From: Combretum micranthum
Lineage: Eukaryota; Streptophyta; Magnoliopsida; Myrtales; Combretaceae
NCBI GenBank assembly: GCA_024138025.1
Contig: JAMXBD010002763.1
Coordinates: 101,430-165,429 of the forward strand
Length of the DNA stretch: 64,000 bases
Direction of reading: 5' to 3'
Shown here: in pieces, positions 1-64,000 of the stretch
How positions within the stretch are numbered: the stretch's first letter is position 1
Layout of the letters: each line of letters starts with the position of its first letter
Notes under the pieces: generated by a model
What the model was told of the DNA's origin: nothing
The model's database searches: none
What the model saw: only the letters and a program-made list of their open reading frames with translations
Program-made: the position numbers and the translations under genes

Positions 1-163
1 CATATAAGCTCATTTGTTATTTGTGTATTTCATGCTTTTCTTTAAGACTAGTTTTTCTAGTCTTAGACTTGTCCATATCAAGTCAAAACAATCTTTTATT
101 GATTTTCTTTAATCTTTCGGGACTAGTCCATTCTTAGTCTCGGGATGCCTTGATAAAGCTAAG

Positions 164-168
164 GTTCC
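164..168. repeat. Left TSD of A1 (GTTCC)
   Basis: It is identical to 18658-18662 and defines A1 as one insertion into C1. Confidence 0.95.
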
Positions 169-1145
169 TGTCACGCCCCGTAGGGTATTCTAAATGTAAC
201 AGCCCGCCACATACTAAGTAAGACTCTCGAGTTCCCTACCCGGGGCCTTCGGAAGTCTTAAGTAGATGTAAAGCGTTCCTTTACGACAAATGGAGTTAAA
301 CAGTTTAACGAGGCATTCATTAGCCATAGATAATAAATCAAAACGCATAATGTTAAAGTTTACAAGATCTAAGGGGCATTCCCCGGCAAAAGAATAACAG
401 TCTATTACAGTCATCCAGAGTCCTTAGTTTCCAATAGAAGTCTATACAAAAAGGAATGAATTAAACTTCTACGGGAAACTCCTATCTCCGGTACCTGTGC
501 TGTGGCTTGTCTCGGCCTAAGTCATATAAAATCATGCTGCAAAAGATAGAAACTATGGGGGCGTAAGCTAACTAGCTTAGTGAGCAATACTTCCATAACG
601 CAATTAAACATACTTCAGTCAAACAAGTAATTATTCAAGCAAGTGTATGCATCAACCAAATGTGATCATCAAACATATGACCGTCCGGGAATCATATGTG
701 GATGGACTTGCGCCCTCCATCTCGGGTTAGCAGATTAACGAATCCTGCGGTACGATGCCGTTTAAGCTCACGGTTAACTAATAATAATTCGTTTTATGGA
801 TCACGATTAACCAACAAGTCGTTTTATGGATCACGATTAACCAACAATGTAAATGCTCCAACCCCATCGTGACATGAATGAATTCGTCGAATAGTCATTA
901 ATTCAATTCTTTTAAGTGACCAACAAGTATTCGCAGACATTCATCGTAAGATTCTAGTAAAGCAATCAATATCTTAACACCCGGTTCCGATATACCTTAA
1001 GCTCCATTTCACATATCAACAATCAACAACATAAATAATCCCATATACCCCAGCATGCTTATACAATTTCTTTTATCTTTGCCTATAACACTAGTGCCAC
1101 TACATTACAATCACATGCATTAATTGAGAATGGAAGTAAACTCAC

Positions 1146-1213
1146 TCGGCCATTGGACGCCAAACTTCTTAATAATAATAATCGGGAGGTAGAGTGTCGT
1201 CCTGTCGGATCAC
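1146..1213 (-). other. Exon-like block of A1 (68 nt)
   Basis: On the minus strand it lies between GTAG at 1214-1217 and GTGAGT (complement of 1140-1145). Compared with A3 (28168-28236), one base is missing near its start, so the shared frame is broken although the DYYY-stop end is still legible. Confidence 0.55.
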
Positions 1214-2426
1214 CTACCAATCGAGAATAATCCTAATGAGATTCTCATCATGTAACTAAATCAAACTATACATCTAGACTATTGAATTCGGATTTCTCGC
1301 TATTTGCGGAAGTTCTGACTTAAAACGGCCATAACTTGGTCATTTTAACTCGAATTTCGCAAATTTTATATCGATCTCTATCTACTTCGAAAGATCTATC
1401 TATTTCAAGTATTAAATCCAAGTTTTGAAATAATAGGGTCACTGAACAGTGGGATCAGTTCTGTTCCGCGATTGATCCAATTTCGAAAATGTGCTTCGCT
1501 TTTGATAAGAAATGTTCCTAGTTGGTGATTCATGCATGAATGATTTAGGAATAACTACTAATGCCATGTAATGAACTCAATAGTGCATGGTCATGATAAT
1601 TTTTGTAGTAATAAACCTTTATAACTCCTAAGTTTGGGGAAATTCTCATAAAGACTAATTCTAAGAAGCTATTTTTCCACATTATACTCCTTAGTTTCTT
1701 TGGTTTTTAATCTTTAATCTACTTATTATTTAACTAAAAATAGGTTCTCAAATCTATATTAACCATGGCCTCCATTCATGCATAAAAATTATCATTTTTC
1801 ATTTGGTAAACATGCCATTGAACTAGCTTTTTGTAAAAATCCGAATTTTCTAAATTTCATTTTCTTGCATTTTTCTAAAGGGAAATCTTGTCTAATGCAT
1901 TAAAAATTGGAGCTTCAATGTATACATTATCTAAGGACTCATTTATCTATAAAACATCCATTTTAGACTTAAATACTAAGTGTTTATTTAGGCATTACCC
2001 AAAATTACGAATTTGACTACACATCTAAAGTCAACATTTTTCCTTCTAACTTCACCTCTGTTTCCTATTTTTATGCCTAAACTCATCTAAACTCATGAAA
2101 ATAATTCCTTTAACATGTCTATTACACATACCCTCCATTTTTTCTTATGAAATATGAGTTTAAAGTTGATTTTGGGGTCTTTAAGTAGGGTTTCCATTTC
2201 ATCCGAATTTCAACTTTTCATATTTAACAAAGCCCTTCCTTTTCAATGTTCTTGCCTTCTATATGTGGAGATATACATCTAACATCTCTAACATGAACAA
2301 GACTTCATTCTTATGATCATCAAAGCATATAAAACAAAATGAACCTATGATCATGCATGTACATGAAGTTGTGAATGTCTAAACCTTAGATCTACTACAT
2401 ATGATATAAAGCATGGATCTCATGGC

Positions 2427-2431
2427 ATGAA
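2427..2431. repeat. Left TSD of the tandem element (ATGAA)
   Basis: It is identical to 17570-17574. Confidence 0.95.
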
Positions 2432-3002
2432 TGATGAACCAAAATTATTCCTATTTTATGAGTGCTAAAACATATATTTGATGGTCATTTTTATTGGGAA
2501 TTTAGCACTTGAATTAATGGAGTTAAGCTTTCAGGTCTTTAAAGGAGATATTTTTCAAAGATTGCAAAGACTGGGCAAAAATGTAAAGTTTAAATCAAGA
2601 AGAACTCAACATGACAAGAATAAGCCATGTCCTTCAACCATTACAAGAAAGAAGCAAAATTAAGGGCTAAATATCAAGCTTTTGAAAGACATTTATGAGA
2701 CACGACCTGTCCCAAACCGTGTCAATCTGGAAAATTAACTTTGCAAGGGACATTTCTAGGAAAAGCCGTGTCCCAAGTCGTGTCAGTGAAGAAAAAAGAC
2801 CACAGTAAAGGACACGACTCTGAGACAAGCCGTGTCCCCAGTCATGTCGATTTCCATAGTGAAGAAAACAGCCAGACATTCAAGTGACATGACCTGTCCC
2901 CAAACCTGTCGATTTGACAGTTCTTTACTTTTTGAGAAACGACTTTTTTAATGAATAGTAACCCCCTATTTATTAAAGAAACGTCTATTGGACATTAAAG
3001 GG

Positions 3003-3241
3003 GTGTTACTTTGAAAAGCCAAAAGACCCGTAACTCCCGTAACTTCCATTTCCTCCATAATGAGCATTCAATTCCATTTATGTGTTACTTTGAAAAGCTA
3101 AAAGACCCGTAACTCCCGTAACTTCCCATTTCCTCCATGATGAGCATTCAATTCCATTTATGTGTTACTTTGGAAAGCCAAAAGATCCATAACTCCTGTA
3201 ACTTCCCATTTCCTCCATAATGAGCATTCAATTCCATTTAT
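3003..3241 (+). repeat. Three tandem copies of an 80-bp repeat upstream of the TATA box
   Basis: The units start near 3003, 3082 and 3162 and share the core AGACCCGTAACTCCCGTAAC, which has decayed in the third copy. The same triplet occurs in the other two LTRs at about 7150-7391 and 16333-16572, so it predates the tandem expansion. Confidence 0.9.
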
Positions 3242-3252
3242 GCAAAGATCAT

Positions 3253-3260
3253 TATAAAAT
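3253..3260 (+). promoter_or_regulatory. TATA box of the non-autonomous element (TATAAAAT)
   Basis: It sits directly after the 80-bp repeats. The same box recurs in LTR 2 (about 7405) and LTR 3 (about 16584). Transcription would start about 30 nt downstream. Confidence 0.7.
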
Positions 3261-4238
3261 GAAGATGGAGGGAAGAATCAAAGGGAGAAGAACAAAAAAG
3301 GAGAGACAAAGACAAGAAAAAACACACTTTTATGTATTTTCACAGCAGCATTTGTGCTTGAGTGTATCAATTTATCAAGGAACATCGTTTGTATTGCTAA
3401 TATAATTTTAGATCCTTTCTATTTCTCCTTGTTATTGATTTATATTGTTTTATCTATGGAGGAGTAGTTTAATATTGCTTGGGTATTGTGGATCCTTGAT
3501 TGATTTCATGTGATTCTTTTGTTCTTAATTTCAAAACGTGTTGATTTTATTGTATTCAATAGCTTGTGCCTAAAGAATGAGTCTAATTGGATGGTGCATC
3601 CCATTGGATTCATGTTTGATTTTTGTTAAAAATAGATGAGAGGTTGATTTAATGAATAGATCTAAAGCTATTGATGAGATTGCTCATAATCACCTAGAGA
3701 TAGGGATGAAATCTTCTGTCACTCGTTTTGAATTCATCACTTTGGTTTTAAAACGAAGGATTCTTGTTCTTTATGCAAATTTAAGTTGCTAATAGTCAGG
3801 AAGACATTCCGACAGTTTGGCTTAGGTTTAGGTGCTTTTGACTTTGAGAGAAGCATTAGCATAATTTAGTGAATCCGATGGTTCAATAATCAATACAACT
3901 TTTTGAGAAAATTCTTGTCATATGAATAGATCTTAGGTGAAGCATGACCCAAGCAACCTTGTGAATTGATTTATCCTTTTGTATGCTTGCTGCGAAATCT
4001 GTGAATATTAGACTTAGTTTAGTTTCTATGTATATAAAACCAAATTGATTTTTTTTTGCTTGATAATAGGAAAAGAGTGAGTAGAAGTACTCATCAACGT
4101 TCCCTAGGAATATGACCTAGATCATTTCTCTATGCTACATCTGATGGGTGCGCTTGCCCTGTAAGACCATAGTTGAAAAGAAAACGATTTAGAAAATTTA
4201 TAAATTTAAAACTTGGTCTTTTGAACCTATCAAGTTTT

Positions 4239-4256
4239 TGGCGCCGTTGCCGGGGA
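4239..4256 (+). other. Primer binding site, tRNA-Asp (copy 1)
   Basis: TGGCGCCGTTGCCGGGGA lies 6 nt after the LTR end and complements the 3' end of plant tRNA-Asp. Identical sequence stands at 8398-8415. Confidence 0.95.
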
Positions 4257-4375
4257 TTGATTGGTGATATTTTGAAAGCTTAATACTATTACTCTAGCCA
4301 TTTTTCTTTTTTTTTTTTTTGGTTTGAATCTGTGGTAAGTTTACCTCTTTGTGCTTAACCTGATAAAGCATTATA

Positions 4376-5031
4376 ATGGATTTTGGTTGGTGGAATCATA
4401 AAGATCAATATTATAATGTCCTTTATAATCCTCAAAATGAACCTGAAATTAAAACAAATATTGTGTGCTGGTACTGTGGTGAGACAGTATATTACTGTTT
4501 ATGTGCTAATCCCTGTTTTTATGATGCTCCTGCATGCATTCAATTACCTCCATTGTTTTGTAATGAAGAAATTGTTGATGAAAACTCAAAAACTTTAGCT
4601 CATGAAAATTCTGTTTTAGATACATCATCATCACAGCGCTTTTCAATGAATTAGATACTTTGCATGATTCTGACCATGTTGAGTGTGATAAGATGATGGA
4701 GAATGTTTGTGAATTTGATTTTGAAACAAAAATTTCTGAAAATTCTAATGAGCAAAGTGAAGTTCTGGAGGAGGGTTCGTTTGAGTTGATAAATGAGAAA
4801 ATTCATGTTACCACAGAAGAAATGGAGGATGGAGAGGTCGAGCTGAAACAAGAAAATGTAGAAATCGTCTGTTCTACATTTGATGAAAAATCTGAAAGTG
4901 TGGAAGATCATGAGCCTATTGGATATATCATTGATTTTGTGATAGAACCAATTTTCCAATACCCCTCTCCCCATGAAAAATTTCTAAAATTTTTGCTGAA
5001 TCTTGTTGTGCTTAAAAAGAAAACAGGATGA
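4376..5031 (+). pseudogene. Cys-rich/acidic ORF of the non-autonomous element, copy 1, frameshifted
   Basis: The frame opens with MDFGWWNHKDQYYNVLYN about 120 nt after the primer site. It holds a cluster CWYCGETVYYCLCANPC (C-x2-C-x6-C-x-C-x3-C), which could bind metal. At about 4635, where the second copy reads one base more, the frame shifts and stops at 4654. The rest of the coding sequence, an acidic Glu/Ser/Val-rich region, continues in another frame from about 4660 to 5031. I do not recognise the family. It sits where gag would start, so a packaging or nucleocapsid-like role is possible, but this is a guess. The second copy (8537) is the better version. Confidence 0.7.
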
Positions 5032-5148
5032 GAAGTAAATTTCTACTAATTTTGATAAAAACTTGTGTCTGGGACACATTTGTTTGGGATCCTGGTGGTG
5101 AGAGTATCATTTTTGTTAATAAGTCGAGCCAACGACGTTAAAAAAAGT

Positions 5149-5170
5149 GCGCTTCTTGGGAGGCAACCCA
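5149..5170 (+). other. Conserved block after the ORF (GCGCTTCTTGGGAGGCAACCC)
   Basis: It occurs unchanged in the second copy at about 14216-14236. I have seen similar blocks downstream of coding regions in Athila/Tat-type plant elements. Its function is unknown; a packaging or RNA-structural role is possible. Confidence 0.6.
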
Positions 5171-5449
5171 TGTCTAACTTTCCTTTTCTTTTGTCTTTTT
5201 CTTTTTCTTTTTAGACTCATGATCTTATCATTTTCTGCTATTGGTTGATGGTTAAGTGTTGTTCTTAATGGTAGGATGGAAATTCAAGAGGAAACAAAGC
5301 AGAAAACTCCAGCCCATGCACTTTGTTATGACTTGCTCTCACAGCTGCTCTATTTTGATGAAGAATATGACTATCTTGTAGCTGGATGTTGATTCTTAAA
5401 CAGGGAAGTTCATTTTCTTTTTCCTTTCCTCACTTATTGCATATATTTT

Positions 5450-5489
5450 GACATTGGGGACAATGTCCCAATTAAGTGTGGGGGAGGGA
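5450..5489 (+). other. Internal hairpin plus polypurine tract (copy 1)
   Basis: GACATTG-GGGA-CAATGTC is a perfect 7-bp stem with a 4-nt loop (5450-5467), followed by AAGTGTGGGGGAGGG. It mirrors the module at the element's 3' end (6658-6696) and may act as a second, central plus-strand primer. Copy 2 is at 14519-14558. Confidence 0.7.
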
Positions 5490-6657
5490 TACTCTTGAGA
5501 AGGGAATATTTGGTTTTCTATGCTTGTTTTGAATGTGAAAAAAAAAAAAAACCCACTTTACACTTTGCTATTGTACTTGAAAATATACTCAGAAAAATGT
5601 TTAGAAATAGCATTCAAAAAAAAAAAAAAGAGACTTCTAGTACCTTACTCATCTATTTTGTGATTAGTATACTTAGTTGAAATTGTAGGATGAAATCTAG
5701 GTGTGGTAAACTTACTTGCTAATTAGGGATGGAATCTAGAGTCTAAAAGTGGATCGAAGTCCTTAGTTGAAAGTTAAATGGTTGTGGTTCTAAGCTTGTT
5801 GATTTATATATTTTCTTTTCAAATATTTTGAGAGCCCTCCTAATCTTTGGTGAAAAGCATATGAAGTTCATCACTTGGTGATCCTTTTTAGAATAAATCT
5901 CTTTGGAAATAATCAATTGTTGTGCTAATTGAATACAAATAGCATGCTTCTTATATACAATTGATGAAATCAAAAGGCCTATACTCCAATGACTCAAGCA
6001 TTTGAGTTATGAGTATCCTAACTTGAAGGTTAGAGTGAGTAGAGAGTTCGAGGGTCCCTTTAAAACCTGGTCACTTGGGTGATGAGCCCGGGATGTGCCG
6101 ACTCGATGAACTCACTATAACGAGAAGGGCGGAAAGGCAAAAGTTCATTAGATGAACTTGAAAAAGAAAGCTGAAAAGATGCAGGCTACACCCTGTCCAG
6201 AGGAAAAGGAAAAGAAGCGGGCAAAAACCCGTCCCTCTGAAGGCAAAAAAAAAAAAAATTTGAAGAGATTTTTAAATAAAGGGAGAAAATCCAGGGGAAG
6301 AACAGATACAATTACTTTCACTTTAGATTGTTGTGCTTAGAAAAGTAGTTGAAGAGTTTATATATTTGTTAATAAGTGGTGAAGTATAACTAGGTCTCTT
6401 TTGCTATTGTTTGACTTCGTGTTTATTTTGTGACTTTGGAAGCTATTTTTAATTGGTGAGGGTAAAGTTTAACTTACCTGGATTAGCCTTAGAATTTCGA
6501 TTTTGGTATGCTAGTTACATATAAATGATAGATTTGAGCAATAGGTACAAAAGCAAGTTGTTATGATCTAAAATGATTTATGAATGCTATGTAAGTTTTC
6601 ACTTGTGAAAAATTCTGAGCATATTTGATGATGGTTTTTTCTTTGTTCTTAAATTGT

Positions 6658-6696
6658 TTGCTTGAGGACAAGCAAGTGTTTAAGTGTGGGGGAATT
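6658..6696 (+). other. Terminal hairpin and polypurine tract before LTR 2
   Basis: TTGCTTG-AGGA-CAAGCAA (perfect 7-bp stem, 6658-6675) is followed by AAGTGTGGGGGAATT, which abuts the LTR start at 6697. This is the expected place for the plus-strand primer. The same module stands at 15725-15763. Confidence 0.85.
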
Positions 6697-8391
6697 TGAT
6701 GAACCAAAATTATTCCTATTTTATGAGTGCTAAAACATATATTTGATGGTCATTTTTATTGGGAATTTAGCACTTGAATTAATGGAGTTAAGCTTTAGGT
6801 CTTTAAAGGAGATATTTTTCAAAGAGCAAAGACGGTCAAAAATGTAAAGTTTGATCAAGAAGAACTCAACATGACAAGAACAAGCCATGTCCTTCAACCA
6901 TTACAAGAAAAAAGCCGTGTCCCAAGTCGTGTCAGTGAAGAAAAAAGACCACAGTAAAGGACACGACTCTGAGACAAGCCGTGTCCCCAGTCATGTCGAT
7001 TTCTATAGTGAAGAAAACAGCCAGACATTCAAGTGACATGACCTGTCCCCAAACCTGTCGATTTGACAGTTCTTTACTTTTTGAGAAACGACTTTTTTAA
7101 TGAATAGTAACCCCCTATTTATTAAAGAAACGTCTATTGGACATTAAAGGGGTGTTACTTTGAAAAGCCAAAAGACCCGTAACTCCCGTAACTTCTCATT
7201 TCCTCCATAATGAGCATTCAATTCCATTTATGTGTTACTTTGAAAAGCTAAAAGACCCGTAACTCCCGTAACTTCCCATTTCCTCCATGATGAGCATTCA
7301 ATTCCATTTATGTGTTACTTTGGAAAGCCAAAAGATCCATAACTCCTATAACTTCCCATTTCCTCCACCAATGAGCATTCAATTCCATTTATGCAAAGAT
7401 CATTATAAAATGAAGATGGAGGGAAGAATCAAAGGGAGAAGAACAAAAAAAGGAGAGACAAAGACAAGAAAAAACACACTTTTACGTATTTTCACAGCAG
7501 CATTTGTGCTTGAGTGTATCAATTTATCAAGGAAAATCGTTTGTATTGCTAATATAATTTTAGATCCTTTATATTTCTCCTTGTTATTGATTTATATTGT
7601 TTTATCTATGGAGAAGTAGTTTAATATTGCTTGGGTATCGTAGATCCTTGATTGATTTCATGTGATTCTTTTGTTCTTAATTTCAAAACGTGTTGATTTT
7701 ATTGTATTCAATAGCTTGTGCCTAAAGAATTAGTCTAATTGGATGGTGCATCCCATTGGATTCATGTTTGAGTTTTGTTAAAAATAGATTGAGAGGTTGA
7801 TTTAATGAATAGATCTAAAGCTATTGATGAGATTGCTCATAATCACCTAGAGATAAGGATGGTGAAATCTTCTGTCACTCATTTTGAAATTCATCACTTT
7901 GGTTTTAAAATGAAGGATTCTTGTTCTTTATGCAAATTTAAGTTGCTAATAGTCAGGAAGACATTCCGATAGTTTGGCTTAAGTTTAGGTGCTTTTGACT
8001 TTGAGAGAAGCATTAGCATAATTTAGTGAATCCGATGGTTCAATAATCAATATAACTTTTTGAGAAAATTCTTGAGTCACATGAATAGATCTTAGGTGAA
8101 GCATGACCCAAGCAACCTTGTGAATTGATTTATCCTTTTGTATGCTTGCTGCGAAATCTGTGAATATTAGACTTAGTTTAGTTTCTATGTACATAAAACC
8201 AAATCTGATTTTTTTTTGGCTTGATGATAGGAAAAGAGTGAGTAGAATTACTCATCAACGTTCCCTAGGAATATGACCTAGATCATTTCTATGCTACATC
8301 TGATGGGTGCGCTTGCCCTGTAAGACCATAGTTGAAAAGAAAACGATTTAGAAAATTTATAAATTTAAAACTTGGTCTTTTGAACCTATCA
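6697..8391 (+). repeat. Middle LTR of the tandem element (1695 bp, about 105 bp deleted)
   Basis: It has the same ends as LTR 1. It lacks the roughly 105 bp between the GAAAGAAGC and TAGGAAAAGCCGTG segments of LTR 1 (joint near 6910), which removes part of the GACACG repeats. LTRs 1 and 3 both keep this segment. Confidence 0.93.
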
Positions 8392-8397
8392 AGTTTT

Positions 8398-8415
8398 TGG
8401 CGCCGTTGCCGGGGA
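8398..8415 (+). other. Primer binding site, tRNA-Asp (copy 2)
   Basis: It is identical to 4239-4256. The middle LTR therefore acts as both a 3' LTR and a 5' LTR. Confidence 0.95.
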
Positions 8416-8536
8416 TTGATTGGTGATATTTTGAAAGCTTAATACTATTACTCTAGCCATTTTTCTTTTTTTTTTTTTTTGGGTTTGAATCTGTGGTAAG
8501 TTTACCTCTTTGTGCTTAACCTAATAAAGCATTATA

Positions 8537-9111
8537 ATGGATTTTGGTTGGTGGAATCATAAAGATCAATATTATAATGTCCTTTATAATCCTCAAAATG
8601 AACCTGAAATTAAAACAAATATTGTTTGTTGGTACTGTGGTGAGATAGTATATTACTGTTTATGTGCTAATCCCTGTTTTTATGATGCTCCTGCATGCAT
8701 TCAATTACCTCCATTGTTTTGTAATGAAGAAATTGTTGATGAAAACTCAAAAACTTTAGCTTATGAAAATTATGTTTTAGATACATCATCATCACTGGCG
8801 CTTTTCAATGAATTAGATTCTTTGCATGATTCTGACCATGTTGAGTGTGATAAGATGATGAAGAATGTTTGTGAATTTGATTTTGAAACAAAAATTTCTA
8901 AAAATTCTAATGAGCAAAGTGAAGTTCTGGAGGAAGGTTCGTTTGAGTTGATAAATGAGAAAATTCATGTTACCACAGAAGAAATGAAGGATGGAGAGGT
9001 CGAGCTGAAACAAGAAAATGTAGAAATCGTCTGTTCTACATTTGATGAAAAATCTGAAAGTGGGGAAGATCATGAGCCTATTGGATATATCATTGATTTT
9101 GTGATAGAACC
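8537..9111 (+). CDS. Cys-rich/acidic ORF of the non-autonomous element, copy 2, cut by a solo LTR
   Basis: About 191 codons are open from MDFGWWNHKDQYYNVLYN to VIEP, where B1 interrupts it; the frame would resume after the TSD (14016) and stop near 14064. The layout is an aromatic N terminus (residues 1-20), a Cys cluster at about residues 33-49 (C-x2-C-x6-C-x-C-x3-C) with two more Cys before residue 65, then an acidic C-terminal region rich in Glu, Val and Ser. No transmembrane segment or protease, polymerase or integrase motif is visible. Continued openness against the frameshifted copy 1 suggests it was coding when the element was active. Function unknown. Confidence 0.65.
9107..9111. repeat. 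Left TSD of B1 (GAACC)
   Basis: It matches 14011-14015, and the pre-insertion sequence is preserved at about 4947. Confidence 0.97.
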
Positions 9112-12100
9112 TGTAAGCCCCGGAAAATTTCAGTAAATAATTTCAAGATGAACTTCGAAAATAAACCCTAAAAATCACTCCAAATTAAAACCGAATTTTG
9201 ATAAGTCCTAATTCACGAACGAATTCAGAAACTTCTTCATCTTGAGAAAATGAAAATCTTTAAACAATAAAATAAGAACTCAGTGGTCTTCAAATTCAAA
9301 ACCACGACGTACGAAAAATTCCATATTTAACTCCGACTTATACAAACGGGTAATAGAAAGCTCAAAAACAAATTATTAAAAAGCAAATAACGATTGACTT
9401 TTGAAAATATAACTCAATTCAAGAATTCCGAAAACATTAAGAGATATTAAATACTTACAAAAATAAAATTTAAAAAAAAATTCTCAAATTAAATATGTTG
9501 TATAAACATAAATATCAGTTTCCAAATTGGCAAAGGTCTAAACAGGAAAATCACCCGGAAATCCTAACCGGAACACAATAGCGTAAGTCTGGCAATCTAG
9601 CGCCCCTAACCCTAGAGGCCGAGATGTAGTTTAAATATGTAGAATAGCTCATAGTAATATGAGTTTGTTTAAAAATATCAGATTGGTAAATTTCTGACCT
9701 ATTTCGAACCCTTTCGGATACAGACTTCGAAAAGCGTGTCCTAGGGCTCGAGATATCAAAAATATACCAATAGCACCGTTAGACTCGTAATTTCATAAGA
9801 TTCTTAAATATATCAGTTATATAATTTTTCGGGTTATAAAAGTTACAGTTATAACATTTTTATCGTATTTCCATTATTACCGGTAATTGATTAGTCTTTT
9901 GCACTATTCATTTTTATTTTATTACAAAATTTTATTATTCTTATAAAGTCTTATATTTTTAGATAAATATTTTATATGTTATAGAAATTTTGTTTTTCTA
10001 AAATTTAGTTCGTTTCGGGTCTTTACGGGATCAGATTCTGTTTAAGACCCGGTACTAAAAATAAAATAAATTAATTTAATAATTGGAAAATATTTTTAAA
10101 ATATTGTTATTCCCATAAAATATTTTTCTATAATTTTTCGGGTTATAAAAATATTATTTATAACCCATATTCGCGTATTTTGATCATACCGGTAACATAT
10201 TTGTTAAAATACTAAAATAATTCAAATAATTATTTAATTTTAATTATGAAAAATCTGCTACAATTATTTGGAATAATTTTTCTAATTTTATTTTATTTTG
10301 TTTTATTTTATTAAGAAAGTACTCTTACAACCCATCTTTTCAAGTACACCTTTCACACATCACTTCTTTTTTACTTCAATCTTTTTACACTTTATTAAAT
10401 CAATTCTTGGCAGATTTTTTGACTCCTTTTGGCTGCCTTTTTTCCTTTGAAACCCTCCAAAAAATTAATTACAATAACTCTCTTTCAATACTTCTTCAAA
10501 AAGCTACACATACCATTAATTACATTACAATTTCAAGTCAAAAGCCAATCAAATTTCTCTCTCTCTCTCCCCCTCTCTTTCACGTGAATCCCCCCCTTTC
10601 TGCCCTTGCTTTATTTTTTTCTCTTTCAATTAATTAACACACATTAAATGCACTCATTTTCTCTCTCTCCTTCATTTACTCACTTTCCCTCTTTCATTCT
10701 TTAGTCTTTCTCTCTCATTTTTCCTCTCCTTCTTCTTCTTTTCCTCTTGTTCTTCTATGAAAACAAGCTGCCCCCACACCTTTCATTAGCTTCCACACTT
10801 CATTTTTAAAAGATTTCTAAGCAAATCTTCTTCCCAAAGCTCCATAGGTGATATAGGTAAAGTGTAATGAAGGTTTCATGCATCAAATGAACTTCCATAA
10901 GCTTAAAAGCTTAGGATGATGATGCCAAAAATGAAATCTTTCTCTTCTCCACTTTTATTACCTTGTATTATAATTATTTTCTTGTTTAAAGTTATTATAT
11001 TTTGTAGATCTAACTTTTTATGGCTTTGATTTTTGTTTATGCCATAGATCTTGTTATTTAAGTTGTTATTTTTGTTATTCCTTATGATTTATGCATAGAT
11101 CTAGCATTCACATGTCTATCTTAGTGATTCATGCATGTAAAACTAGTTTAGAAAACTAGATCTAAAGTTTTGAGTTCATAGATGCATTAGATCTTTGTTT
11201 ATGTTCATGAACAACTTGCTATAGCTTGATGATGGTAGGAAAGTTGTAGGAAACCCAAGATCTATTTTGTTTTCAACAAAAATCAATTTTGAAAATTCGG
11301 ATGAAAATGGAACCCTATTTAGAAAAGTGGTTTTTCAACTTTAAAATGTATATTTTTCATTTAAAATGAAGGGCTTAGAGTATAGATACCATAAATGAAA
11401 GATTTTGATAAGTGAAGTTTAGATCCATGATGTTTATAGCTTATTACCATGCATTTGTTTAATGTTTATGTTCATATTAATTATAGATCTTAGTTATAAA
11501 CTCAAACAAAATTGTGGAATTCGTATTTTGGCAAGACCCCATTTAAAAACTACTTTCCAAGTGTCAAAATGTAAATTTTACTTAAGAAAATGAAGGCTTA
11601 ATATATGTATATCATCAAGACTTCTTTTTACAAGAATCAAAAGTGATTTCCAAAAGTTATTTTCAAAATAAAAATTCTATTTTCGGATTTTGGCCAAGGC
11701 CTATTTTAAAAACATGTTTTCCAACTCAAAAATAAAGTTTTTATTCAAGAAATGAAGGGCTCTTAATATGTGATATGTAAGGAATGGATTTTCATAAGTT
11801 TAGATAGGTTTTATCAAAAGATATGTCCAAAAATGAATTTTGTAAATTCGGATCCCAACCAAGACCAAATTTTAAAACCCATTTATCAACATCAAAACTC
11901 ATGTTTTATGTGAAAAATGAAGTATATAGGTAATAGGTATCATTAAGTAGTGATTTTTATAAGTTGAAATGAGTTTTGATGAGATTAATGTATAAAACAA
12001 GAAATAGAATTAAGATGAGAACATTTTGAGTTAGTAACCAATTTGTGAAATTCGTAATTTTGAGTGAAGGCCATAAGAACACCTATTATCCAAGTTCAAA

Positions 12101-14010
12101 ATGAAAGTTTTATGTATTAAATGAAGTCCTTAAGTAATAGGTATCATAAGGTCTTAAATTTTAATGCATTAAACAAGTTTTCCCCAAATGAATCATTCAA
12201 AAAGTGGATTTTCTAAAATTCGGATTTTTGAGTAAGTCATATTGGAAAACATATTTACAAAGTGTAAAATGGGAATTTTTATGTAGAAATGAAGGTCATA
12301 AGTAGTATATATAATGAAGACTCAATTTTGACAAAAATAATTATATTTTCTTAAGTAACAAATCCAAAACAAATGGAAATGATAAAAGTTAGAAAACTAG
12401 ATTTTTCATAAGTAAGTTGTCATTATGGTCTTGCAAAATAAAAAGTTATAAAATTTCCTTTTAGTAAAATCATCAAGATCATGCATACACTAAGCTCATC
12501 TCATGTCATTCATGTTAGGAAATCATTTATATTGCATGTATAGCTAATCTATAAGATAGGAACATTACAAACGTTTACAAAACTATTTTTCGGAATCGGA
12601 AACCGTTACTGATCAGATCTGATCCCTCCGTTCCGAGACCTAAATGTTTTCAAATCTTTAAAATAATATTAGAAATAGATAGATCTTTCGAAGTAGATAG
12701 AAATCGATATATAATTTGCGAGATTCCGAGTTAAAATGACCAAGTTATGGCCGTTTTAAGTTGGAATTCCCGCTTAGGACGAGAATTACGAATTTGATAG
12801 TTCGTATGAAATTGTTTGGATTAGTTTGAGTTGAAATACTTATTAAAGTATTTCTTCCTTTTTAGGAGATCCCGAAATCGACAATTCCCTACCACCGGAT
12901 TACTATTACTAGAAGACCGGTGATCCAATGGCCGAGTGAGTTTTCTCCTTGTTTTGTTACCTTGATTGTGATTGTAGTTAGTTGCATTAGAATTATAGGA
13001 ACAAGATAAAAATCGATATGAATGGGGATGGGATATATGATGAGACTGTGACGAATGTGTGCCAAAGAATACTAAAGCATATCGAAATCCCGATTTGATT
13101 GGATAACTGCACCGTTCATATTATTTCTGTTATATGTGTGATATTGATTGGTCACTCTAAAAATGTATAAATATTTTTGACCTAAGCAAAAAATTAAATT
13201 GGTCATGCATCGCATTGGACATATTGCATTTGGTAGCATGCTACTCCTACGCAGGTCGATCGGTATGGTCCGTGGATGACTCGTTTGGATAACGAACCCG
13301 GTGCCAGAGCTCATTCAGGGGTACTAAGGCGCATGTGGATGCATTCTTGGATGAGCCTAGCCGAGTCGAGTGCTAAGAGCCAAGGGCTTGGGGACTAGAT
13401 GCGGTCGTGTAGACTCAATACCATTCCTAACCCAAGATACGGAGGGCGTAAATCCGTTCTGTGTGTGGGTTCCGGATACCCACGCATAATTGCTTGCTCA
13501 CGTGTTTGTTCATGCATAGCATATGATTGACTAATACTTGTTTGTTATGGTACGGAATTAAGGGAATTCTCACTAAGCTAGTGTAGCTTATACCCCTATA
13601 GTTGTTTAAATGAACAGGTTATCTCAAGAATGCAAAGTGGGGACCGAATTGGTTGGAGCCGGGAATGACTCCGGGATTTCGGCAAGAATAAGAATGTTTG
13701 AAGCTATCAACTAGTTATGATTTGTCTTGTAATAATTTATGTAGGGAAGTCTGTGGATGAATGTAATTGGAGTTGAATGATTTGTATTTTGAAGTATAGT
13801 GTTTTGTATCTGAAGTATAATAAATTGAATTTCCTTTACATTGTTTCAAGTTGTATCAACTTAAAATGCATTACTCCGATGAGTCTCCTCCATGTGTTAG
13901 ACGCCTTGTACATAGTATGGAAGCCTTCGCGTGACTGAGGTGGTCATTCTTAGGCTTTAATATTGTGTACGGCGGACTGCTACGTTTAGGGTACCCTTCG
14001 GGGCGTGACA
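9112..14010 (+). mobile_element. B1: type B solo LTR (4899 bp)
   Basis: It runs TGTAAGCCCCGG to CGGGGCGTGACA and is flanked by the perfect TSD GAACC (9107-9111, 14011-14015). The uninterrupted sister copy at about 4947 shows the empty site. Landmarks are a CT-rich leader (about 10560-10750), a donor-like site at 10857, the palindrome at 12714-12773, an acceptor at 12864-12865, the 70-nt exon-like block, a GTGAGT donor at 12936 and an acceptor at 13616-13617. I find no clear TATA box. Confidence 0.97.
12866..12935 (+). other. Exon-like block of B1 with C-terminal reading frame
   Basis: A CTTCCTTTTTAG acceptor precedes it and GA|GTGAGT follows. In the conserved frame it reads DPEIDNSLPPDYYY then TAG at 12910-12912. 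Codons differ from A3 mostly at third positions. Confidence 0.7.
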
Positions 14011-14015
14011 GAACC
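14011..14015. repeat. Right TSD of B1 (GAACC)
   Basis: It matches 9107-9111. Confidence 0.97.
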
Positions 14016-15763
14016 AATTTTCCAATACCCCTCCACCTATGAAAAATTTCTAAAATTTTGCTGAATCTTGTTGTGCTTAAAAAGAAAACTAGGATGAGAA
14101 GTAAATTTCTACTAATTTTGATAAAAACTTGTGTCTGGGACACATTTGTTTGGGATCCTGGTGGGTGAGAGTATCATTTTTGTTAATAAGTCGAGCCAAC
14201 GACGTTAAAAGAAGTGCGCTTCTTGGGAGGCAACCCATGTCTAACTTTCCTTTTCTTTTATCTTTTTCTTTTTCTTTTTAGACTTATGATCTTATCATTT
14301 TCTGCTATTGGTTGATGGTTAAGTGTTGTTCTTAATGGTAGGATGGAAATTCAAGAGGAAACAAAGCAGAAAACTCCAGCCCAGATGCAGTTTGTTATGA
14401 CTTGCTCTCACAGCTGCTCTATTTTGATGAAGAATATGACTATCTTGTAGCTGGATGTTGATTCTTAAATAGGGAAGTTCATTTTCTTTTTCCTTTCCTC
14501 ACTTATTGCATATATTTTGACATTGGGGACAATGTCCCAATTAAGTGTGGGGGAGGGATACTCTTGAGAAGGGAAATAATTGGTTTTCTATGCTTGTTTT
14601 GAATGTGAAAAAAAAAAAAACCCACTTTACACTTTGCTATTGTACTTGAAAATATACTCAGAAAAATGTTTAGAAATAGCATTCAAAAAAAAAAAAAAAA
14701 AAAGACTTCTAGTACCTTACTCATCTATTTTGTGATTAGTATACTTAGTTGAAATTGTAGGATGAAATCTAACTGTGGTAAACTTACTTACTAATTAGGG
14801 ATGGAATCTAGAGTCTAAAAGTGGATCGAAGTCCTTAGTTGAAAGTTAAATGGTTGTAGTTCTAAGCTTGTTGATTTATATATTTTCTTTTCAATAGTCT
14901 GAAAGCCATCCTAATCTTTGGTGAAAAACATATGAAGTTCATCACTTGGTGATCCTTTTTGGAATAAATCTCTTTGGAAATAATCATTGTTGTGCTAGAT
15001 TACAAATAGCATGACTCTTATATACAATTGATGAAAACCTATACTCCAATGACTCAAGCATTTGAGTTATGAGTATCCTAACTTGAAGGTTAGAGTGAGT
15101 AGAGAGTTCGATAGGGTCCCTTTAAAACCTGGTCACTTGGGTGATAAGCCCGGGATGTGCCGACTCGATGAACTCACTATAACGAGAAGGGCGGAAAGGC
15201 AAAAGTTCATTAGATGAACTTGAAAAAGAAAGCTGAAAAGATGCAGGCTACACCCTGTCCAGAGGAAAAGGAAAAGAAGCGGGCAAAAACCCATCCCTCT
15301 GAAGGCTAACAAAAAAAAAAAAAATTTTGAAGAGATTTTTAAATAAAAGGAGAAAATCCAGGGGAAGAACAGATGTAATTACTTTCACTTTAGATTGTTG
15401 TGCTTAGAAAAGTAGTTGAAGAGTTTATATATTTGTTAATAAGTGGTGAAGTATAACTAGGTCTCTTTTGCTATTGTTTGACTTCGTGTTTATTTTGTGA
15501 CTTTGGAAGCTATTTTTAATTGGTGAAGGTAAAGTTTAACTTACCTGGATTAGCCTTAGAATTTCGATTTTGGTATGCTAGTTACATATAAACGATAGAT
15601 TTGAGCAAAAGGTACAAAAGCAAGTTGTTATGATCTAAAATGATTTATGAATGCTATGTAAATTTTCACTTGTGAAAAATTCTAAGCATATTTGATGATG
15701 GTTTTTTCTTTCTTCTTAAATTGTTTGCTTGAGGACAAGCAAGTGTTTAAGTGTGGGGGAATT
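14016..15763 (+). mobile_element. Remainder of internal copy 2 of the tandem element
   Basis: It matches 4952-6696: ORF end, conserved GGGAGGCAACCC block (14216-14236), hairpin plus purine tract (14519-14558), A-rich runs, then the terminal hairpin and polypurine tract (15725-15763). There is no other coding sequence. Confidence 0.9.
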
Positions 15764-17569
15764 TGATGAACCAAAATTATTCCTATTTTATGAGTGCTAA
15801 AACATATATTTGATGGTCATTTTTATTGGGAATTTAGCACTTGAATTAATGGAGTTAAGCTTTCAGGTCTTTAAAGGAGATATTTTTCAAAGATTGCAAA
15901 GACTGGTCAAAAATGTAAAGTTTGAATCAAGAAGAACTCAACATGACAAGAATAAGCCATGTCCTTCAACCATTACAAGAAAGAAGCAAAATTAAGGGCT
16001 AAATATCAAGCTTTTGGAAGACATTTATGAGACACGACCTGTCCCAAACCGTGTCAATCTGGAAAATTAACTTTGCAAGGGACATTTCTAGGAAAAGCCG
16101 TGTCCCAAGTCGTGTCAGTGAAGAAAAAAACCACAGTAAAGGACACGACTCTGAGACAAGCCGTGTCCCCAGTCATGTCGATTTCCATAGTGAAGAAAAC
16201 AGCCAGACATTCAAGTGACATGACCTGTCCCCAAACTGTCGATTTGACAGTTCTTTACTTTTTGAGAAACGACTTTTTTAATGAATAGTAACCCCTATTT
16301 ATTAAAGAAACGTCTATTGGACATTAAAGGGGGTTACTTTGAAAAGCCAAAAGACCCGTAACTCCCGTAACTTCTCATTTCCTCCATAATGAGCATTCAA
16401 TTCCATTTATGTGTTACTTTGAAAAGCTAAAAGACCCGTAACTCCCGTAACTTCCCATTTCCTCCATGATGAGCATTCAATTCCATTTATGTGTTACTTT
16501 GGAAAGCCAAAAGATCCATAACTCCTATAACTTCCCATTTCCTCCACTAATGAGCATTCAATTCCATTTATGCAAAGATCATTATAAAATGAAGATGGAG
16601 GGAAGAATCAAAGGGAGAAGAACATAAAAAGGAGAGACAAAGACAAGAAAAAACACACTTTTACGTATTTTCACAGCATTTGTGCTTGAGTGTATCAATT
16701 TATCAAGGAACATCGTTTGTATTGCTAATATAATTTTAGATCCTTTCTATTTCTCCTTGTTATTGATTTATATTGTTTTATCTATGGAGAAGTAGTTTAA
16801 TATTGCTTGGGTATCGTGGATCCTTGATTGATTTCATGTGATTCTTTTGTTCTTAATTTCCAAACGTGTTGATTTTATTGTATTCAATAGCTTGTGCCTA
16901 AAGAATTAGTCTAATTGGATGGTGCATCCCATTGGATTCATGTTTGATTTTTGTTAAAAATAGACTGAGAGGTTGATTTAATGAATAGATCTAAAGCTAT
17001 TGATGAGATTGCTCATAATCACCTAGAGATAAGGATGGTGAAATCTTCTGTCACTCGTTTTGAAATTCATCACTTTGGTTTTAAAATGAAGGATTCTTGT
17101 TCTTTATGCAAATTTAAGTTGCTAATAGTCAGGAAGACATTCCGATAGTTTGGCTTAAGTTTAGGTGCTTTTGACTTTGAGAGAAGCATTAGCATAATTT
17201 AGTGAATCCGATGGTTCAATAATCAATACAATTTTTTGAGAAAATTCTTGAGTCACATGAATAGATCTTAGGTGAAGCATGACCCAAGCATCCTTGTGAA
17301 TTGATTTATCCTTTTGTATGCTTGCTGCGAAATCTGTGAATATTAGACTTAGTTTAGTTTCTATGTACATAAAACCAAATCTGATTTTTTTTTGGCTTGA
17401 TGATAGGAAAAGAGTGAGTAGAATTACTCATCAACATTCCCTAGGAATATGACCTAGATCATTTCTTTATGCTACATCTGATGGGTGCGCTTGCCCTGTA
17501 AGACCATAGTTGAAAAGAAAACGATTTAGAAAATTTATAAATTTAAAACTTGGTCTTTTGAACCTATCA
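15764..17569 (+). repeat. Third LTR of the tandem element (1806 bp)
   Basis: It has the same ends and length as LTR 1, with the 80-bp triple repeat and TATA box, and is bordered by the ATGAA duplication. Confidence 0.95.
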
Positions 17570-17574
17570 ATGAA
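17570..17574. repeat. Right TSD of the tandem element (ATGAA)
   Basis: It matches 2427-2431. The A1 sequence continues from 17575, as judged by the intact relative at about 26880. Confidence 0.95.
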
Positions 17575-17955
17575 CAACAATATATGTGCAAGATCACTAC
17601 TTTACATGCATGAACAAGATGAGAGCTTAACAAAAACGCATCTAAACATTAGATCCATGTCTTGTGATTGCTTGACATTCTTGTTCATGTGTTTCCATGC
17701 CCCTAGCATTAGCTCATTGGGATTTAGTGAGGAAATACACAAGATATGGTCTTGCCATTACAAGAACTAGGAAGAACAAGGCTTGAATCAACATACCAAA
17801 GGAGGATCTAAGTAGAAATGGAGGAGTTTTGAGTTGAAAGTGCAAGAGGGAGAGGGAGGGGGGGTGCTCGGCACAAAGGGAAAGAAAAGAAGAGAGGTTT
17901 TCTCTTTTTCAATTTTGAAACAAGAAGAAAATGAAGAGAGAGAGAGAAAATTATG

Positions 17956-17964
17956 TATATATAT
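17956..17964 (-). promoter_or_regulatory. TATA region of A1
   Basis: TATATATAT lies upstream (minus sense) of the CT-rich leader, in the same place as the box of A3 at 26537-26552. Confidence 0.6.
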
Positions 17965-18024
17965 GGAGTGCATTAGGGTTTAGATAATTAAAAAGGAGTA
18001 AAATAAATAAATTTGAGAGGGAAA

Positions 18025-18027
<3 letters not shown>

Positions 18028-18070
<43 letters not shown>
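18028..18070. repeat. Homopolymer of 43 G
   Basis: It lies in the promoter-upstream part of A1. The same place in A3 has only a mixed C tract (about 26443-26469). The true length may be uncertain because of polymerase slippage or base calling. Confidence 0.9.
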
Positions 18071-18072
<2 letters not shown>

Positions 18073-18657
18073 TCTTTGGTGTGTATGTGTGTGTTTGAAA
18101 TTTCAATATTTGTAATTTAGTTATTAAAATGTAATAAATGTGATAATTGTTTAAGAGACAAAATTCATTGGAAAAAGAAAATTGAAATGAGTAGTTATAA
18201 GGATGTAAGAATAGGGTATGGGTAGTGTAGGTGTACTTGTGAATGTAGACACAGACATCTACTTTATCGGTTGTTCCAAAACAGGGAAAAGCGATAACTA
18301 TAATTTTTATAGCTCGGAAAATTATGAAAGTGATATTTTTGGAATCCTTATAAAATTACGGTTCTAATGAATATTCCGGAACATTTTTCTGAATCGTGGC
18401 CTGGGGCACGCTTTTCCGTAATTGGGCTCGGGAAGGCCCAGAATTGAAAAATTCCCAAATTTAAAACTTTCAAAGGTTTGAAATGTACTTTGGAACAACA
18501 ATTCAAATTCATTTACTTCATAATATTTATTTTACTATGAAACTGAAGGAAAGCCGGATTTAGGGCTCCTGGGCTTCATTCACTAAACTCAACTGATTGG
18601 ATAGGGTTTCGCTTCCAATTCCGGGGTTTTCTAGCTACTGGAATTACGGGGTTTACA

Positions 18658-18662
18658 GTTCC
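18658..18662. repeat. Right TSD of A1 (GTTCC)
   Basis: It matches 164-168; the type C sequence resumes directly after it. Confidence 0.95.
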
Positions 18663-19989
18663 CAATACTTGATATTTTATTTTCTTGCTTATTATTTATT
18701 TTAGTATTTTCTTATGTTCTTATTACTTTATTTGCTCATGATACTTGCATTTACATAATGTTATGTCTCAACTAATCTAAAAGTAGAATTTCATTTTTAT
18801 TTAAAGGAACTCAAAACTAGATTTTCGATTATGTAATTCTTCATAAGATCATGAGTTATTATCAACCACACATAAATAGAGTTTTTCTCAAACGTTTCCT
18901 TAAATAACAAAGATGTTTTTACCAAGAAAACTTAAGAAATAGATATTTTCATTATATTATGTTAACCTAAGTTTTAGTAAAATAATTTGTTAGTTTTCAA
19001 AGTTTTCACAAAAAGCTTAAGAATAACTCTTTTTAACTCCATAACAAAACTAAGAAAAAACTAGTTTTTAAAAGTTAAGATGATTCAACCAATAAAATTA
19101 CAAACCACTTAGGAAAAATAATGATTTTCAAATTTCTAAAAAGAAGGAACTCATTTTCAAAAGAATATAAATAAAAGTAAGATTAACAATAATGGATTTT
19201 ACCATAAAGATTATTCTTTTCGGAAGAAATAAAAAGAAAAAAAAAAAAAATTTTAGAAAACAAAATTATATTTTAAATAATAAAGACAAGACTCAAGGAC
19301 CATTCTAACATTACAAATTCATAAAGAGATTTTTCAACAACTTAATATTATTTAATAAATTTGAATTTAAGTAAAACTTATAAAATACTAAGGTTAAAGG
19401 AAATTTACTTGTTTTGGAAAAAGGAATGAAGGAAATAAAATAGGAATATACTCATTTATAATGAAAATATAAGTTTCTTCCAAATACTTGAAAGGAATTT
19501 ATCAAGATAAGTTTTAACACTTTAAAAAGAATTGTTTTATGAAATAAATTGTTGAGACACTACCATTAGAAATTTTGCATATAAAATGAGTTTATCTATA
19601 TGCTCAAAGTATTTATCAATATATGTCATAATTATATGTATATTTATATATATATATATTGTTACAAAAGGATTCTTTTTAAATGAAGTTGAGTTAGAAA
19701 TGGATTTGCCAAAGTTTAGAAATAATTCATTTTTAAATCTGTACTGACATTTTTCGGAACCCAAATGACTTATATGACAAAGAAACCTTAGAAATGGTAA
19801 ATCTTTTCGAATAGGTAGAAAACGGTCTATATTATATGCGAAATTTGAGTTAATGATTAAGTTATGGCCATTTTAGTTGAAAGTTGAAATTTCCTCTTAT
19901 ACGATTTTACCGCTATTTTAAGAGAAGTTTAGAATCTCTAAGAATAGAGAAATTCATTGAAAGATTATCCGGGTATTTCTTTTGTCTAG

Positions 19990-20052
19990 GTGACGAAAGA
20001 TACAAGATTACCCTACCCGAGGATTACTAGACTAAGAAGATCGCAAATGGGA
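19990..20052 (+). other. Exon-like block of C1
   Basis: It follows TTCTTTTGTCTAG and precedes GAGTGAGTTATT. Frame: DERYKITLPEDY then TAG at 20028-20030. Confidence 0.6.
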
Positions 20053-21152
20053 GTGAGTTATTCTCCTAATTTCATTACCTTGCTTGTGCTTGTAAAGTTA
20101 GCGGCATTAGTATACTAAGAAAAGATATAAAATAGATATATATTGGGGAATTTGGGATTATGTATGTGTGATTCTATGTTTATGTATGAATGAGGAATTA
20201 GAATAATGCAACTTCGAACCGCTTGTTTAATAATTTTGTTTACTTACTTGTATAACTGTTATTTGTTTGCTAAATTAATTGATCGCCCTAATAAACCTTA
20301 ATAAGCATTGGCTTAAGAAAATAAAACGTTCACGCATAGCATCCATCGAATCACATCTATTTCGGAAGGCTGCTACTCCTACGCGTAGTTGGAAGTTGGT
20401 TGGTTGTGATCGTGTGGTGCCACAGGCCATGTTCTTCCTGGAGAATCCAAATCGCTCGGGGAAAAGCGACTCTAGGTTCAGAGCGAGCCAACCGAACGCT
20501 GTGGATGAGGACTGAGGACTAGCAGTAGAGGTCGAGGACCTTCAACCCCGATTCCTAACCTTTGATACGGAGGGGTAAATCGTCTATTATATGGTTTCCG
20601 AATAACTATATATTTAATTGTGTAATCATGTGATTGTTGCATTGTATGCATAGCATTATGTGTGATTAAATAAATAACTTGTTTGAAAATATGGTGCGAA
20701 TGAAAATGAATAATATCTCACTAGCTAGTTGTACCTTATACCCTATAGATTTTATTGCAACAGGTATACTGTGGCTTAAATTGAGGGATCATGACATTAA
20801 GGAAGTCATGGTTGGATAGTTAAGCTTCTATGAAGGAAATGGGATCATAAGATGAAGTAATGTTGTAAGGTCTTTATATGAAATGACCTATATGGTAAGT
20901 GATGTATATTTATTTGAAGTGGGATATGCCCTTAAGAATTGGAGTGCAATTGTATGTTTTATGATAAGTATTTCTTTGCCTTGTTACTTATTTATTATCG
21001 ATGTAAATTGCGCTACTCCATTGCGTTCCCTTGGTTGTGATGTACGCCTTGTACATGATATGAAAGCCTTTGCGTGACTAAGGTAGTCATTCTAGGCTTT
21101 AGTATTATGTACGGTGGACTGCCACGTTTAAGGTACCCCTCGGGCGGTGACA

Positions 21153-22131
21153 TCGGGCATTCTTTCATTACCTCCTGAGTTACAACCCTGCCTCTGTGGG
21201 TGTATAGATCCCTAATCTTTTATTCATTGGCTTCATGTGTTAGGCCTAGTCTTTTGGCTAATGTAGCGTCTATAAATGAATGTGTCGCGTCGATGTCAAA
21301 TAGGGCTACACTGATTGGTCTTTCACTTATATTGTTCTATTTATCAATTATGCATTACATGTTATTTATGACTCATAAAGTATTTATTGTGAATCTAAAG
21401 TGTTCGTGTCTCATATATAGCTTTAAATATAATAACATACCTGCAATGAGTCTGGTATCATCCAAGTCAGCTCCATCCCAATGTTTTCAGCATCTTCCTC
21501 ATCTATCTCTTCCTCATCAGCTGGAGTTCCATGCATAGCATAAATCTAGCTACTCCCATAGTTTTGCTGTACTGACATTGCCTCTTTCTGATCCTTTACT
21601 TCAACAACCCTTTAGATTGTGATGATCCAGCGCTTTAGTATCCTTTGGGGACAATAGGATGATATGTGACCGTCTTTCTTATAGATAAAGCAGTCGCACC
21701 AGCTAGCATTTACTTCTACTAGCATGACGACTTTTTACATTTCCAACTGTCTTTAAGAACCTTCCTTTCTTATGAGTAACACTCATTCCCACATTTTCAT
21801 GAATTCTTTTTCCAAGTGTTTGCCTGTTTTTTTATACCTTTTACTTCATATTTTCTAGCACGTTTATCACTCGTGCTTTCTCTACATAGCAGCAAAGTCA
21901 TGAAAGTTTGCCTTTTCTATTCATTCTATCTTTTTGCATCTGGTTAAACTAATATAGTCATTGAACTCATGTTCATACTCATCACGTTTTGCTCCCCTAG
22001 GTCATATTCTTGAATCAGTATTGTACTTTGCTTTCAAGCTGTCCGAAAAATATTCCTTTAGAAATTCCTATCTAAAAACTCTCCACGTCATGGGATGTGG
22101 CAATCCTCTTTACTTTGAATCCCACCATATT
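21153..22131 (-). pseudogene. Element E gag C-terminal half and start of protease, degenerate
   Basis: On the minus strand it opens with WWDSKV, continues through a recognisable gag segment (FLKEYFSDSLKAKYN), then a zinc knuckle at 21651-21692 reading CFIYKKDGHISSYC. In this C-x2-C-x4-H-x4-C motif the second Cys has become Tyr. About 350 nt further is the aspartic protease start (21271-21303), LFDIDATHSFI, where the usual D-S/T-G is D-I-D. Several stops and frameshifts are present. It is cut on the left by C1 and continues at 29789-30330 on the right. In life it would have packaged the RNA and begun polyprotein processing. Confidence 0.8.
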
Positions 22132-25100
22132 TGTCACACCCCAAAGTATGCCCTACACGTGACAGTCCGCCACACTCAATATTTAAACTCAAGTAAGACA
22201 ATCTTAGTCTTCCCATGAGTTGAACATCGAGTGTAAGGCTCACTCTCAACATTCAGAGACCATCTTTGGTTCGTAGTAGCTTAAGGAGACATACATAGCA
22301 ACAAGAAGTAAATCATGACCGTCTCATAGAAAACATTCTATTACATGAACTAGGGGCATACCCCCAATAACACTGCTAAGAATCACAGGCTCACAAATTC
22401 CTTGTATTATCCTTCAGCACTGGTTCAGGGAACAGGATTAAGTCCATTTCTACTTTTAGGTCCGGCCTTAACAAAGCTCCTTAACATCTAAGAGCTGTAC
22501 CTGATGTCCCATGGGTCCTCGGAGATAGCCAAAGGTATTCATACTGCAATAGAAAACTATTGGGTATAAGCTATACTAGCTTAGTGAGAAAAACTTCCAT
22601 ATCACAATTAAGACAATCATTCAAGCAAGTGATTATTCAAGCAAGAAATGCATCAAACAAATGGTTCAACAAACATATGACCATCCGGAAATCATATTGG
22701 ATGGACTTGCGCCTCCATCCCGGTTTAGCAAGATTAACGAATCCTGCGATACAACGCCGTCTAAGCTCACGGTCAACTGAACAATATTTCGTTTTGTGGA
22801 TCACGATCAACCAACAATTCGTTTTTATGGATCACGATTAACCAACAATTCAATTATGGATCATGATAAACCAACAATTGCTATGCTCCATCCCATCGTG
22901 ATATAAAGGGTTCAATTATATTGAAGTCCAATAATCGGTTAACCAATTCTTTTAGGTGACCAAGCAATATCGCAGACAATCATTTCTAACTCATCTCTGC
23001 ACAAGCAAACTTATCACCCGGCTTCGATATTCTTTACTTCAGCTCACACACATCACACAGCAAACAATTAATATCTAACTAACCCCATCATGCATAATCT
23101 TCTCTTTTATCTTTGCTTAGCAACTAGTGCAACTATTATTACAATCACAAGCAATAATTGAAATCGGAAGAGATACTCACTCGGCCATGGTACGCCGGTC
23201 TCTTAAAACGGTAGTCAGGTGATAGGGTATCGTCGTGCTCGGGATCACCTACCAAATAAGAAAAGCCTAATCAGAATCTCATCAACTTCACTAATTCAAG
23301 CTAGGCATCTAAACTACTCAAAATCGTGACTCTCGCTATTTGCGGAGTTCCAACTTAAAACGGCCATAACTTGGTCATTTTAACTTGGAATTTCGCAAAT
23401 TTATATCGATTTCTATCTACTTCGAAAGATCTATCTATTTTCTAATATTATTTTCAGTTTGAAGACATTAAGGTCACGGAAACAGAGGGATCAGATCTGT
23501 TCTGTAACGTTTCTATTTCCGAAAAATTTGTTTCGCATTTATAAAAATGTTTTAGTTGATGACTCATGTATAGATGGTATATGAATGAATTCCTAGTATG
23601 ATGTCACGTGAGCTCAATATATGCATGTCTTGATGATTCTTGATGATGAACTCTTATGAACTCCTAATTATTATAAAACTCCATGATAGTCATTTCAAAA
23701 AATATATTCTTTCCAACTTTGCATTCCCTAGGGTTTTTAGGATTCTAATCTGGAATTACTTGTTATCTAAATAAAAATGAGTCCTTAAAACCTATACTAA
23801 CCATGACCTTCATTTAGCATAAAAATCCACATTTTTCACTTGGCAAATATGTTTTCAAACAAGCTTTTTACAAAAATCCGAATTTGGAAATATTCTTTCT
23901 TGCATTTTTCCTATGAGAAAACTGTTTAATGCACCAAAATTTAAAGCTTTATTATCTATTATCAAAGGACTTCACTTAACTTATAAAACTTGTAATTTGA
24001 GCTTGATACTAGGTGTTTATGTAGGCATTACTCTAAATTCGATTTAACAATTTGATCACTAACTCAAGATTTTCCATTCTAACTCCACTACTTGATTTTC
24101 ATATTACTCATGCCTAAACTCATCTAAACTTGTAAAACTCATTCTTAAAGATACCTATTACATAAACCTTTCATTTTTCATGAAAAATATGAGTTTTAAA
24201 GTGGTTTCAAGGTTTTTAAAATAGGTCTCAAAAATAACGAATTTTCCTTTGAACTTTGCTAACAAAAATCATTTCTTTTCAAGTTCTTTGCCTTATTTCA
24301 TAAATATCTACCAACTAACATGTTTATATATACACAAGGCCAGGCTTTTATGAACATCAATGCATAAAACACAAAATATGCATGTGAACATGAATGTCAA
24401 GGAAAACATGAGTGTCTAAACACTAGATCTACAACTTATAGTGCATGAACATGAGCTTAATGATACGAACATTAACTTTCCAAGCAAGATCTCTACTTTA
24501 CATGCATGAACATAATATTATTTCAACAATAACTCTTTTAAATACAAGATCTACTTTTTGTGATGGCTTGATATTCTTGTATTAGTTTTTCTTGTCCCTA
24601 GCATATGCTCATTAGGATTTAAAGTGGAAAACACACAAGAAAAGTCTTGCCATTACAAGATTTAGTAGTAATAAACTTAAAAATCATCACCTATGGAAGG
24701 ATTTAATGAAGAAATGAAGAAGAAAAGAGCTTGTTGTGGTGTGTAGAATGGGGAGGAGGCTCACGTACAAAGAGGGAGTAGAGAGAGGGTTTGTGATTTT
24801 TTTGACAAATGGAATGAAATGGAGAGAGAAAAGTAAAAGATTATTTATATTAGTGAATTTAGGGTTTGCTTGGAATAGTAAAAGAGATAAAATAATTCAA
24901 TTTGGGGCATAATTGGGGGTTTAATGGCGCCGGCCATATGGGGTGGAAGAGGGAGAGAGAACAAATTTTATTTGAAATTGATATTGTGTTATAAAATGTA
25001 ATAAAAGTGATAATTTAATAGGAGACAAAAATTTCTTGGAAAAGAAAATTTAATTGAGTAGTTGTAAGGATGTAAGAATAGGGTATGGGTAGTGTGTAGT

Positions 25101-25543
25101 ATAGGTTGTACTTGTAAATAGTAGACAAGACATCTACTTTACCGGTTGTAAGAAAAACACGAGAAAAAGGCTATAAGTGTAATTTTTATAGCCCGAAAAA
25201 TTATAAAATGATATTTTTGAAATCCTCACAAAATTACGGTTCTAATGAATATTCGGAATATTTTTCTGAGTTTGTGGTCCCAGGGCACGTTTTTCCATAA
25301 TTAAGCCGGGAAGGCCGGAATTGAAAAATTCCCGAATTTAAAAACTTTCTAAGGTTTAAAATACACCTTAAAATAGTAATTCGTATTTATTTACTTTATA
25401 AAACTTCTTTTATTATGAAACCGAAGGAAAGCCGGATCTAGGGTTTTTAAGCTCCTCTCACTAAGCTTGAACTAAACCGATATAGGGTTTCGTTCTCTGG
25501 TTTCCGAAGTTCATTCGATTATTAGAAAAAACTAGGGTATACA
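22132..25543 (-). mobile_element. A2: LTR with a type A body and a different 3' end, probable hybrid
   Basis: It spans TG at 22132 to CA at 25543. Most of it (about 22600-25543) is type A: palindrome 23338-23400 (63 bp, best preserved in the window), exon-like block 23181-23248, and three to four minisatellite units near 22780-22880. The terminal 400 bp (22132 to about 22550) does not match type A and is nearer to B or C ends. Its flanks are not a TSD (ATATT versus TTATA). The left flank instead pairs with the right flank of B2 when the gag frame is rejoined. I infer a recombinant between an A copy nested in B2 and the 3' part of B2. Confidence 0.7.
23181..23248 (-). other. Exon-like block of A2
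   Basis: It lies between GGTAG (minus) and GTGAGT. The frame reads DPEHDDTLSPDYRFK without the usual stop, so this copy has lost the terminator. Confidence 0.55.
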
Positions 25544-25849
25544 TTATAAGAATAATAAATAAAATTGTGTAATGAATAATAATAAATCGTACTGAAAGAC
25601 TCACAATTACCGGTAGTAATGAAATACAAACAAAATCGCCAAATCAGGAAATTCTAGTTATCGACGATTCATAAAACTAATATTTTAGAGTCCTTATAAA
25701 ATTTAAGTCTAAACGGCACTAATAACATATTTTTAATATTCCAAGTCTCGGGTACGCTTTTCGAAGTCGGTACCCGACGGGTTGGAAATAGATTGAAAGT
25801 TTGTCAATCTCATCTTTTAAAGCATCCTAGTCTTAATACGGACCAACTA

Positions 25850-25854
25850 CACCC
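25850..25854. repeat. Left TSD of A3 (CACCC)
   Basis: It matches 29242-29246. Confidence 0.96.
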
Positions 25855-26536
25855 TGTAAACCCCGGTATTCCAGTAGCTAGGAAAACCCCGGGAATTGGA
25901 AGCAAAACCCTTCCGATCAGGTTGAGTTTAGTGAATGAAGCCTAGGAACCCTAAATCCGCTTTCATTCGGTTTCATGGTAAATAAATATTATAAAGTGAA
26001 TGAATTCAAATTATTGTTCCAAGGTACATTTCAAACCTTTGAAAGTTTTAAATTCGGAATTTTTCAATTCCGGGCCTTCCGAGCCATTACGGAAAGCGTG
26101 CCCAGGCACGGATTCAGAAAAATGTTCCGAATATTCATTAGAACCCTAATTTATAAGGATTCCAAAAATATCAATTTCATAATTTTCCGAGCTATAAAAA
26201 TTACAGTTATAGCTTTTCCCGTGTTTTCGGAACAACCGGTTAAAGTAGATGTCTTGTCTACTATTCACAAGTACAACCTACACTACACACTACCCATACC
26301 CTATTCTTACATCCTTACAACTACTCATTTCAATTTTCTTTTCCAAGAAATTTTGTCTTTTAAATAATTTACATTTATTACAATTTCATTTACTAAATTA
26401 CAAAAATCAATTTTTAAACACACACATGCATCATGGTCGGCGCCCCCCCGCCCCCCCCCCCCCCCCCCCTTGTTTTTCCTCTCTTCATTTAATTAATTTA
26501 TTTCCATTTTGTAAAGCTAAACCCTAATTTACTTCA

Positions 26537-26552
26537 TATATATACATATATA
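26537..26552 (+). promoter_or_regulatory. TATA region of A3
   Basis: TATATATACATATATA is followed by CT repeats and an AUG-free leader. Transcription is predicted near 26570-26580. Confidence 0.6.
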
Positions 26553-28167
26553 CTCTCTCTCTTCTCATTTTCTCCTCATTTTAACTTTTGAAAAGAGAAA
26601 AACTCTCTCCTTTTACCCTCTTGTTGCCGTGAGCTTGCCCTCCCCATCCTCACATTTCCAACTTTGTTTCTTCTCTATTTCACTTCAAGACTCCATTGGT
26701 ATGTGTATTTAAGCTTTGTTTCTTCCTACTCTTGTAATGGCAAAGCTATATCTTGTGTGTTTTCTCATTTAATCCCAATGAGCTCATGCTAGGGACATGA
26801 AAACACATGAACAAGAATAACAAGCCATCACAAGACATGGATCTAGTGTTTAGATGAGCTTATGTTAAGATCTCACCTTGTTCATGCATGTAAAGTAGTG
26901 ATCTTGCATATATATTGTTATTCATGCCATGAGATCCATGATTTATGCATCATACTTAGTAGATCTAAAGTTTAGATACCCACATTGTCATTTACATGTA
27001 TGATCATAGAGTTATTTTCATTTTCATGCATTGATGACCACAAAAATGTAGTCTTGATTATGTATAGAGAAGTTAGATGGTGGATATTCATATATAGAAG
27101 GCAAAAACATTGAAAAAGGAAGGATTTTGTCAAAAATGAAATATTGAAAATTCGGATGAAATGGAAACCCTACCTTGAAAACTACCAAAATCACTTTCAA
27201 ACTCATATTTCATAAGAAAAATGGAGGGTATGTGTAATAGACATGTTGAAGGAATTATTTTCATGAGTTTAGATGAGTTTAGGCATAATAAAAATAAGGA
27301 AAACAAGAGGCGAAGTTAGAAGGAAAAATGTTGACTTTGGATGTGTAGTCAAATTCGTAATTTTGGGTAATGCCTAAATAAACACTTAGTATTTAAGTCT
27401 AAAATGGATGTTTTATAAGATAAATGAAGTCCTTGGATAAAGTATACATTGGAGCTTCACTTTTTAATACATTAGACAAGATTTTCCTTAAGAAAAATGC
27501 AAGAAAATGGAATTTGGAAAATTCGGATTTTTACAAGTAGCTTATTCGAAAACATGTTTACCAAAGGAAAAATGTAAATTTTTATGCATGAATGGAGGCC
27601 ATGACTATTATAGACTTTGGGAACTTATTTTTAGATAGAAAACAAGTGGACTACAAGACTAAAGCCAAAGAAACCCTAAGGAGTATAATGTGGAAAAATA
27701 GTCTACTAGAAATAACCTTTGCAAGATTTTCTAACACTTAGGAGTTCATAAGGGTTTATTACCACAAAAATTATCATGACCATGCACATATTGAGTTCAC
27801 TACATGGCATACACATTAGTAGTTCATTCCTATATCATTCATGCATGAATCACCAACTAGGAACATTTCTTATTAAAAGCAAAGCACATTTTCGAAATTG
27901 GATCAACTGCGGAACAGAACTGATCCCACTGTTCCGTGACCTTACTATTTTCAAAACTTAAATTTAATATTAGAACTAGATAGATCTTTCGAAGTAGATG
28001 AAGATCGATATAAAATTTGCGAAATTCCGAGTTAAAATGACCAAGTTATGGCCGTTTTAAGTCGGGACTTCCGCAAATAGCGAGAAATCCGAATTCAACT
28101 AGTCTAGATATATAGTTTGATTTAATTACATGATGAGAATCTCATTAGGACTATTCTTGCTTGGTAG

Positions 28168-28236
28168 GTGATCCCGAGCAGGACGACACTCTACCTCCCG
28201 ACTATTATTATTAGGAAGTTGGCGTCCAATGGCCGA
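28168..28236 (+). other. Exon-like block of A3 with C-terminal reading frame (reference)
   Basis: It lies between a GGTAG acceptor and GA|GTGAGT. Entered in phase 1 (xGT), it reads GDPEQDDTLPPDYYY then TAG at 28212-28214. A 22-nt untranslated remainder precedes the donor. The exon could supply the C-terminus of a protein begun upstream; no AUG precedes it in the leader. Confidence 0.7.
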
Positions 28237-29241
28237 GTGAGTTTACTTCCATTCTCAATTAATGCATGTGATTGTAATGTAGTGGCACTAGTGATGTAGG
28301 CAAAGATAAAAGAAATTGTATAAGCATGCTGGGGTATATGGGAATTATTTATGTTGTTGATTGTTGATATGTGAAATGGAGATTAAGGTATATCGAAACC
28401 GGGTGTTAAGATATTGACTGCTTTACTAGAATCTTATGATGAATGTCTGCGAATACTTGTTGGTCACTTAAAAGAATTGAATTAATGACTATTCGACTCC
28501 GACTATAAATTGAATTCATTCATGTCACGATGGGGTTGGAGCATTCGCATTGTTGGTTAATTGTGATCCATAAAACGACTTGTTGGTTAATCGTGATCCA
28601 TAAAACGAATTATTATTAGTTAACCGTGAGCTTAAACGGCGTCGTACCGCAGGATTCGTTAATCTGCTAACCCGGGATGAAGGGCGCAAGTCCATCCACA
28701 TATGATTTCCGGACGGTCATATGTTTGATGATCACATTTGTTTGATGCATACACTTGCCTGAATAATTACTTGTTTGACTGAATTATGTTTAATTGCGTT
28801 ATGGAAGTATTGCTCACTAAGCTAGTTAGCTTACGCCCCCATAGTTTCTATCTTTTGCAGCATGATTTTATATGGCTTAGGCGAGACAAGCCACAGCGCA
28901 GGTACCGGAGATAGGAGTTTCCCATAGAAGTTTAATTCATTCCTTTTTGTATAGACTTCCATTGGAAACTAAGGACTCTGGATGACTGTAATAGACTGTT
29001 ATTCTTTTGCGGGGAATGCCCCTTAGATCTTGTAAACTTTAAAATTATGCGTTTTGATTTATTATCTATGGCTAATGAATGCCTCGTTAAACTGTTTAAC
29101 TCCATTTGTTGAAGTATTCTATTGTCGTAAAGGAACGCTTTACATCTACTTAAGACTCCGAAGGCCCCGGGTAGGGAACTCGAGAGTCTTACTTAGTATG
29201 TGGCGGGCTGTTACATTTAGAATACCCTACGGGACTTGACA

Positions 29242-29246
29242 CACCC
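29242..29246. repeat. Right TSD of A3 (CACCC)
   Basis: It matches 25850-25854; B2 resumes after it. Confidence 0.96.
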
Positions 29247-29788
29247 TTTTTCTCTTATTTCATCTCCTTAGCTTAGGAATACAGGACTGCCGGATCTAAG
29301 ATACGGGGTTTCTTGGGAGTTTCGTGGACTTAGGTTTTCCGGTTGACTTTCCGGTTTATACCTTTGCCAATTTGGTACTTGATATTTTATGTGTATAAAA
29401 CATATCTGATTTGAGATATTTATTTTAAATTTGATTTTTATAAGTGTTTAGTATCTCTCAACGTTTTTGGAATTCTTTGGGTTGGGTTTTATTTCCGAAG
29501 GTTAGTCACTATTTACTTCTTAACAATTTGTTTTAGGGCTCTATTTTACCTGAATTTATAAGTTGGAGTTAGATATAAAATTTGTCGTACGTAGAGGTTT
29601 TAGGTTGGAAGTATATTAAGTTACTATTTATTTCCGAGGACTCCTATTTTTCTCACGATTTAGAAATTTCTGGATCCGTTCGGGATTTGGGACTTATCGA
29701 AGTTTGGTTTTAATTCGGAGTGATTTTTAGGGTTTTATTTTCAAAGTTCATCTTTAGAATTATTTACTGAAATTTTCCAGGGCTTACA

Positions 29789-30330
29789 ATAACCTTGCCC
29801 TTATTCATAGCAAGTAGGATCCATATGGTACCTTTAGAGCTTCAGGTATCTGAAAAACATCAAGAGACCGTTCAATTTGAGACAACCAATCTTCTGCTTC
29901 TTCTTGCTTTCTCGACATCCCCTCGAAGTATCAGCTTGATAAATTCAGGTAACATGTTCCTTTGTGGCCTCAAAGGTAGTGGAGGTGACAACTCACGATC
30001 ATATCGAGGTAGTCCTTGCACTTTAGCTACTGATTCAACACATTGTTCTTGATTTCTTGGTTCTTCCATGGGTGGTTGAACCGATGCAACATGTTCCTCG
30101 TTTCTTCTAGCTAATGCTTAAGGCATAGGTGGTGCCTCAACAAGTGGTGCTACAAGAGGCACTTATCTACCTTGCAACGCTTGTAAGATTAATGTATTCT
30201 GTTGTTAAATTGCTTGTAAAATAGTCTCTAAGCGATTAGGTTGTGGGTGGTTCAATATTAGGTGTATTCATTTGCACTCTTGCAGGTCTTCCCCTTCTAC
30301 CTCTCGTTCCCGGCACTCTACCATAAATTA
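29789..30330 (-). pseudogene. Element E gag N-terminal half, degenerate
   Basis: From about 30330 downwards on the minus strand it encodes a basic Gly/Arg-rich start (RGRRGRPARVQMN), a Gln-rich stretch, then MEEPRNQEQ and a long open piece (29872-30069). After a frameshift near 29885 it reads EAEDWLSQIERSLDVFQIPE, a typical Ty3/gypsy gag capsid segment, then a stop and ARL before the break. Rejoined with one 5-bp target copy, the frame passes straight into WWDSKV at 22131. This marks both parts as one gag gene split by B2. It is inactive. Confidence 0.8.
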
Positions 30331-30708
30331 CATCATAAACAAGGTAAGTCTCATTCGTTGTAGCAATCTCTTATTCAAGTTAATTATGCTCAATGTCATG
30401 CATGTGTAAATTCATCATAACTTAAAAATACACATAATACTATTCATAACATGAGCATCCTTTATTTACTAACTTCACTTATATTTACATACACACATGA
30501 TAACATAGACATATGTACATCAAAACATACTAGTGTTCCATGTTAGTGCCATATGTAAAAAATCAAAATTGCACTAACTATTACATCTAGCTACGAGTCT
30601 ATCAAAAAAAAAGATGACCATCATAAGATCATACATCATCAGTCCATCAAAACAAAACATATAGCATCACTTCCTCATCAAGTCCCTCTAAGGACTAGGA
30701 TAAAGAGT
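30331..30708 (-). other. Leader between the extra coding remnants and gag
   Basis: AT-rich sequence with no clear ORF or motif apart from an A-run at about 30605-30613. Untranslated gag leader is the likely identity. Confidence 0.4.
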
Positions 30709-31830
30709 TCATTTGCCCTTGTCTTGGGCATCTAATTGAGGGTACACATCTACTTTACTCGAGTCATTATCACTCAGCTCCTGTACCATAGTATGCTGTC
30801 CAAGCAGGGCAAGACTAAGGTCTGAACCATGAATATGTACTCCCCGTATGGTAGGAACACGCCTATCCTCATGCACTAGTACAGCCTCCTCACCACATAA
30901 ACATCCTCCATGTGACATACCTTTTTAAGTACATACTGGCTAAATGTACACTGTGTATGATCTACACCTCTTGCTCCTTGTGGTGCCTGTATAGTATTCC
31001 CACTCTTCACTTTCTTCACTTTCTTAGTAATGCCCCAATTTATCACTGGTAGCATCTCTCTTAGTTAGTCTCTTTTCCTGCCCTCCAAGTGATATCACTA
31101 TATCTTATGTGTGTTTATGTGAAAGTGTATCATAAATGGGTGAACTCACAAGATCTGGCTCCACCATAAGTATGATGGTAGGTCGTGCCAACAATACATC
31201 TCTTGGAAAATTGCAACTACTGAGGTGGCTCATCATCCATTCATCATATAAGGATCTGTACTTCACACTCCAACATGATCTTCTCTAAAATCATGTGCAT
31301 AGATCCTACCTTGACCAATATCTTCCCATATTCTAAAATCTAGAGGAGCTGGTCTCCTCGAATTAGATGATACTATAAATGCTATATTATCAATCTCTAA
31401 ACCCCCTCCATTCCTTCCAACAAATCTCTCAAATCTATAAATAAACCCATTAGCTGTACCTAGATCAGGGTGAGCTCTCTCCATAAAGAACAACCAGACC
31501 TTAAAAAGTGGATTCAAGCCCTGTCTCCATTTACTAAGGATCTACTCCAATGTCTTGGTAATGCCAGCTAAAGACAGATCTTCAACTAAAACTCTCAATC
31601 TTCTTCTATAATCTATCAATGTCTCTGAATAAACCATGTCAACTACTATCCATTTGATGTGACATGCAGCTGGGTTGGTCAGAAACACAAATAAAATTTG
31701 CATGATCAATAATTATCATACAGATTTTAATGTAGGTTCTTAATTCTACCAAAATCTACCCCTACTACTCTTAAATGGGCTCTACAACTACTATTATCTA
31801 TACCACTTGTATTATTACTCAAATTCATCC
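30709..31830 (-). pseudogene. Unrecognised coding remnants between primer site and gag of E
   Basis: On the minus strand, from the primer site towards gag, there are coding-looking pieces in different frames. First is a short ORF beginning MNLSNNTSGIDNSS (31727-31830). Next is a stretch with VDMVYSETLIDYRRRLRVLV, one stop, then an open ORF (31263-31517) containing NPLFKVWLFFMERAHPDL. Then comes a piece with YDEWMMSHLSSCNFPRD, and last an ORF (30709-30918) starting MSHGGCLCGEEAVLV. I recognise no family. It could be an additional ORF of this lineage, like those between LTR and gag in some Ty3/gypsy elements, or a captured host gene fragment. Frameshifts make it non-functional. Confidence 0.45.
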
Positions 31831-31849
31831 TTCTTATACTTGCAACCGA

Positions 31850-31861
31850 GCTTTGATACCA
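31850..31861 (-). other. Primer binding site of E, initiator tRNA-Met
   Basis: The minus strand reads TGGTATCAAAGC, one base from TGGTATCAGAGC, 8 nt after the LTR end GGGGCGTGACA. It fixes the polarity of E and marks the adjoining LTR as the 5' one. Confidence 0.88.
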
Positions 31862-33027
31862 ACTAAAACTGTCACGCCCCAAGGGTACCCTAGTAGTAAC
31901 ACATATATTATGATACAATCTAATGACCAGATAGTATCACATACACATGTTATTATTAGATTTACCTTGGAAAATGACATAAGTTTAACAAAACAAGATC
32001 TTTCGGTTGCGTGATAGGAATGATGAATACGAATAACAATACATCACCATAAATACATCTTTCTAACTGTTGTCTGAATAATAAAATATTACAAACCGTA
32101 ATATATAATTAAAGTTCCTAAATATTGGAAAAAACATTCTAATATCATCTATTACATATAACTAAGCAATACTATCCCGACAATTCTTCCAACTTTAGAA
32201 CCTTATTGGTTTTAAGCTCCTGGAAGCAACAAACCAAGGTCAAAGAGTCAACTTGTAAGGATTGTAGGAGTATGAGCATAAATCATGGGCTTAGTGAATA
32301 ACTAGAACATATCACATAACAAGCAAGTTATTATCAAACATATGTAATGCATCATTCAAGCATATGACAATTATAAGCTTGGACAATCCGGAATCCAAAC
32401 AAGATGGAGATTTACGCCCTCTTATCGGGGTTGAAGAAAAACCAATCTATGAATCACCTACCTAGGAAAAACTAAGTACACAGGAAAGCCACAATCCTTA
32501 TAGCAGTTTTCTCTTTATGTTACTTTAGTCTTAAGCACTTATTTTTTGTTTTAAGCCTTAGAAACTCCATTAAGTGATAAACATTTCACAGGATACCATA
32601 GGTGGCGTCCTTCATTACCAGTTAGTTCCTATGGAACTAACAGAACAAAGGTAATCTTGTATAGAACTAATAGCCTCTTGCCTAGAAAAACCAAGCATTA
32701 CTAAATAACCGAAATTCTAACATGTAGTACGCTATCACATAATTATAATGCAATTTATGCAATTGATGTTCATTTATTTATGATTCCAATAATTTTTAGT
32801 TAGGTTTAAGGTGCTTAAACTTCATTCAGACAATCAACATGCCATACATACAGCAAATTCACAAGTATTTCATTATCACTTTTATTTAGTATTGTTTAGC
32901 AACCAAGTAATTTGAACAGCAAGCAATGCCCTTAACCCCAAATACAATACGAGTTCATTATTATTATTTTTGTTATATAATGCAGCTAAACTACACACAA
33001 AAAATGTAATAAGTCTAAGTTACTCAC

Positions 33028-33087
33028 CTGCTCATATTGTTCAATCATAGTAATCGATCAGAAAGTCCTCAACAGTGTCAAAATTAC
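33028..33087 (-). other. Exon-like block of E LTR (60 nt)
   Basis: The minus strand has acceptor TCATCTCAATAG before it and GAGCAG|GTGAGT after. In the same phase it reads NFDTVEDFLIDYYD then TGA (33041-33043). This supports age-deep conservation of the acidic/tyrosine tail. Confidence 0.65.
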
Positions 33088-33111
33088 CTATTGAGATGAA
33101 AATATTCATCA

Positions 33112-33116
33112 ATAAT
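33112..33116. repeat. Left TSD of D1 (ATAAT)
   Basis: It matches 36540-36544. Confidence 0.96.
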
Positions 33117-33796
33117 TGTAAACCCCGATTTTTCAGGTAGCCAAGAAAGCCCTAGAACCGGAAACCAAAACCCTAAACCGGAATAGCTCAAGCCTGGAGT
33201 GAGAACTAGGAACCCTAATTCCGGCTTTTCCTCGGTTTCCAATTAATAAACTTTTCTAAGAAAATTTACTTTTGATTATAATTCTTGAATATATTTCAAA
33301 CTAAGAAAATATTTGATTTTAAGAAAATTTCGATTCCGGGTCATCCCGAGACCCATTATAGAAAAACGTGCCCCGGAACTAGAATTTCAAAAATATTCTT
33401 ATGAGTACTCATTTGAACCGAAATAAAATAAGGATTTCAAAAATATATTTTTCATAATTTTCCGGTTTATGAAAAATACATTATAGCCTTTTTATTCGTA
33501 TTTCATTACTACCGGAAATTAAATTGTCTTGTCAACTATTCATTACTATTCATAAAGTACCACCTACACTACCTAGTCTACCTATTAGCCTACCCTACAA
33601 ATCTAACTCTTAACATCAATCACATCTCCTCCATTCTTCCATGCTTTAGTCCTTTCAACTTCACTTTAATTTTGACACTTGATATAAATCAAATCAAGGC
33701 AAATCAAATGAAACAAACAAGTCTTTCCCCCCTTCCCCCCCCCCCCCATGCTCCTTTTGATTTTTTTTCTCATCCATTTAACCTAATTACACTTCC

Positions 33797-33804
33797 TATA
33801 TAAG
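33797..33804 (+). promoter_or_regulatory. TATA box of D1 (TATATAAG)
   Basis: It is followed within 30 nt by CT repeats and an AUG-free leader. Identical box in D2 at 41022-41029. Confidence 0.75.
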
Positions 33805-35431
33805 CCATCTTTACTCTCTCTCTTCCCATTCTTTCACTTCTCAAAAATTTCAAAGTGCAAAAGCTCTCTTCCTCTCCTTATTTTCCCCTTTGGCCGAAAC
33901 TTTGGAGCCCCCACACACACTCACAACTTCTCATTTTTCTCTTCTATCTTCCATCCACTTCAAGTAAGTTATGCTACTACTTCCAACTCATAAAACTTGT
34001 TATGGCTAAGTGATTTTTGGTATCTCAACTCCATGTTCCCATGATCTTTAGTAGGAACAATGAGATATCAAACAAAAATCCCGAACCATTACAAGTAGAT
34101 CTATCTTTTAAAGGAGTTTCTATACCAAAAGCTTTACTTTTATCCATCAAAAAGTCTTTTAAACAAAGGATCTTTTATAAAAATATGGTTTTTATGTTTT
34201 TAAAACTCATTTAAGCTTTTGATAAAGTAGATCCATCATCTTGTTACTCATGAGCATGTAGGCATTTATAGTTTCATTATTATTTTGTTCATATGTGCAT
34301 AAATAGTCTTTAACACTTTTGTCTTTAGTAAATGACTTTCTAGTGTATAGATCTATATATATATGGGTCCATGAAGTCAAAAAGAAAAGTACTTTACAAG
34401 AAAAAGACTTTTGAAAATTCGGATGACTTTGAAAACCAAGGTCAAAAACACTTTTAACAACTTCTAAACTTATATTTTATAAGAGAAATAAAGCCTATGG
34501 GTAATAGATAATGTTTAGTAGTATTTTTCATGAGTCTAAAGGAGTTTTTACTAAAGAAAATGTTGAAAACAAGAAATGAAGTCCATAGGAGTTTTGAGTT
34601 AAAAGTTATGAAAACCAAATTCGTAATAATGGATGTAGGGTTAGAAAACACTATTTTTCCAACTTCAAAAATGATATTTTCTTAAATAAATGAAGTCCTT
34701 AGGATATAGGTATAATAGATACTTAAAGTTTCAAGTATAAAATATATTTTTCCTAAAGGAATCAACTTGAAAATGACTTTGTAAATTCGGATTTTTGGAA
34801 ACCCCATAGTAAAAGACCCACTTAAAAGTTTGTAAATGTAGATTTTATTAAAGAAATAAAGGCCTTAGGATATAACTAATATAAGGACAAAATTTCTTTA
34901 AATAAAGTAGAGTTTTTCCAAAGGAAATCCATGTAAAATGTAGATGTGGTCAAATGTAGTAAACTCATTACTAAATATTGAGAGGAAATGGTTTCTAAGG
35001 AAAGTTTGTTTTCTAAAAATCGTTAAATCTAAAAGTTATAAAACATAGACTCTTAAGGTTCACATCATGACATTCATGATAGGGAAAATCATTACCATTG
35101 CATTTAGCATCATATTACACTTAGGAATCTCAAATGCATTCATGAAACCGCATTTTTGGAATTGACAAACCCGCTGTACAGATCTGATCCCTCAATTCCG
35201 AGGCTTAGATATTTTCAAAACTTGATTTAAACTTCATATTTGGAAAGCTCTTCCGAAGTAGATAGGAATCGGTATATAATTTGCGAAATTCCGACTTAAA
35301 ACGACCAAGTTATGGCCATTTTAAAACGGAACTTCGGAAATGACGCGAATTCCGATTTCACTAAGTTTCCTTAGAGTTTTAGTGTCCTAAGTTGATAGAA
35401 TACTTATTAGGGTAATTTCTTATATGAATAG

Positions 35432-35501
35432 GTGAACCCGTGGACGGTGACGAGTTACCTCCGGATTATTACTACTAGAAGACCGGAGTACCGATGGCGG
35501 A
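35432..35501 (+). other. Exon-like block of D1 (70 nt)
   Basis: Frame EPVDGDELPPDYYY then TAG at 35476-35478, flanked by ATAG acceptor and GTGAGT donor. Confidence 0.7.
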
Positions 35502-35807
35502 GTGAGTTTTTCTTCCCAATTCATTTATTGTATGTGCTTGTAAAGTAGTGCACTAGAATGTAGGTCAATTGAATGGAATATGAATAATGGGGATTATTGG
35601 GAAATTATATGATTGTTGATGATATGAGAAACAAATTAAGAATATCGAAACCGGGTGATAAACTTTGATTGTATAGTTAGCTATGATGGATTGTCTGATA
35701 AATTGATTGATCGCCTAAGTAAATTGGCTTAATCAACTACTTGAGTAAATGATAAATTGACATGTGCATATCACAAGGGGATGGAGCATGAGCATTTGTA
35801 GGTTAGT

Positions 35808-35940
35808 CGTGAACCATAAACGACATCGAATAATCGTAGGTTAGTCGTGAACCATAAACGACATCGAATAATCGTAGGTTAGTCGTGAACCATAAACGAC
35901 ATCGAATAATCGTAGGTTAGCCGTGAGCCATAAACGGGAT
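35808..35940 (+). repeat. 38-bp minisatellite in D1 intron-like region
   Basis: Three near-identical 38-bp units (GTAGGTTAGTCGTGAACC core, then ATAAACGACATCGAATAATC) and one diverged unit. Related arrays sit at the same place in A1, A2, A3, A4 and D2 with two to five units. Confidence 0.92.
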
Positions 35941-36539
35941 ATTGTCGTACCGCAGGATTCGTTAATCTGCTAACCCGGGATGGAGGGCGCAATTCCATCC
36001 ACATATGATTTCCGGTTGGTCATATGTATGTTGAACTCATGTGTTTGATGCATACACTTGCTTGATTAATAACTTGGTTGAATTGTTGTGATATAAATGT
36101 TTTTGTGGGAGATTACACTCACTAAGCTAGTTAGCTTACATCCCTACAGACCATTCCTTTTGCAGCTTACGCATTTATGGCTTAGGCGAAGAGACCCGGC
36201 TGAACAGGTACCGAAGCTAGGAGTTTTCCCTAGAAGTTATAATTTTTGTATTAGACTTCCATAGAAAACTTCTAAGACTTGGATGACTGTAATGGACCGC
36301 TAAATATTCTTTTGCGGGGGAATGCCCCTTAGAATTATGTAATATTTATTTATGTTCATGAATTATATCCTATTGCCCATGCATGCCAAATTAAGCTTTT
36401 ATCTCCATTCGGACTTGTACTCTATTGTGTAAAGGTACGCCTTACATCTATGAGACTCCGAAAGACTAAGGTGGTAATTCGGGAATCTTATATGGCATGT
36501 GGCGACTGTTACGTTTAGGGTACCCTATGGGGCGTGACA

Positions 36540-36544
36540 ATAAT
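36540..36544. repeat. Right TSD of D1 (ATAAT)
   Basis: It matches 33112-33116. Confidence 0.96.
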
Positions 36545-36768
36545 ACTTATAAATAGAATATTGAATTACTATGAGTGCCCAAATGTCTATTTTAATATTT
36601 GATATAATTCCTATTGTTTGTATTGGTTTCCTAAGTGTTGGTTCTATAGAAAAAGGATATTTATTATTTAATATTTAGTTTCATCTAATTTCTTTTGATT
36701 TAAATATCATTCATTCTTATATCTAAGATAAGCTAAATTAAATTTTTCTATTAGTTTTCTAGTCAAGT
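36545..36768 (-). mobile_element. E 5' LTR, middle fragment
   Basis: This AT-rich piece of E's LTR lies between D1 and F. It contains no ORF and no match to the other LTR types. Confidence 0.65.
36764..36768. repeat. Left TSD of F (CAAGT)
   Basis: It matches 62925-62929 and ties the two ends of F together. Confidence 0.88.
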
Positions 36769-37892
36769 TGTCATGCCCCGAAGGGTATCCTAAACGTGGT
36801 AATCCGCCACATATAATATCAAGACTTAAGAATGACTACCTTAGTCATGCGAAAGTCTCGGTATTAATATAAGACGTCAAACACGGTAATAGGAAACACT
36901 TTGGGAAGTGTGGTCTAAAGCAAGTAATACGAACATACAAGAATCTAAAAAAAATAGATCATACTATTAACAATTAAAGGTCTAGTACATGATTCTTAGA
37001 GGTATATACCCCTGCTAAATTCTAAGGATCGAAATAACTAATAGTCTTTACAAAATTTAAATACTACATCAAAAGATTTTGAAGGAATTATAGTTTAACC
37101 CTTTAAGTAGATTTCCTTCAGAAGCTTCCAAAAGAAAACTTACGTGGATAAGTGGAGACCTCGGGTACAAAAACAGGTGTTCTTGTGAATGTAAATATCT
37201 ATAGGTGCGTAAGCTTATAGGCTTAGTGATATAATCCTAGTATTTATACTTGAAACAAAATATCAAGCAAGTTTATTAAACAAGCAAATGGGATGCAATA
37301 AGCACGTGAGCATACAAGACATGATTTTTCGGGAATCATATGTTGAATGAATTACGCCCTTCATTCGAGATTAGTACTCCAGCCCATTACAGCCACTAAT
37401 TTTTAAAACCATTTTTATAGATCTTACCGAATTTATTATTCGTCATAAAAAAAACATGCAGTATTCGGCTTCTACTAGCCATCAATTTATGTAGTTTTTA
37501 CCGGCTCCTACTAGCCATCGATTTATGTAGTTTTACCGGCTCCTACTCGCCTCATACATAAAATATCGGTATATACCTACCACCACTATCATATACTTGT
37601 CCCACCAATTGTGTAATAGCGAATGCAATGTAACTCAACATATGAAGTGCATGTATCACTTTATTTTGAGAGCCTAGTCATTATATTTCAATTTCTTACA
37701 AGTGATCAACCAATTTCAAACACTTCAACGTACTAATAAACATATAAATCATAAGCATTCGTGCCTCGATATACTTAACTTTCTTTCAACATGTTATCAA
37801 CACACCATCTTCAATTTTATCTTTCCTTAAGTCTAGTGCAACTAAATTTACAAGCACAAACTAAGCATGAAAAATAAGGGAAGTAGACTCAC

Positions 37893-37959
37893 TCGGCCAT
37901 CACGATACTCCCTCAGTCGAAGTAGTCCTCGGGGTAATATACATCCTCCTCCTTGGTTC
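37893..37959 (-). other. Exon-like block of F (67 nt)
   Basis: Minus strand: CCTTTGTTTAG acceptor, frame TKEEDVYYPEDYFD then TGA (37913-37915), then GGCCGA|GTGAGT. Note the third stop codon type at the shared position. Confidence 0.68.
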
Positions 37960-38317
37960 CTAAACAAAGGAAATGTAAACCACCAAATTTTTTTAGAATA
38001 GTTTTGGAATATTGAATCGAAACCCTAAAGACTGACCCCAGTTGAAATCGAACCTTAAGCAATTTCGATCATGGGATTTCATAAAGCGAATCTCCAAAAA
38101 AAAAATAGAAAATTCAATAAATGTTTGATTCAAAAATCCCAGCATGAGAAGGTCCATCTATCCGATCCATAATATAAAACCCTCAATTTCTAGGTTAAAG
38201 TTAGATTAAATTCTAACTCTAGTCAAACCAGAGTTTCAAAAGTCAAACAAAGATTAAGACAATCCAACAGTTTCAACTCCAACAAACCCACGCTCTCAAA
38301 CCCTAGAAAACGGAATT

Positions 38318-38322
38318 GAGTT
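38318..38322. repeat. Left TSD of A4 (GAGTT)
   Basis: It matches 45326-45330. Confidence 0.96.
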
Positions 38323-39006
38323 TGTAAACCCCGGTATTCTCAGTAGTTAAGAAAACCCCGGGAGTTGAAAAGCGAAACCCTAATCCGGTCCAGTTTAAGT
38401 CTAGTGAGAAAGCTTTAGGAACCCTAAATCCGGCTTTCCTTCGTTTCATAATAAAAGAAGTTTTATAAAGTAAATGAATATGAAAATTGTTCTAAAGTAT
38501 ATTTTAGACCTTGAAATTTTAAATTCGGGAATTTTTCAATTCCGGGCCTTCCCGAGCTCAATTATTACGGAAAAGCGTGCCCCAGGACCACGAACTCAGA
38601 AAAATGTTCCGGAATATTCATTAAACCATAATTTTATAAGGATTTCAAAAAATCAATATTATAATTTTCCGATTATAAAATTACAGTTATAGCCTTTTTC
38701 CTGTGTTTTCATTACAACCGGTAAAGTAGATGCTTGTCTACTATTCACAAGTACAACCTACACTACACACTACCCATACCCTATTCTTACATTCTTACAA
38801 CTACTCATTACAATATTTCTTTTCCAAGAAATTTTGTTTCCTAAATAATTTACATTTATTACATTTTAATTACATAAATTACAAATTTATCAAAAATTCA
38901 AATCCTCCCTCTCTCACATCTCTCTTGGCCGATGCCCCCTCCCCCTTTTCCCCTCTCATTTGTTTTATTTTTGATATTTTTATTCAATTAAAAACCCTAA
39001 TCTATT

Positions 39007-39014
39007 CATATAAG
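39007..39014 (+). promoter_or_regulatory. TATA box of A4 (CATATAAG)
   Basis: It is followed by a CT-rich leader, as in A3 and D1. Confidence 0.6.
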
Positions 39015-40308
39015 CTCCTTTTTCTCTCTCTCTCCTCATTTTCACTCTTACAAAAAAATTACAAAGGTTGAAACCCTCTCCTCCTCCTCTAAGCCTTGTC
39101 GTTGACACACACACACACACATGCACACTTTCACAAGTTTGTTTCATCTTCTTTTCTTCTTTAAATCTCCAATTAAAGTATGATTCTAAGCTTTGTTCTT
39201 CCTAAATCTTGTAATGGCAAAGCTATTTTTGTGTGTTTTCCACATTTAATCCCAATGATCATATGCTAGGGACATGAAAACACTTATACAAGAATATCAA
39301 GCCATCACAAGAAGTGGATCTAGAGTTTAAAAGAGTTTTTGATGAGATAATGTGATGTTCATGCATGTAAAGTAGGAATCTTGCATAGATATTTATGTTC
39401 ATGCCATGAAACTCATGATTCATGCATTATATTTGGTAGATCTAGTGTTTAGACATTCATATCTTCATCTACATTTATGTTCATATGGTTATTTTGATTT
39501 TCATGCATTGATGATCATAAAATGTAGCCTTGCCTATGTATAGATATGTTAGATGGTAGATCTTCATGTATAGAAGACAAGAAATTTGAAAAAGAAAATA
39601 TTTTGTTAGAAATGCTTAGTTGGAAATTCGGATGATTTTGGAACCCTACTTTAAAAACTCCCTAAACCACTTTAAAACTCATATTTTTCATAAAAAAATG
39701 GAAGGTGTATGTAATAGATGCCCTTAAGGAATGATTTTCATAAGTTTAGATGAGTTTAGGCATGAGAAAAATGTAAAACAAGTAGTGGAGTTGAATGAAA
39801 AATATTAATATAGTGATTAGTAGTCAAATTTGTATTTTAGGATGATGCCTACATAAACACTTAGTATCCAAGCTTAGATGGCATGTTTTATGAGTCAAAT
39901 GGAATCCTTAGACAATAATATAATGAAGCTTCAATTTTTTATGCATTAAACAAGTTTTCTCATAAAGAAAATGCAAGAAAAGGGAAATTTCCAAAATTCG
40001 GATTTTTGTGAAAAGCTTGTTTGAAAACATATTTGTCAAATGAAAAATGTGAATTTCTATGCATAAATGAAGTTCATGACTAGTATAGATATTGAGAACT
40101 CATTTTTATTTAGATAACAAGTAAATTCCAAGAATAAAATCATAAAAACCCTAAGGAATGTAAAGTTGGAAAGAATAGCTTTAGGAGTGACCATCATGGA
40201 GTTCTTAATAATTAGAAGTTCATAAGAGTTCATAATCAAAGATCATCAAAACCATGCATATATTGAGCTCATTACATGATATTCATATTAGGAATTCATT
40301 CATATACC

Positions 40309-40313
40309 ATCTA
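40309..40313. repeat. Left TSD of D2 (ATCTA)
   Basis: It matches 43830-43834. Confidence 0.96.
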
Positions 40314-41021
40314 TGTAAACCCGGCTTTTCAAGTAGCCAAGATAACCCTAGAACCGAAACTAAAACCCTAAACCGGAATAGCTCAAGTCTAGAGTGAGAA
40401 CTAGGAATCCTAATTCCGGCTTTTCCTCGGTTTCCAATTAAGAAACTTTTATAAGAAAATTTAATTTTGAATATAGTTCTTGATTATATTTCAAACCAAG
40501 AAAATATCAGATTTTTAGAAAATTTCAATTCCGGGTCATCCCGAGACCCATTATAGAAAAACGTGCCCCGGAACTAGAATTTCAAAAATTTACTTATGAG
40601 TACTCATTTGAATCGAAATAAAATAAGGATTTCAAAAATATATTTTTCATAATTTTCCGGCTTATGAAAAATACAGTTATAGCCTTTTTATTCGTATTTC
40701 CTTACTACCGGAAATTAAATTGTCTTGTCTACTATTCCTCACTATTCACAAATACCACCTATACTACCTATTTGTACACTCTATATTTCAACTCTTACCA
40801 TCACTCAATCATCTCCCTTCTAAATAACTTTTTGTCTCTTAAAAATCAAGACAATTTATGACAAATGGTACACAATTAAAATCAAAGGCAAATCCCCACC
40901 AACCCACCCACCCACCCCCCCCCTCTGGATAAATAGTGGCCGGCGTGATGGCTCCCCACACAAGCTCCAATTTGCAATTTTTTAAAGTTATTTTATCCCA
41001 TTTTAACCTAATTCCATTTTA

Positions 41022-41029
41022 TATATAAG
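41022..41029 (+). promoter_or_regulatory. TATA box of D2 (TATATAAG)
   Basis: Same box, spacing and CT-rich downstream sequence as D1. Confidence 0.75.
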
Positions 41030-41134
41030 CTACGTTTTCTCTCTCTCTCTTCATTCTTTTACTTTTCAAGTTTTACAAAGTGAAAAGCTCTCAAAATCCT
41101 TCCCCATTTCCCTCCTTTGCTGTGAGCTAAAGTT

Positions 41135-41135
<1 letters not shown>

Positions 41136-41201
<66 letters not shown>
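41136..41201. repeat. C37 homopolymer followed by an (AC)n repeat
   Basis: It lies in the D2 leader; D1 has only a short AC stretch at the same place, so this is a recent expansion. The true length may be uncertain. Confidence 0.9.
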
Positions 41202-41203
<2 letters not shown>

Positions 41204-42718
41204 ACTTCCATTTCCTCTTTTCATCTTCTATTTTTCTTCAAGTAAGTGAACTTTTACTCCTTCCACTCATAGATCTTTGTTATGGCTAAGTGATTCTTGA
41301 ATATTTCCAACCAAAGGACCCCATGAGCTCTTGCTAGGGACAAGGAAATATCACAACAAGAATACCGAACCATTACAAAGTAGATCTAACTTTTAAAGGA
41401 GCTTTCATGCCAAAAGCTTTATGTTTCTCCATCAAAAAGTGTTTTGAACAAAAGACCTTTTATAAAAATGTAGTTTTTATGTTTTCAAAACTCATTTAAG
41501 CATTTGATATAGTAGATCTATCATTTTACTACTCATATTCATGTAGGCATTTAAGATCTCATCATTATTTTGTGTTTATGTGCATTAATAGCCTTTAATG
41601 CTTTTGTCCTTAGTAAATAACCTTCCTAGTATATAGATCTATAGGTAAATGAGTCCATAAAGTCAAAAAGGAAAGCACTTTGCAAGAAGTGAACTTATGT
41701 AAATTCGCATGACTTTAGAACCCTAGGTTAAAAACACTTTTATCAACTTCTAAACATATATTTTACAAGAGAAATGGAGCCTATAGGTAATAGATAATGT
41801 TTGGTAATATCTTTCATGAGTCTAAATGAGTTTTACTAAAAAAAAAATTGAAAACAAGAGATGAAGTCTAACAAAAGTTTGGAGTTAAAAGTCTTGAAAA
41901 CCAAATTCGTAATAATGGATAGATGGCTAGAAAACACTATTTTTCCAACTTCAAAAATGGTATTTTCTTAAATAAATAAAGTCCTTAAGGTATAGGTAAA
42001 ATAAATACTCAAAGTTCTAAGTATAAAATGCATTTTTCTTAAAAGAATCAACTTGGAAAATGAAGTTTTCTAAATTCGGATTTTTGGGACTACCCTAGTA
42101 TAAACCCACTTAAAAGTTTACAAATGAAGGTTTTATTAAAGAAATAAAGGCCTTAGGATATAACTAATATAAGGGTCAAAATTTCTTTAAACAAAATGAA
42201 GTTTTTCTAAAGAAAATCCTTATAACAAGTAAGTATGACCAAGTGTAGTAAACTTACTTGTCAAACAAGAGTATGAAATGATTTTCTAGGAAAAAGTTTA
42301 GTTAAATTCCTTAAGTCTAAAAATCTATAAGACCTTAGATACCCAAGAGTTCATATCATGACATTCATAAGGGAAACTCATTTCCATGGCATTTAGTTTC
42401 ATTTTGCACTTAGGAATCTCAAGTGCATTCATGAAAACCGCATTTTCGGAATCAATATAGCCGTTGTACAGATCTGATCCCTCAATTCCGAGGCTTAGAT
42501 ATTTCAAAACTTGATTTAAACTTCATATTTAGAAAGCTCTTCCGAAGTAGATAGAAATCGATATAAAATTTGCGAAATTCCGACTTAAAACGACCAAGTT
42601 ATGGCCATTTTAAATCGGGACTTCGAAAATGACGCGATTTCGATTTCACTAAGTTTTCTTAGAGTTTTAGTTTCCTAAGATGGTAGAATACTTATTAGGG
42701 TATTTCTTATATGAATAG

Positions 42719-42788
42719 GTGAACCCGTGGACGTTGACTCTTTGCCTCCGAATTATTATTACTAGAAGAAAGGCGAACCAATGGCGGA
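42719..42788 (+). other. Exon-like block of D2
   Basis: Frame EPVDVDSLPPNYYY then TAG at 42763-42765. The donor has mutated from GTGAGT to ATGAGT, so this copy could no longer be spliced there. Confidence 0.62.
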
Positions 42789-43829
42789 ATGAGTTTTTCT
42801 TCCCGATTCATTTATTGTATGTGCTTGTAAAGTAGTGCACTAGAATGTAGGCCAAATGAATGGAATATGAATGATGGGGAATAATGGGAAATTATATGTT
42901 GATGATGATGTGAGAACTCAAATTAAGAATATCGAAACTGGGTGATAAATTTTGGTTGTGTACTTAGCTACGATGGATTGTTTGAGAAATTGTTTGATCG
43001 CCTAAGTAAAATGGCTTGATCAACTACTCGAACTAATGCCAAATTTGACATATGCATATCACAAGGGGAAGGAGCATTAGCATTTGTAGGTTAATCGTGA
43101 TCCATAAACGATATCAAATAATCGTAGGTTAATCGTGATCCACAAATGATATCGAATAATCATAGGTTAATCGTGATCCACAAATGATATCGAATAATCG
43201 TAAGTTAACCATGAACCAAAAACGGCATATTGATAGTACCGCAGTAGTCGTTAATCTGCTAACCCGGATGGAGGGTGCAATTCCATCCACATATGATTTC
43301 CAGTTGGTCATGTATGTTGAACTCACGTGTTTGATGCATACACTTGCTTGATTAATAACTTGCTTGAATTGTTGTGACATGAATGTTATTGTGGAAGGTT
43401 ACACTCACTAAGCTAGTTAGCTTACGTCCCTATAGTCCATTCCTTTTGCAGCTATCCCATTATATGGCTTAGGCGACGTGACCCGGCTGAACAGGTACAG
43501 AAGCTAGAGTTTTCCCAGAAGTTGGAATTTATGTATTAGACTTCCATAAGGAACTTCTAAGACTTGGATGACTGTATAAGACCGTTAATTATTCTTTTGC
43601 GGGGGAATGCCCCTTAGAATTTGTAATATTTATTTATGTTTCATGAATTATATCCTACTGCTAATGCATGCCAAATTAAGCTTTTATCTCCATTTGGACT
43701 TGTACTCTATTGTTGTAAAGGTACGCCTTACATCTATATAAGGCTCTCGAAAGACTAAGGCGGTGATTCGAGAATCTTATATGGTATGTGGCAGACTGTT
43801 ACATTTAGGGTACCCTATGAGGCGTGACA

Positions 43830-43834
43830 ATCTA
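43830..43834. repeat. Right TSD of D2 (ATCTA)
   Basis: It matches 40309-40313. Confidence 0.96.
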
Positions 43835-44164
43835 TACATGAATCATGAATCATCAACTAGGAACATTTTTATCAAATGCGAAACAATTTTTCGGAATCGG
43901 AAAAGTTACAGAACAGATCTGATCCCACTGTTCTGTGACCTTAATATTTTCAAAACTTGAAAATAATACTAGAAATAGATAGATCTTTCGAAGTAGATAG
44001 AGATCGATATAAAATTTGCGAAATTCCGAGTTAAAATGACCAAGTTATGGCCGTTTTAAGTTGGAGCTTTCGCAAATAGGGAGAATTTCGATTTTGTGTA
44101 GCTTAGATACATAGCTTGAATTAGTTTAGTGATGAGATTTTATTAGGTTGTTCTTAATTGGTAG

Positions 44165-44235
44165 GTGATCCCGAGCAAGACGAGTACATTACCACCACCT
44201 ACTACTATTACTAAAAGACCGCGAACCATGGCCGA
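44165..44235 (+). other. Exon-like block of A4 (71 nt)
   Basis: Frame DPEQDEYITTTYYYY then TAA at 44212-44214, with GTGAGT donor after. The centre of the tail has diverged but the Tyr run and stop position remain. Confidence 0.62.
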
Positions 44236-45325
44236 GTGAGTACTACTACTCCACTCTCAATTGTTGCTTGTGATTGTATTGATAGTGGCATTAGTTGTTT
44301 AGGCAAAAGATAAAACTTGATATGCATGATGGGGTATATGGGAATTATATACTTGTCTGCTATTGATATGTGAAGTTGAACTTAAGAATATCGAAACTGG
44401 GTGTTAAGCTGCTGCTTGTTTAGTTAGAGTTTACATTGATTGTCTGTGACTAATTTGTTGACACCTAAAAGAATTGGAATAATCCATATATTGACCTTAA
44501 TTATAATTGGACTCATGCATATCACATAGGATGGAGCATTAGCATTTGTTGTTTTTTCGTGACCCATAAAACGAATATGTTGGTTAATCGTGATCCATAA
44601 AACGTATGTGGTAATCGTGATCCATAAAACGAATATGTTGGTTAATCGTGATCCATAAAATGAAATGTTGGTTAATCGTGATCCATAAAACGAATTATTA
44701 TTCAGTTGACCGTGAGCTTAAACGGCAATCGTACCGCAGATTCGTTAATTGCTAACCCGGGGTGGGAGGGGCGCAGTCCATCCACATATGATTTTCGGCT
44801 GTCATATGTTTGTTGAACTCATTTGTCTGATGCATACCATTTGCTTGAATAATCACTTGTTTGAATGAATTGTCTTAATTGTGATATGGAAGCTCTTACT
44901 CACTAAGCTAGTTAGCTTACGCCCCATAGTTTTTATTTGTTGCAGCACGAGTTCATTTGGCTTAGGCCGAGGCAAGCCACAGCTCAGGTACCGAAGATAG
45001 GAGTTTCCCTTAGAAGTTTACTTCGATTTGTTTAGACTTCCGTTGGAAACTAAAAGACTATGGATGACTGTAATGGACTTGATATTATTTTGCGGGGAAT
45101 ACCCTTAGACTTTTGTAATGTATATATATATATGTGTTTTTGTTTATTATCTATGGCTAGTGAATGCACATTAAACTTCTTAACTCCATTGATTGAGTAT
45201 TCTATTGTCGTAAAGGGACGCTTTACATCTATACAAGACTCCCGAAGGGCTCGGATAGGGATTTCAAGAGTCTTATATAGTATGTGGCGGGCTGTTACGT
45301 TTAGGATATCCTATGGGGCGTGACA

Positions 45326-45330
45326 GAGTT
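45326..45330. repeat. Right TSD of A4 (GAGTT)
   Basis: It matches 38318-38322; type C sequence of H resumes. Confidence 0.96.
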
Positions 45331-45881
45331 AATGGCTTGTAAGAGTTCGTAATAATATAAGGAAGTGTAAAAATATCATATTCGTAATTTTCTAAAGTCT
45401 TTCGGATCCGAACGAGATCAGTTTTCAAAAACCGTACCCCGGTGTACCGATAGTGAAAATATTCCAACAATACTATTAGACTCGTAAAAATATAAGAATT
45501 TTAAAAATATCAGTTTCACAATTTTTCGCTAACTAAAAATATCAAATATAGCTCATTTATGCGTATTTTTATTACTACTAGTATTTATTTATCTAGTTTA
45601 CTATTATTACTATTCCTACTATTCATTACTATTTCATTATCTCTACTTTTTCTTACACCTATTTCTTACTATCTATACACCTATTTCTTACACTTTTACA
45701 TTTTCAACACAACTTTATTCACATCAAACCTTATACATTAATACTTTCCTTTACAAAAATTACAAAACAAACAAAATATCCTCTCTCTCTCTTCTTTAAT
45801 GCTACCAGCCTCCCTCTCTCTTTCTCAATATTATTTCTTTTTCAATTTATTTTATTACATCTAATTTCCACTCCAAAATTC

Positions 45882-45889
45882 TATAAATA
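45882..45889 (+). promoter_or_regulatory. TATA box of H (TATAAATA)
   Basis: It is followed by CCCC and an AUG-free leader of about 180 nt up to TTAG|GTAAAA. The same box is found in C3 at 63793-63800. Confidence 0.78.
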
Positions 45890-48800
45890 CCCCTTCCCTC
45901 CTTAATTCTTTCACACATTCATTTTACATAATAAAACTCTACCAAAATTCTCTCTCAAAACCTCTCTCCAACAATCCCCTCTCAAAACACTCTCTACCAT
46001 TTACTACTCTTCAAGAAAAATAATAAACACACTACCCATTCATCTCTTTTCAAATCATTCATTAAACCTTAGGTAAAATCCTACCTATATCTCTTTATCA
46101 TGTTCATACAACTTAGCATGAACTTAGCGTTGTTTCTTAGACTCATGTGAGTTAAAGAAGCAATAATATGTTCATGTTTTGTTTTTTTTCATGTGCATAT
46201 TTTACATTATGTTATTATATTGTTGTTAATATTGTTATTATTATTTTTGCTCTAATCTAACTTCTATATAGTATTATGTATATTATGTTTGTATATTTCT
46301 TTAGAGCATATAAGCTCACTTGTTATTTATTTATTTTTATGCTTTGCAATTTATTTATTTAATTCATGCTATTATTCAGACTAATCTTTCTAGTCTTAGA
46401 CTTGTCTATATCAAGTCAAAACGATTTTCTTTCTTTTCTTTTCTTTTTGGGACTAGTCTATTCTTAGTCTCAGGTTGCCTTGATGAAGCTAAGGCTCCCA
46501 ATACATGATAGGGATACCTTGATGAAGCTAAGGTTCCCAATGTTTGACCATATTATTACGTTTATTTGCTTATGAGTATTTCTTTCCATCTTATTATGTA
46601 TTATTCTTACTTTTTCACTGCTACATTATCATATTTATGTATGATTAGAATGTTGTTGCCTTAAATAAAAATAAAAAATGTTCTTTCTTAAACAAAGAGA
46701 AGTAAACTAGATTTCTTAATAAAAGGAATTTTCAACAAAAGATCTAAGTTTTGTTTTTAATAAAATCTTTTCAAAAGATAAGCTAATCATAAATTCTAGA
46801 AGAAGTAGTAATGAAGATTTCTTCAAAAAAAAAAGGAACTCATTTGTTTTATAAATCAAAACTAAATACTCCATAAAGATAGAATTTTTAGCATTGAACT
46901 TAAGATTTTAACTTAACCATATCTTTTATAAAACTTAAATAGGTTCACTATAGTGTTCGAAAATCACATACTAAGAAAGTTTCTTCAAAACTTAATTTTT
47001 ATATGTTGTTATTCTCTTTTCAAAATTAAAATGAAATTTTGCTAAGATCTAATATTGACAATTATTTATTAAGAAAGCTTTTCTTATAAACTTATTAAAA
47101 GAATTATTCCACCACTTGATAAATATTAAGAATAAAACAAGTTTTTAAATCAAGGTAAAATCAACTCACTATTTTAGAAACCAACTTAGAAAAATAAAAT
47201 TTGCCAAGAAAGTAAAGTTTTTAAGGTAAACTTATTTTCTAAAGAAGAAAAAGAATATGAAAATGAGAGAAAAACATACATTTAACACAAATATTTGACC
47301 ACACCAAAAACTTAAGAAATATTTTGAAAGCTTATTTTTCAAAAACTCGAAATAAAGTTGGTAGATTACTTAAAGTACCAAATTTTTTGGGAATTAATTT
47401 ACTTTTGAAAATGAGAAAATGAAGTCATAATAGGAAAACACTTACTCATAACAACCCAAGTATATTTTAATTTTCCTTCTAGTAATTCAAAAAGGAGAAA
47501 TTTTCAAAAGTTTTATCTTTTAAAACTCTTAAAGACAAATTATTTGTCAAATATATCACTATTGAAGACAACACTACAAAAATCATACATACAATATGAG
47601 TGTATTATATGTTCAAAGGATTTTTCAATTATATAAATATCCATATATTTTTCTTAAAGATTTTTGAGTAATGAGAAGTTTGGAAAATCATATTTTGAGG
47701 ACTATGAAATTCGTAACTATTCTTGACTGTAGTAATTTGCAACCCAAATGACTTTTTATGACAAAAATAACCTTAGAAATGGTTAAATCTTTTCGAATAG
47801 ATAAAAATGGTATATTATATGGGGAATTCCGAGTTAAAATGAGTAGTTATGGCCATTTTAAGTTGAAATTTCCTCTTATCCGAATTTTGACGCAAATGCT
47901 AGAATAGAATTAGAAAGTTCAAGAAGAGATTCCACGAAATACTCATTTTTGGTATTTCTTTCATTTAGGTAACGAAGTTTGTGAGGATTAATATTCAGAG
48001 GATCATTACTGTAAGTTCTGGAAAATTTCAATAAATATTCCAAGATGAACTTCAAAAATAAACCCTAAAAATCACTCCAAATTAAAACCAAACTTCAACT
48101 AGTCCAAAAATACGAGCAAATCCAGAAATTTCCGAATCTTGAGAAAAATAAGAATTCTTAAAAACAAAGTAAGAACTCAACATACTTCAATTCCAAAACC
48201 ACTACATACGACAATTCCATACGTAACTCGACTTATAAAGATCGGGTAATATAAAGTCCAAAAAAAAATTATTAGAAAGTAAATAATGATTAACCTTTGG
48301 AAATAAAACTCAATTCAAGAATTCTGAAAACATTAAAAGATATTAAATACTTACAAAAATAAAATTTAAGATAAATTTCTCAAATCAAATATGTTGTATA
48401 AATATAAAATATCAGTTTCCAAAGTGGCAAAGATCTAAACCGGAAAAATCACCGGAAACCCTAACCGGAATACAATAGCTTAAGTCCGGCAATCTAGCGC
48501 CCTTAACCCTAGAGGTCGAGGTAGTTTAAATATGTAGAATAGCTCGTAGTAATATAAGTTTGTTTAAAAATATCAAATTGGTAAATTTTTGACCTATTTG
48601 AACCCGTTCGAATACAGATTTCGAAAAGCATGTCCCGGGGCTCGAGATATCAAAAATATACCAATAGTACCATTAGACTCGTAATTTCATAATATTTCCA
48701 AATATATCGGTTATATAATTTTTCGGGTTATAAAAGTTACAGTTATAACCTTTTTATCCGTATTTCATTACTACCGGTAATTAATTAGTCTTTTCACTAT

Positions 48801-51800
48801 TCACTTTTATTTCATTACACTATTTTATTATTCTTATAAAGCCTTATATTTTTAGATAAATATTTATATATTATAGAAAATTTTGTTTTTCTAAAATTTA
48901 GTTAGTTCGGGCTTTTACGGGATCAAATTCTGTTTAAGACCCGATACTAAAAATAAAATAAATTAATTTAATAATTGGAAAATATTTTAAAAATATTTTT
49001 ATTTTCATAAAATAATTTTTTAGAATTTTTCGGGTTATAAAAATATCATTTATAGCCCATATTCACGCATTTCGATCATACCGGTAACATATTTGTTAAA
49101 ATACTAAAATAATTCAAATAATTATTTAATTTTAATTATGAAAAATCTGCTACAAATATTGGAATAAATTTTCTAATTTTATTTTATTAAGAAAGTACTC
49201 TTAACCCATACTTTCAACTACACCTTACACATATCACTTCCTTTTCACTTCAATCTTTCTACACTTTGTCCCACACTTCATGGCAGATTTTTCCCTCCTT
49301 TATGGCTGCCATTGTCCTTTAATTTAATCCATTTTGACTAAATTAATTATATTCCACTCCTTCTTAAAGAAGCAACATTATACATTTATTACACAATTCA
49401 ATTTCAAGTCAAAATTCAACAAAATTCCTCTCTCTCTCTCCTATCATTCATGTGCAGCATGCCCCAATATTGGCTGCCCTTGTTTTATTTTTTTCTTCTT
49501 TCATTCATTAATACACTCATTTTCTCTCTCTCTTTTATTTACTCCTTCTTTCCTTTTTCATTCCTTAGCTTTTTCTCTCTCTTTTTCCTCTCTTTTCTTC
49601 TTCATATTGTTCTTGTTTCTTCAAGAACACAAGTTGCCCCCTTCTTCTTCCATGAGCTCCCACACATATTTTTGAAGATTTTCAAGTAAATCTTCCTCTC
49701 AAAACTTCCATAAGTGATATAGGTAAAGTGTAATGAAAGTTTCATGCATCAAATGACCTTCCATAAGCTTAAAAGCTTAGGATGATGATGCCAAAAAAAT
49801 GAAACACTCCTTTTCTCTAAAGTTAATCTCTTGTATCACTATTATTTTCTTGTTTAAAGTTGTTATATTTTGTAGATCTAACTTTTTGTAACTTTGATTT
49901 TTTTTTATGCCTTAGATCTTGTTATTGGAAGTTATTATTTTTGTTATTGCTTATGATTTATGCGTATATTCCTCATTCACATGTGTTCATGCATTCAAAA
50001 CTAGTGTAGTAAACTAGATCTAGTGTTTTGAGTTCATAAAATGCATTAGACTTTGTTTTATGTTCATGGATAACTTGTAGTAGCATGATGATAGTAGGAA
50101 TGTGTTAGAAAACTCAAGATCTATTTTATTTTCAACAAAAATATCTTTTGAAAATTCGGATGAAAATGGAACCATATTTAGAAAAGTTGTTTTTCAACTT
50201 CAAAATGCGTATTTTTCATTTAAAATAAATGGCTTAGGGTATAGATAACATAAATGAAAGATTTTGATGAGTAAAGTTTAGATCTATGGTTTATAGTTTA
50301 CTACCATGGGTTTCTTTTAGATCTATGTTCATATTAAGAGTAGATCTTGGTTTTGAACTTAAACAAAAATTGTGAAATACATATTTTGGCAAGACCCCTA
50401 TTTAAAAACCACTTTCCAAGTGTCAAAATGAAATTTTTACTTAAGATAATGAAGGCTTAATATATGTATATCATCAAAGCTTCTTTTTACAAGAATCAAA
50501 GGTGATTTTCAAAAGTTATTTTCAATATAAAAATCCCATTTTCGGATTTTGGCCAAGGCATATTTTAAAAACATGTTTTTCAACTCAAAAACGAAGTTTT
50601 TATTTAAGAAATGAAAGCTCTTAAGATAAGATATGTGAGGGATGGATTTTCATGAGTTTAGATAGATTTTATCAACAGGAATGCCAAGAATAAATTTTGT
50701 AAATTTGGATCTCAACCAAGACCAATTTTTAGAACCCATTTATCAACTCCAAAACTCATGTTTTATGTGAAAAATGAAGTATATAGGTAACAGGTATTAT
50801 TAAGTGGTGATTTTTATAAGTTGAAAGGAGTTTTGATGAGATTAATGTGTAAAACAAGAAGTGAATCAAGATAGAAAATTTGGAGTTAGTAGTCAACTTG
50901 TAAAATTCGTGACTTTGGATGATGCTCATGAAAACACCTATTATCCAAGTTCAAAATAAAAGTTTTATGTGTTAAATGAAGTCCTTAGGTAGTGGATATA
51001 GTAAAGCCTTAAATTTTTATGCATTGAACAAGTTTTTCTAAAAGGAATCATTCAAAAAGTGGATTTTCTAAAATTCGGATTTTTGAGTAAATCCTATTTG
51101 AAAACATATTTGCAAAGTGTAAAATACAAATTTTTGTATAAAAAAGAAGTCCTTAGTGGTTATGTATGAATGAGCCTTAATTTTCTAAGTATCAAATGAT
51201 TTTTACTTAAAGGAATCATTCAAAAACTAATTTTTGTAAAATTCGGATTTTGGAATCAACCCTACTTGAAAACATGTTTATAAAGTGTAAAATGGAAATT
51301 TTTATGTAGAAATGAAGGTCATAAGTAATATATATAATGAAGACTCAATTTTAACAAAAATAATTATATTTTCTTAAGTAATAAATCCAAAACAAATGGA
51401 AATGATCAAAGTTAGAAAAATAGATTTTTCATAAGTAGTTGTTATTATGGTCTTGCAAAATAAAAAGTTATAAAATTTCCTTTTAGCAAAAATCATCAAG
51501 GTCATGCATACATTAAGCTCATCTCATGTCATTCGTGTTAGGAAATCACTCATATTGCATGTATAGCTAATCTATATAGTAGGAACATTTCAAACATTTA
51601 CAAAACTATTTTTCGAAATTGGAAATTGCTATTGATCATAACTGATCGGACCTTTTCGAAGCTTCAAATTTTTCAAAATTAAATATAATATTAGAAATAG
51701 ATAGATATTTCTAAGTAGATAGAAATCGATATATAATTTGCGAGATTCCGAGTTAAAATGACCAAGTTATAGCCGTTTTAAGTTGGAATTCCCGCCTAGG

Positions 51801-51887
51801 ACGAGAATTACGAATTTAATAGTTAGTATAAAATCGTTTGGATTAGTTTGAGTTGAAATACTTATTAGAGTATTTCTTCCTTTTTAG

Positions 51888-51957
51888 GTGATCCCAAAAT
51901 CGACGATTCCCTACCACCGGATTACTTTTACTAAGAGACTAGTGATCCAATGGCCGA
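51888..51957 (+). other. Exon-like block of B3 (70 nt)
   Basis: CTTCCTTTTTAG acceptor, frame DPKIDDSLPPDYFY then TAA (51932-51934), donor GTGAGT. B1 uses TAG at the same place. Confidence 0.7.
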
Positions 51958-52246
51958 GTGAGTTTTCTCCTTATTTTGTTACCTTGTTTATGCTTGTAGC
52001 TAGTCGCATTAGAAGTATAGGAACAAGATAAAAAAATCGATATGAATGGGGATGGGATATATGATGAGGTTGTGATGAATGTATGCCAAAGAATACTTAA
52101 GCATATCAAAACCACAATTTGATTGGATAACTGCACTATTCATATTATTTCTGCTATATGTATGATATTGGTTGATCACTCTAAAGAATGTATGAATATT
52201 TTGATCTAAGCAAAAATTAAATTGGTCATGCATTGCATCGGACATA

Positions 52247-52251
52247 TTGCA
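52247..52251. repeat. Left TSD of G (TTGCA)
   Basis: It matches 54423-54427. B1 shows the empty site at about 13222. Confidence 0.95.
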
Positions 52252-52594
52252 TGTAATGCCCTAACTTTGGCATTACAACCCGCCACGTGTTCTCTCTTAA
52301 TAGAACACGCTAAGACTATAATTTCCACAAACAACATGAATATCACCTGTATAACTCACAAGGTATATATAAAAATGTAGTCCTCAATAAAATAAATCAT
52401 ATGATAAGAATATAATCCCCATAATCAACAAACTAGACATTGTTGACATAACTGCAGGTCAACAAGTCAAATCATGCCCTAAAACTGTCACCACCTGAAA
52501 AACTCCAAGTACAACTTAAAATTTCAATGAACAGATTATAAATCAGACATAAAAGTCTTCTTTGATTCATCCTATATCATCTATGACTATACAA

Positions 52595-52695
52595 CTAGTC
52601 ATCAGCAGGGTAGTCAGGACCCCTAACGCCATCCCCATCCTCATAGATGATATCAAAACCCGAAAGATCATAAATCACATTATCATCACCTGCAC
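52595..52695 (-). other. Short acidic frame after an acceptor-like site in G
   Basis: After TTATATTTCAG the sequence enters in the same phase (xGT) as the other LTR exon-like blocks. It reads AGDDNVIYDLSGFDIIYEDG, then a further twelve residues ending PADD and TAG. It has no AUG of its own. It could be the family G counterpart of the LTR-encoded tail. Confidence 0.45.
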
Positions 52696-53920
52696 CTGAA
52701 ATATAACAGAATGAGCACGCGAAGCCCGGTACGATAATATCCAATCCAGTTCAAGCAAAGTTATGCACAAACAACATATATATGAATAAATGCAACTAAA
52801 CTAAATGCATACAATAGTTTATTATATATTTTAGTCCAGCAAAACAACACAGTTCATAATCTAGTATACATAAATCCTGAACTCAGAGTAACTTAGACTC
52901 TGCTATGAAAACATCCAACTGATTTGAAAATAGGTAATTATATATACATATATGGATGAGTGGGTACTCCCCAAACATCCCAATTCCTAAACACCTAAAA
53001 TTCTACCGAAATCATTTCTTAGCACGAGTCCACTCGGGACAACCTCACACTAAGATCATCAAGGTGCCTCACCAGTATCACTGTTTGCCAGGTCTCTATT
53101 GTCAAAGCCAACCACAACTAGACAGACAATTATTAAGCTAAATATTTATTAAGTTCATTATGCAATTCTATTCCTACATCCATTCACAAAAAAATTCTAA
53201 TTTACAAGCACATACATCAAACAATGGATTGGTCGTACCTTTCTAAATTTTAAGAATCCAAATCAAATCCTTAGAATTTGATACCAACAACACAAAGTCA
53301 ACCCAAACTCCACCAATTCCTATATCCACATCAACAACAGTTTCACAATTCCAAATGTCCTGTTACAATATATATATATATATATATATCAATAGACATT
53401 ATCGCAATATCTTAACATAAAACAACCTGTCTAAACTAACCTGATATAGAACTTCTCAAACTCGACCTATACTGATCAATAACCCCAAGCACTTCCGATA
53501 ATATCAAAGAACGGATATTTCAAATCCTTAAATCAGAATCTTCACCAAAACCCTATAAAACATATCATATGATCAATATCGTAATATCAAGGCTGTCCAA
53601 TTTCGTATAAAAAGGATTCAAAACTTATACTTACTGATATGGAATGTATAATACTTGTTTCTTCTCTTCCTATTCTGATCAAAACACAAGCTAGGGTTTA
53701 TTCTTCAAAATCCTTCATGAAATATTCATCCAAACCCTAAGAGACTTATACAAATTTATATATAATCCAAATGAGATGGTTAAGATCACTTACTTTTAAT
53801 TAATAATCCCCTCCGAATGATTCTCCAGACTCATATCTCCAAAAATGCTTCAAAACTCTCTTATACGAAGGAGAAATGACAATAAAAAAAAAATCTATCG
53901 AAAATGATTTTCGCGTCTCG

Positions 53921-53928
53921 TATTTATA
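53921..53928 (-). promoter_or_regulatory. TATA box of G (TATAAATA)
   Basis: On the minus strand it sits just downstream of the GC-rich repeated region. A start near 53890 is predicted. Confidence 0.65.
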
Positions 53929-53999
53929 GAAATTTGGTTATACGCTAGCTTACACCATATGCTGGCCAGATCTACACGAACACCGGCAACGTCCGTTGA

Positions 54000-54280
54000 G
54001 GCTTTGATTCCCAGAATTCAAATCGTCCCTTCATATGCCGGCAAATCTTGGACCTACGCCGGCGGCTTTGATGCCGATGTTGAGAAGAAACCCTATGAAC
54101 GTTGGCAACTTTCCTCCCAACGTTAAGAAAAACGCTACTGTTCCCATCCTACGCCGTCTGTACGCCGGCGGCGTAGATTCTCCAGGAGACGGCGTACAGT
54201 CTATTACAGAGTAAGCTGACAATTTAAGTCCTAGGCCGGCGGCGTTCTTCACCAGAGATGCCGGCCTTTATTGCAGAAAT
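54000..54280 (-). promoter_or_regulatory. GC-rich repeated region upstream of the G TATA box
   Basis: GCCGGCGGC or close variants recur at about 54059, 54162 and 54237, with ACGGCGTAC/TACGCCGT pairs. Repeated elements upstream of a TATA box suggest enhancer copies. Confidence 0.5.
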
Positions 54281-54422
54281 TAAGAAAATTGATCCAATTG
54301 ATGCCAATCTTGTTCTAACACGAAATTGATCAAACTTAACTATTTTTAACATCAACATAAAGGAATATTGGAATCTAGTAGCTTGTGTACACTTATCACT
54401 TAAAATTATTTTGTATATTACA

Positions 54423-54427
54423 TTGCA
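54423..54427. repeat. Right TSD of G (TTGCA)
   Basis: It matches 52247-52251. Confidence 0.95.
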
Positions 54428-55219
54428 TTTGGTAGCATGCTACTCCTGCGCAGGTCGATCGGTATGGTCCGTTGAAGACTCGTTTAGACAATGAGACCGG
54501 TGCCAAAGCTCATTCATGGGAACTAAGGCGCATCGGGGATGCATTCCATGTGTGAGCCTAGCGAGTCGAGTGCTATGAGCCAGGGCTTGGGGACTAGCAG
54601 CGGTCGTGTAGACTTCAATACTATCCCTAACCTAAGATACGGAGGGCGTAAATCCATTCTGTGTGTGGGTTTCGGACACCCATACATAATTGTTTGCTCA
54701 TGTGTTTGTTCATGCATAACATATGGTTGATTATAACTTGTTTGCTGTGGTACGGAATTAAGGGAATTCTCACTAAGTTAGTGTAGCTTATACCCCAATA
54801 GTTGTTTAAATGAGCAGGTTATCTCAAGAATGCTAAGTGGGGACCGAGATGGTTGGAGCCGAGAATGACTTTGGGATTCCGGCAAGAAATGAGAATGCTT
54901 AAAGTTATCAGCTAGGTTTTTATGTTTTGCCTTGTAATAGTATATGTAGAGAAGTCTATGGATGAATGTAATTGAAGTTTAATGATTTATATTTTAAAGC
55001 ATAGTGAGTTGTATCTGAAGTATAGTAAATTGTATTTCCTTTACATTGTTACCAAGTGTATCAATATAAAATATCTCTCCAATGTGTCTCCTCTATGTGT
55101 TAGACGCCTTGTGCATAGTATGGAAGCCTTCGCATGACTGAGGCGTCATTCTTAGGCTTTAATATTGTGTACGATGGATTGCCACGTTTAGGGTACCCTT
55201 CGAGGCGTAACAGTTTAGT

Positions 55220-55231
55220 TGGTATCAGAGC
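55220..55231 (+). other. Primer binding site of B3, initiator tRNA-Met
   Basis: TGGTATCAGAGC starts 8 nt after the LTR end. It is the exact complement of the initiator tRNA-Met 3' end and shows that type B LTRs belong to a Met-primed Ty3/gypsy element. Confidence 0.93.
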
Positions 55232-56023
55232 GACAAGGTTTTGGGAATTAGGTGGGAAGACTTTAAGAGAATAGAATGTTAAGATACGATCTTAGGAATA
55301 GATAGGTAAGTGTTAGATGACCCTTAGGTAAAGAAGAACTAGATTTAGCTCAATGACCTTTAAGGTATGACTTTTGATTATTAAGGATTCAATTTATCTT
55401 GGAGACTTCTGGAGAACATAGAAATAGATACATAAGGAAGGAAGATTGAAAATATTTGATGGGACGATCGGATCTATTCTAGCAACTGAAAAATATAGGG
55501 ATAAGTGACCTTACCCGACTTTGGTTTAAGCCAATAATAGAAATGATAGATGCCCCCAAAAGATTTAGCAAATGGATATTGTTTTTGTTTGGAAGAAGCC
55601 AATCTCCTAGAAATAGCAATAGATCTTTCGTTAAGCATTAGGGACAAATAACTTTTTGAGTAAAAAGAACAAAGATGTTTTGAAAATGTAAACCGATGTT
55701 GTGGTTTATCATCTAGTTCATGAATTAATTCCAATGTATGTTTTGCATCATTTCTTTGAACTTTTGTAATGGAAGACTTACATCTTCTCTTGATTTCATG
55801 TATTTCGTATTGGATATTATGAAGTTCCTCTTATTGATTTTTATTTCAGTGGAATTTCAATATTTCTTATATATGATTTTATTTGCGTATTTCCGTGTTC
55901 TGTATTTTCGATAAGCTTCTTAAAGTCACTTTTAACGCCTTAAGACGTAATAAAAGATTTAGAGTTTTCACCTGAGTTTAATAAAATTGTAGGAGACATA
56001 CCCAACCACAACAAGAACCCATC
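55232..56023 (+). other. B3 untranslated leader
   Basis: AT-rich, with stops in all plus frames. An AATTGTAG acceptor-like site lies about 30 nt before the gag-like ATG. I see no conserved gene here. Confidence 0.45.
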
Positions 56024-56222
56024 ATGACTCCTTTAGGACTCGAGAACCAAGCGATACCTAAACCACCTAACCAAGGGGGAAATGCTTCAATAGAGATTGA
56101 ATGGCTTACTAGTCAGATAAGAAGCTATATACAACAGACTCAAGCCAGTTCAACGTCTACACCTGTAACATATGTGCAAGAAACGACGCAAGATGAGCCA
56201 CCATCACCTCAATACCACCAAA
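56024..56222 (+). pseudogene. B3 gag N-terminal fragment
   Basis: The frame starts MTPLGLENQAIPKPPNQGG and runs about 66 codons, polar and Gln/Ser/Thr/Pro-rich (SYIQQTQASSTSTPV). This resembles the poorly conserved start of chromovirus gag and lies where gag should begin. The deletion then joins it to H sequence, adding a few unrelated codons. No capsid domain or zinc knuckle survives. Identification rests on position more than sequence. Confidence 0.5.
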
Positions 56223-58180
56223 GCCTCTTACCATGCTTCATAAAGTGTAACCAGTATTGCTTGTTCACTTGCTTGATGCATTCATATGCTGGTTTAATAA
56301 CTTGTTTGAAATTATTGATATAAGTGCGTTGATTTAGGAATACTCTCACTAAGCTAGTTATGCTTATACTCCGATAGACTTTTGTTGTAACAGGACCAAT
56401 ATCTATTATGCCTGAAGACTTCATATACTCGAGTGGGATTATGTTTTGGGGAGCTTCTGGAAATCTTTTGAAGATCTTAGATTAAATATCCTTTAATATC
56501 TTTTGGTGTTAATATTGTTTCGTTGTGTGAAAGACTAAAATGATATTATGATTGTTTGGAGATTTATAGGGGAAAGCCCTTAAGATGATGTAAGGATTAT
56601 ATTCTTATAATGTTGAAATTAGATGGTTATCTAGATTTCTTGTATGTTGTATTTACTATCCCAAACTACACATCCCATTAGTGTCTCCTATTGTTGTGAT
56701 GACATCTTACATATGGTGTTGAAGCTTTCGCATAACTTCGGGAAGTTATTCTTAAGTTTTAATACCTTGTATGGCGGACTGTCATATCTAGGGTACCCTT
56801 CGGGGTGTGACAAGAAATACCCAACATAAGTATTCTATAGAACTTCTAGTCAAAACTTCCAACTCTATTCTCTTGTTGCGGTAAAATTTGTATAGGTGGA
56901 AATTCCAACTTAAAATAGCCATAAGTTGCTCATTTAAACTCGGAATTTTGCATATAATATACCGTTTTCTACCTACTCGGAAAGACCTATCTTATCATAA
57001 AAAAATCATTTGGGTGCTGAAACTGTAGGGTACGTATTCATCACTAAATTTCTTGTTTGCAAAACTTAATCTTGTAAACTTTTCTTTATCTAAAAAATAC
57101 TTGTACCAAAAAATAGATATTATTATGGTTGAAAAAAAACTTTAAAATGTGTATATATATATATATATAGACTCATATCATATGCATGAATTTAATGAAG
57201 TTGTTTCAACCATGAATTTTTGTAAAAGCAAAGTTTTCTAGAAATTTGGAAAAGCAAAACGTTTGAAAATTTCTACTTAGCTTGTTAGAAAATTTCTTAA
57301 GTTATTTTAAGTGAGTCGTTTCTCCTTCTTAATTCCATTTTCTTAGTCTTTTAAATTTCAAATGAATGATTTTTGTTTTTCTAAGTTTCTTATAGCTTAA
57401 TTTCTAGGGATTGAGAGGGTAGTTTCTAAATACTTTTTGAGAATAGTTAAAATCTATTAAACTTTATACTTTCTTAAACTTTCCTAAAGTTTATTTTATT
57501 TAATTAAAAATGATTTCCTAAGTTGTTTATAAATTTTATTCCTTAAGATCATTCTATTCTTATGAAAGAAATTTTCTTGGTGTTTTGTCAAACTAGTCTA
57601 TTCCTTCATATTTTAGTATTGGTGGAAAAAAAATGAAGTTTAGTAAAATTTTTGTTAAACAAGAATTTAAAATTTTAATTTATAAAGAAAACTTTTCTAT
57701 TTTATGGTTTCGTAAAGTGTATGTACGTATTACCTAAAAATTCCTATGTTCTTTGGTTACTAAAAACTTGTATTACCTAAAAATCCTATGTTCTTTGGTT
57801 ATTAAAAACTTGTGATGAATTCCTCTAGATTTTTTGAACTGATTTGCTAAGATAGATTCCAAAGTCTTTATGAAAAATCATTTCTTTCATGAAAAAAATT
57901 ATTTTAGAAAAGAACTTCTATCTTTTTATTTAAGAAAACCTTTCCTTCTTTATCTTGTTGAGACAAAAATCAATATGTTCATGCATGATCATAAATATGA
58001 AATCATTGAATTATGAAAACACAAGAAAGACATAATAAGTAATATAATAAGCAAGCTAATAGAAATATCAAGTATTGGGAACCTTAGCTTCATCAAGGTA
58101 TCTCGGGACTAAGAATAGACTAGTCCCAAAAAGAATAAAGAAAAGAAAGAAAAGGTTGTTTTGACTTGATGAGGACAAGT

Positions 58181-58185
58181 CTAAG
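58181..58185. repeat. Left TSD of C2 (CTAAG)
   Basis: It matches 61698-61702. Confidence 0.96.
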
Positions 58186-59257
58186 TGTCATGCCCCAAAG
58201 AGTACCCTAAACGTAATAATCTGCCACACTCAATATTAAAGCTTAAGTATGACAACCTTAGTCTTTCCTAGAAGCTTTGGTATTAAGTGTAAGGCGTACT
58301 CTCACAACTTTAGAGGACCATTCACGGAATTATGAAGTTTAAGAAGATACATTAATAAATTAAGAAAAGAGGATTCATAACATTCATTTCATTCATAACA
58401 ATCGTCTTACAAATCTTAGTGGCGTTCCCCTACCAAAATAACTATAATCTATTACAAGGAATTTTCTATGAAGGCCTCATCTTAACTAACACTAAACTTC
58501 ATCTAAAGAAATTCCTTAACCAAAATGGATAATACATGGCTGCAGGGTCCATGTGGCCTCAACCACAAATAGGTAAACTACAAAAGATATCTATAGGTGT
58601 ATAAGCTAATAAGCTTAGTGAGAATTATTTCCATAAGTAAAATCTTGTATAGTAGAAATTTCAAACAAGTTATTTAGGCAATCAAGTGGAATGCAACATA
58701 CACATGAGCAAACAAGGCATATAGTTTTCCAAAAACTATATGTTGAATGGATTTATGCCCTCCATTCAGGGTTTGATGATGTATAATCTCAAAACGAGTA
58801 GTTTTAGTTAAGTTATGCTTTCGATCATTACCGCCAAGCATATAAAGTCTACTCGGGTGAGCCATGCTTCCGGATTTCCTCCAAGCATTGGTTTGATTCC
58901 ATGTCGCGAAGCAATTGCTTTCGATCGTAACCGCCAAGTGTTGCTTTCGACCATGCTACTATCCTTTTCACCAAAGGATAATAACCCCATGCAATGTGAC
59001 TCACTTCGTGGTATACATGAATCAATTTATTTAAGATATCATAGCATTATTATTATCAAATTTAACGTGATCATAGAATTTCATACATATCAAATGCTAT
59101 AATAAAACAAACATTTATTTACAATCAATTCCGGCCTTGATATTCTTTGAATTCTTTCAACAATTTTTCACATACATATCAAGTTGTCTTTTCTTAATTC
59201 TAATGCGACTAAACTACAAGCACAACCAAGTACAGCTTTTTAAGGAAATAAACTCAC

Positions 59258-59355
59258 GATGCCATATCAATACTTTTTCTAAAAGGATGAGTCGCTCAAA
59301 CAATCCACTTAGTCGAAATAATCATCGGGATATGGGTATTTTTCCTTGGAATCAC
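59258..59355 (-). other. Exon-like block of C2
   Basis: Minus-strand frame GDSKEKYPYPDDYFD then TAA (59309-59311), followed by GTGAGT (complement of 59252-59257). The expected acceptor AG just before it is not intact, so the 5' border is approximate. Confidence 0.6.
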
Positions 59356-61002
59356 CCAATCAAGAAAAATTCCTAAAATGAGGATTTCTTGGTAACTTTC
59401 TTGAGTTTTGACAAAACTATCATAAGAACGTCAAAGTTTGCATAAAAGATGATTCCAAATTAAAATGGTCATAACTTGATCGTTTTAACTCGAAATTGCG
59501 CATATAATATACCGATTCCTATTTATTTGAAAAGATCTATCTATTTCTAAAACTATTTTCATCAAACTAAATCATTTAGGCCCTTAAACAATGGTGATCA
59601 TATTCACCACGAATTTTCCCTTCCCAAAAGTAATTTGTTTCAAACATTAATTCATCCAAAATTGCTTTGATAAATACTTAGTTATCTATATAGTTGAAAA
59701 ATTCCTTTTCCATAGATAGATAGCTCATATTTTATCCATGCTCAAGTGTTTGTTGTCCATTAAAATTTCTTAAGTAAAACAATGTTAATTAAAAGTTTAG
59801 AAAACTACAGTTTAGAAGAAATCCATTTTTTGTAACTTCTTAAAATGAATATTTTGATTCTTTTTCAAAGAATTATTTCATGTTTATCTTACTATTATTC
59901 TTAAATGACTTTTGATAAAAATAAATTTCTTCTTTTCGAAATTTTTTAATATTAGTGTCACTTTTCCTATTTGTTCTCTATACAAATTTTCTTTGACCAT
60001 TTATTTGGAAAGATCTTAATTTGAAAACTCTCATTCCTTTTTCATGGGGTTTCCTTTATATTATGTTATTATAAAAATCATTTTAGTATCAAAATCATCT
60101 TCTTTTTGGAAAACAATGTACTATATAAATGATTAAAAAGCTTTTCAAACAAGAATAGCTTTTAAAATTATAGTGAGTTCTTCCTAGAGTTTGGAAAAGA
60201 ACAAATTTACTTTTGTTAAACCTGCATTTCATATAAAACTATTCTTAGGTGATAAAATCTCCTTTTTGTCAAAATATTATTGGAGCTTTAAAGATTTGGA
60301 CAACAATCTTTATGGGCATGATTATGAGAAATAATAACAAGCAAAAATAACATAAATAATAAATAAAATAAAGTATTGGGAGTCTTAGCTTCTTCAAGGC
60401 TCTTGGGACTACGAAATACACTAGTCCCAAAAGAAGGAAAATAAAAGAAAGAAAATTGTTTTAACTTGATGATGACAGGTCTAAGACTAGAGACTAGTCT
60501 TATAACATCATGAAATAAGTAAATTGCAAGGAAAGAAATAAATAAATTACTTTGCATGAAAGTAAATAAATTGCAAGTGAGCTTATATGCTCTAAAGAAT
60601 ATATATATATATATATATGTAGATACATAATTATACTTAGTTAGATATAATAACAATAATAATATGAACAAGGTAAAGTAACAATATAAATAGATATTCT
60701 TGAACAAGAACAATACATGAACATAGTGTAGCTTCCATAACATGTAGTCTTTAGAAACTCACACCATGGTCATGTAAAGTTACATGACATGAGAAGAAGA
60801 ATTTGGTAAAGAAAATTTTACCTAAAGAGAGTTTTGAGATATTATGTGTGAATGGGTTTTATGTATGTAGAAGGTGGTTTGAGAGTGTTTTTGAGAGAGT
60901 TTTGAGAGTGTATATAGAGAGTGTTGAGAGGAAAAATTTAAAGAGATTTGGTAAAGAATTTGTGGAAAGTAATTGTGTGAAAGAAGTGAAAGAGAAGGGG
61001 GG

Positions 61003-61010
61003 TATTTACA
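61003..61010 (-). promoter_or_regulatory. TATA-like box of C2 (TGTAAATA)
   Basis: It occupies the position of TATAAATA in H, F and C3 with one substitution. Confidence 0.5.
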
Positions 61011-61697
61011 GGATTTGAGGAGTGAATTTTGTGCAATTTAAATAAAGAAAAATTGAAACAAAATTGAGGGAGAGAGAGAAAGGGGGCCGCCGGCCACTGT
61101 TAGAGAGAGGGGAGAGAGAGTTTTAATTTTATATTTTTGTTGATTAAATGTAATAATAAGTAAAGTAGATGTGAAATAAAGTTATGGGAAATATAAAAAG
61201 TAAAGATAATAGGTGTATGATGTTGTAAGAGTAGGTGTTAGAAATAATATAGATAAATGAATAGTGTAATGTAAAATAGATATGACTAATAAAGTACTAG
61301 TAGTAAGAAAATACGGGTATAATTGCGATATCTATTATTTTTACTTATCGAAAAATTATAAAACTAATATTTTTGAAAGCCTTATATTTTTACGAGTCTA
61401 ACGGTATATTTGGAATATTTTTACTATTCCAAGCTCCGAATCACGTTTTTCAAGAATTGTATCCATTCGGGTTCAAAACGATTTGCGGTTTTACTAATAT
61501 GATCTTTTTAAGCTTTCTTATGTTATTACGAACTATTCTACATATTAATCTCTTACTTACTTTCTTAGGGTTGCGAACACGGGGTTGCCGGACTTAAACT
61601 GTTTCGTCTAACTAGGGTTTTATTGACTTTAGGGTTTGTGGTTGACCTTTCGATTAGGGTTTAAGCTAAACCGATCACAAAACTTTAGGGGTTTACA

Positions 61698-61702
61698 CTA
61701 AG
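61698..61702. repeat. Right TSD of C2 (CTAAG)
   Basis: It matches 58181-58185; F continues from 61703. Confidence 0.96.
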
Positions 61703-62198
61703 ACTAGAGACTACTCTTAAAACAAAATGAAATAAATAAATAAATAAATTGCATAACTTGGAAGTAAATAAATAACAAATGAGCTTCTATACTTTAAAGG
61801 TTATATATAAGTATATAATTATATTTAGTTAAATATATATATATAAGAAGTTAACATAATATCAACAATAATATGAGCAAAGTAAAATCACAACATAAAA
61901 ATATATAAATACATATTCATAAACAAGAACAACACACGAACATAGTGTAGCTTCTATAATATTAAGTTTAGGAAACTCACACCATGGTCATGTAAAGTTA
62001 CATAACATGGTAAGAGAGATTTGAGAGAATTTCTTACTTAAAGTAAGAATGGTAGTAGTGTTTGTATGAGTAGAAAACAGTTTTGAGAATAAATTTTAGG
62101 AGAGTTTTGGGAGAGCATTTGAAAGAAAATTTAGAGAGAATTTTGGAGAGTAATTTTGTGGATAGTAGATGTATGAATGAAGAGAACGAGGAGGGGGA

Positions 62199-62206
62199 TA
62201 TTTATA
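62199..62206 (-). promoter_or_regulatory. TATA box of F (TATAAATA)
   Basis: Minus strand, followed by a leader ending in a TTTAAGTAAG donor-like site near 62040. Confidence 0.7.
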
Positions 62207-62924
62207 CGAAAATGAGAAGTGAATTTTGAATGTTTCAAATAAAAAAATTGAAAAAAAATAAGAAAGAGGGTAAGGGGGAGGGGCGTGGCCATTAGAGGAA
62301 GAGAGGGAGAGATGATATATTTTTTTTTTTTTTTGTATTTTTGTGTATCAAAAGTAATAATATGTAAGGTAAATGTGATATAAAGTTATGAGAAAGATAA
62401 AAAATGTAAAGATAATAGGTGTATAGAGTGTAAGAGTATGTGTTAGAAAAAGTAGAGATATATGAATAGTGTAGAATAGTAATGGATAGTGTAATGTAAA
62501 ATAGATGTGACTAGTAACATACCGGTAGTAAGAAAATACGTATATAATTATGATATCTATTATTTTTAGTTATCGAAAAACTATGAAACTAATATTTTTT
62601 AAATCATTGTATTAAATCGGTCTTAACGGTGTTATTGGAATATTTTTTACTATTCTGAGCTTCGAAACATGCTTCTCGAGAACTGTTCCTGTTTGAGTCC
62701 GAAGGACACTCGAAATTCGCGAATATGATATTTTTACGTTTCCTTATATTATTATGAACTATTGTCACTAATTATTTGAACTTCATTTTTGGGGCTAAAG
62801 AATACAGGAATGTTGGATCTAAACTCTAAGGTTTGTACTAGCCTTTTGTTTACCATTAGAGTTTTCGGTTGACTTTTAATTCTAAGATTAAGCTTAAAAC
62901 TAATTGAAATTTCAAGGGTTTACA

Positions 62925-62929
62925 CAAGT
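62925..62929. repeat. Right TSD of F (CAAGT)
   Basis: It matches 36764-36768. Confidence 0.88.
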
Positions 62930-63096
62930 CCTACATTGTTTAATGTCCTTGTTCGTAGTAGTCTTTTATTTATTTTACTTTGCTTGTCAACCTTATTTGC
63001 TCTCTTTAATTAGAATTTGTATTATTTAGAGGATCTTATCTCACCATCTAACATTTTATCCATTTCTTTAGCCCATTCACAACTTGTGAAAGCATC
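62930..63096 (-). mobile_element. E 5' LTR, outer fragment
   Basis: These 167 bases between the F duplication and C3 continue E's LTR beyond 36768. There is no ORF worth calling; a short open stretch on the minus strand (AFTSCEWAKEMDKMLDGE) ends in a stop, but nothing supports it as a gene. Confidence 0.55.
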
Positions 63097-64000
63097 TGTA
63101 AATCCCCGAAATTTTTGGATCCGAATTATAGTTTAAACCTTAATCGGAAGTCAACCAGAGTTCCAGAGTCAACCAAACCCTAGTTTACCGTAACCGCTTA
63201 AGTCCGGCATTGCCGTTTTCTCAAGCCCTAGAAAACGAAGTTGGGATAATTAGCTCGAATAGTTCGTAATAACCATAGGTTTTATAAAAGTTTCAGTTTC
63301 GCGAAATTCAGATGTCCTTCCAACCCGAACGGACACAGTTCTCGAAAAACATGTCCGGAGGCCCATATAGTAAAAATATTCCGAATATACCGTTAGACTC
63401 GTAAAAATATAAGATTTCCAAAAATATCAATTTCGTAATTTTTCGATAGCTAAAAATATCATATATCGCTTTTATACGCGTATTTTCTCACTACCGGTAT
63501 TAAATTGTCATGTCTACTTTTACATTACACTATTTTCTACTATTCTACACTATTCATCTATCTCTACTTTTTCTTACAACCTATTCTTACAAGCCATACA
63601 CCTATTTCTTACACATTTTCATTTCCAATACAACTTCACATCTTTCATTTCTTACTTTTAATTAACAAAATAACAAAAAAATAAAATTTTCCCCTCTCTT
63701 TCTTCCTAAATAGTGCCGGCCTCACCCCATCATGCATCCATCTATTTTTTTTTCATTTATTTAATTAACACAAATTATCTCCCACATTTTCCTATAAATA
63801 CCCCTTCATACCTTCACTTCTTTCACACTTCTTCTTCTCTAAAGTTACTCTACAAAAATTTCTCTCCAACTTCTCTCAAGAGTTCTTTCAAGAAGTCCTC
63901 TTAGTTTAGCTTCTTTAGGTAAGAAATTTCTCAAGATTTCTCCATGTTCATTTACTTAGTATGAGCTTAGTGTGTTTTCTAAAACCATGAAGGTTAAGAA
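63097..64000 (+). mobile_element. C3: type C LTR, 5' part, runs out of the window
   Basis: It starts TGTAAATCCCCG. TATAAATA is at 63793-63800, preceded by a TGCCGGCC core near 63714 and followed by an AUG-free leader and a TTTAG|GTAAGA donor-like site at 63919-63920. The left flank is GCATC; the partner lies outside the window. Confidence 0.88.
63793..63800 (+). promoter_or_regulatory. TATA box of C3 (TATAAATA)
   Basis: It is followed by CCCC, as in H at 45882-45889. Confidence 0.78.

What the first reader, a model, noticed from the sequence alone, without database searches (positions are those of the whole stretch)
28168..28236. Diverged LTRs encode one conserved protein C-terminus inside an exon-like block
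In A3 the block between an acceptor-like site and GTGAGT reads GDPEQDDTLPPDYYY-stop. The equivalent block reads DPEIDNSLPPDYYY (B1, 12866), EPVDGDELPPDYYY (D1, 35432), EPVDVDSLPPNYYY (D2, 42719), DPKIDDSLPPDYFY (B3, 51888), DERYKITLPEDY (C1, 19990), TKEEDVYYPEDYFD (F, minus, 37893), GDSKEKYPYPDDYFD (C2, minus, 59258) and NFDTVEDFLIDYYD (E, minus, 33028). Differences fall mostly at third codon positions (four Pro codons, both Asp, both Tyr). The stop keeps its place while using TAG, TAA and TGA. Noncoding LTR sequence should not drift this way. All blocks are entered in the same phase (xGT or xGA). Because the AUG-poor leader cannot start this frame, I infer that an upstream coding exon, perhaps the end of pol before the 3' LTR, is spliced into the LTR. 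The LTR would then carry the polyprotein's last exon.
Basis: partly seen in the sequence, partly recalled or inferred. Interest (0 to 1): 0.88.

Follow-up and report, generated by a model that had tools for sequence, protein, structure and literature searches.

The report
Retrotransposon protein ends inside its LTR
In what appears to be a plant genome, the long repeats at the ends of a jumping gene seem to hide one small exon that holds both the last 15 amino acids of its main protein and the start codon of the same protein, so that RNA would have to be spliced to make protein and left unspliced to be copied.

Summary
The window lies in an unnamed 1.86 Gb assembly, plant by inference, with long-LTR Ty3/gypsy elements that carry an integrase-chromodomain (Tekay-like). 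Their LTRs hold an exon-like block (A3: 28168-28236) whose last codons keep the peptide while silent sites change: of 1,960 windows in the ungapped parts of three aligned LTRs it scores highest. The missing upstream exon exists in the same genome: pol runs through the chromodomain to a splice donor (CAAG|GTACGT) 49 nt before the 3' LTR, at codon phase 1, the phase of the LTR acceptor; donor and LTR exon were read in one copy each of four families. The same exon also ends with ATG GCC GA|GTGAGT, and gag opens at an acceptor completing that codon in the 4 families readable of 6 tried. So one LTR exon would supply gag's start (5' LTR) and pol's end (3' LTR), while PBS and PPT lie in introns. No RNA was available and three junction searches found no spliced retrocopy, so splicing is inferred. 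LTR-overlapping pol ORFs (CRM, Reina), 5'aORFs in Tekay and splicing in Ogre, EVADE and BARE are known; this arrangement did not turn up in my literature searches.

The parts
25855..29241 (+). LTR copy A3 (solo LTR, TGTAAACCCC...TTGACA), target-site duplication CACCC on both sides (25850-25854, 29242-29246)
26560..26698 (+). likely first leader exon of A3: CT-rich, no ATG, after a TATA-like stretch, ending at TTG|GTATGT (donor 26699); start approximate
   Evidence: transcription start inferred
28012..28076 (+). conserved RNA hairpin in the intron upstream of the LTR exon
   Evidence: z -5.9
28168..28236 (+). dual-use LTR exon (exon 2) of A3: acceptor AG 28166-28167, codons to stop 28212-28214, ATG 28229-28231, donor GTGAGT 28237
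28861..28900 (+). start of exon-3-like segment after acceptor TTTTGCAG (28853-28860); likely 3' UTR exon in the 3' LTR; end not defined
   Evidence: inferred
12866..12935 (+). equivalent exon in B1 (GDPEIDNSLPPDYYY stop; ATG 12928; donor 12936)
51888..51957 (+). equivalent exon in B3, which is a 5' LTR followed by PBS and gag start
35432..35501 (+). equivalent exon in D1 (solo LTR 33117-36539, TSD ATAAT)
42719..42788 (+). equivalent exon in D2; donor reads ATGAGT
44165..44235 (+). equivalent exon in A4 (altered peptide, one codon longer)
19990..20052 (+). equivalent exon in C1 (stop two codons early; ATG 6 nt before the donor)
1146..1213 (-). equivalent exon in A1 (frameshifted)
23181..23248 (-). 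equivalent exon in A2 (damaged end)
33028..33087 (-). equivalent exon in E (GNFDTVEDFLIDYYD stop; ATG AGC AG then donor)
37893..37959 (-). equivalent exon in F (GTKEEDVYYPEDYFD stop)
59258..59355 (-). equivalent exon in C2 (GDSKEKYPYPDDYFD stop; no acceptor AG, longer spacer)
55220..55231 (+). primer binding site TGGTATCAGAGC 7 nt after the B3 LTR end (55212); lies inside the predicted gag intron
55993..56220 (+). start of gag coding exon of B3 after acceptor TTGTAG; first base completes ATG GCC GA| of exon 2; right end approximate (joins another LTR)
31850..31861 (-). PBS of the E element (one mismatch) after its LTR end at 31870
31266..31712 (-). fragments of the 5' additional ORF (5'aORF) of the E element
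30240..30317 (-). start of the gag exon of the E element after acceptor TATGGTAG, in phase with E exon 2 ATG AGC AG|; right end approximate

Best explanation
These are Tekay-like chromodomain Ty3/gypsy retrotransposons with 3.4-4.9 kb LTRs whose gag-pol reading frame begins and ends in one LTR exon. Transcription starts in the LTR. In the 5' LTR an AUG-free leader exon is joined to exon 2, which ends with ATG GCC GA; an intron that spans the rest of the LTR, the PBS and the 5'aORF is removed and gag continues. At the other end pol reads through the chromodomain to a donor just before the PPT; an intron that spans PPT, U3 and the start of R is removed, and the acceptor of exon 2 in the 3' LTR adds 15 residues and the stop. 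The stop lies 22-23 nt before the exon's own donor, so ordinary nonsense-mediated decay rules would spare it (recalled rule). Spliced mRNA therefore makes Gag-Pol but lacks PBS and PPT and cannot be reverse transcribed; unspliced RNA is the genome, and its ATG in exon 2 runs into a stop after three codons (ATG GCC GAG TGA in A3). Shown: sequences, phases, conservation. Inferred: transcription start, splicing, RNA roles and any function of the tail.
For: Coding-type conservation of the last codons. Constant length: 8 of 12 window blocks, 29 of 30 A copies, 19 of 19 F copies (one with an internal stop); the last two sets were chosen by similarity. pol donor at phase 1, 49 nt before the LTR in C434; AG|GTA in 53 of 53 loci found by the pattern, of 54 examined, not independent; phase 1 in 15 of 28 and 20 of 20 loci. 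The unspliced tail after the donor differs between families (GTSVPF, GTSVQF, GTIAKF, GTLV, GM) while the donor stays. Donor plus exon 2 in one copy of A, D, G, H. gag acceptor in the phase of exon 2's ATG in A, D, B3, E, with M-A-E-R predicted in A, B and D; ATG sits 8 nt before the donor site in 11 of 12 window blocks. Element identity: RNase H, integrase zinc domain and Tf2-1 SH3 above Pfam's cut-offs, chromodomain and gag just below theirs.
Against: No RNA evidence of any kind. No spliced retrocopy was found: two junction patterns gave 0 and one gave a single two-mismatch match in an unrelated host gene. In most intact frames pol has a stop of its own about 30 nt before the LTR (GTSVPF stop in A, GTSVQF in D), so splicing is not needed to end pol; in two D-like copies the frame instead runs on to (L107) or into (L108) the LTR. 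B copies seem to lack the pol end (none of 4 PPT-ending stretches has the chromodomain within about 250 nt) yet B LTRs keep exon 2, and B1/B3 differ by three amino acids. In the H copy the acceptor reads AAG. The pol ends of E, F and C2 were not read; gag starts of G and H were not reached. Acceptors of gag were picked by me from the sequence. One genome only; most loci are family A.
Confidence: 0.82

Rival explanations
1. Exon 2 is only a 5' leader exon that carries the gag start codon. pol ends unspliced at the stop before the PPT, and the conserved peptide is a relic of an older arrangement.
For: pol has its own stop about 30 nt before the LTR in A and D; exon 2 is needed for gag in any case; B LTRs keep it although B copies seem to lack the pol end.
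Against: The peptide end is under amino-acid constraint among families A, B and D and between F and C2; the donor is kept while the unspliced tail is not; phase agreement at both ends.
Confidence: 0.1
2. The peptide is an upstream open reading frame of the 5' leader, started without AUG, that regulates gag translation.
For: It lies directly before the gag ATG; its stop is 14-15 nt upstream of it in A3, B1, B3 and D1.
Against: Leader exon 1 has no ATG in A3 and D1 and by eye its length and sequence are not conserved; no coding-like window was found elsewhere in the ungapped parts of the aligned LTR; it does not explain the phase-1 donor at the end of pol.
Confidence: 0.05
3. The block is conserved as a splicing or RNA signal and the coding look is accidental.
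For: Splice sites at both ends are conserved and a conserved hairpin lies upstream.
Against: Changes sit at synonymous sites within two groups of families; best of 1,960 windows; shuffles 8 of 2000 and 5 of 1000.
Confidence: 0.03

Closest known systems
CRM and Reina chromoviruses whose gag-pol ORF extends into the 3' LTR (PMC3605345, passages and section 5)
   Same: The C-terminus of the polyprotein is encoded inside the 3' LTR next to the chromodomain/CR motif.
   Different: There the ORF itself extends into the LTR. Here the frame usually stops before the LTR and the LTR part is a separate exon about 2.3 kb inside it, with gag's likely start codon in the same exon.
Tekay chromoviruses with 5'aORF, e.g. 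sunflower Tekay group 2 (PMC11728184, passages and outline)
   Same: Chromodomain, additional ORF upstream of gag.
   Different: A text search of that paper gave no 'intron' and no 'splic'.
Ogre elements (passages in PMC6317226 and PMC1142308; original papers not read)
   Same: Intron-containing plant Ty3/gypsy elements with long LTRs and an extra ORF before gag.
   Different: The Ogre intron lies between the gag-prot and RT parts, not in the LTR.
BARE (PMC3735527, abstract and outline) and EVADE (passages in PMC12786077)
   Same: Separate RNA pools for translation and replication (BARE); splicing makes a special mRNA (both).
   Different: Ty1/copia elements (BARE: recalled); splicing makes a Gag-only RNA, and no LTR-encoded protein end is described in what I saw.
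Diaspora and other long-LTR elements (PMC1142308, passages)
   Same: Long LTR and long leader; splice donors in the LTR were predicted before gag.
   Different: No intron upstream of gag had been reported then and relevance was left open. Here phase and codon conservation support such introns.

Membership tests
Ty3/gypsy chromovirus | Integrase followed by a chromodomain at the end of pol | tested here: met
   Integrase_H2C2 1.4e-16, SH3_Tf2-1 1.1e-8; Chromo 7.5e-4 on a 53-aa piece, below Pfam's own cut-off; the integrase-core piece gave no match; 150 scored genome matches to the region
Ty3/gypsy chromovirus | TG...CA LTR ends, 5-bp target duplication, PBS for tRNA-Met | tested here: met
   A3 CACCC, D1 ATAAT; TGGTATCAGAGC after LTRs of B3 and C434, one mismatch in E; that this motif matches tRNA-Met is recalled
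Tekay clade | Long LTRs and 5'aORF upstream of gag | tested here: met
   LTRs 3.4-4.9 kb; 5'aORF in A, E and D
Tekay clade | Place in reverse-transcriptase phylogeny | not tested
   no tree was built
Tekay clade | gag-pol in one continuous ORF (as stated for beet chromoviruses, PMC3605345) | tested here: inconclusive
   Only parts of the ORF were read and they are damaged; start and end appear to lie in separate exons, without RNA proof
CRM/Reina type LTR-overlapping ORF | pol ORF itself continues into the 3' LTR | tested here: not met
   The intact frames of A, D, G and H stop before the LTR; two D-like copies (L107, L108) run on to or into it through small differences
Ogre | Intron between gag-prot and RT; no chromodomain | tested here: not met
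   Chromodomain present; the gag-prot/RT region was not read

The most novel reading that the evidence does not exclude
A single LTR exon is used twice by one retrotransposon: in the 5' LTR it gives gag its start codon, in the 3' LTR it gives pol its last 15 residues and stop. Because PBS and PPT are both intronic, splicing cleanly separates messenger from genome, and this may be the general reason why long-LTR Tekay elements have such long LTRs and leaders.
Probability: 0.6. Interest if true: 0.87.

Novelty: new variant of a known kind. Interest (0 to 1): 0.8.

Why it matters
A 2005 paper called the meaning of very long LTRs and leaders in plant Ty3/gypsy elements hard to ascertain; it noted that a long leader would need splicing but that no intron upstream of gag was known (PMC1142308, passages). 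If the reading is right, standard annotation of such elements misses the true start of Gag and the true end of Pol, solo LTRs scatter a coding exon with strong splice sites through the genome where it could be spliced into host genes, and the division between mRNA and genomic RNA becomes directly testable from sequence and RNA data.

Tried and rejected
Relatives in public collections: pattern scans of viral contigs, of genome contigs and a plasmid search found nothing; these hold bacteria, archaea and viruses. No tRNA or Rfam match in the window. Seven window ORFs against Pfam gave nothing above a cut-off. Spliced retrocopies: none; the one two-mismatch match is in an unrelated host gene. The leader exon 1-exon 2 junction was not searched. 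Upstream stretches of A copies: 3 of 38 are 3' LTRs with chromodomain; in 4 of 38 no LTR start was found. B copies: of 20 upstream stretches 4 end in a PPT, and no chromodomain was seen in any of the 20 (about 250 nt each). The stretch fetched for a two-LTR F copy missed the pol end; those for G and H and one of three for D missed the gag start. Considered and rejected: a captured host-gene exon (the upstream exon is pol itself); a coding exon elsewhere in the LTR (no other coding-like window in the 1,739 ungapped columns). An early checkpoint note of mine says 13 blocks; the count is 12. In the notes the B copies are called non-autonomous; what was seen is only the lack of a chromodomain next to the LTR and a 7.7 kb spacing of two LTR starts on two contigs.

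Full report
What was checked. The finding quotes nine exon-like blocks in diverged LTRs. All nine are in the window and read as quoted; three further A-type blocks exist, so 12 in all. Eight of the 12 read a glycine-initial 15-residue peptide with a stop at codon 16; A1, A2, A4 and C1 are damaged or altered. The layout is the same: pyrimidine-rich stretch and AG (AG missing in C2), the codons and stop, a spacer (14-15 nt in A3, B1, B3 and D1, longer in C2), ATG, a few bases, GTGAGT (ATGAGT in D2). The ATG stands 8 nt before the donor site in 11 of 12, 6 nt in C1.

Is it more than chance? In the alignment of A3, B1 and D1 the eight codons ending at the stop show 14 synonymous and no nonsynonymous codon differences, the best of 1,960 windows on both strands and at all offsets of the ungapped runs (1,739 columns); the best window not overlapping it scores 3. 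Nei-Gojobori counts for the last eight codons are 5.0/5.0 synonymous against 0/19 nonsynonymous for A3-B1, 5.0/4.7 against 0/19.3 for A3-D1, 4.0/4.7 against 0/19.3 for B1-D1, and 4.0/3.5 against 1.0/20.5 for F-C2. Between the A/B/D group and E, F, C2 amino acids do change (pN 0.32-0.44). Column shuffles of six families reached the observed value in 8 of 2000 and 5 of 1000. The signal is thus amino-acid constraint, strongest at the end (DY-[YF]-[YD]-stop).

The elements. A3 and D1 are solo LTRs with 5-bp target duplications. The LTRs are 3.4-4.9 kb. B3 is a 5' LTR followed by a PBS and the start of gag; E, on the minus strand, is followed by a PBS, fragments of an additional ORF and a gag start. 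The window is part of an unnamed 1.86 Gb assembly, in which the 40 best matches to the A3 block were scored of 1,747 candidates. One contig (C434) has two of them 10.2 kb apart; parts of its 3' and 5' halves were read as separate pieces. Of eight stop-free pieces, RNase H, integrase zinc-binding and Tf2-1 SH3 domains match above Pfam's cut-offs, chromodomain and gag just below theirs, and three pieces, the additional ORF among them, match nothing. The 5' piece has PBS, a 348-residue additional ORF and gag. This is the anatomy of a Tekay-like chromovirus; no phylogeny was made.

The upstream exon. In C434 the chromodomain frame ends ...IFEGQ and meets GGACAAG|GTACGT at L031:2321, 49 nt before the 3' LTR. 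The split codon is G|GT, the phase of the LTR acceptor before L031:4713, 2,392 nt further on. Of 54 loci with a pol end, 53 were found by a pattern for the PPT-LTR boundary; all 53 have AG|GTA upstream of it (48 CAAG|GTACGT, 2 CAAG|GTATGT, 2 TCAG|GTACGA, 1 CAAG|GTATGA). The remaining one, L093, reads CAAGGTACGT. These loci are not independent: most are family A, and L031 and L072 are one copy. They are 30 of the 150 matches with loci, 20 of the other 120 that I chose for variety, and four found by way of the LTR. Frames that reach the donor put it at phase 1 in 15 of 28 loci shown (the other 13 have lost the frame near the end; 2 of 30 gave none there) and in 20 of 20. Families differ in what follows the donor before a stop (GTSVPF, GTSVQF, GTIAKF, GTLV, GM): the donor is kept, the unspliced tail is not. 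In two D-like copies the unspliced frame has no stop there and runs on to (L107) or into (L108) the LTR. In four families donor and LTR exon were read in what is, by distance (about 2.3-2.4 kb), the same copy: A (C434), D (C1221, GEPVDGDELPPDYYY), G (C2577, GVEDEDLPFPEDYFDS, one residue longer) and H (C1311, ending SLPPDYYY but with an altered acceptor).

The second use. The gag exon begins at acceptors AACAG|A CGA (A, L032:3169; D, L125 and L126), TTGTAG|G AGA (B3, 55993) and GGTAG|A GTG (E, 30317 minus). In each, one base completes the codon begun by the LTR exon, ATG GC[CG] GA| or ATG AGC AG|, in the frame of the gag N-terminus: 4 of 4 families read, out of 6 tried (stretches fetched for G and H, and one of three for D, did not contain it). 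A, B and D give M-A-E-R. Four agreeing phases have a chance of 1 in 81, but I picked the acceptors, so this is optimistic. The same exon would thus start gag in the 5' LTR and end pol in the 3' LTR.

Mechanism. The 5' intron (2,913 nt in C434) contains the LTR end, PBS and additional ORF; the 3' intron (2,392 nt) contains PPT, U3 and the leader exon. A fully spliced RNA thus lacks both primer sites and can only be a messenger; an unspliced one can be copied, but its exon-2 ATG meets TGA after three codons. The stop of pol lies 22-23 nt before the donor of exon 2 in the four blocks measured, short of the distance that usually triggers decay (recalled). A conserved hairpin (z -5.9, -3.5, -6.1 in A3, D1, B1) lies about 90-155 nt upstream of the acceptor in A3 and could tune splicing. 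What the acidic, tyrosine-rich tail does is unknown; a role in integrase targeting or stability is a guess.

Copies. Of 30 A copies fetched (of 40 scored, 98-100% alike), 29 keep the frame and 25 the exact peptide. Eighteen F copies fetched (of 40 scored) and the window's own all keep length and stop; one has an internal stop; variable sites by codon position are 6, 3 and 12, yet only 13 of 26 variant codons are synonymous, so old copies drift as expected. Both sets were picked by similarity to a query, which favours intact copies. For B, 4 of 20 upstream stretches end in a PPT and none of them has a chromodomain within about 250 nt; with two LTR starts only 7.7 kb apart on two contigs, these B copies are probably non-autonomous.

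Against. No RNA was available. No spliced retrocopy was found, though spliced RNA lacking primer sites would leave few. In most intact frames pol has its own stop about 30 nt before the LTR. B keeps the exon without an evident pol end. Only one genome was seen, and that it is a plant is inferred from the elements.

Prior knowledge. gag-pol ORFs running into the 3' LTR are known in CRM and Reina (PMC3605345, passages and section 5); additional 5' ORFs in Tekay (PMC11728184, passages); introns in Ogre and EVADE and the statement that plant LTR elements otherwise generally lack introns (PMC12786077, passages); separate RNA pools in BARE (PMC3735527, abstract); no intron upstream of gag reported by 2005 (PMC1142308, passages). 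A text search of PMC3059260 on CRM elements gave no mention of introns or splicing. Passages of PMC7730604 (splicing of sunflower elements), PMC7264820 (additional ORFs) and PMC10309623 (spliced Cer1 protein) that I saw describe no LTR-encoded end of pol. Ten searches of an open-access library listed no paper that I recognised as describing an LTR exon used for both gag start and pol end; subscription papers were not covered.

Noticed in passing
28012-28076 (A3), 35276-35339 (D1), 12711-12775 (B1); core also at 8 other places: Strong conserved RNA hairpin in the LTR intron, the most conserved stretch of the LTR; core motif at 11 places within 3 mismatches.
   Followed up: partly
2432-17570: Repeats that read as a tandem LTR-internal-LTR-internal-LTR element (1.8 kb LTRs, about 96-98% alike) nested in LTR copy A1 and itself holding the 4.9 kb B1 LTR (interpretation by eye).
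   Followed up: partly
L032:1506-2549; window 31712-31266 minus; L129: Additional ORF between PBS and gag, acidic, resembling between families A, D and E by eye; no Pfam match for the A copy.
   Followed up: partly
33117 / 33087 and 40314 / 43829: Nested insertions: D1 sits about 30 nt upstream of the E exon, D2 inside A4; elsewhere A or B LTRs sit inside B- or E-type exons (L044, L057, L065, L136).
   Followed up: no
26100-26220: A conserved block in U3 of unknown meaning, shared by diverged LTR families.
   Followed up: no
G000:C401 and G000:C30: B-family LTR starts only 7.7 kb apart, with a PPT but no chromodomain before the LTR: likely a non-autonomous lineage that keeps long LTRs.
   Followed up: partly
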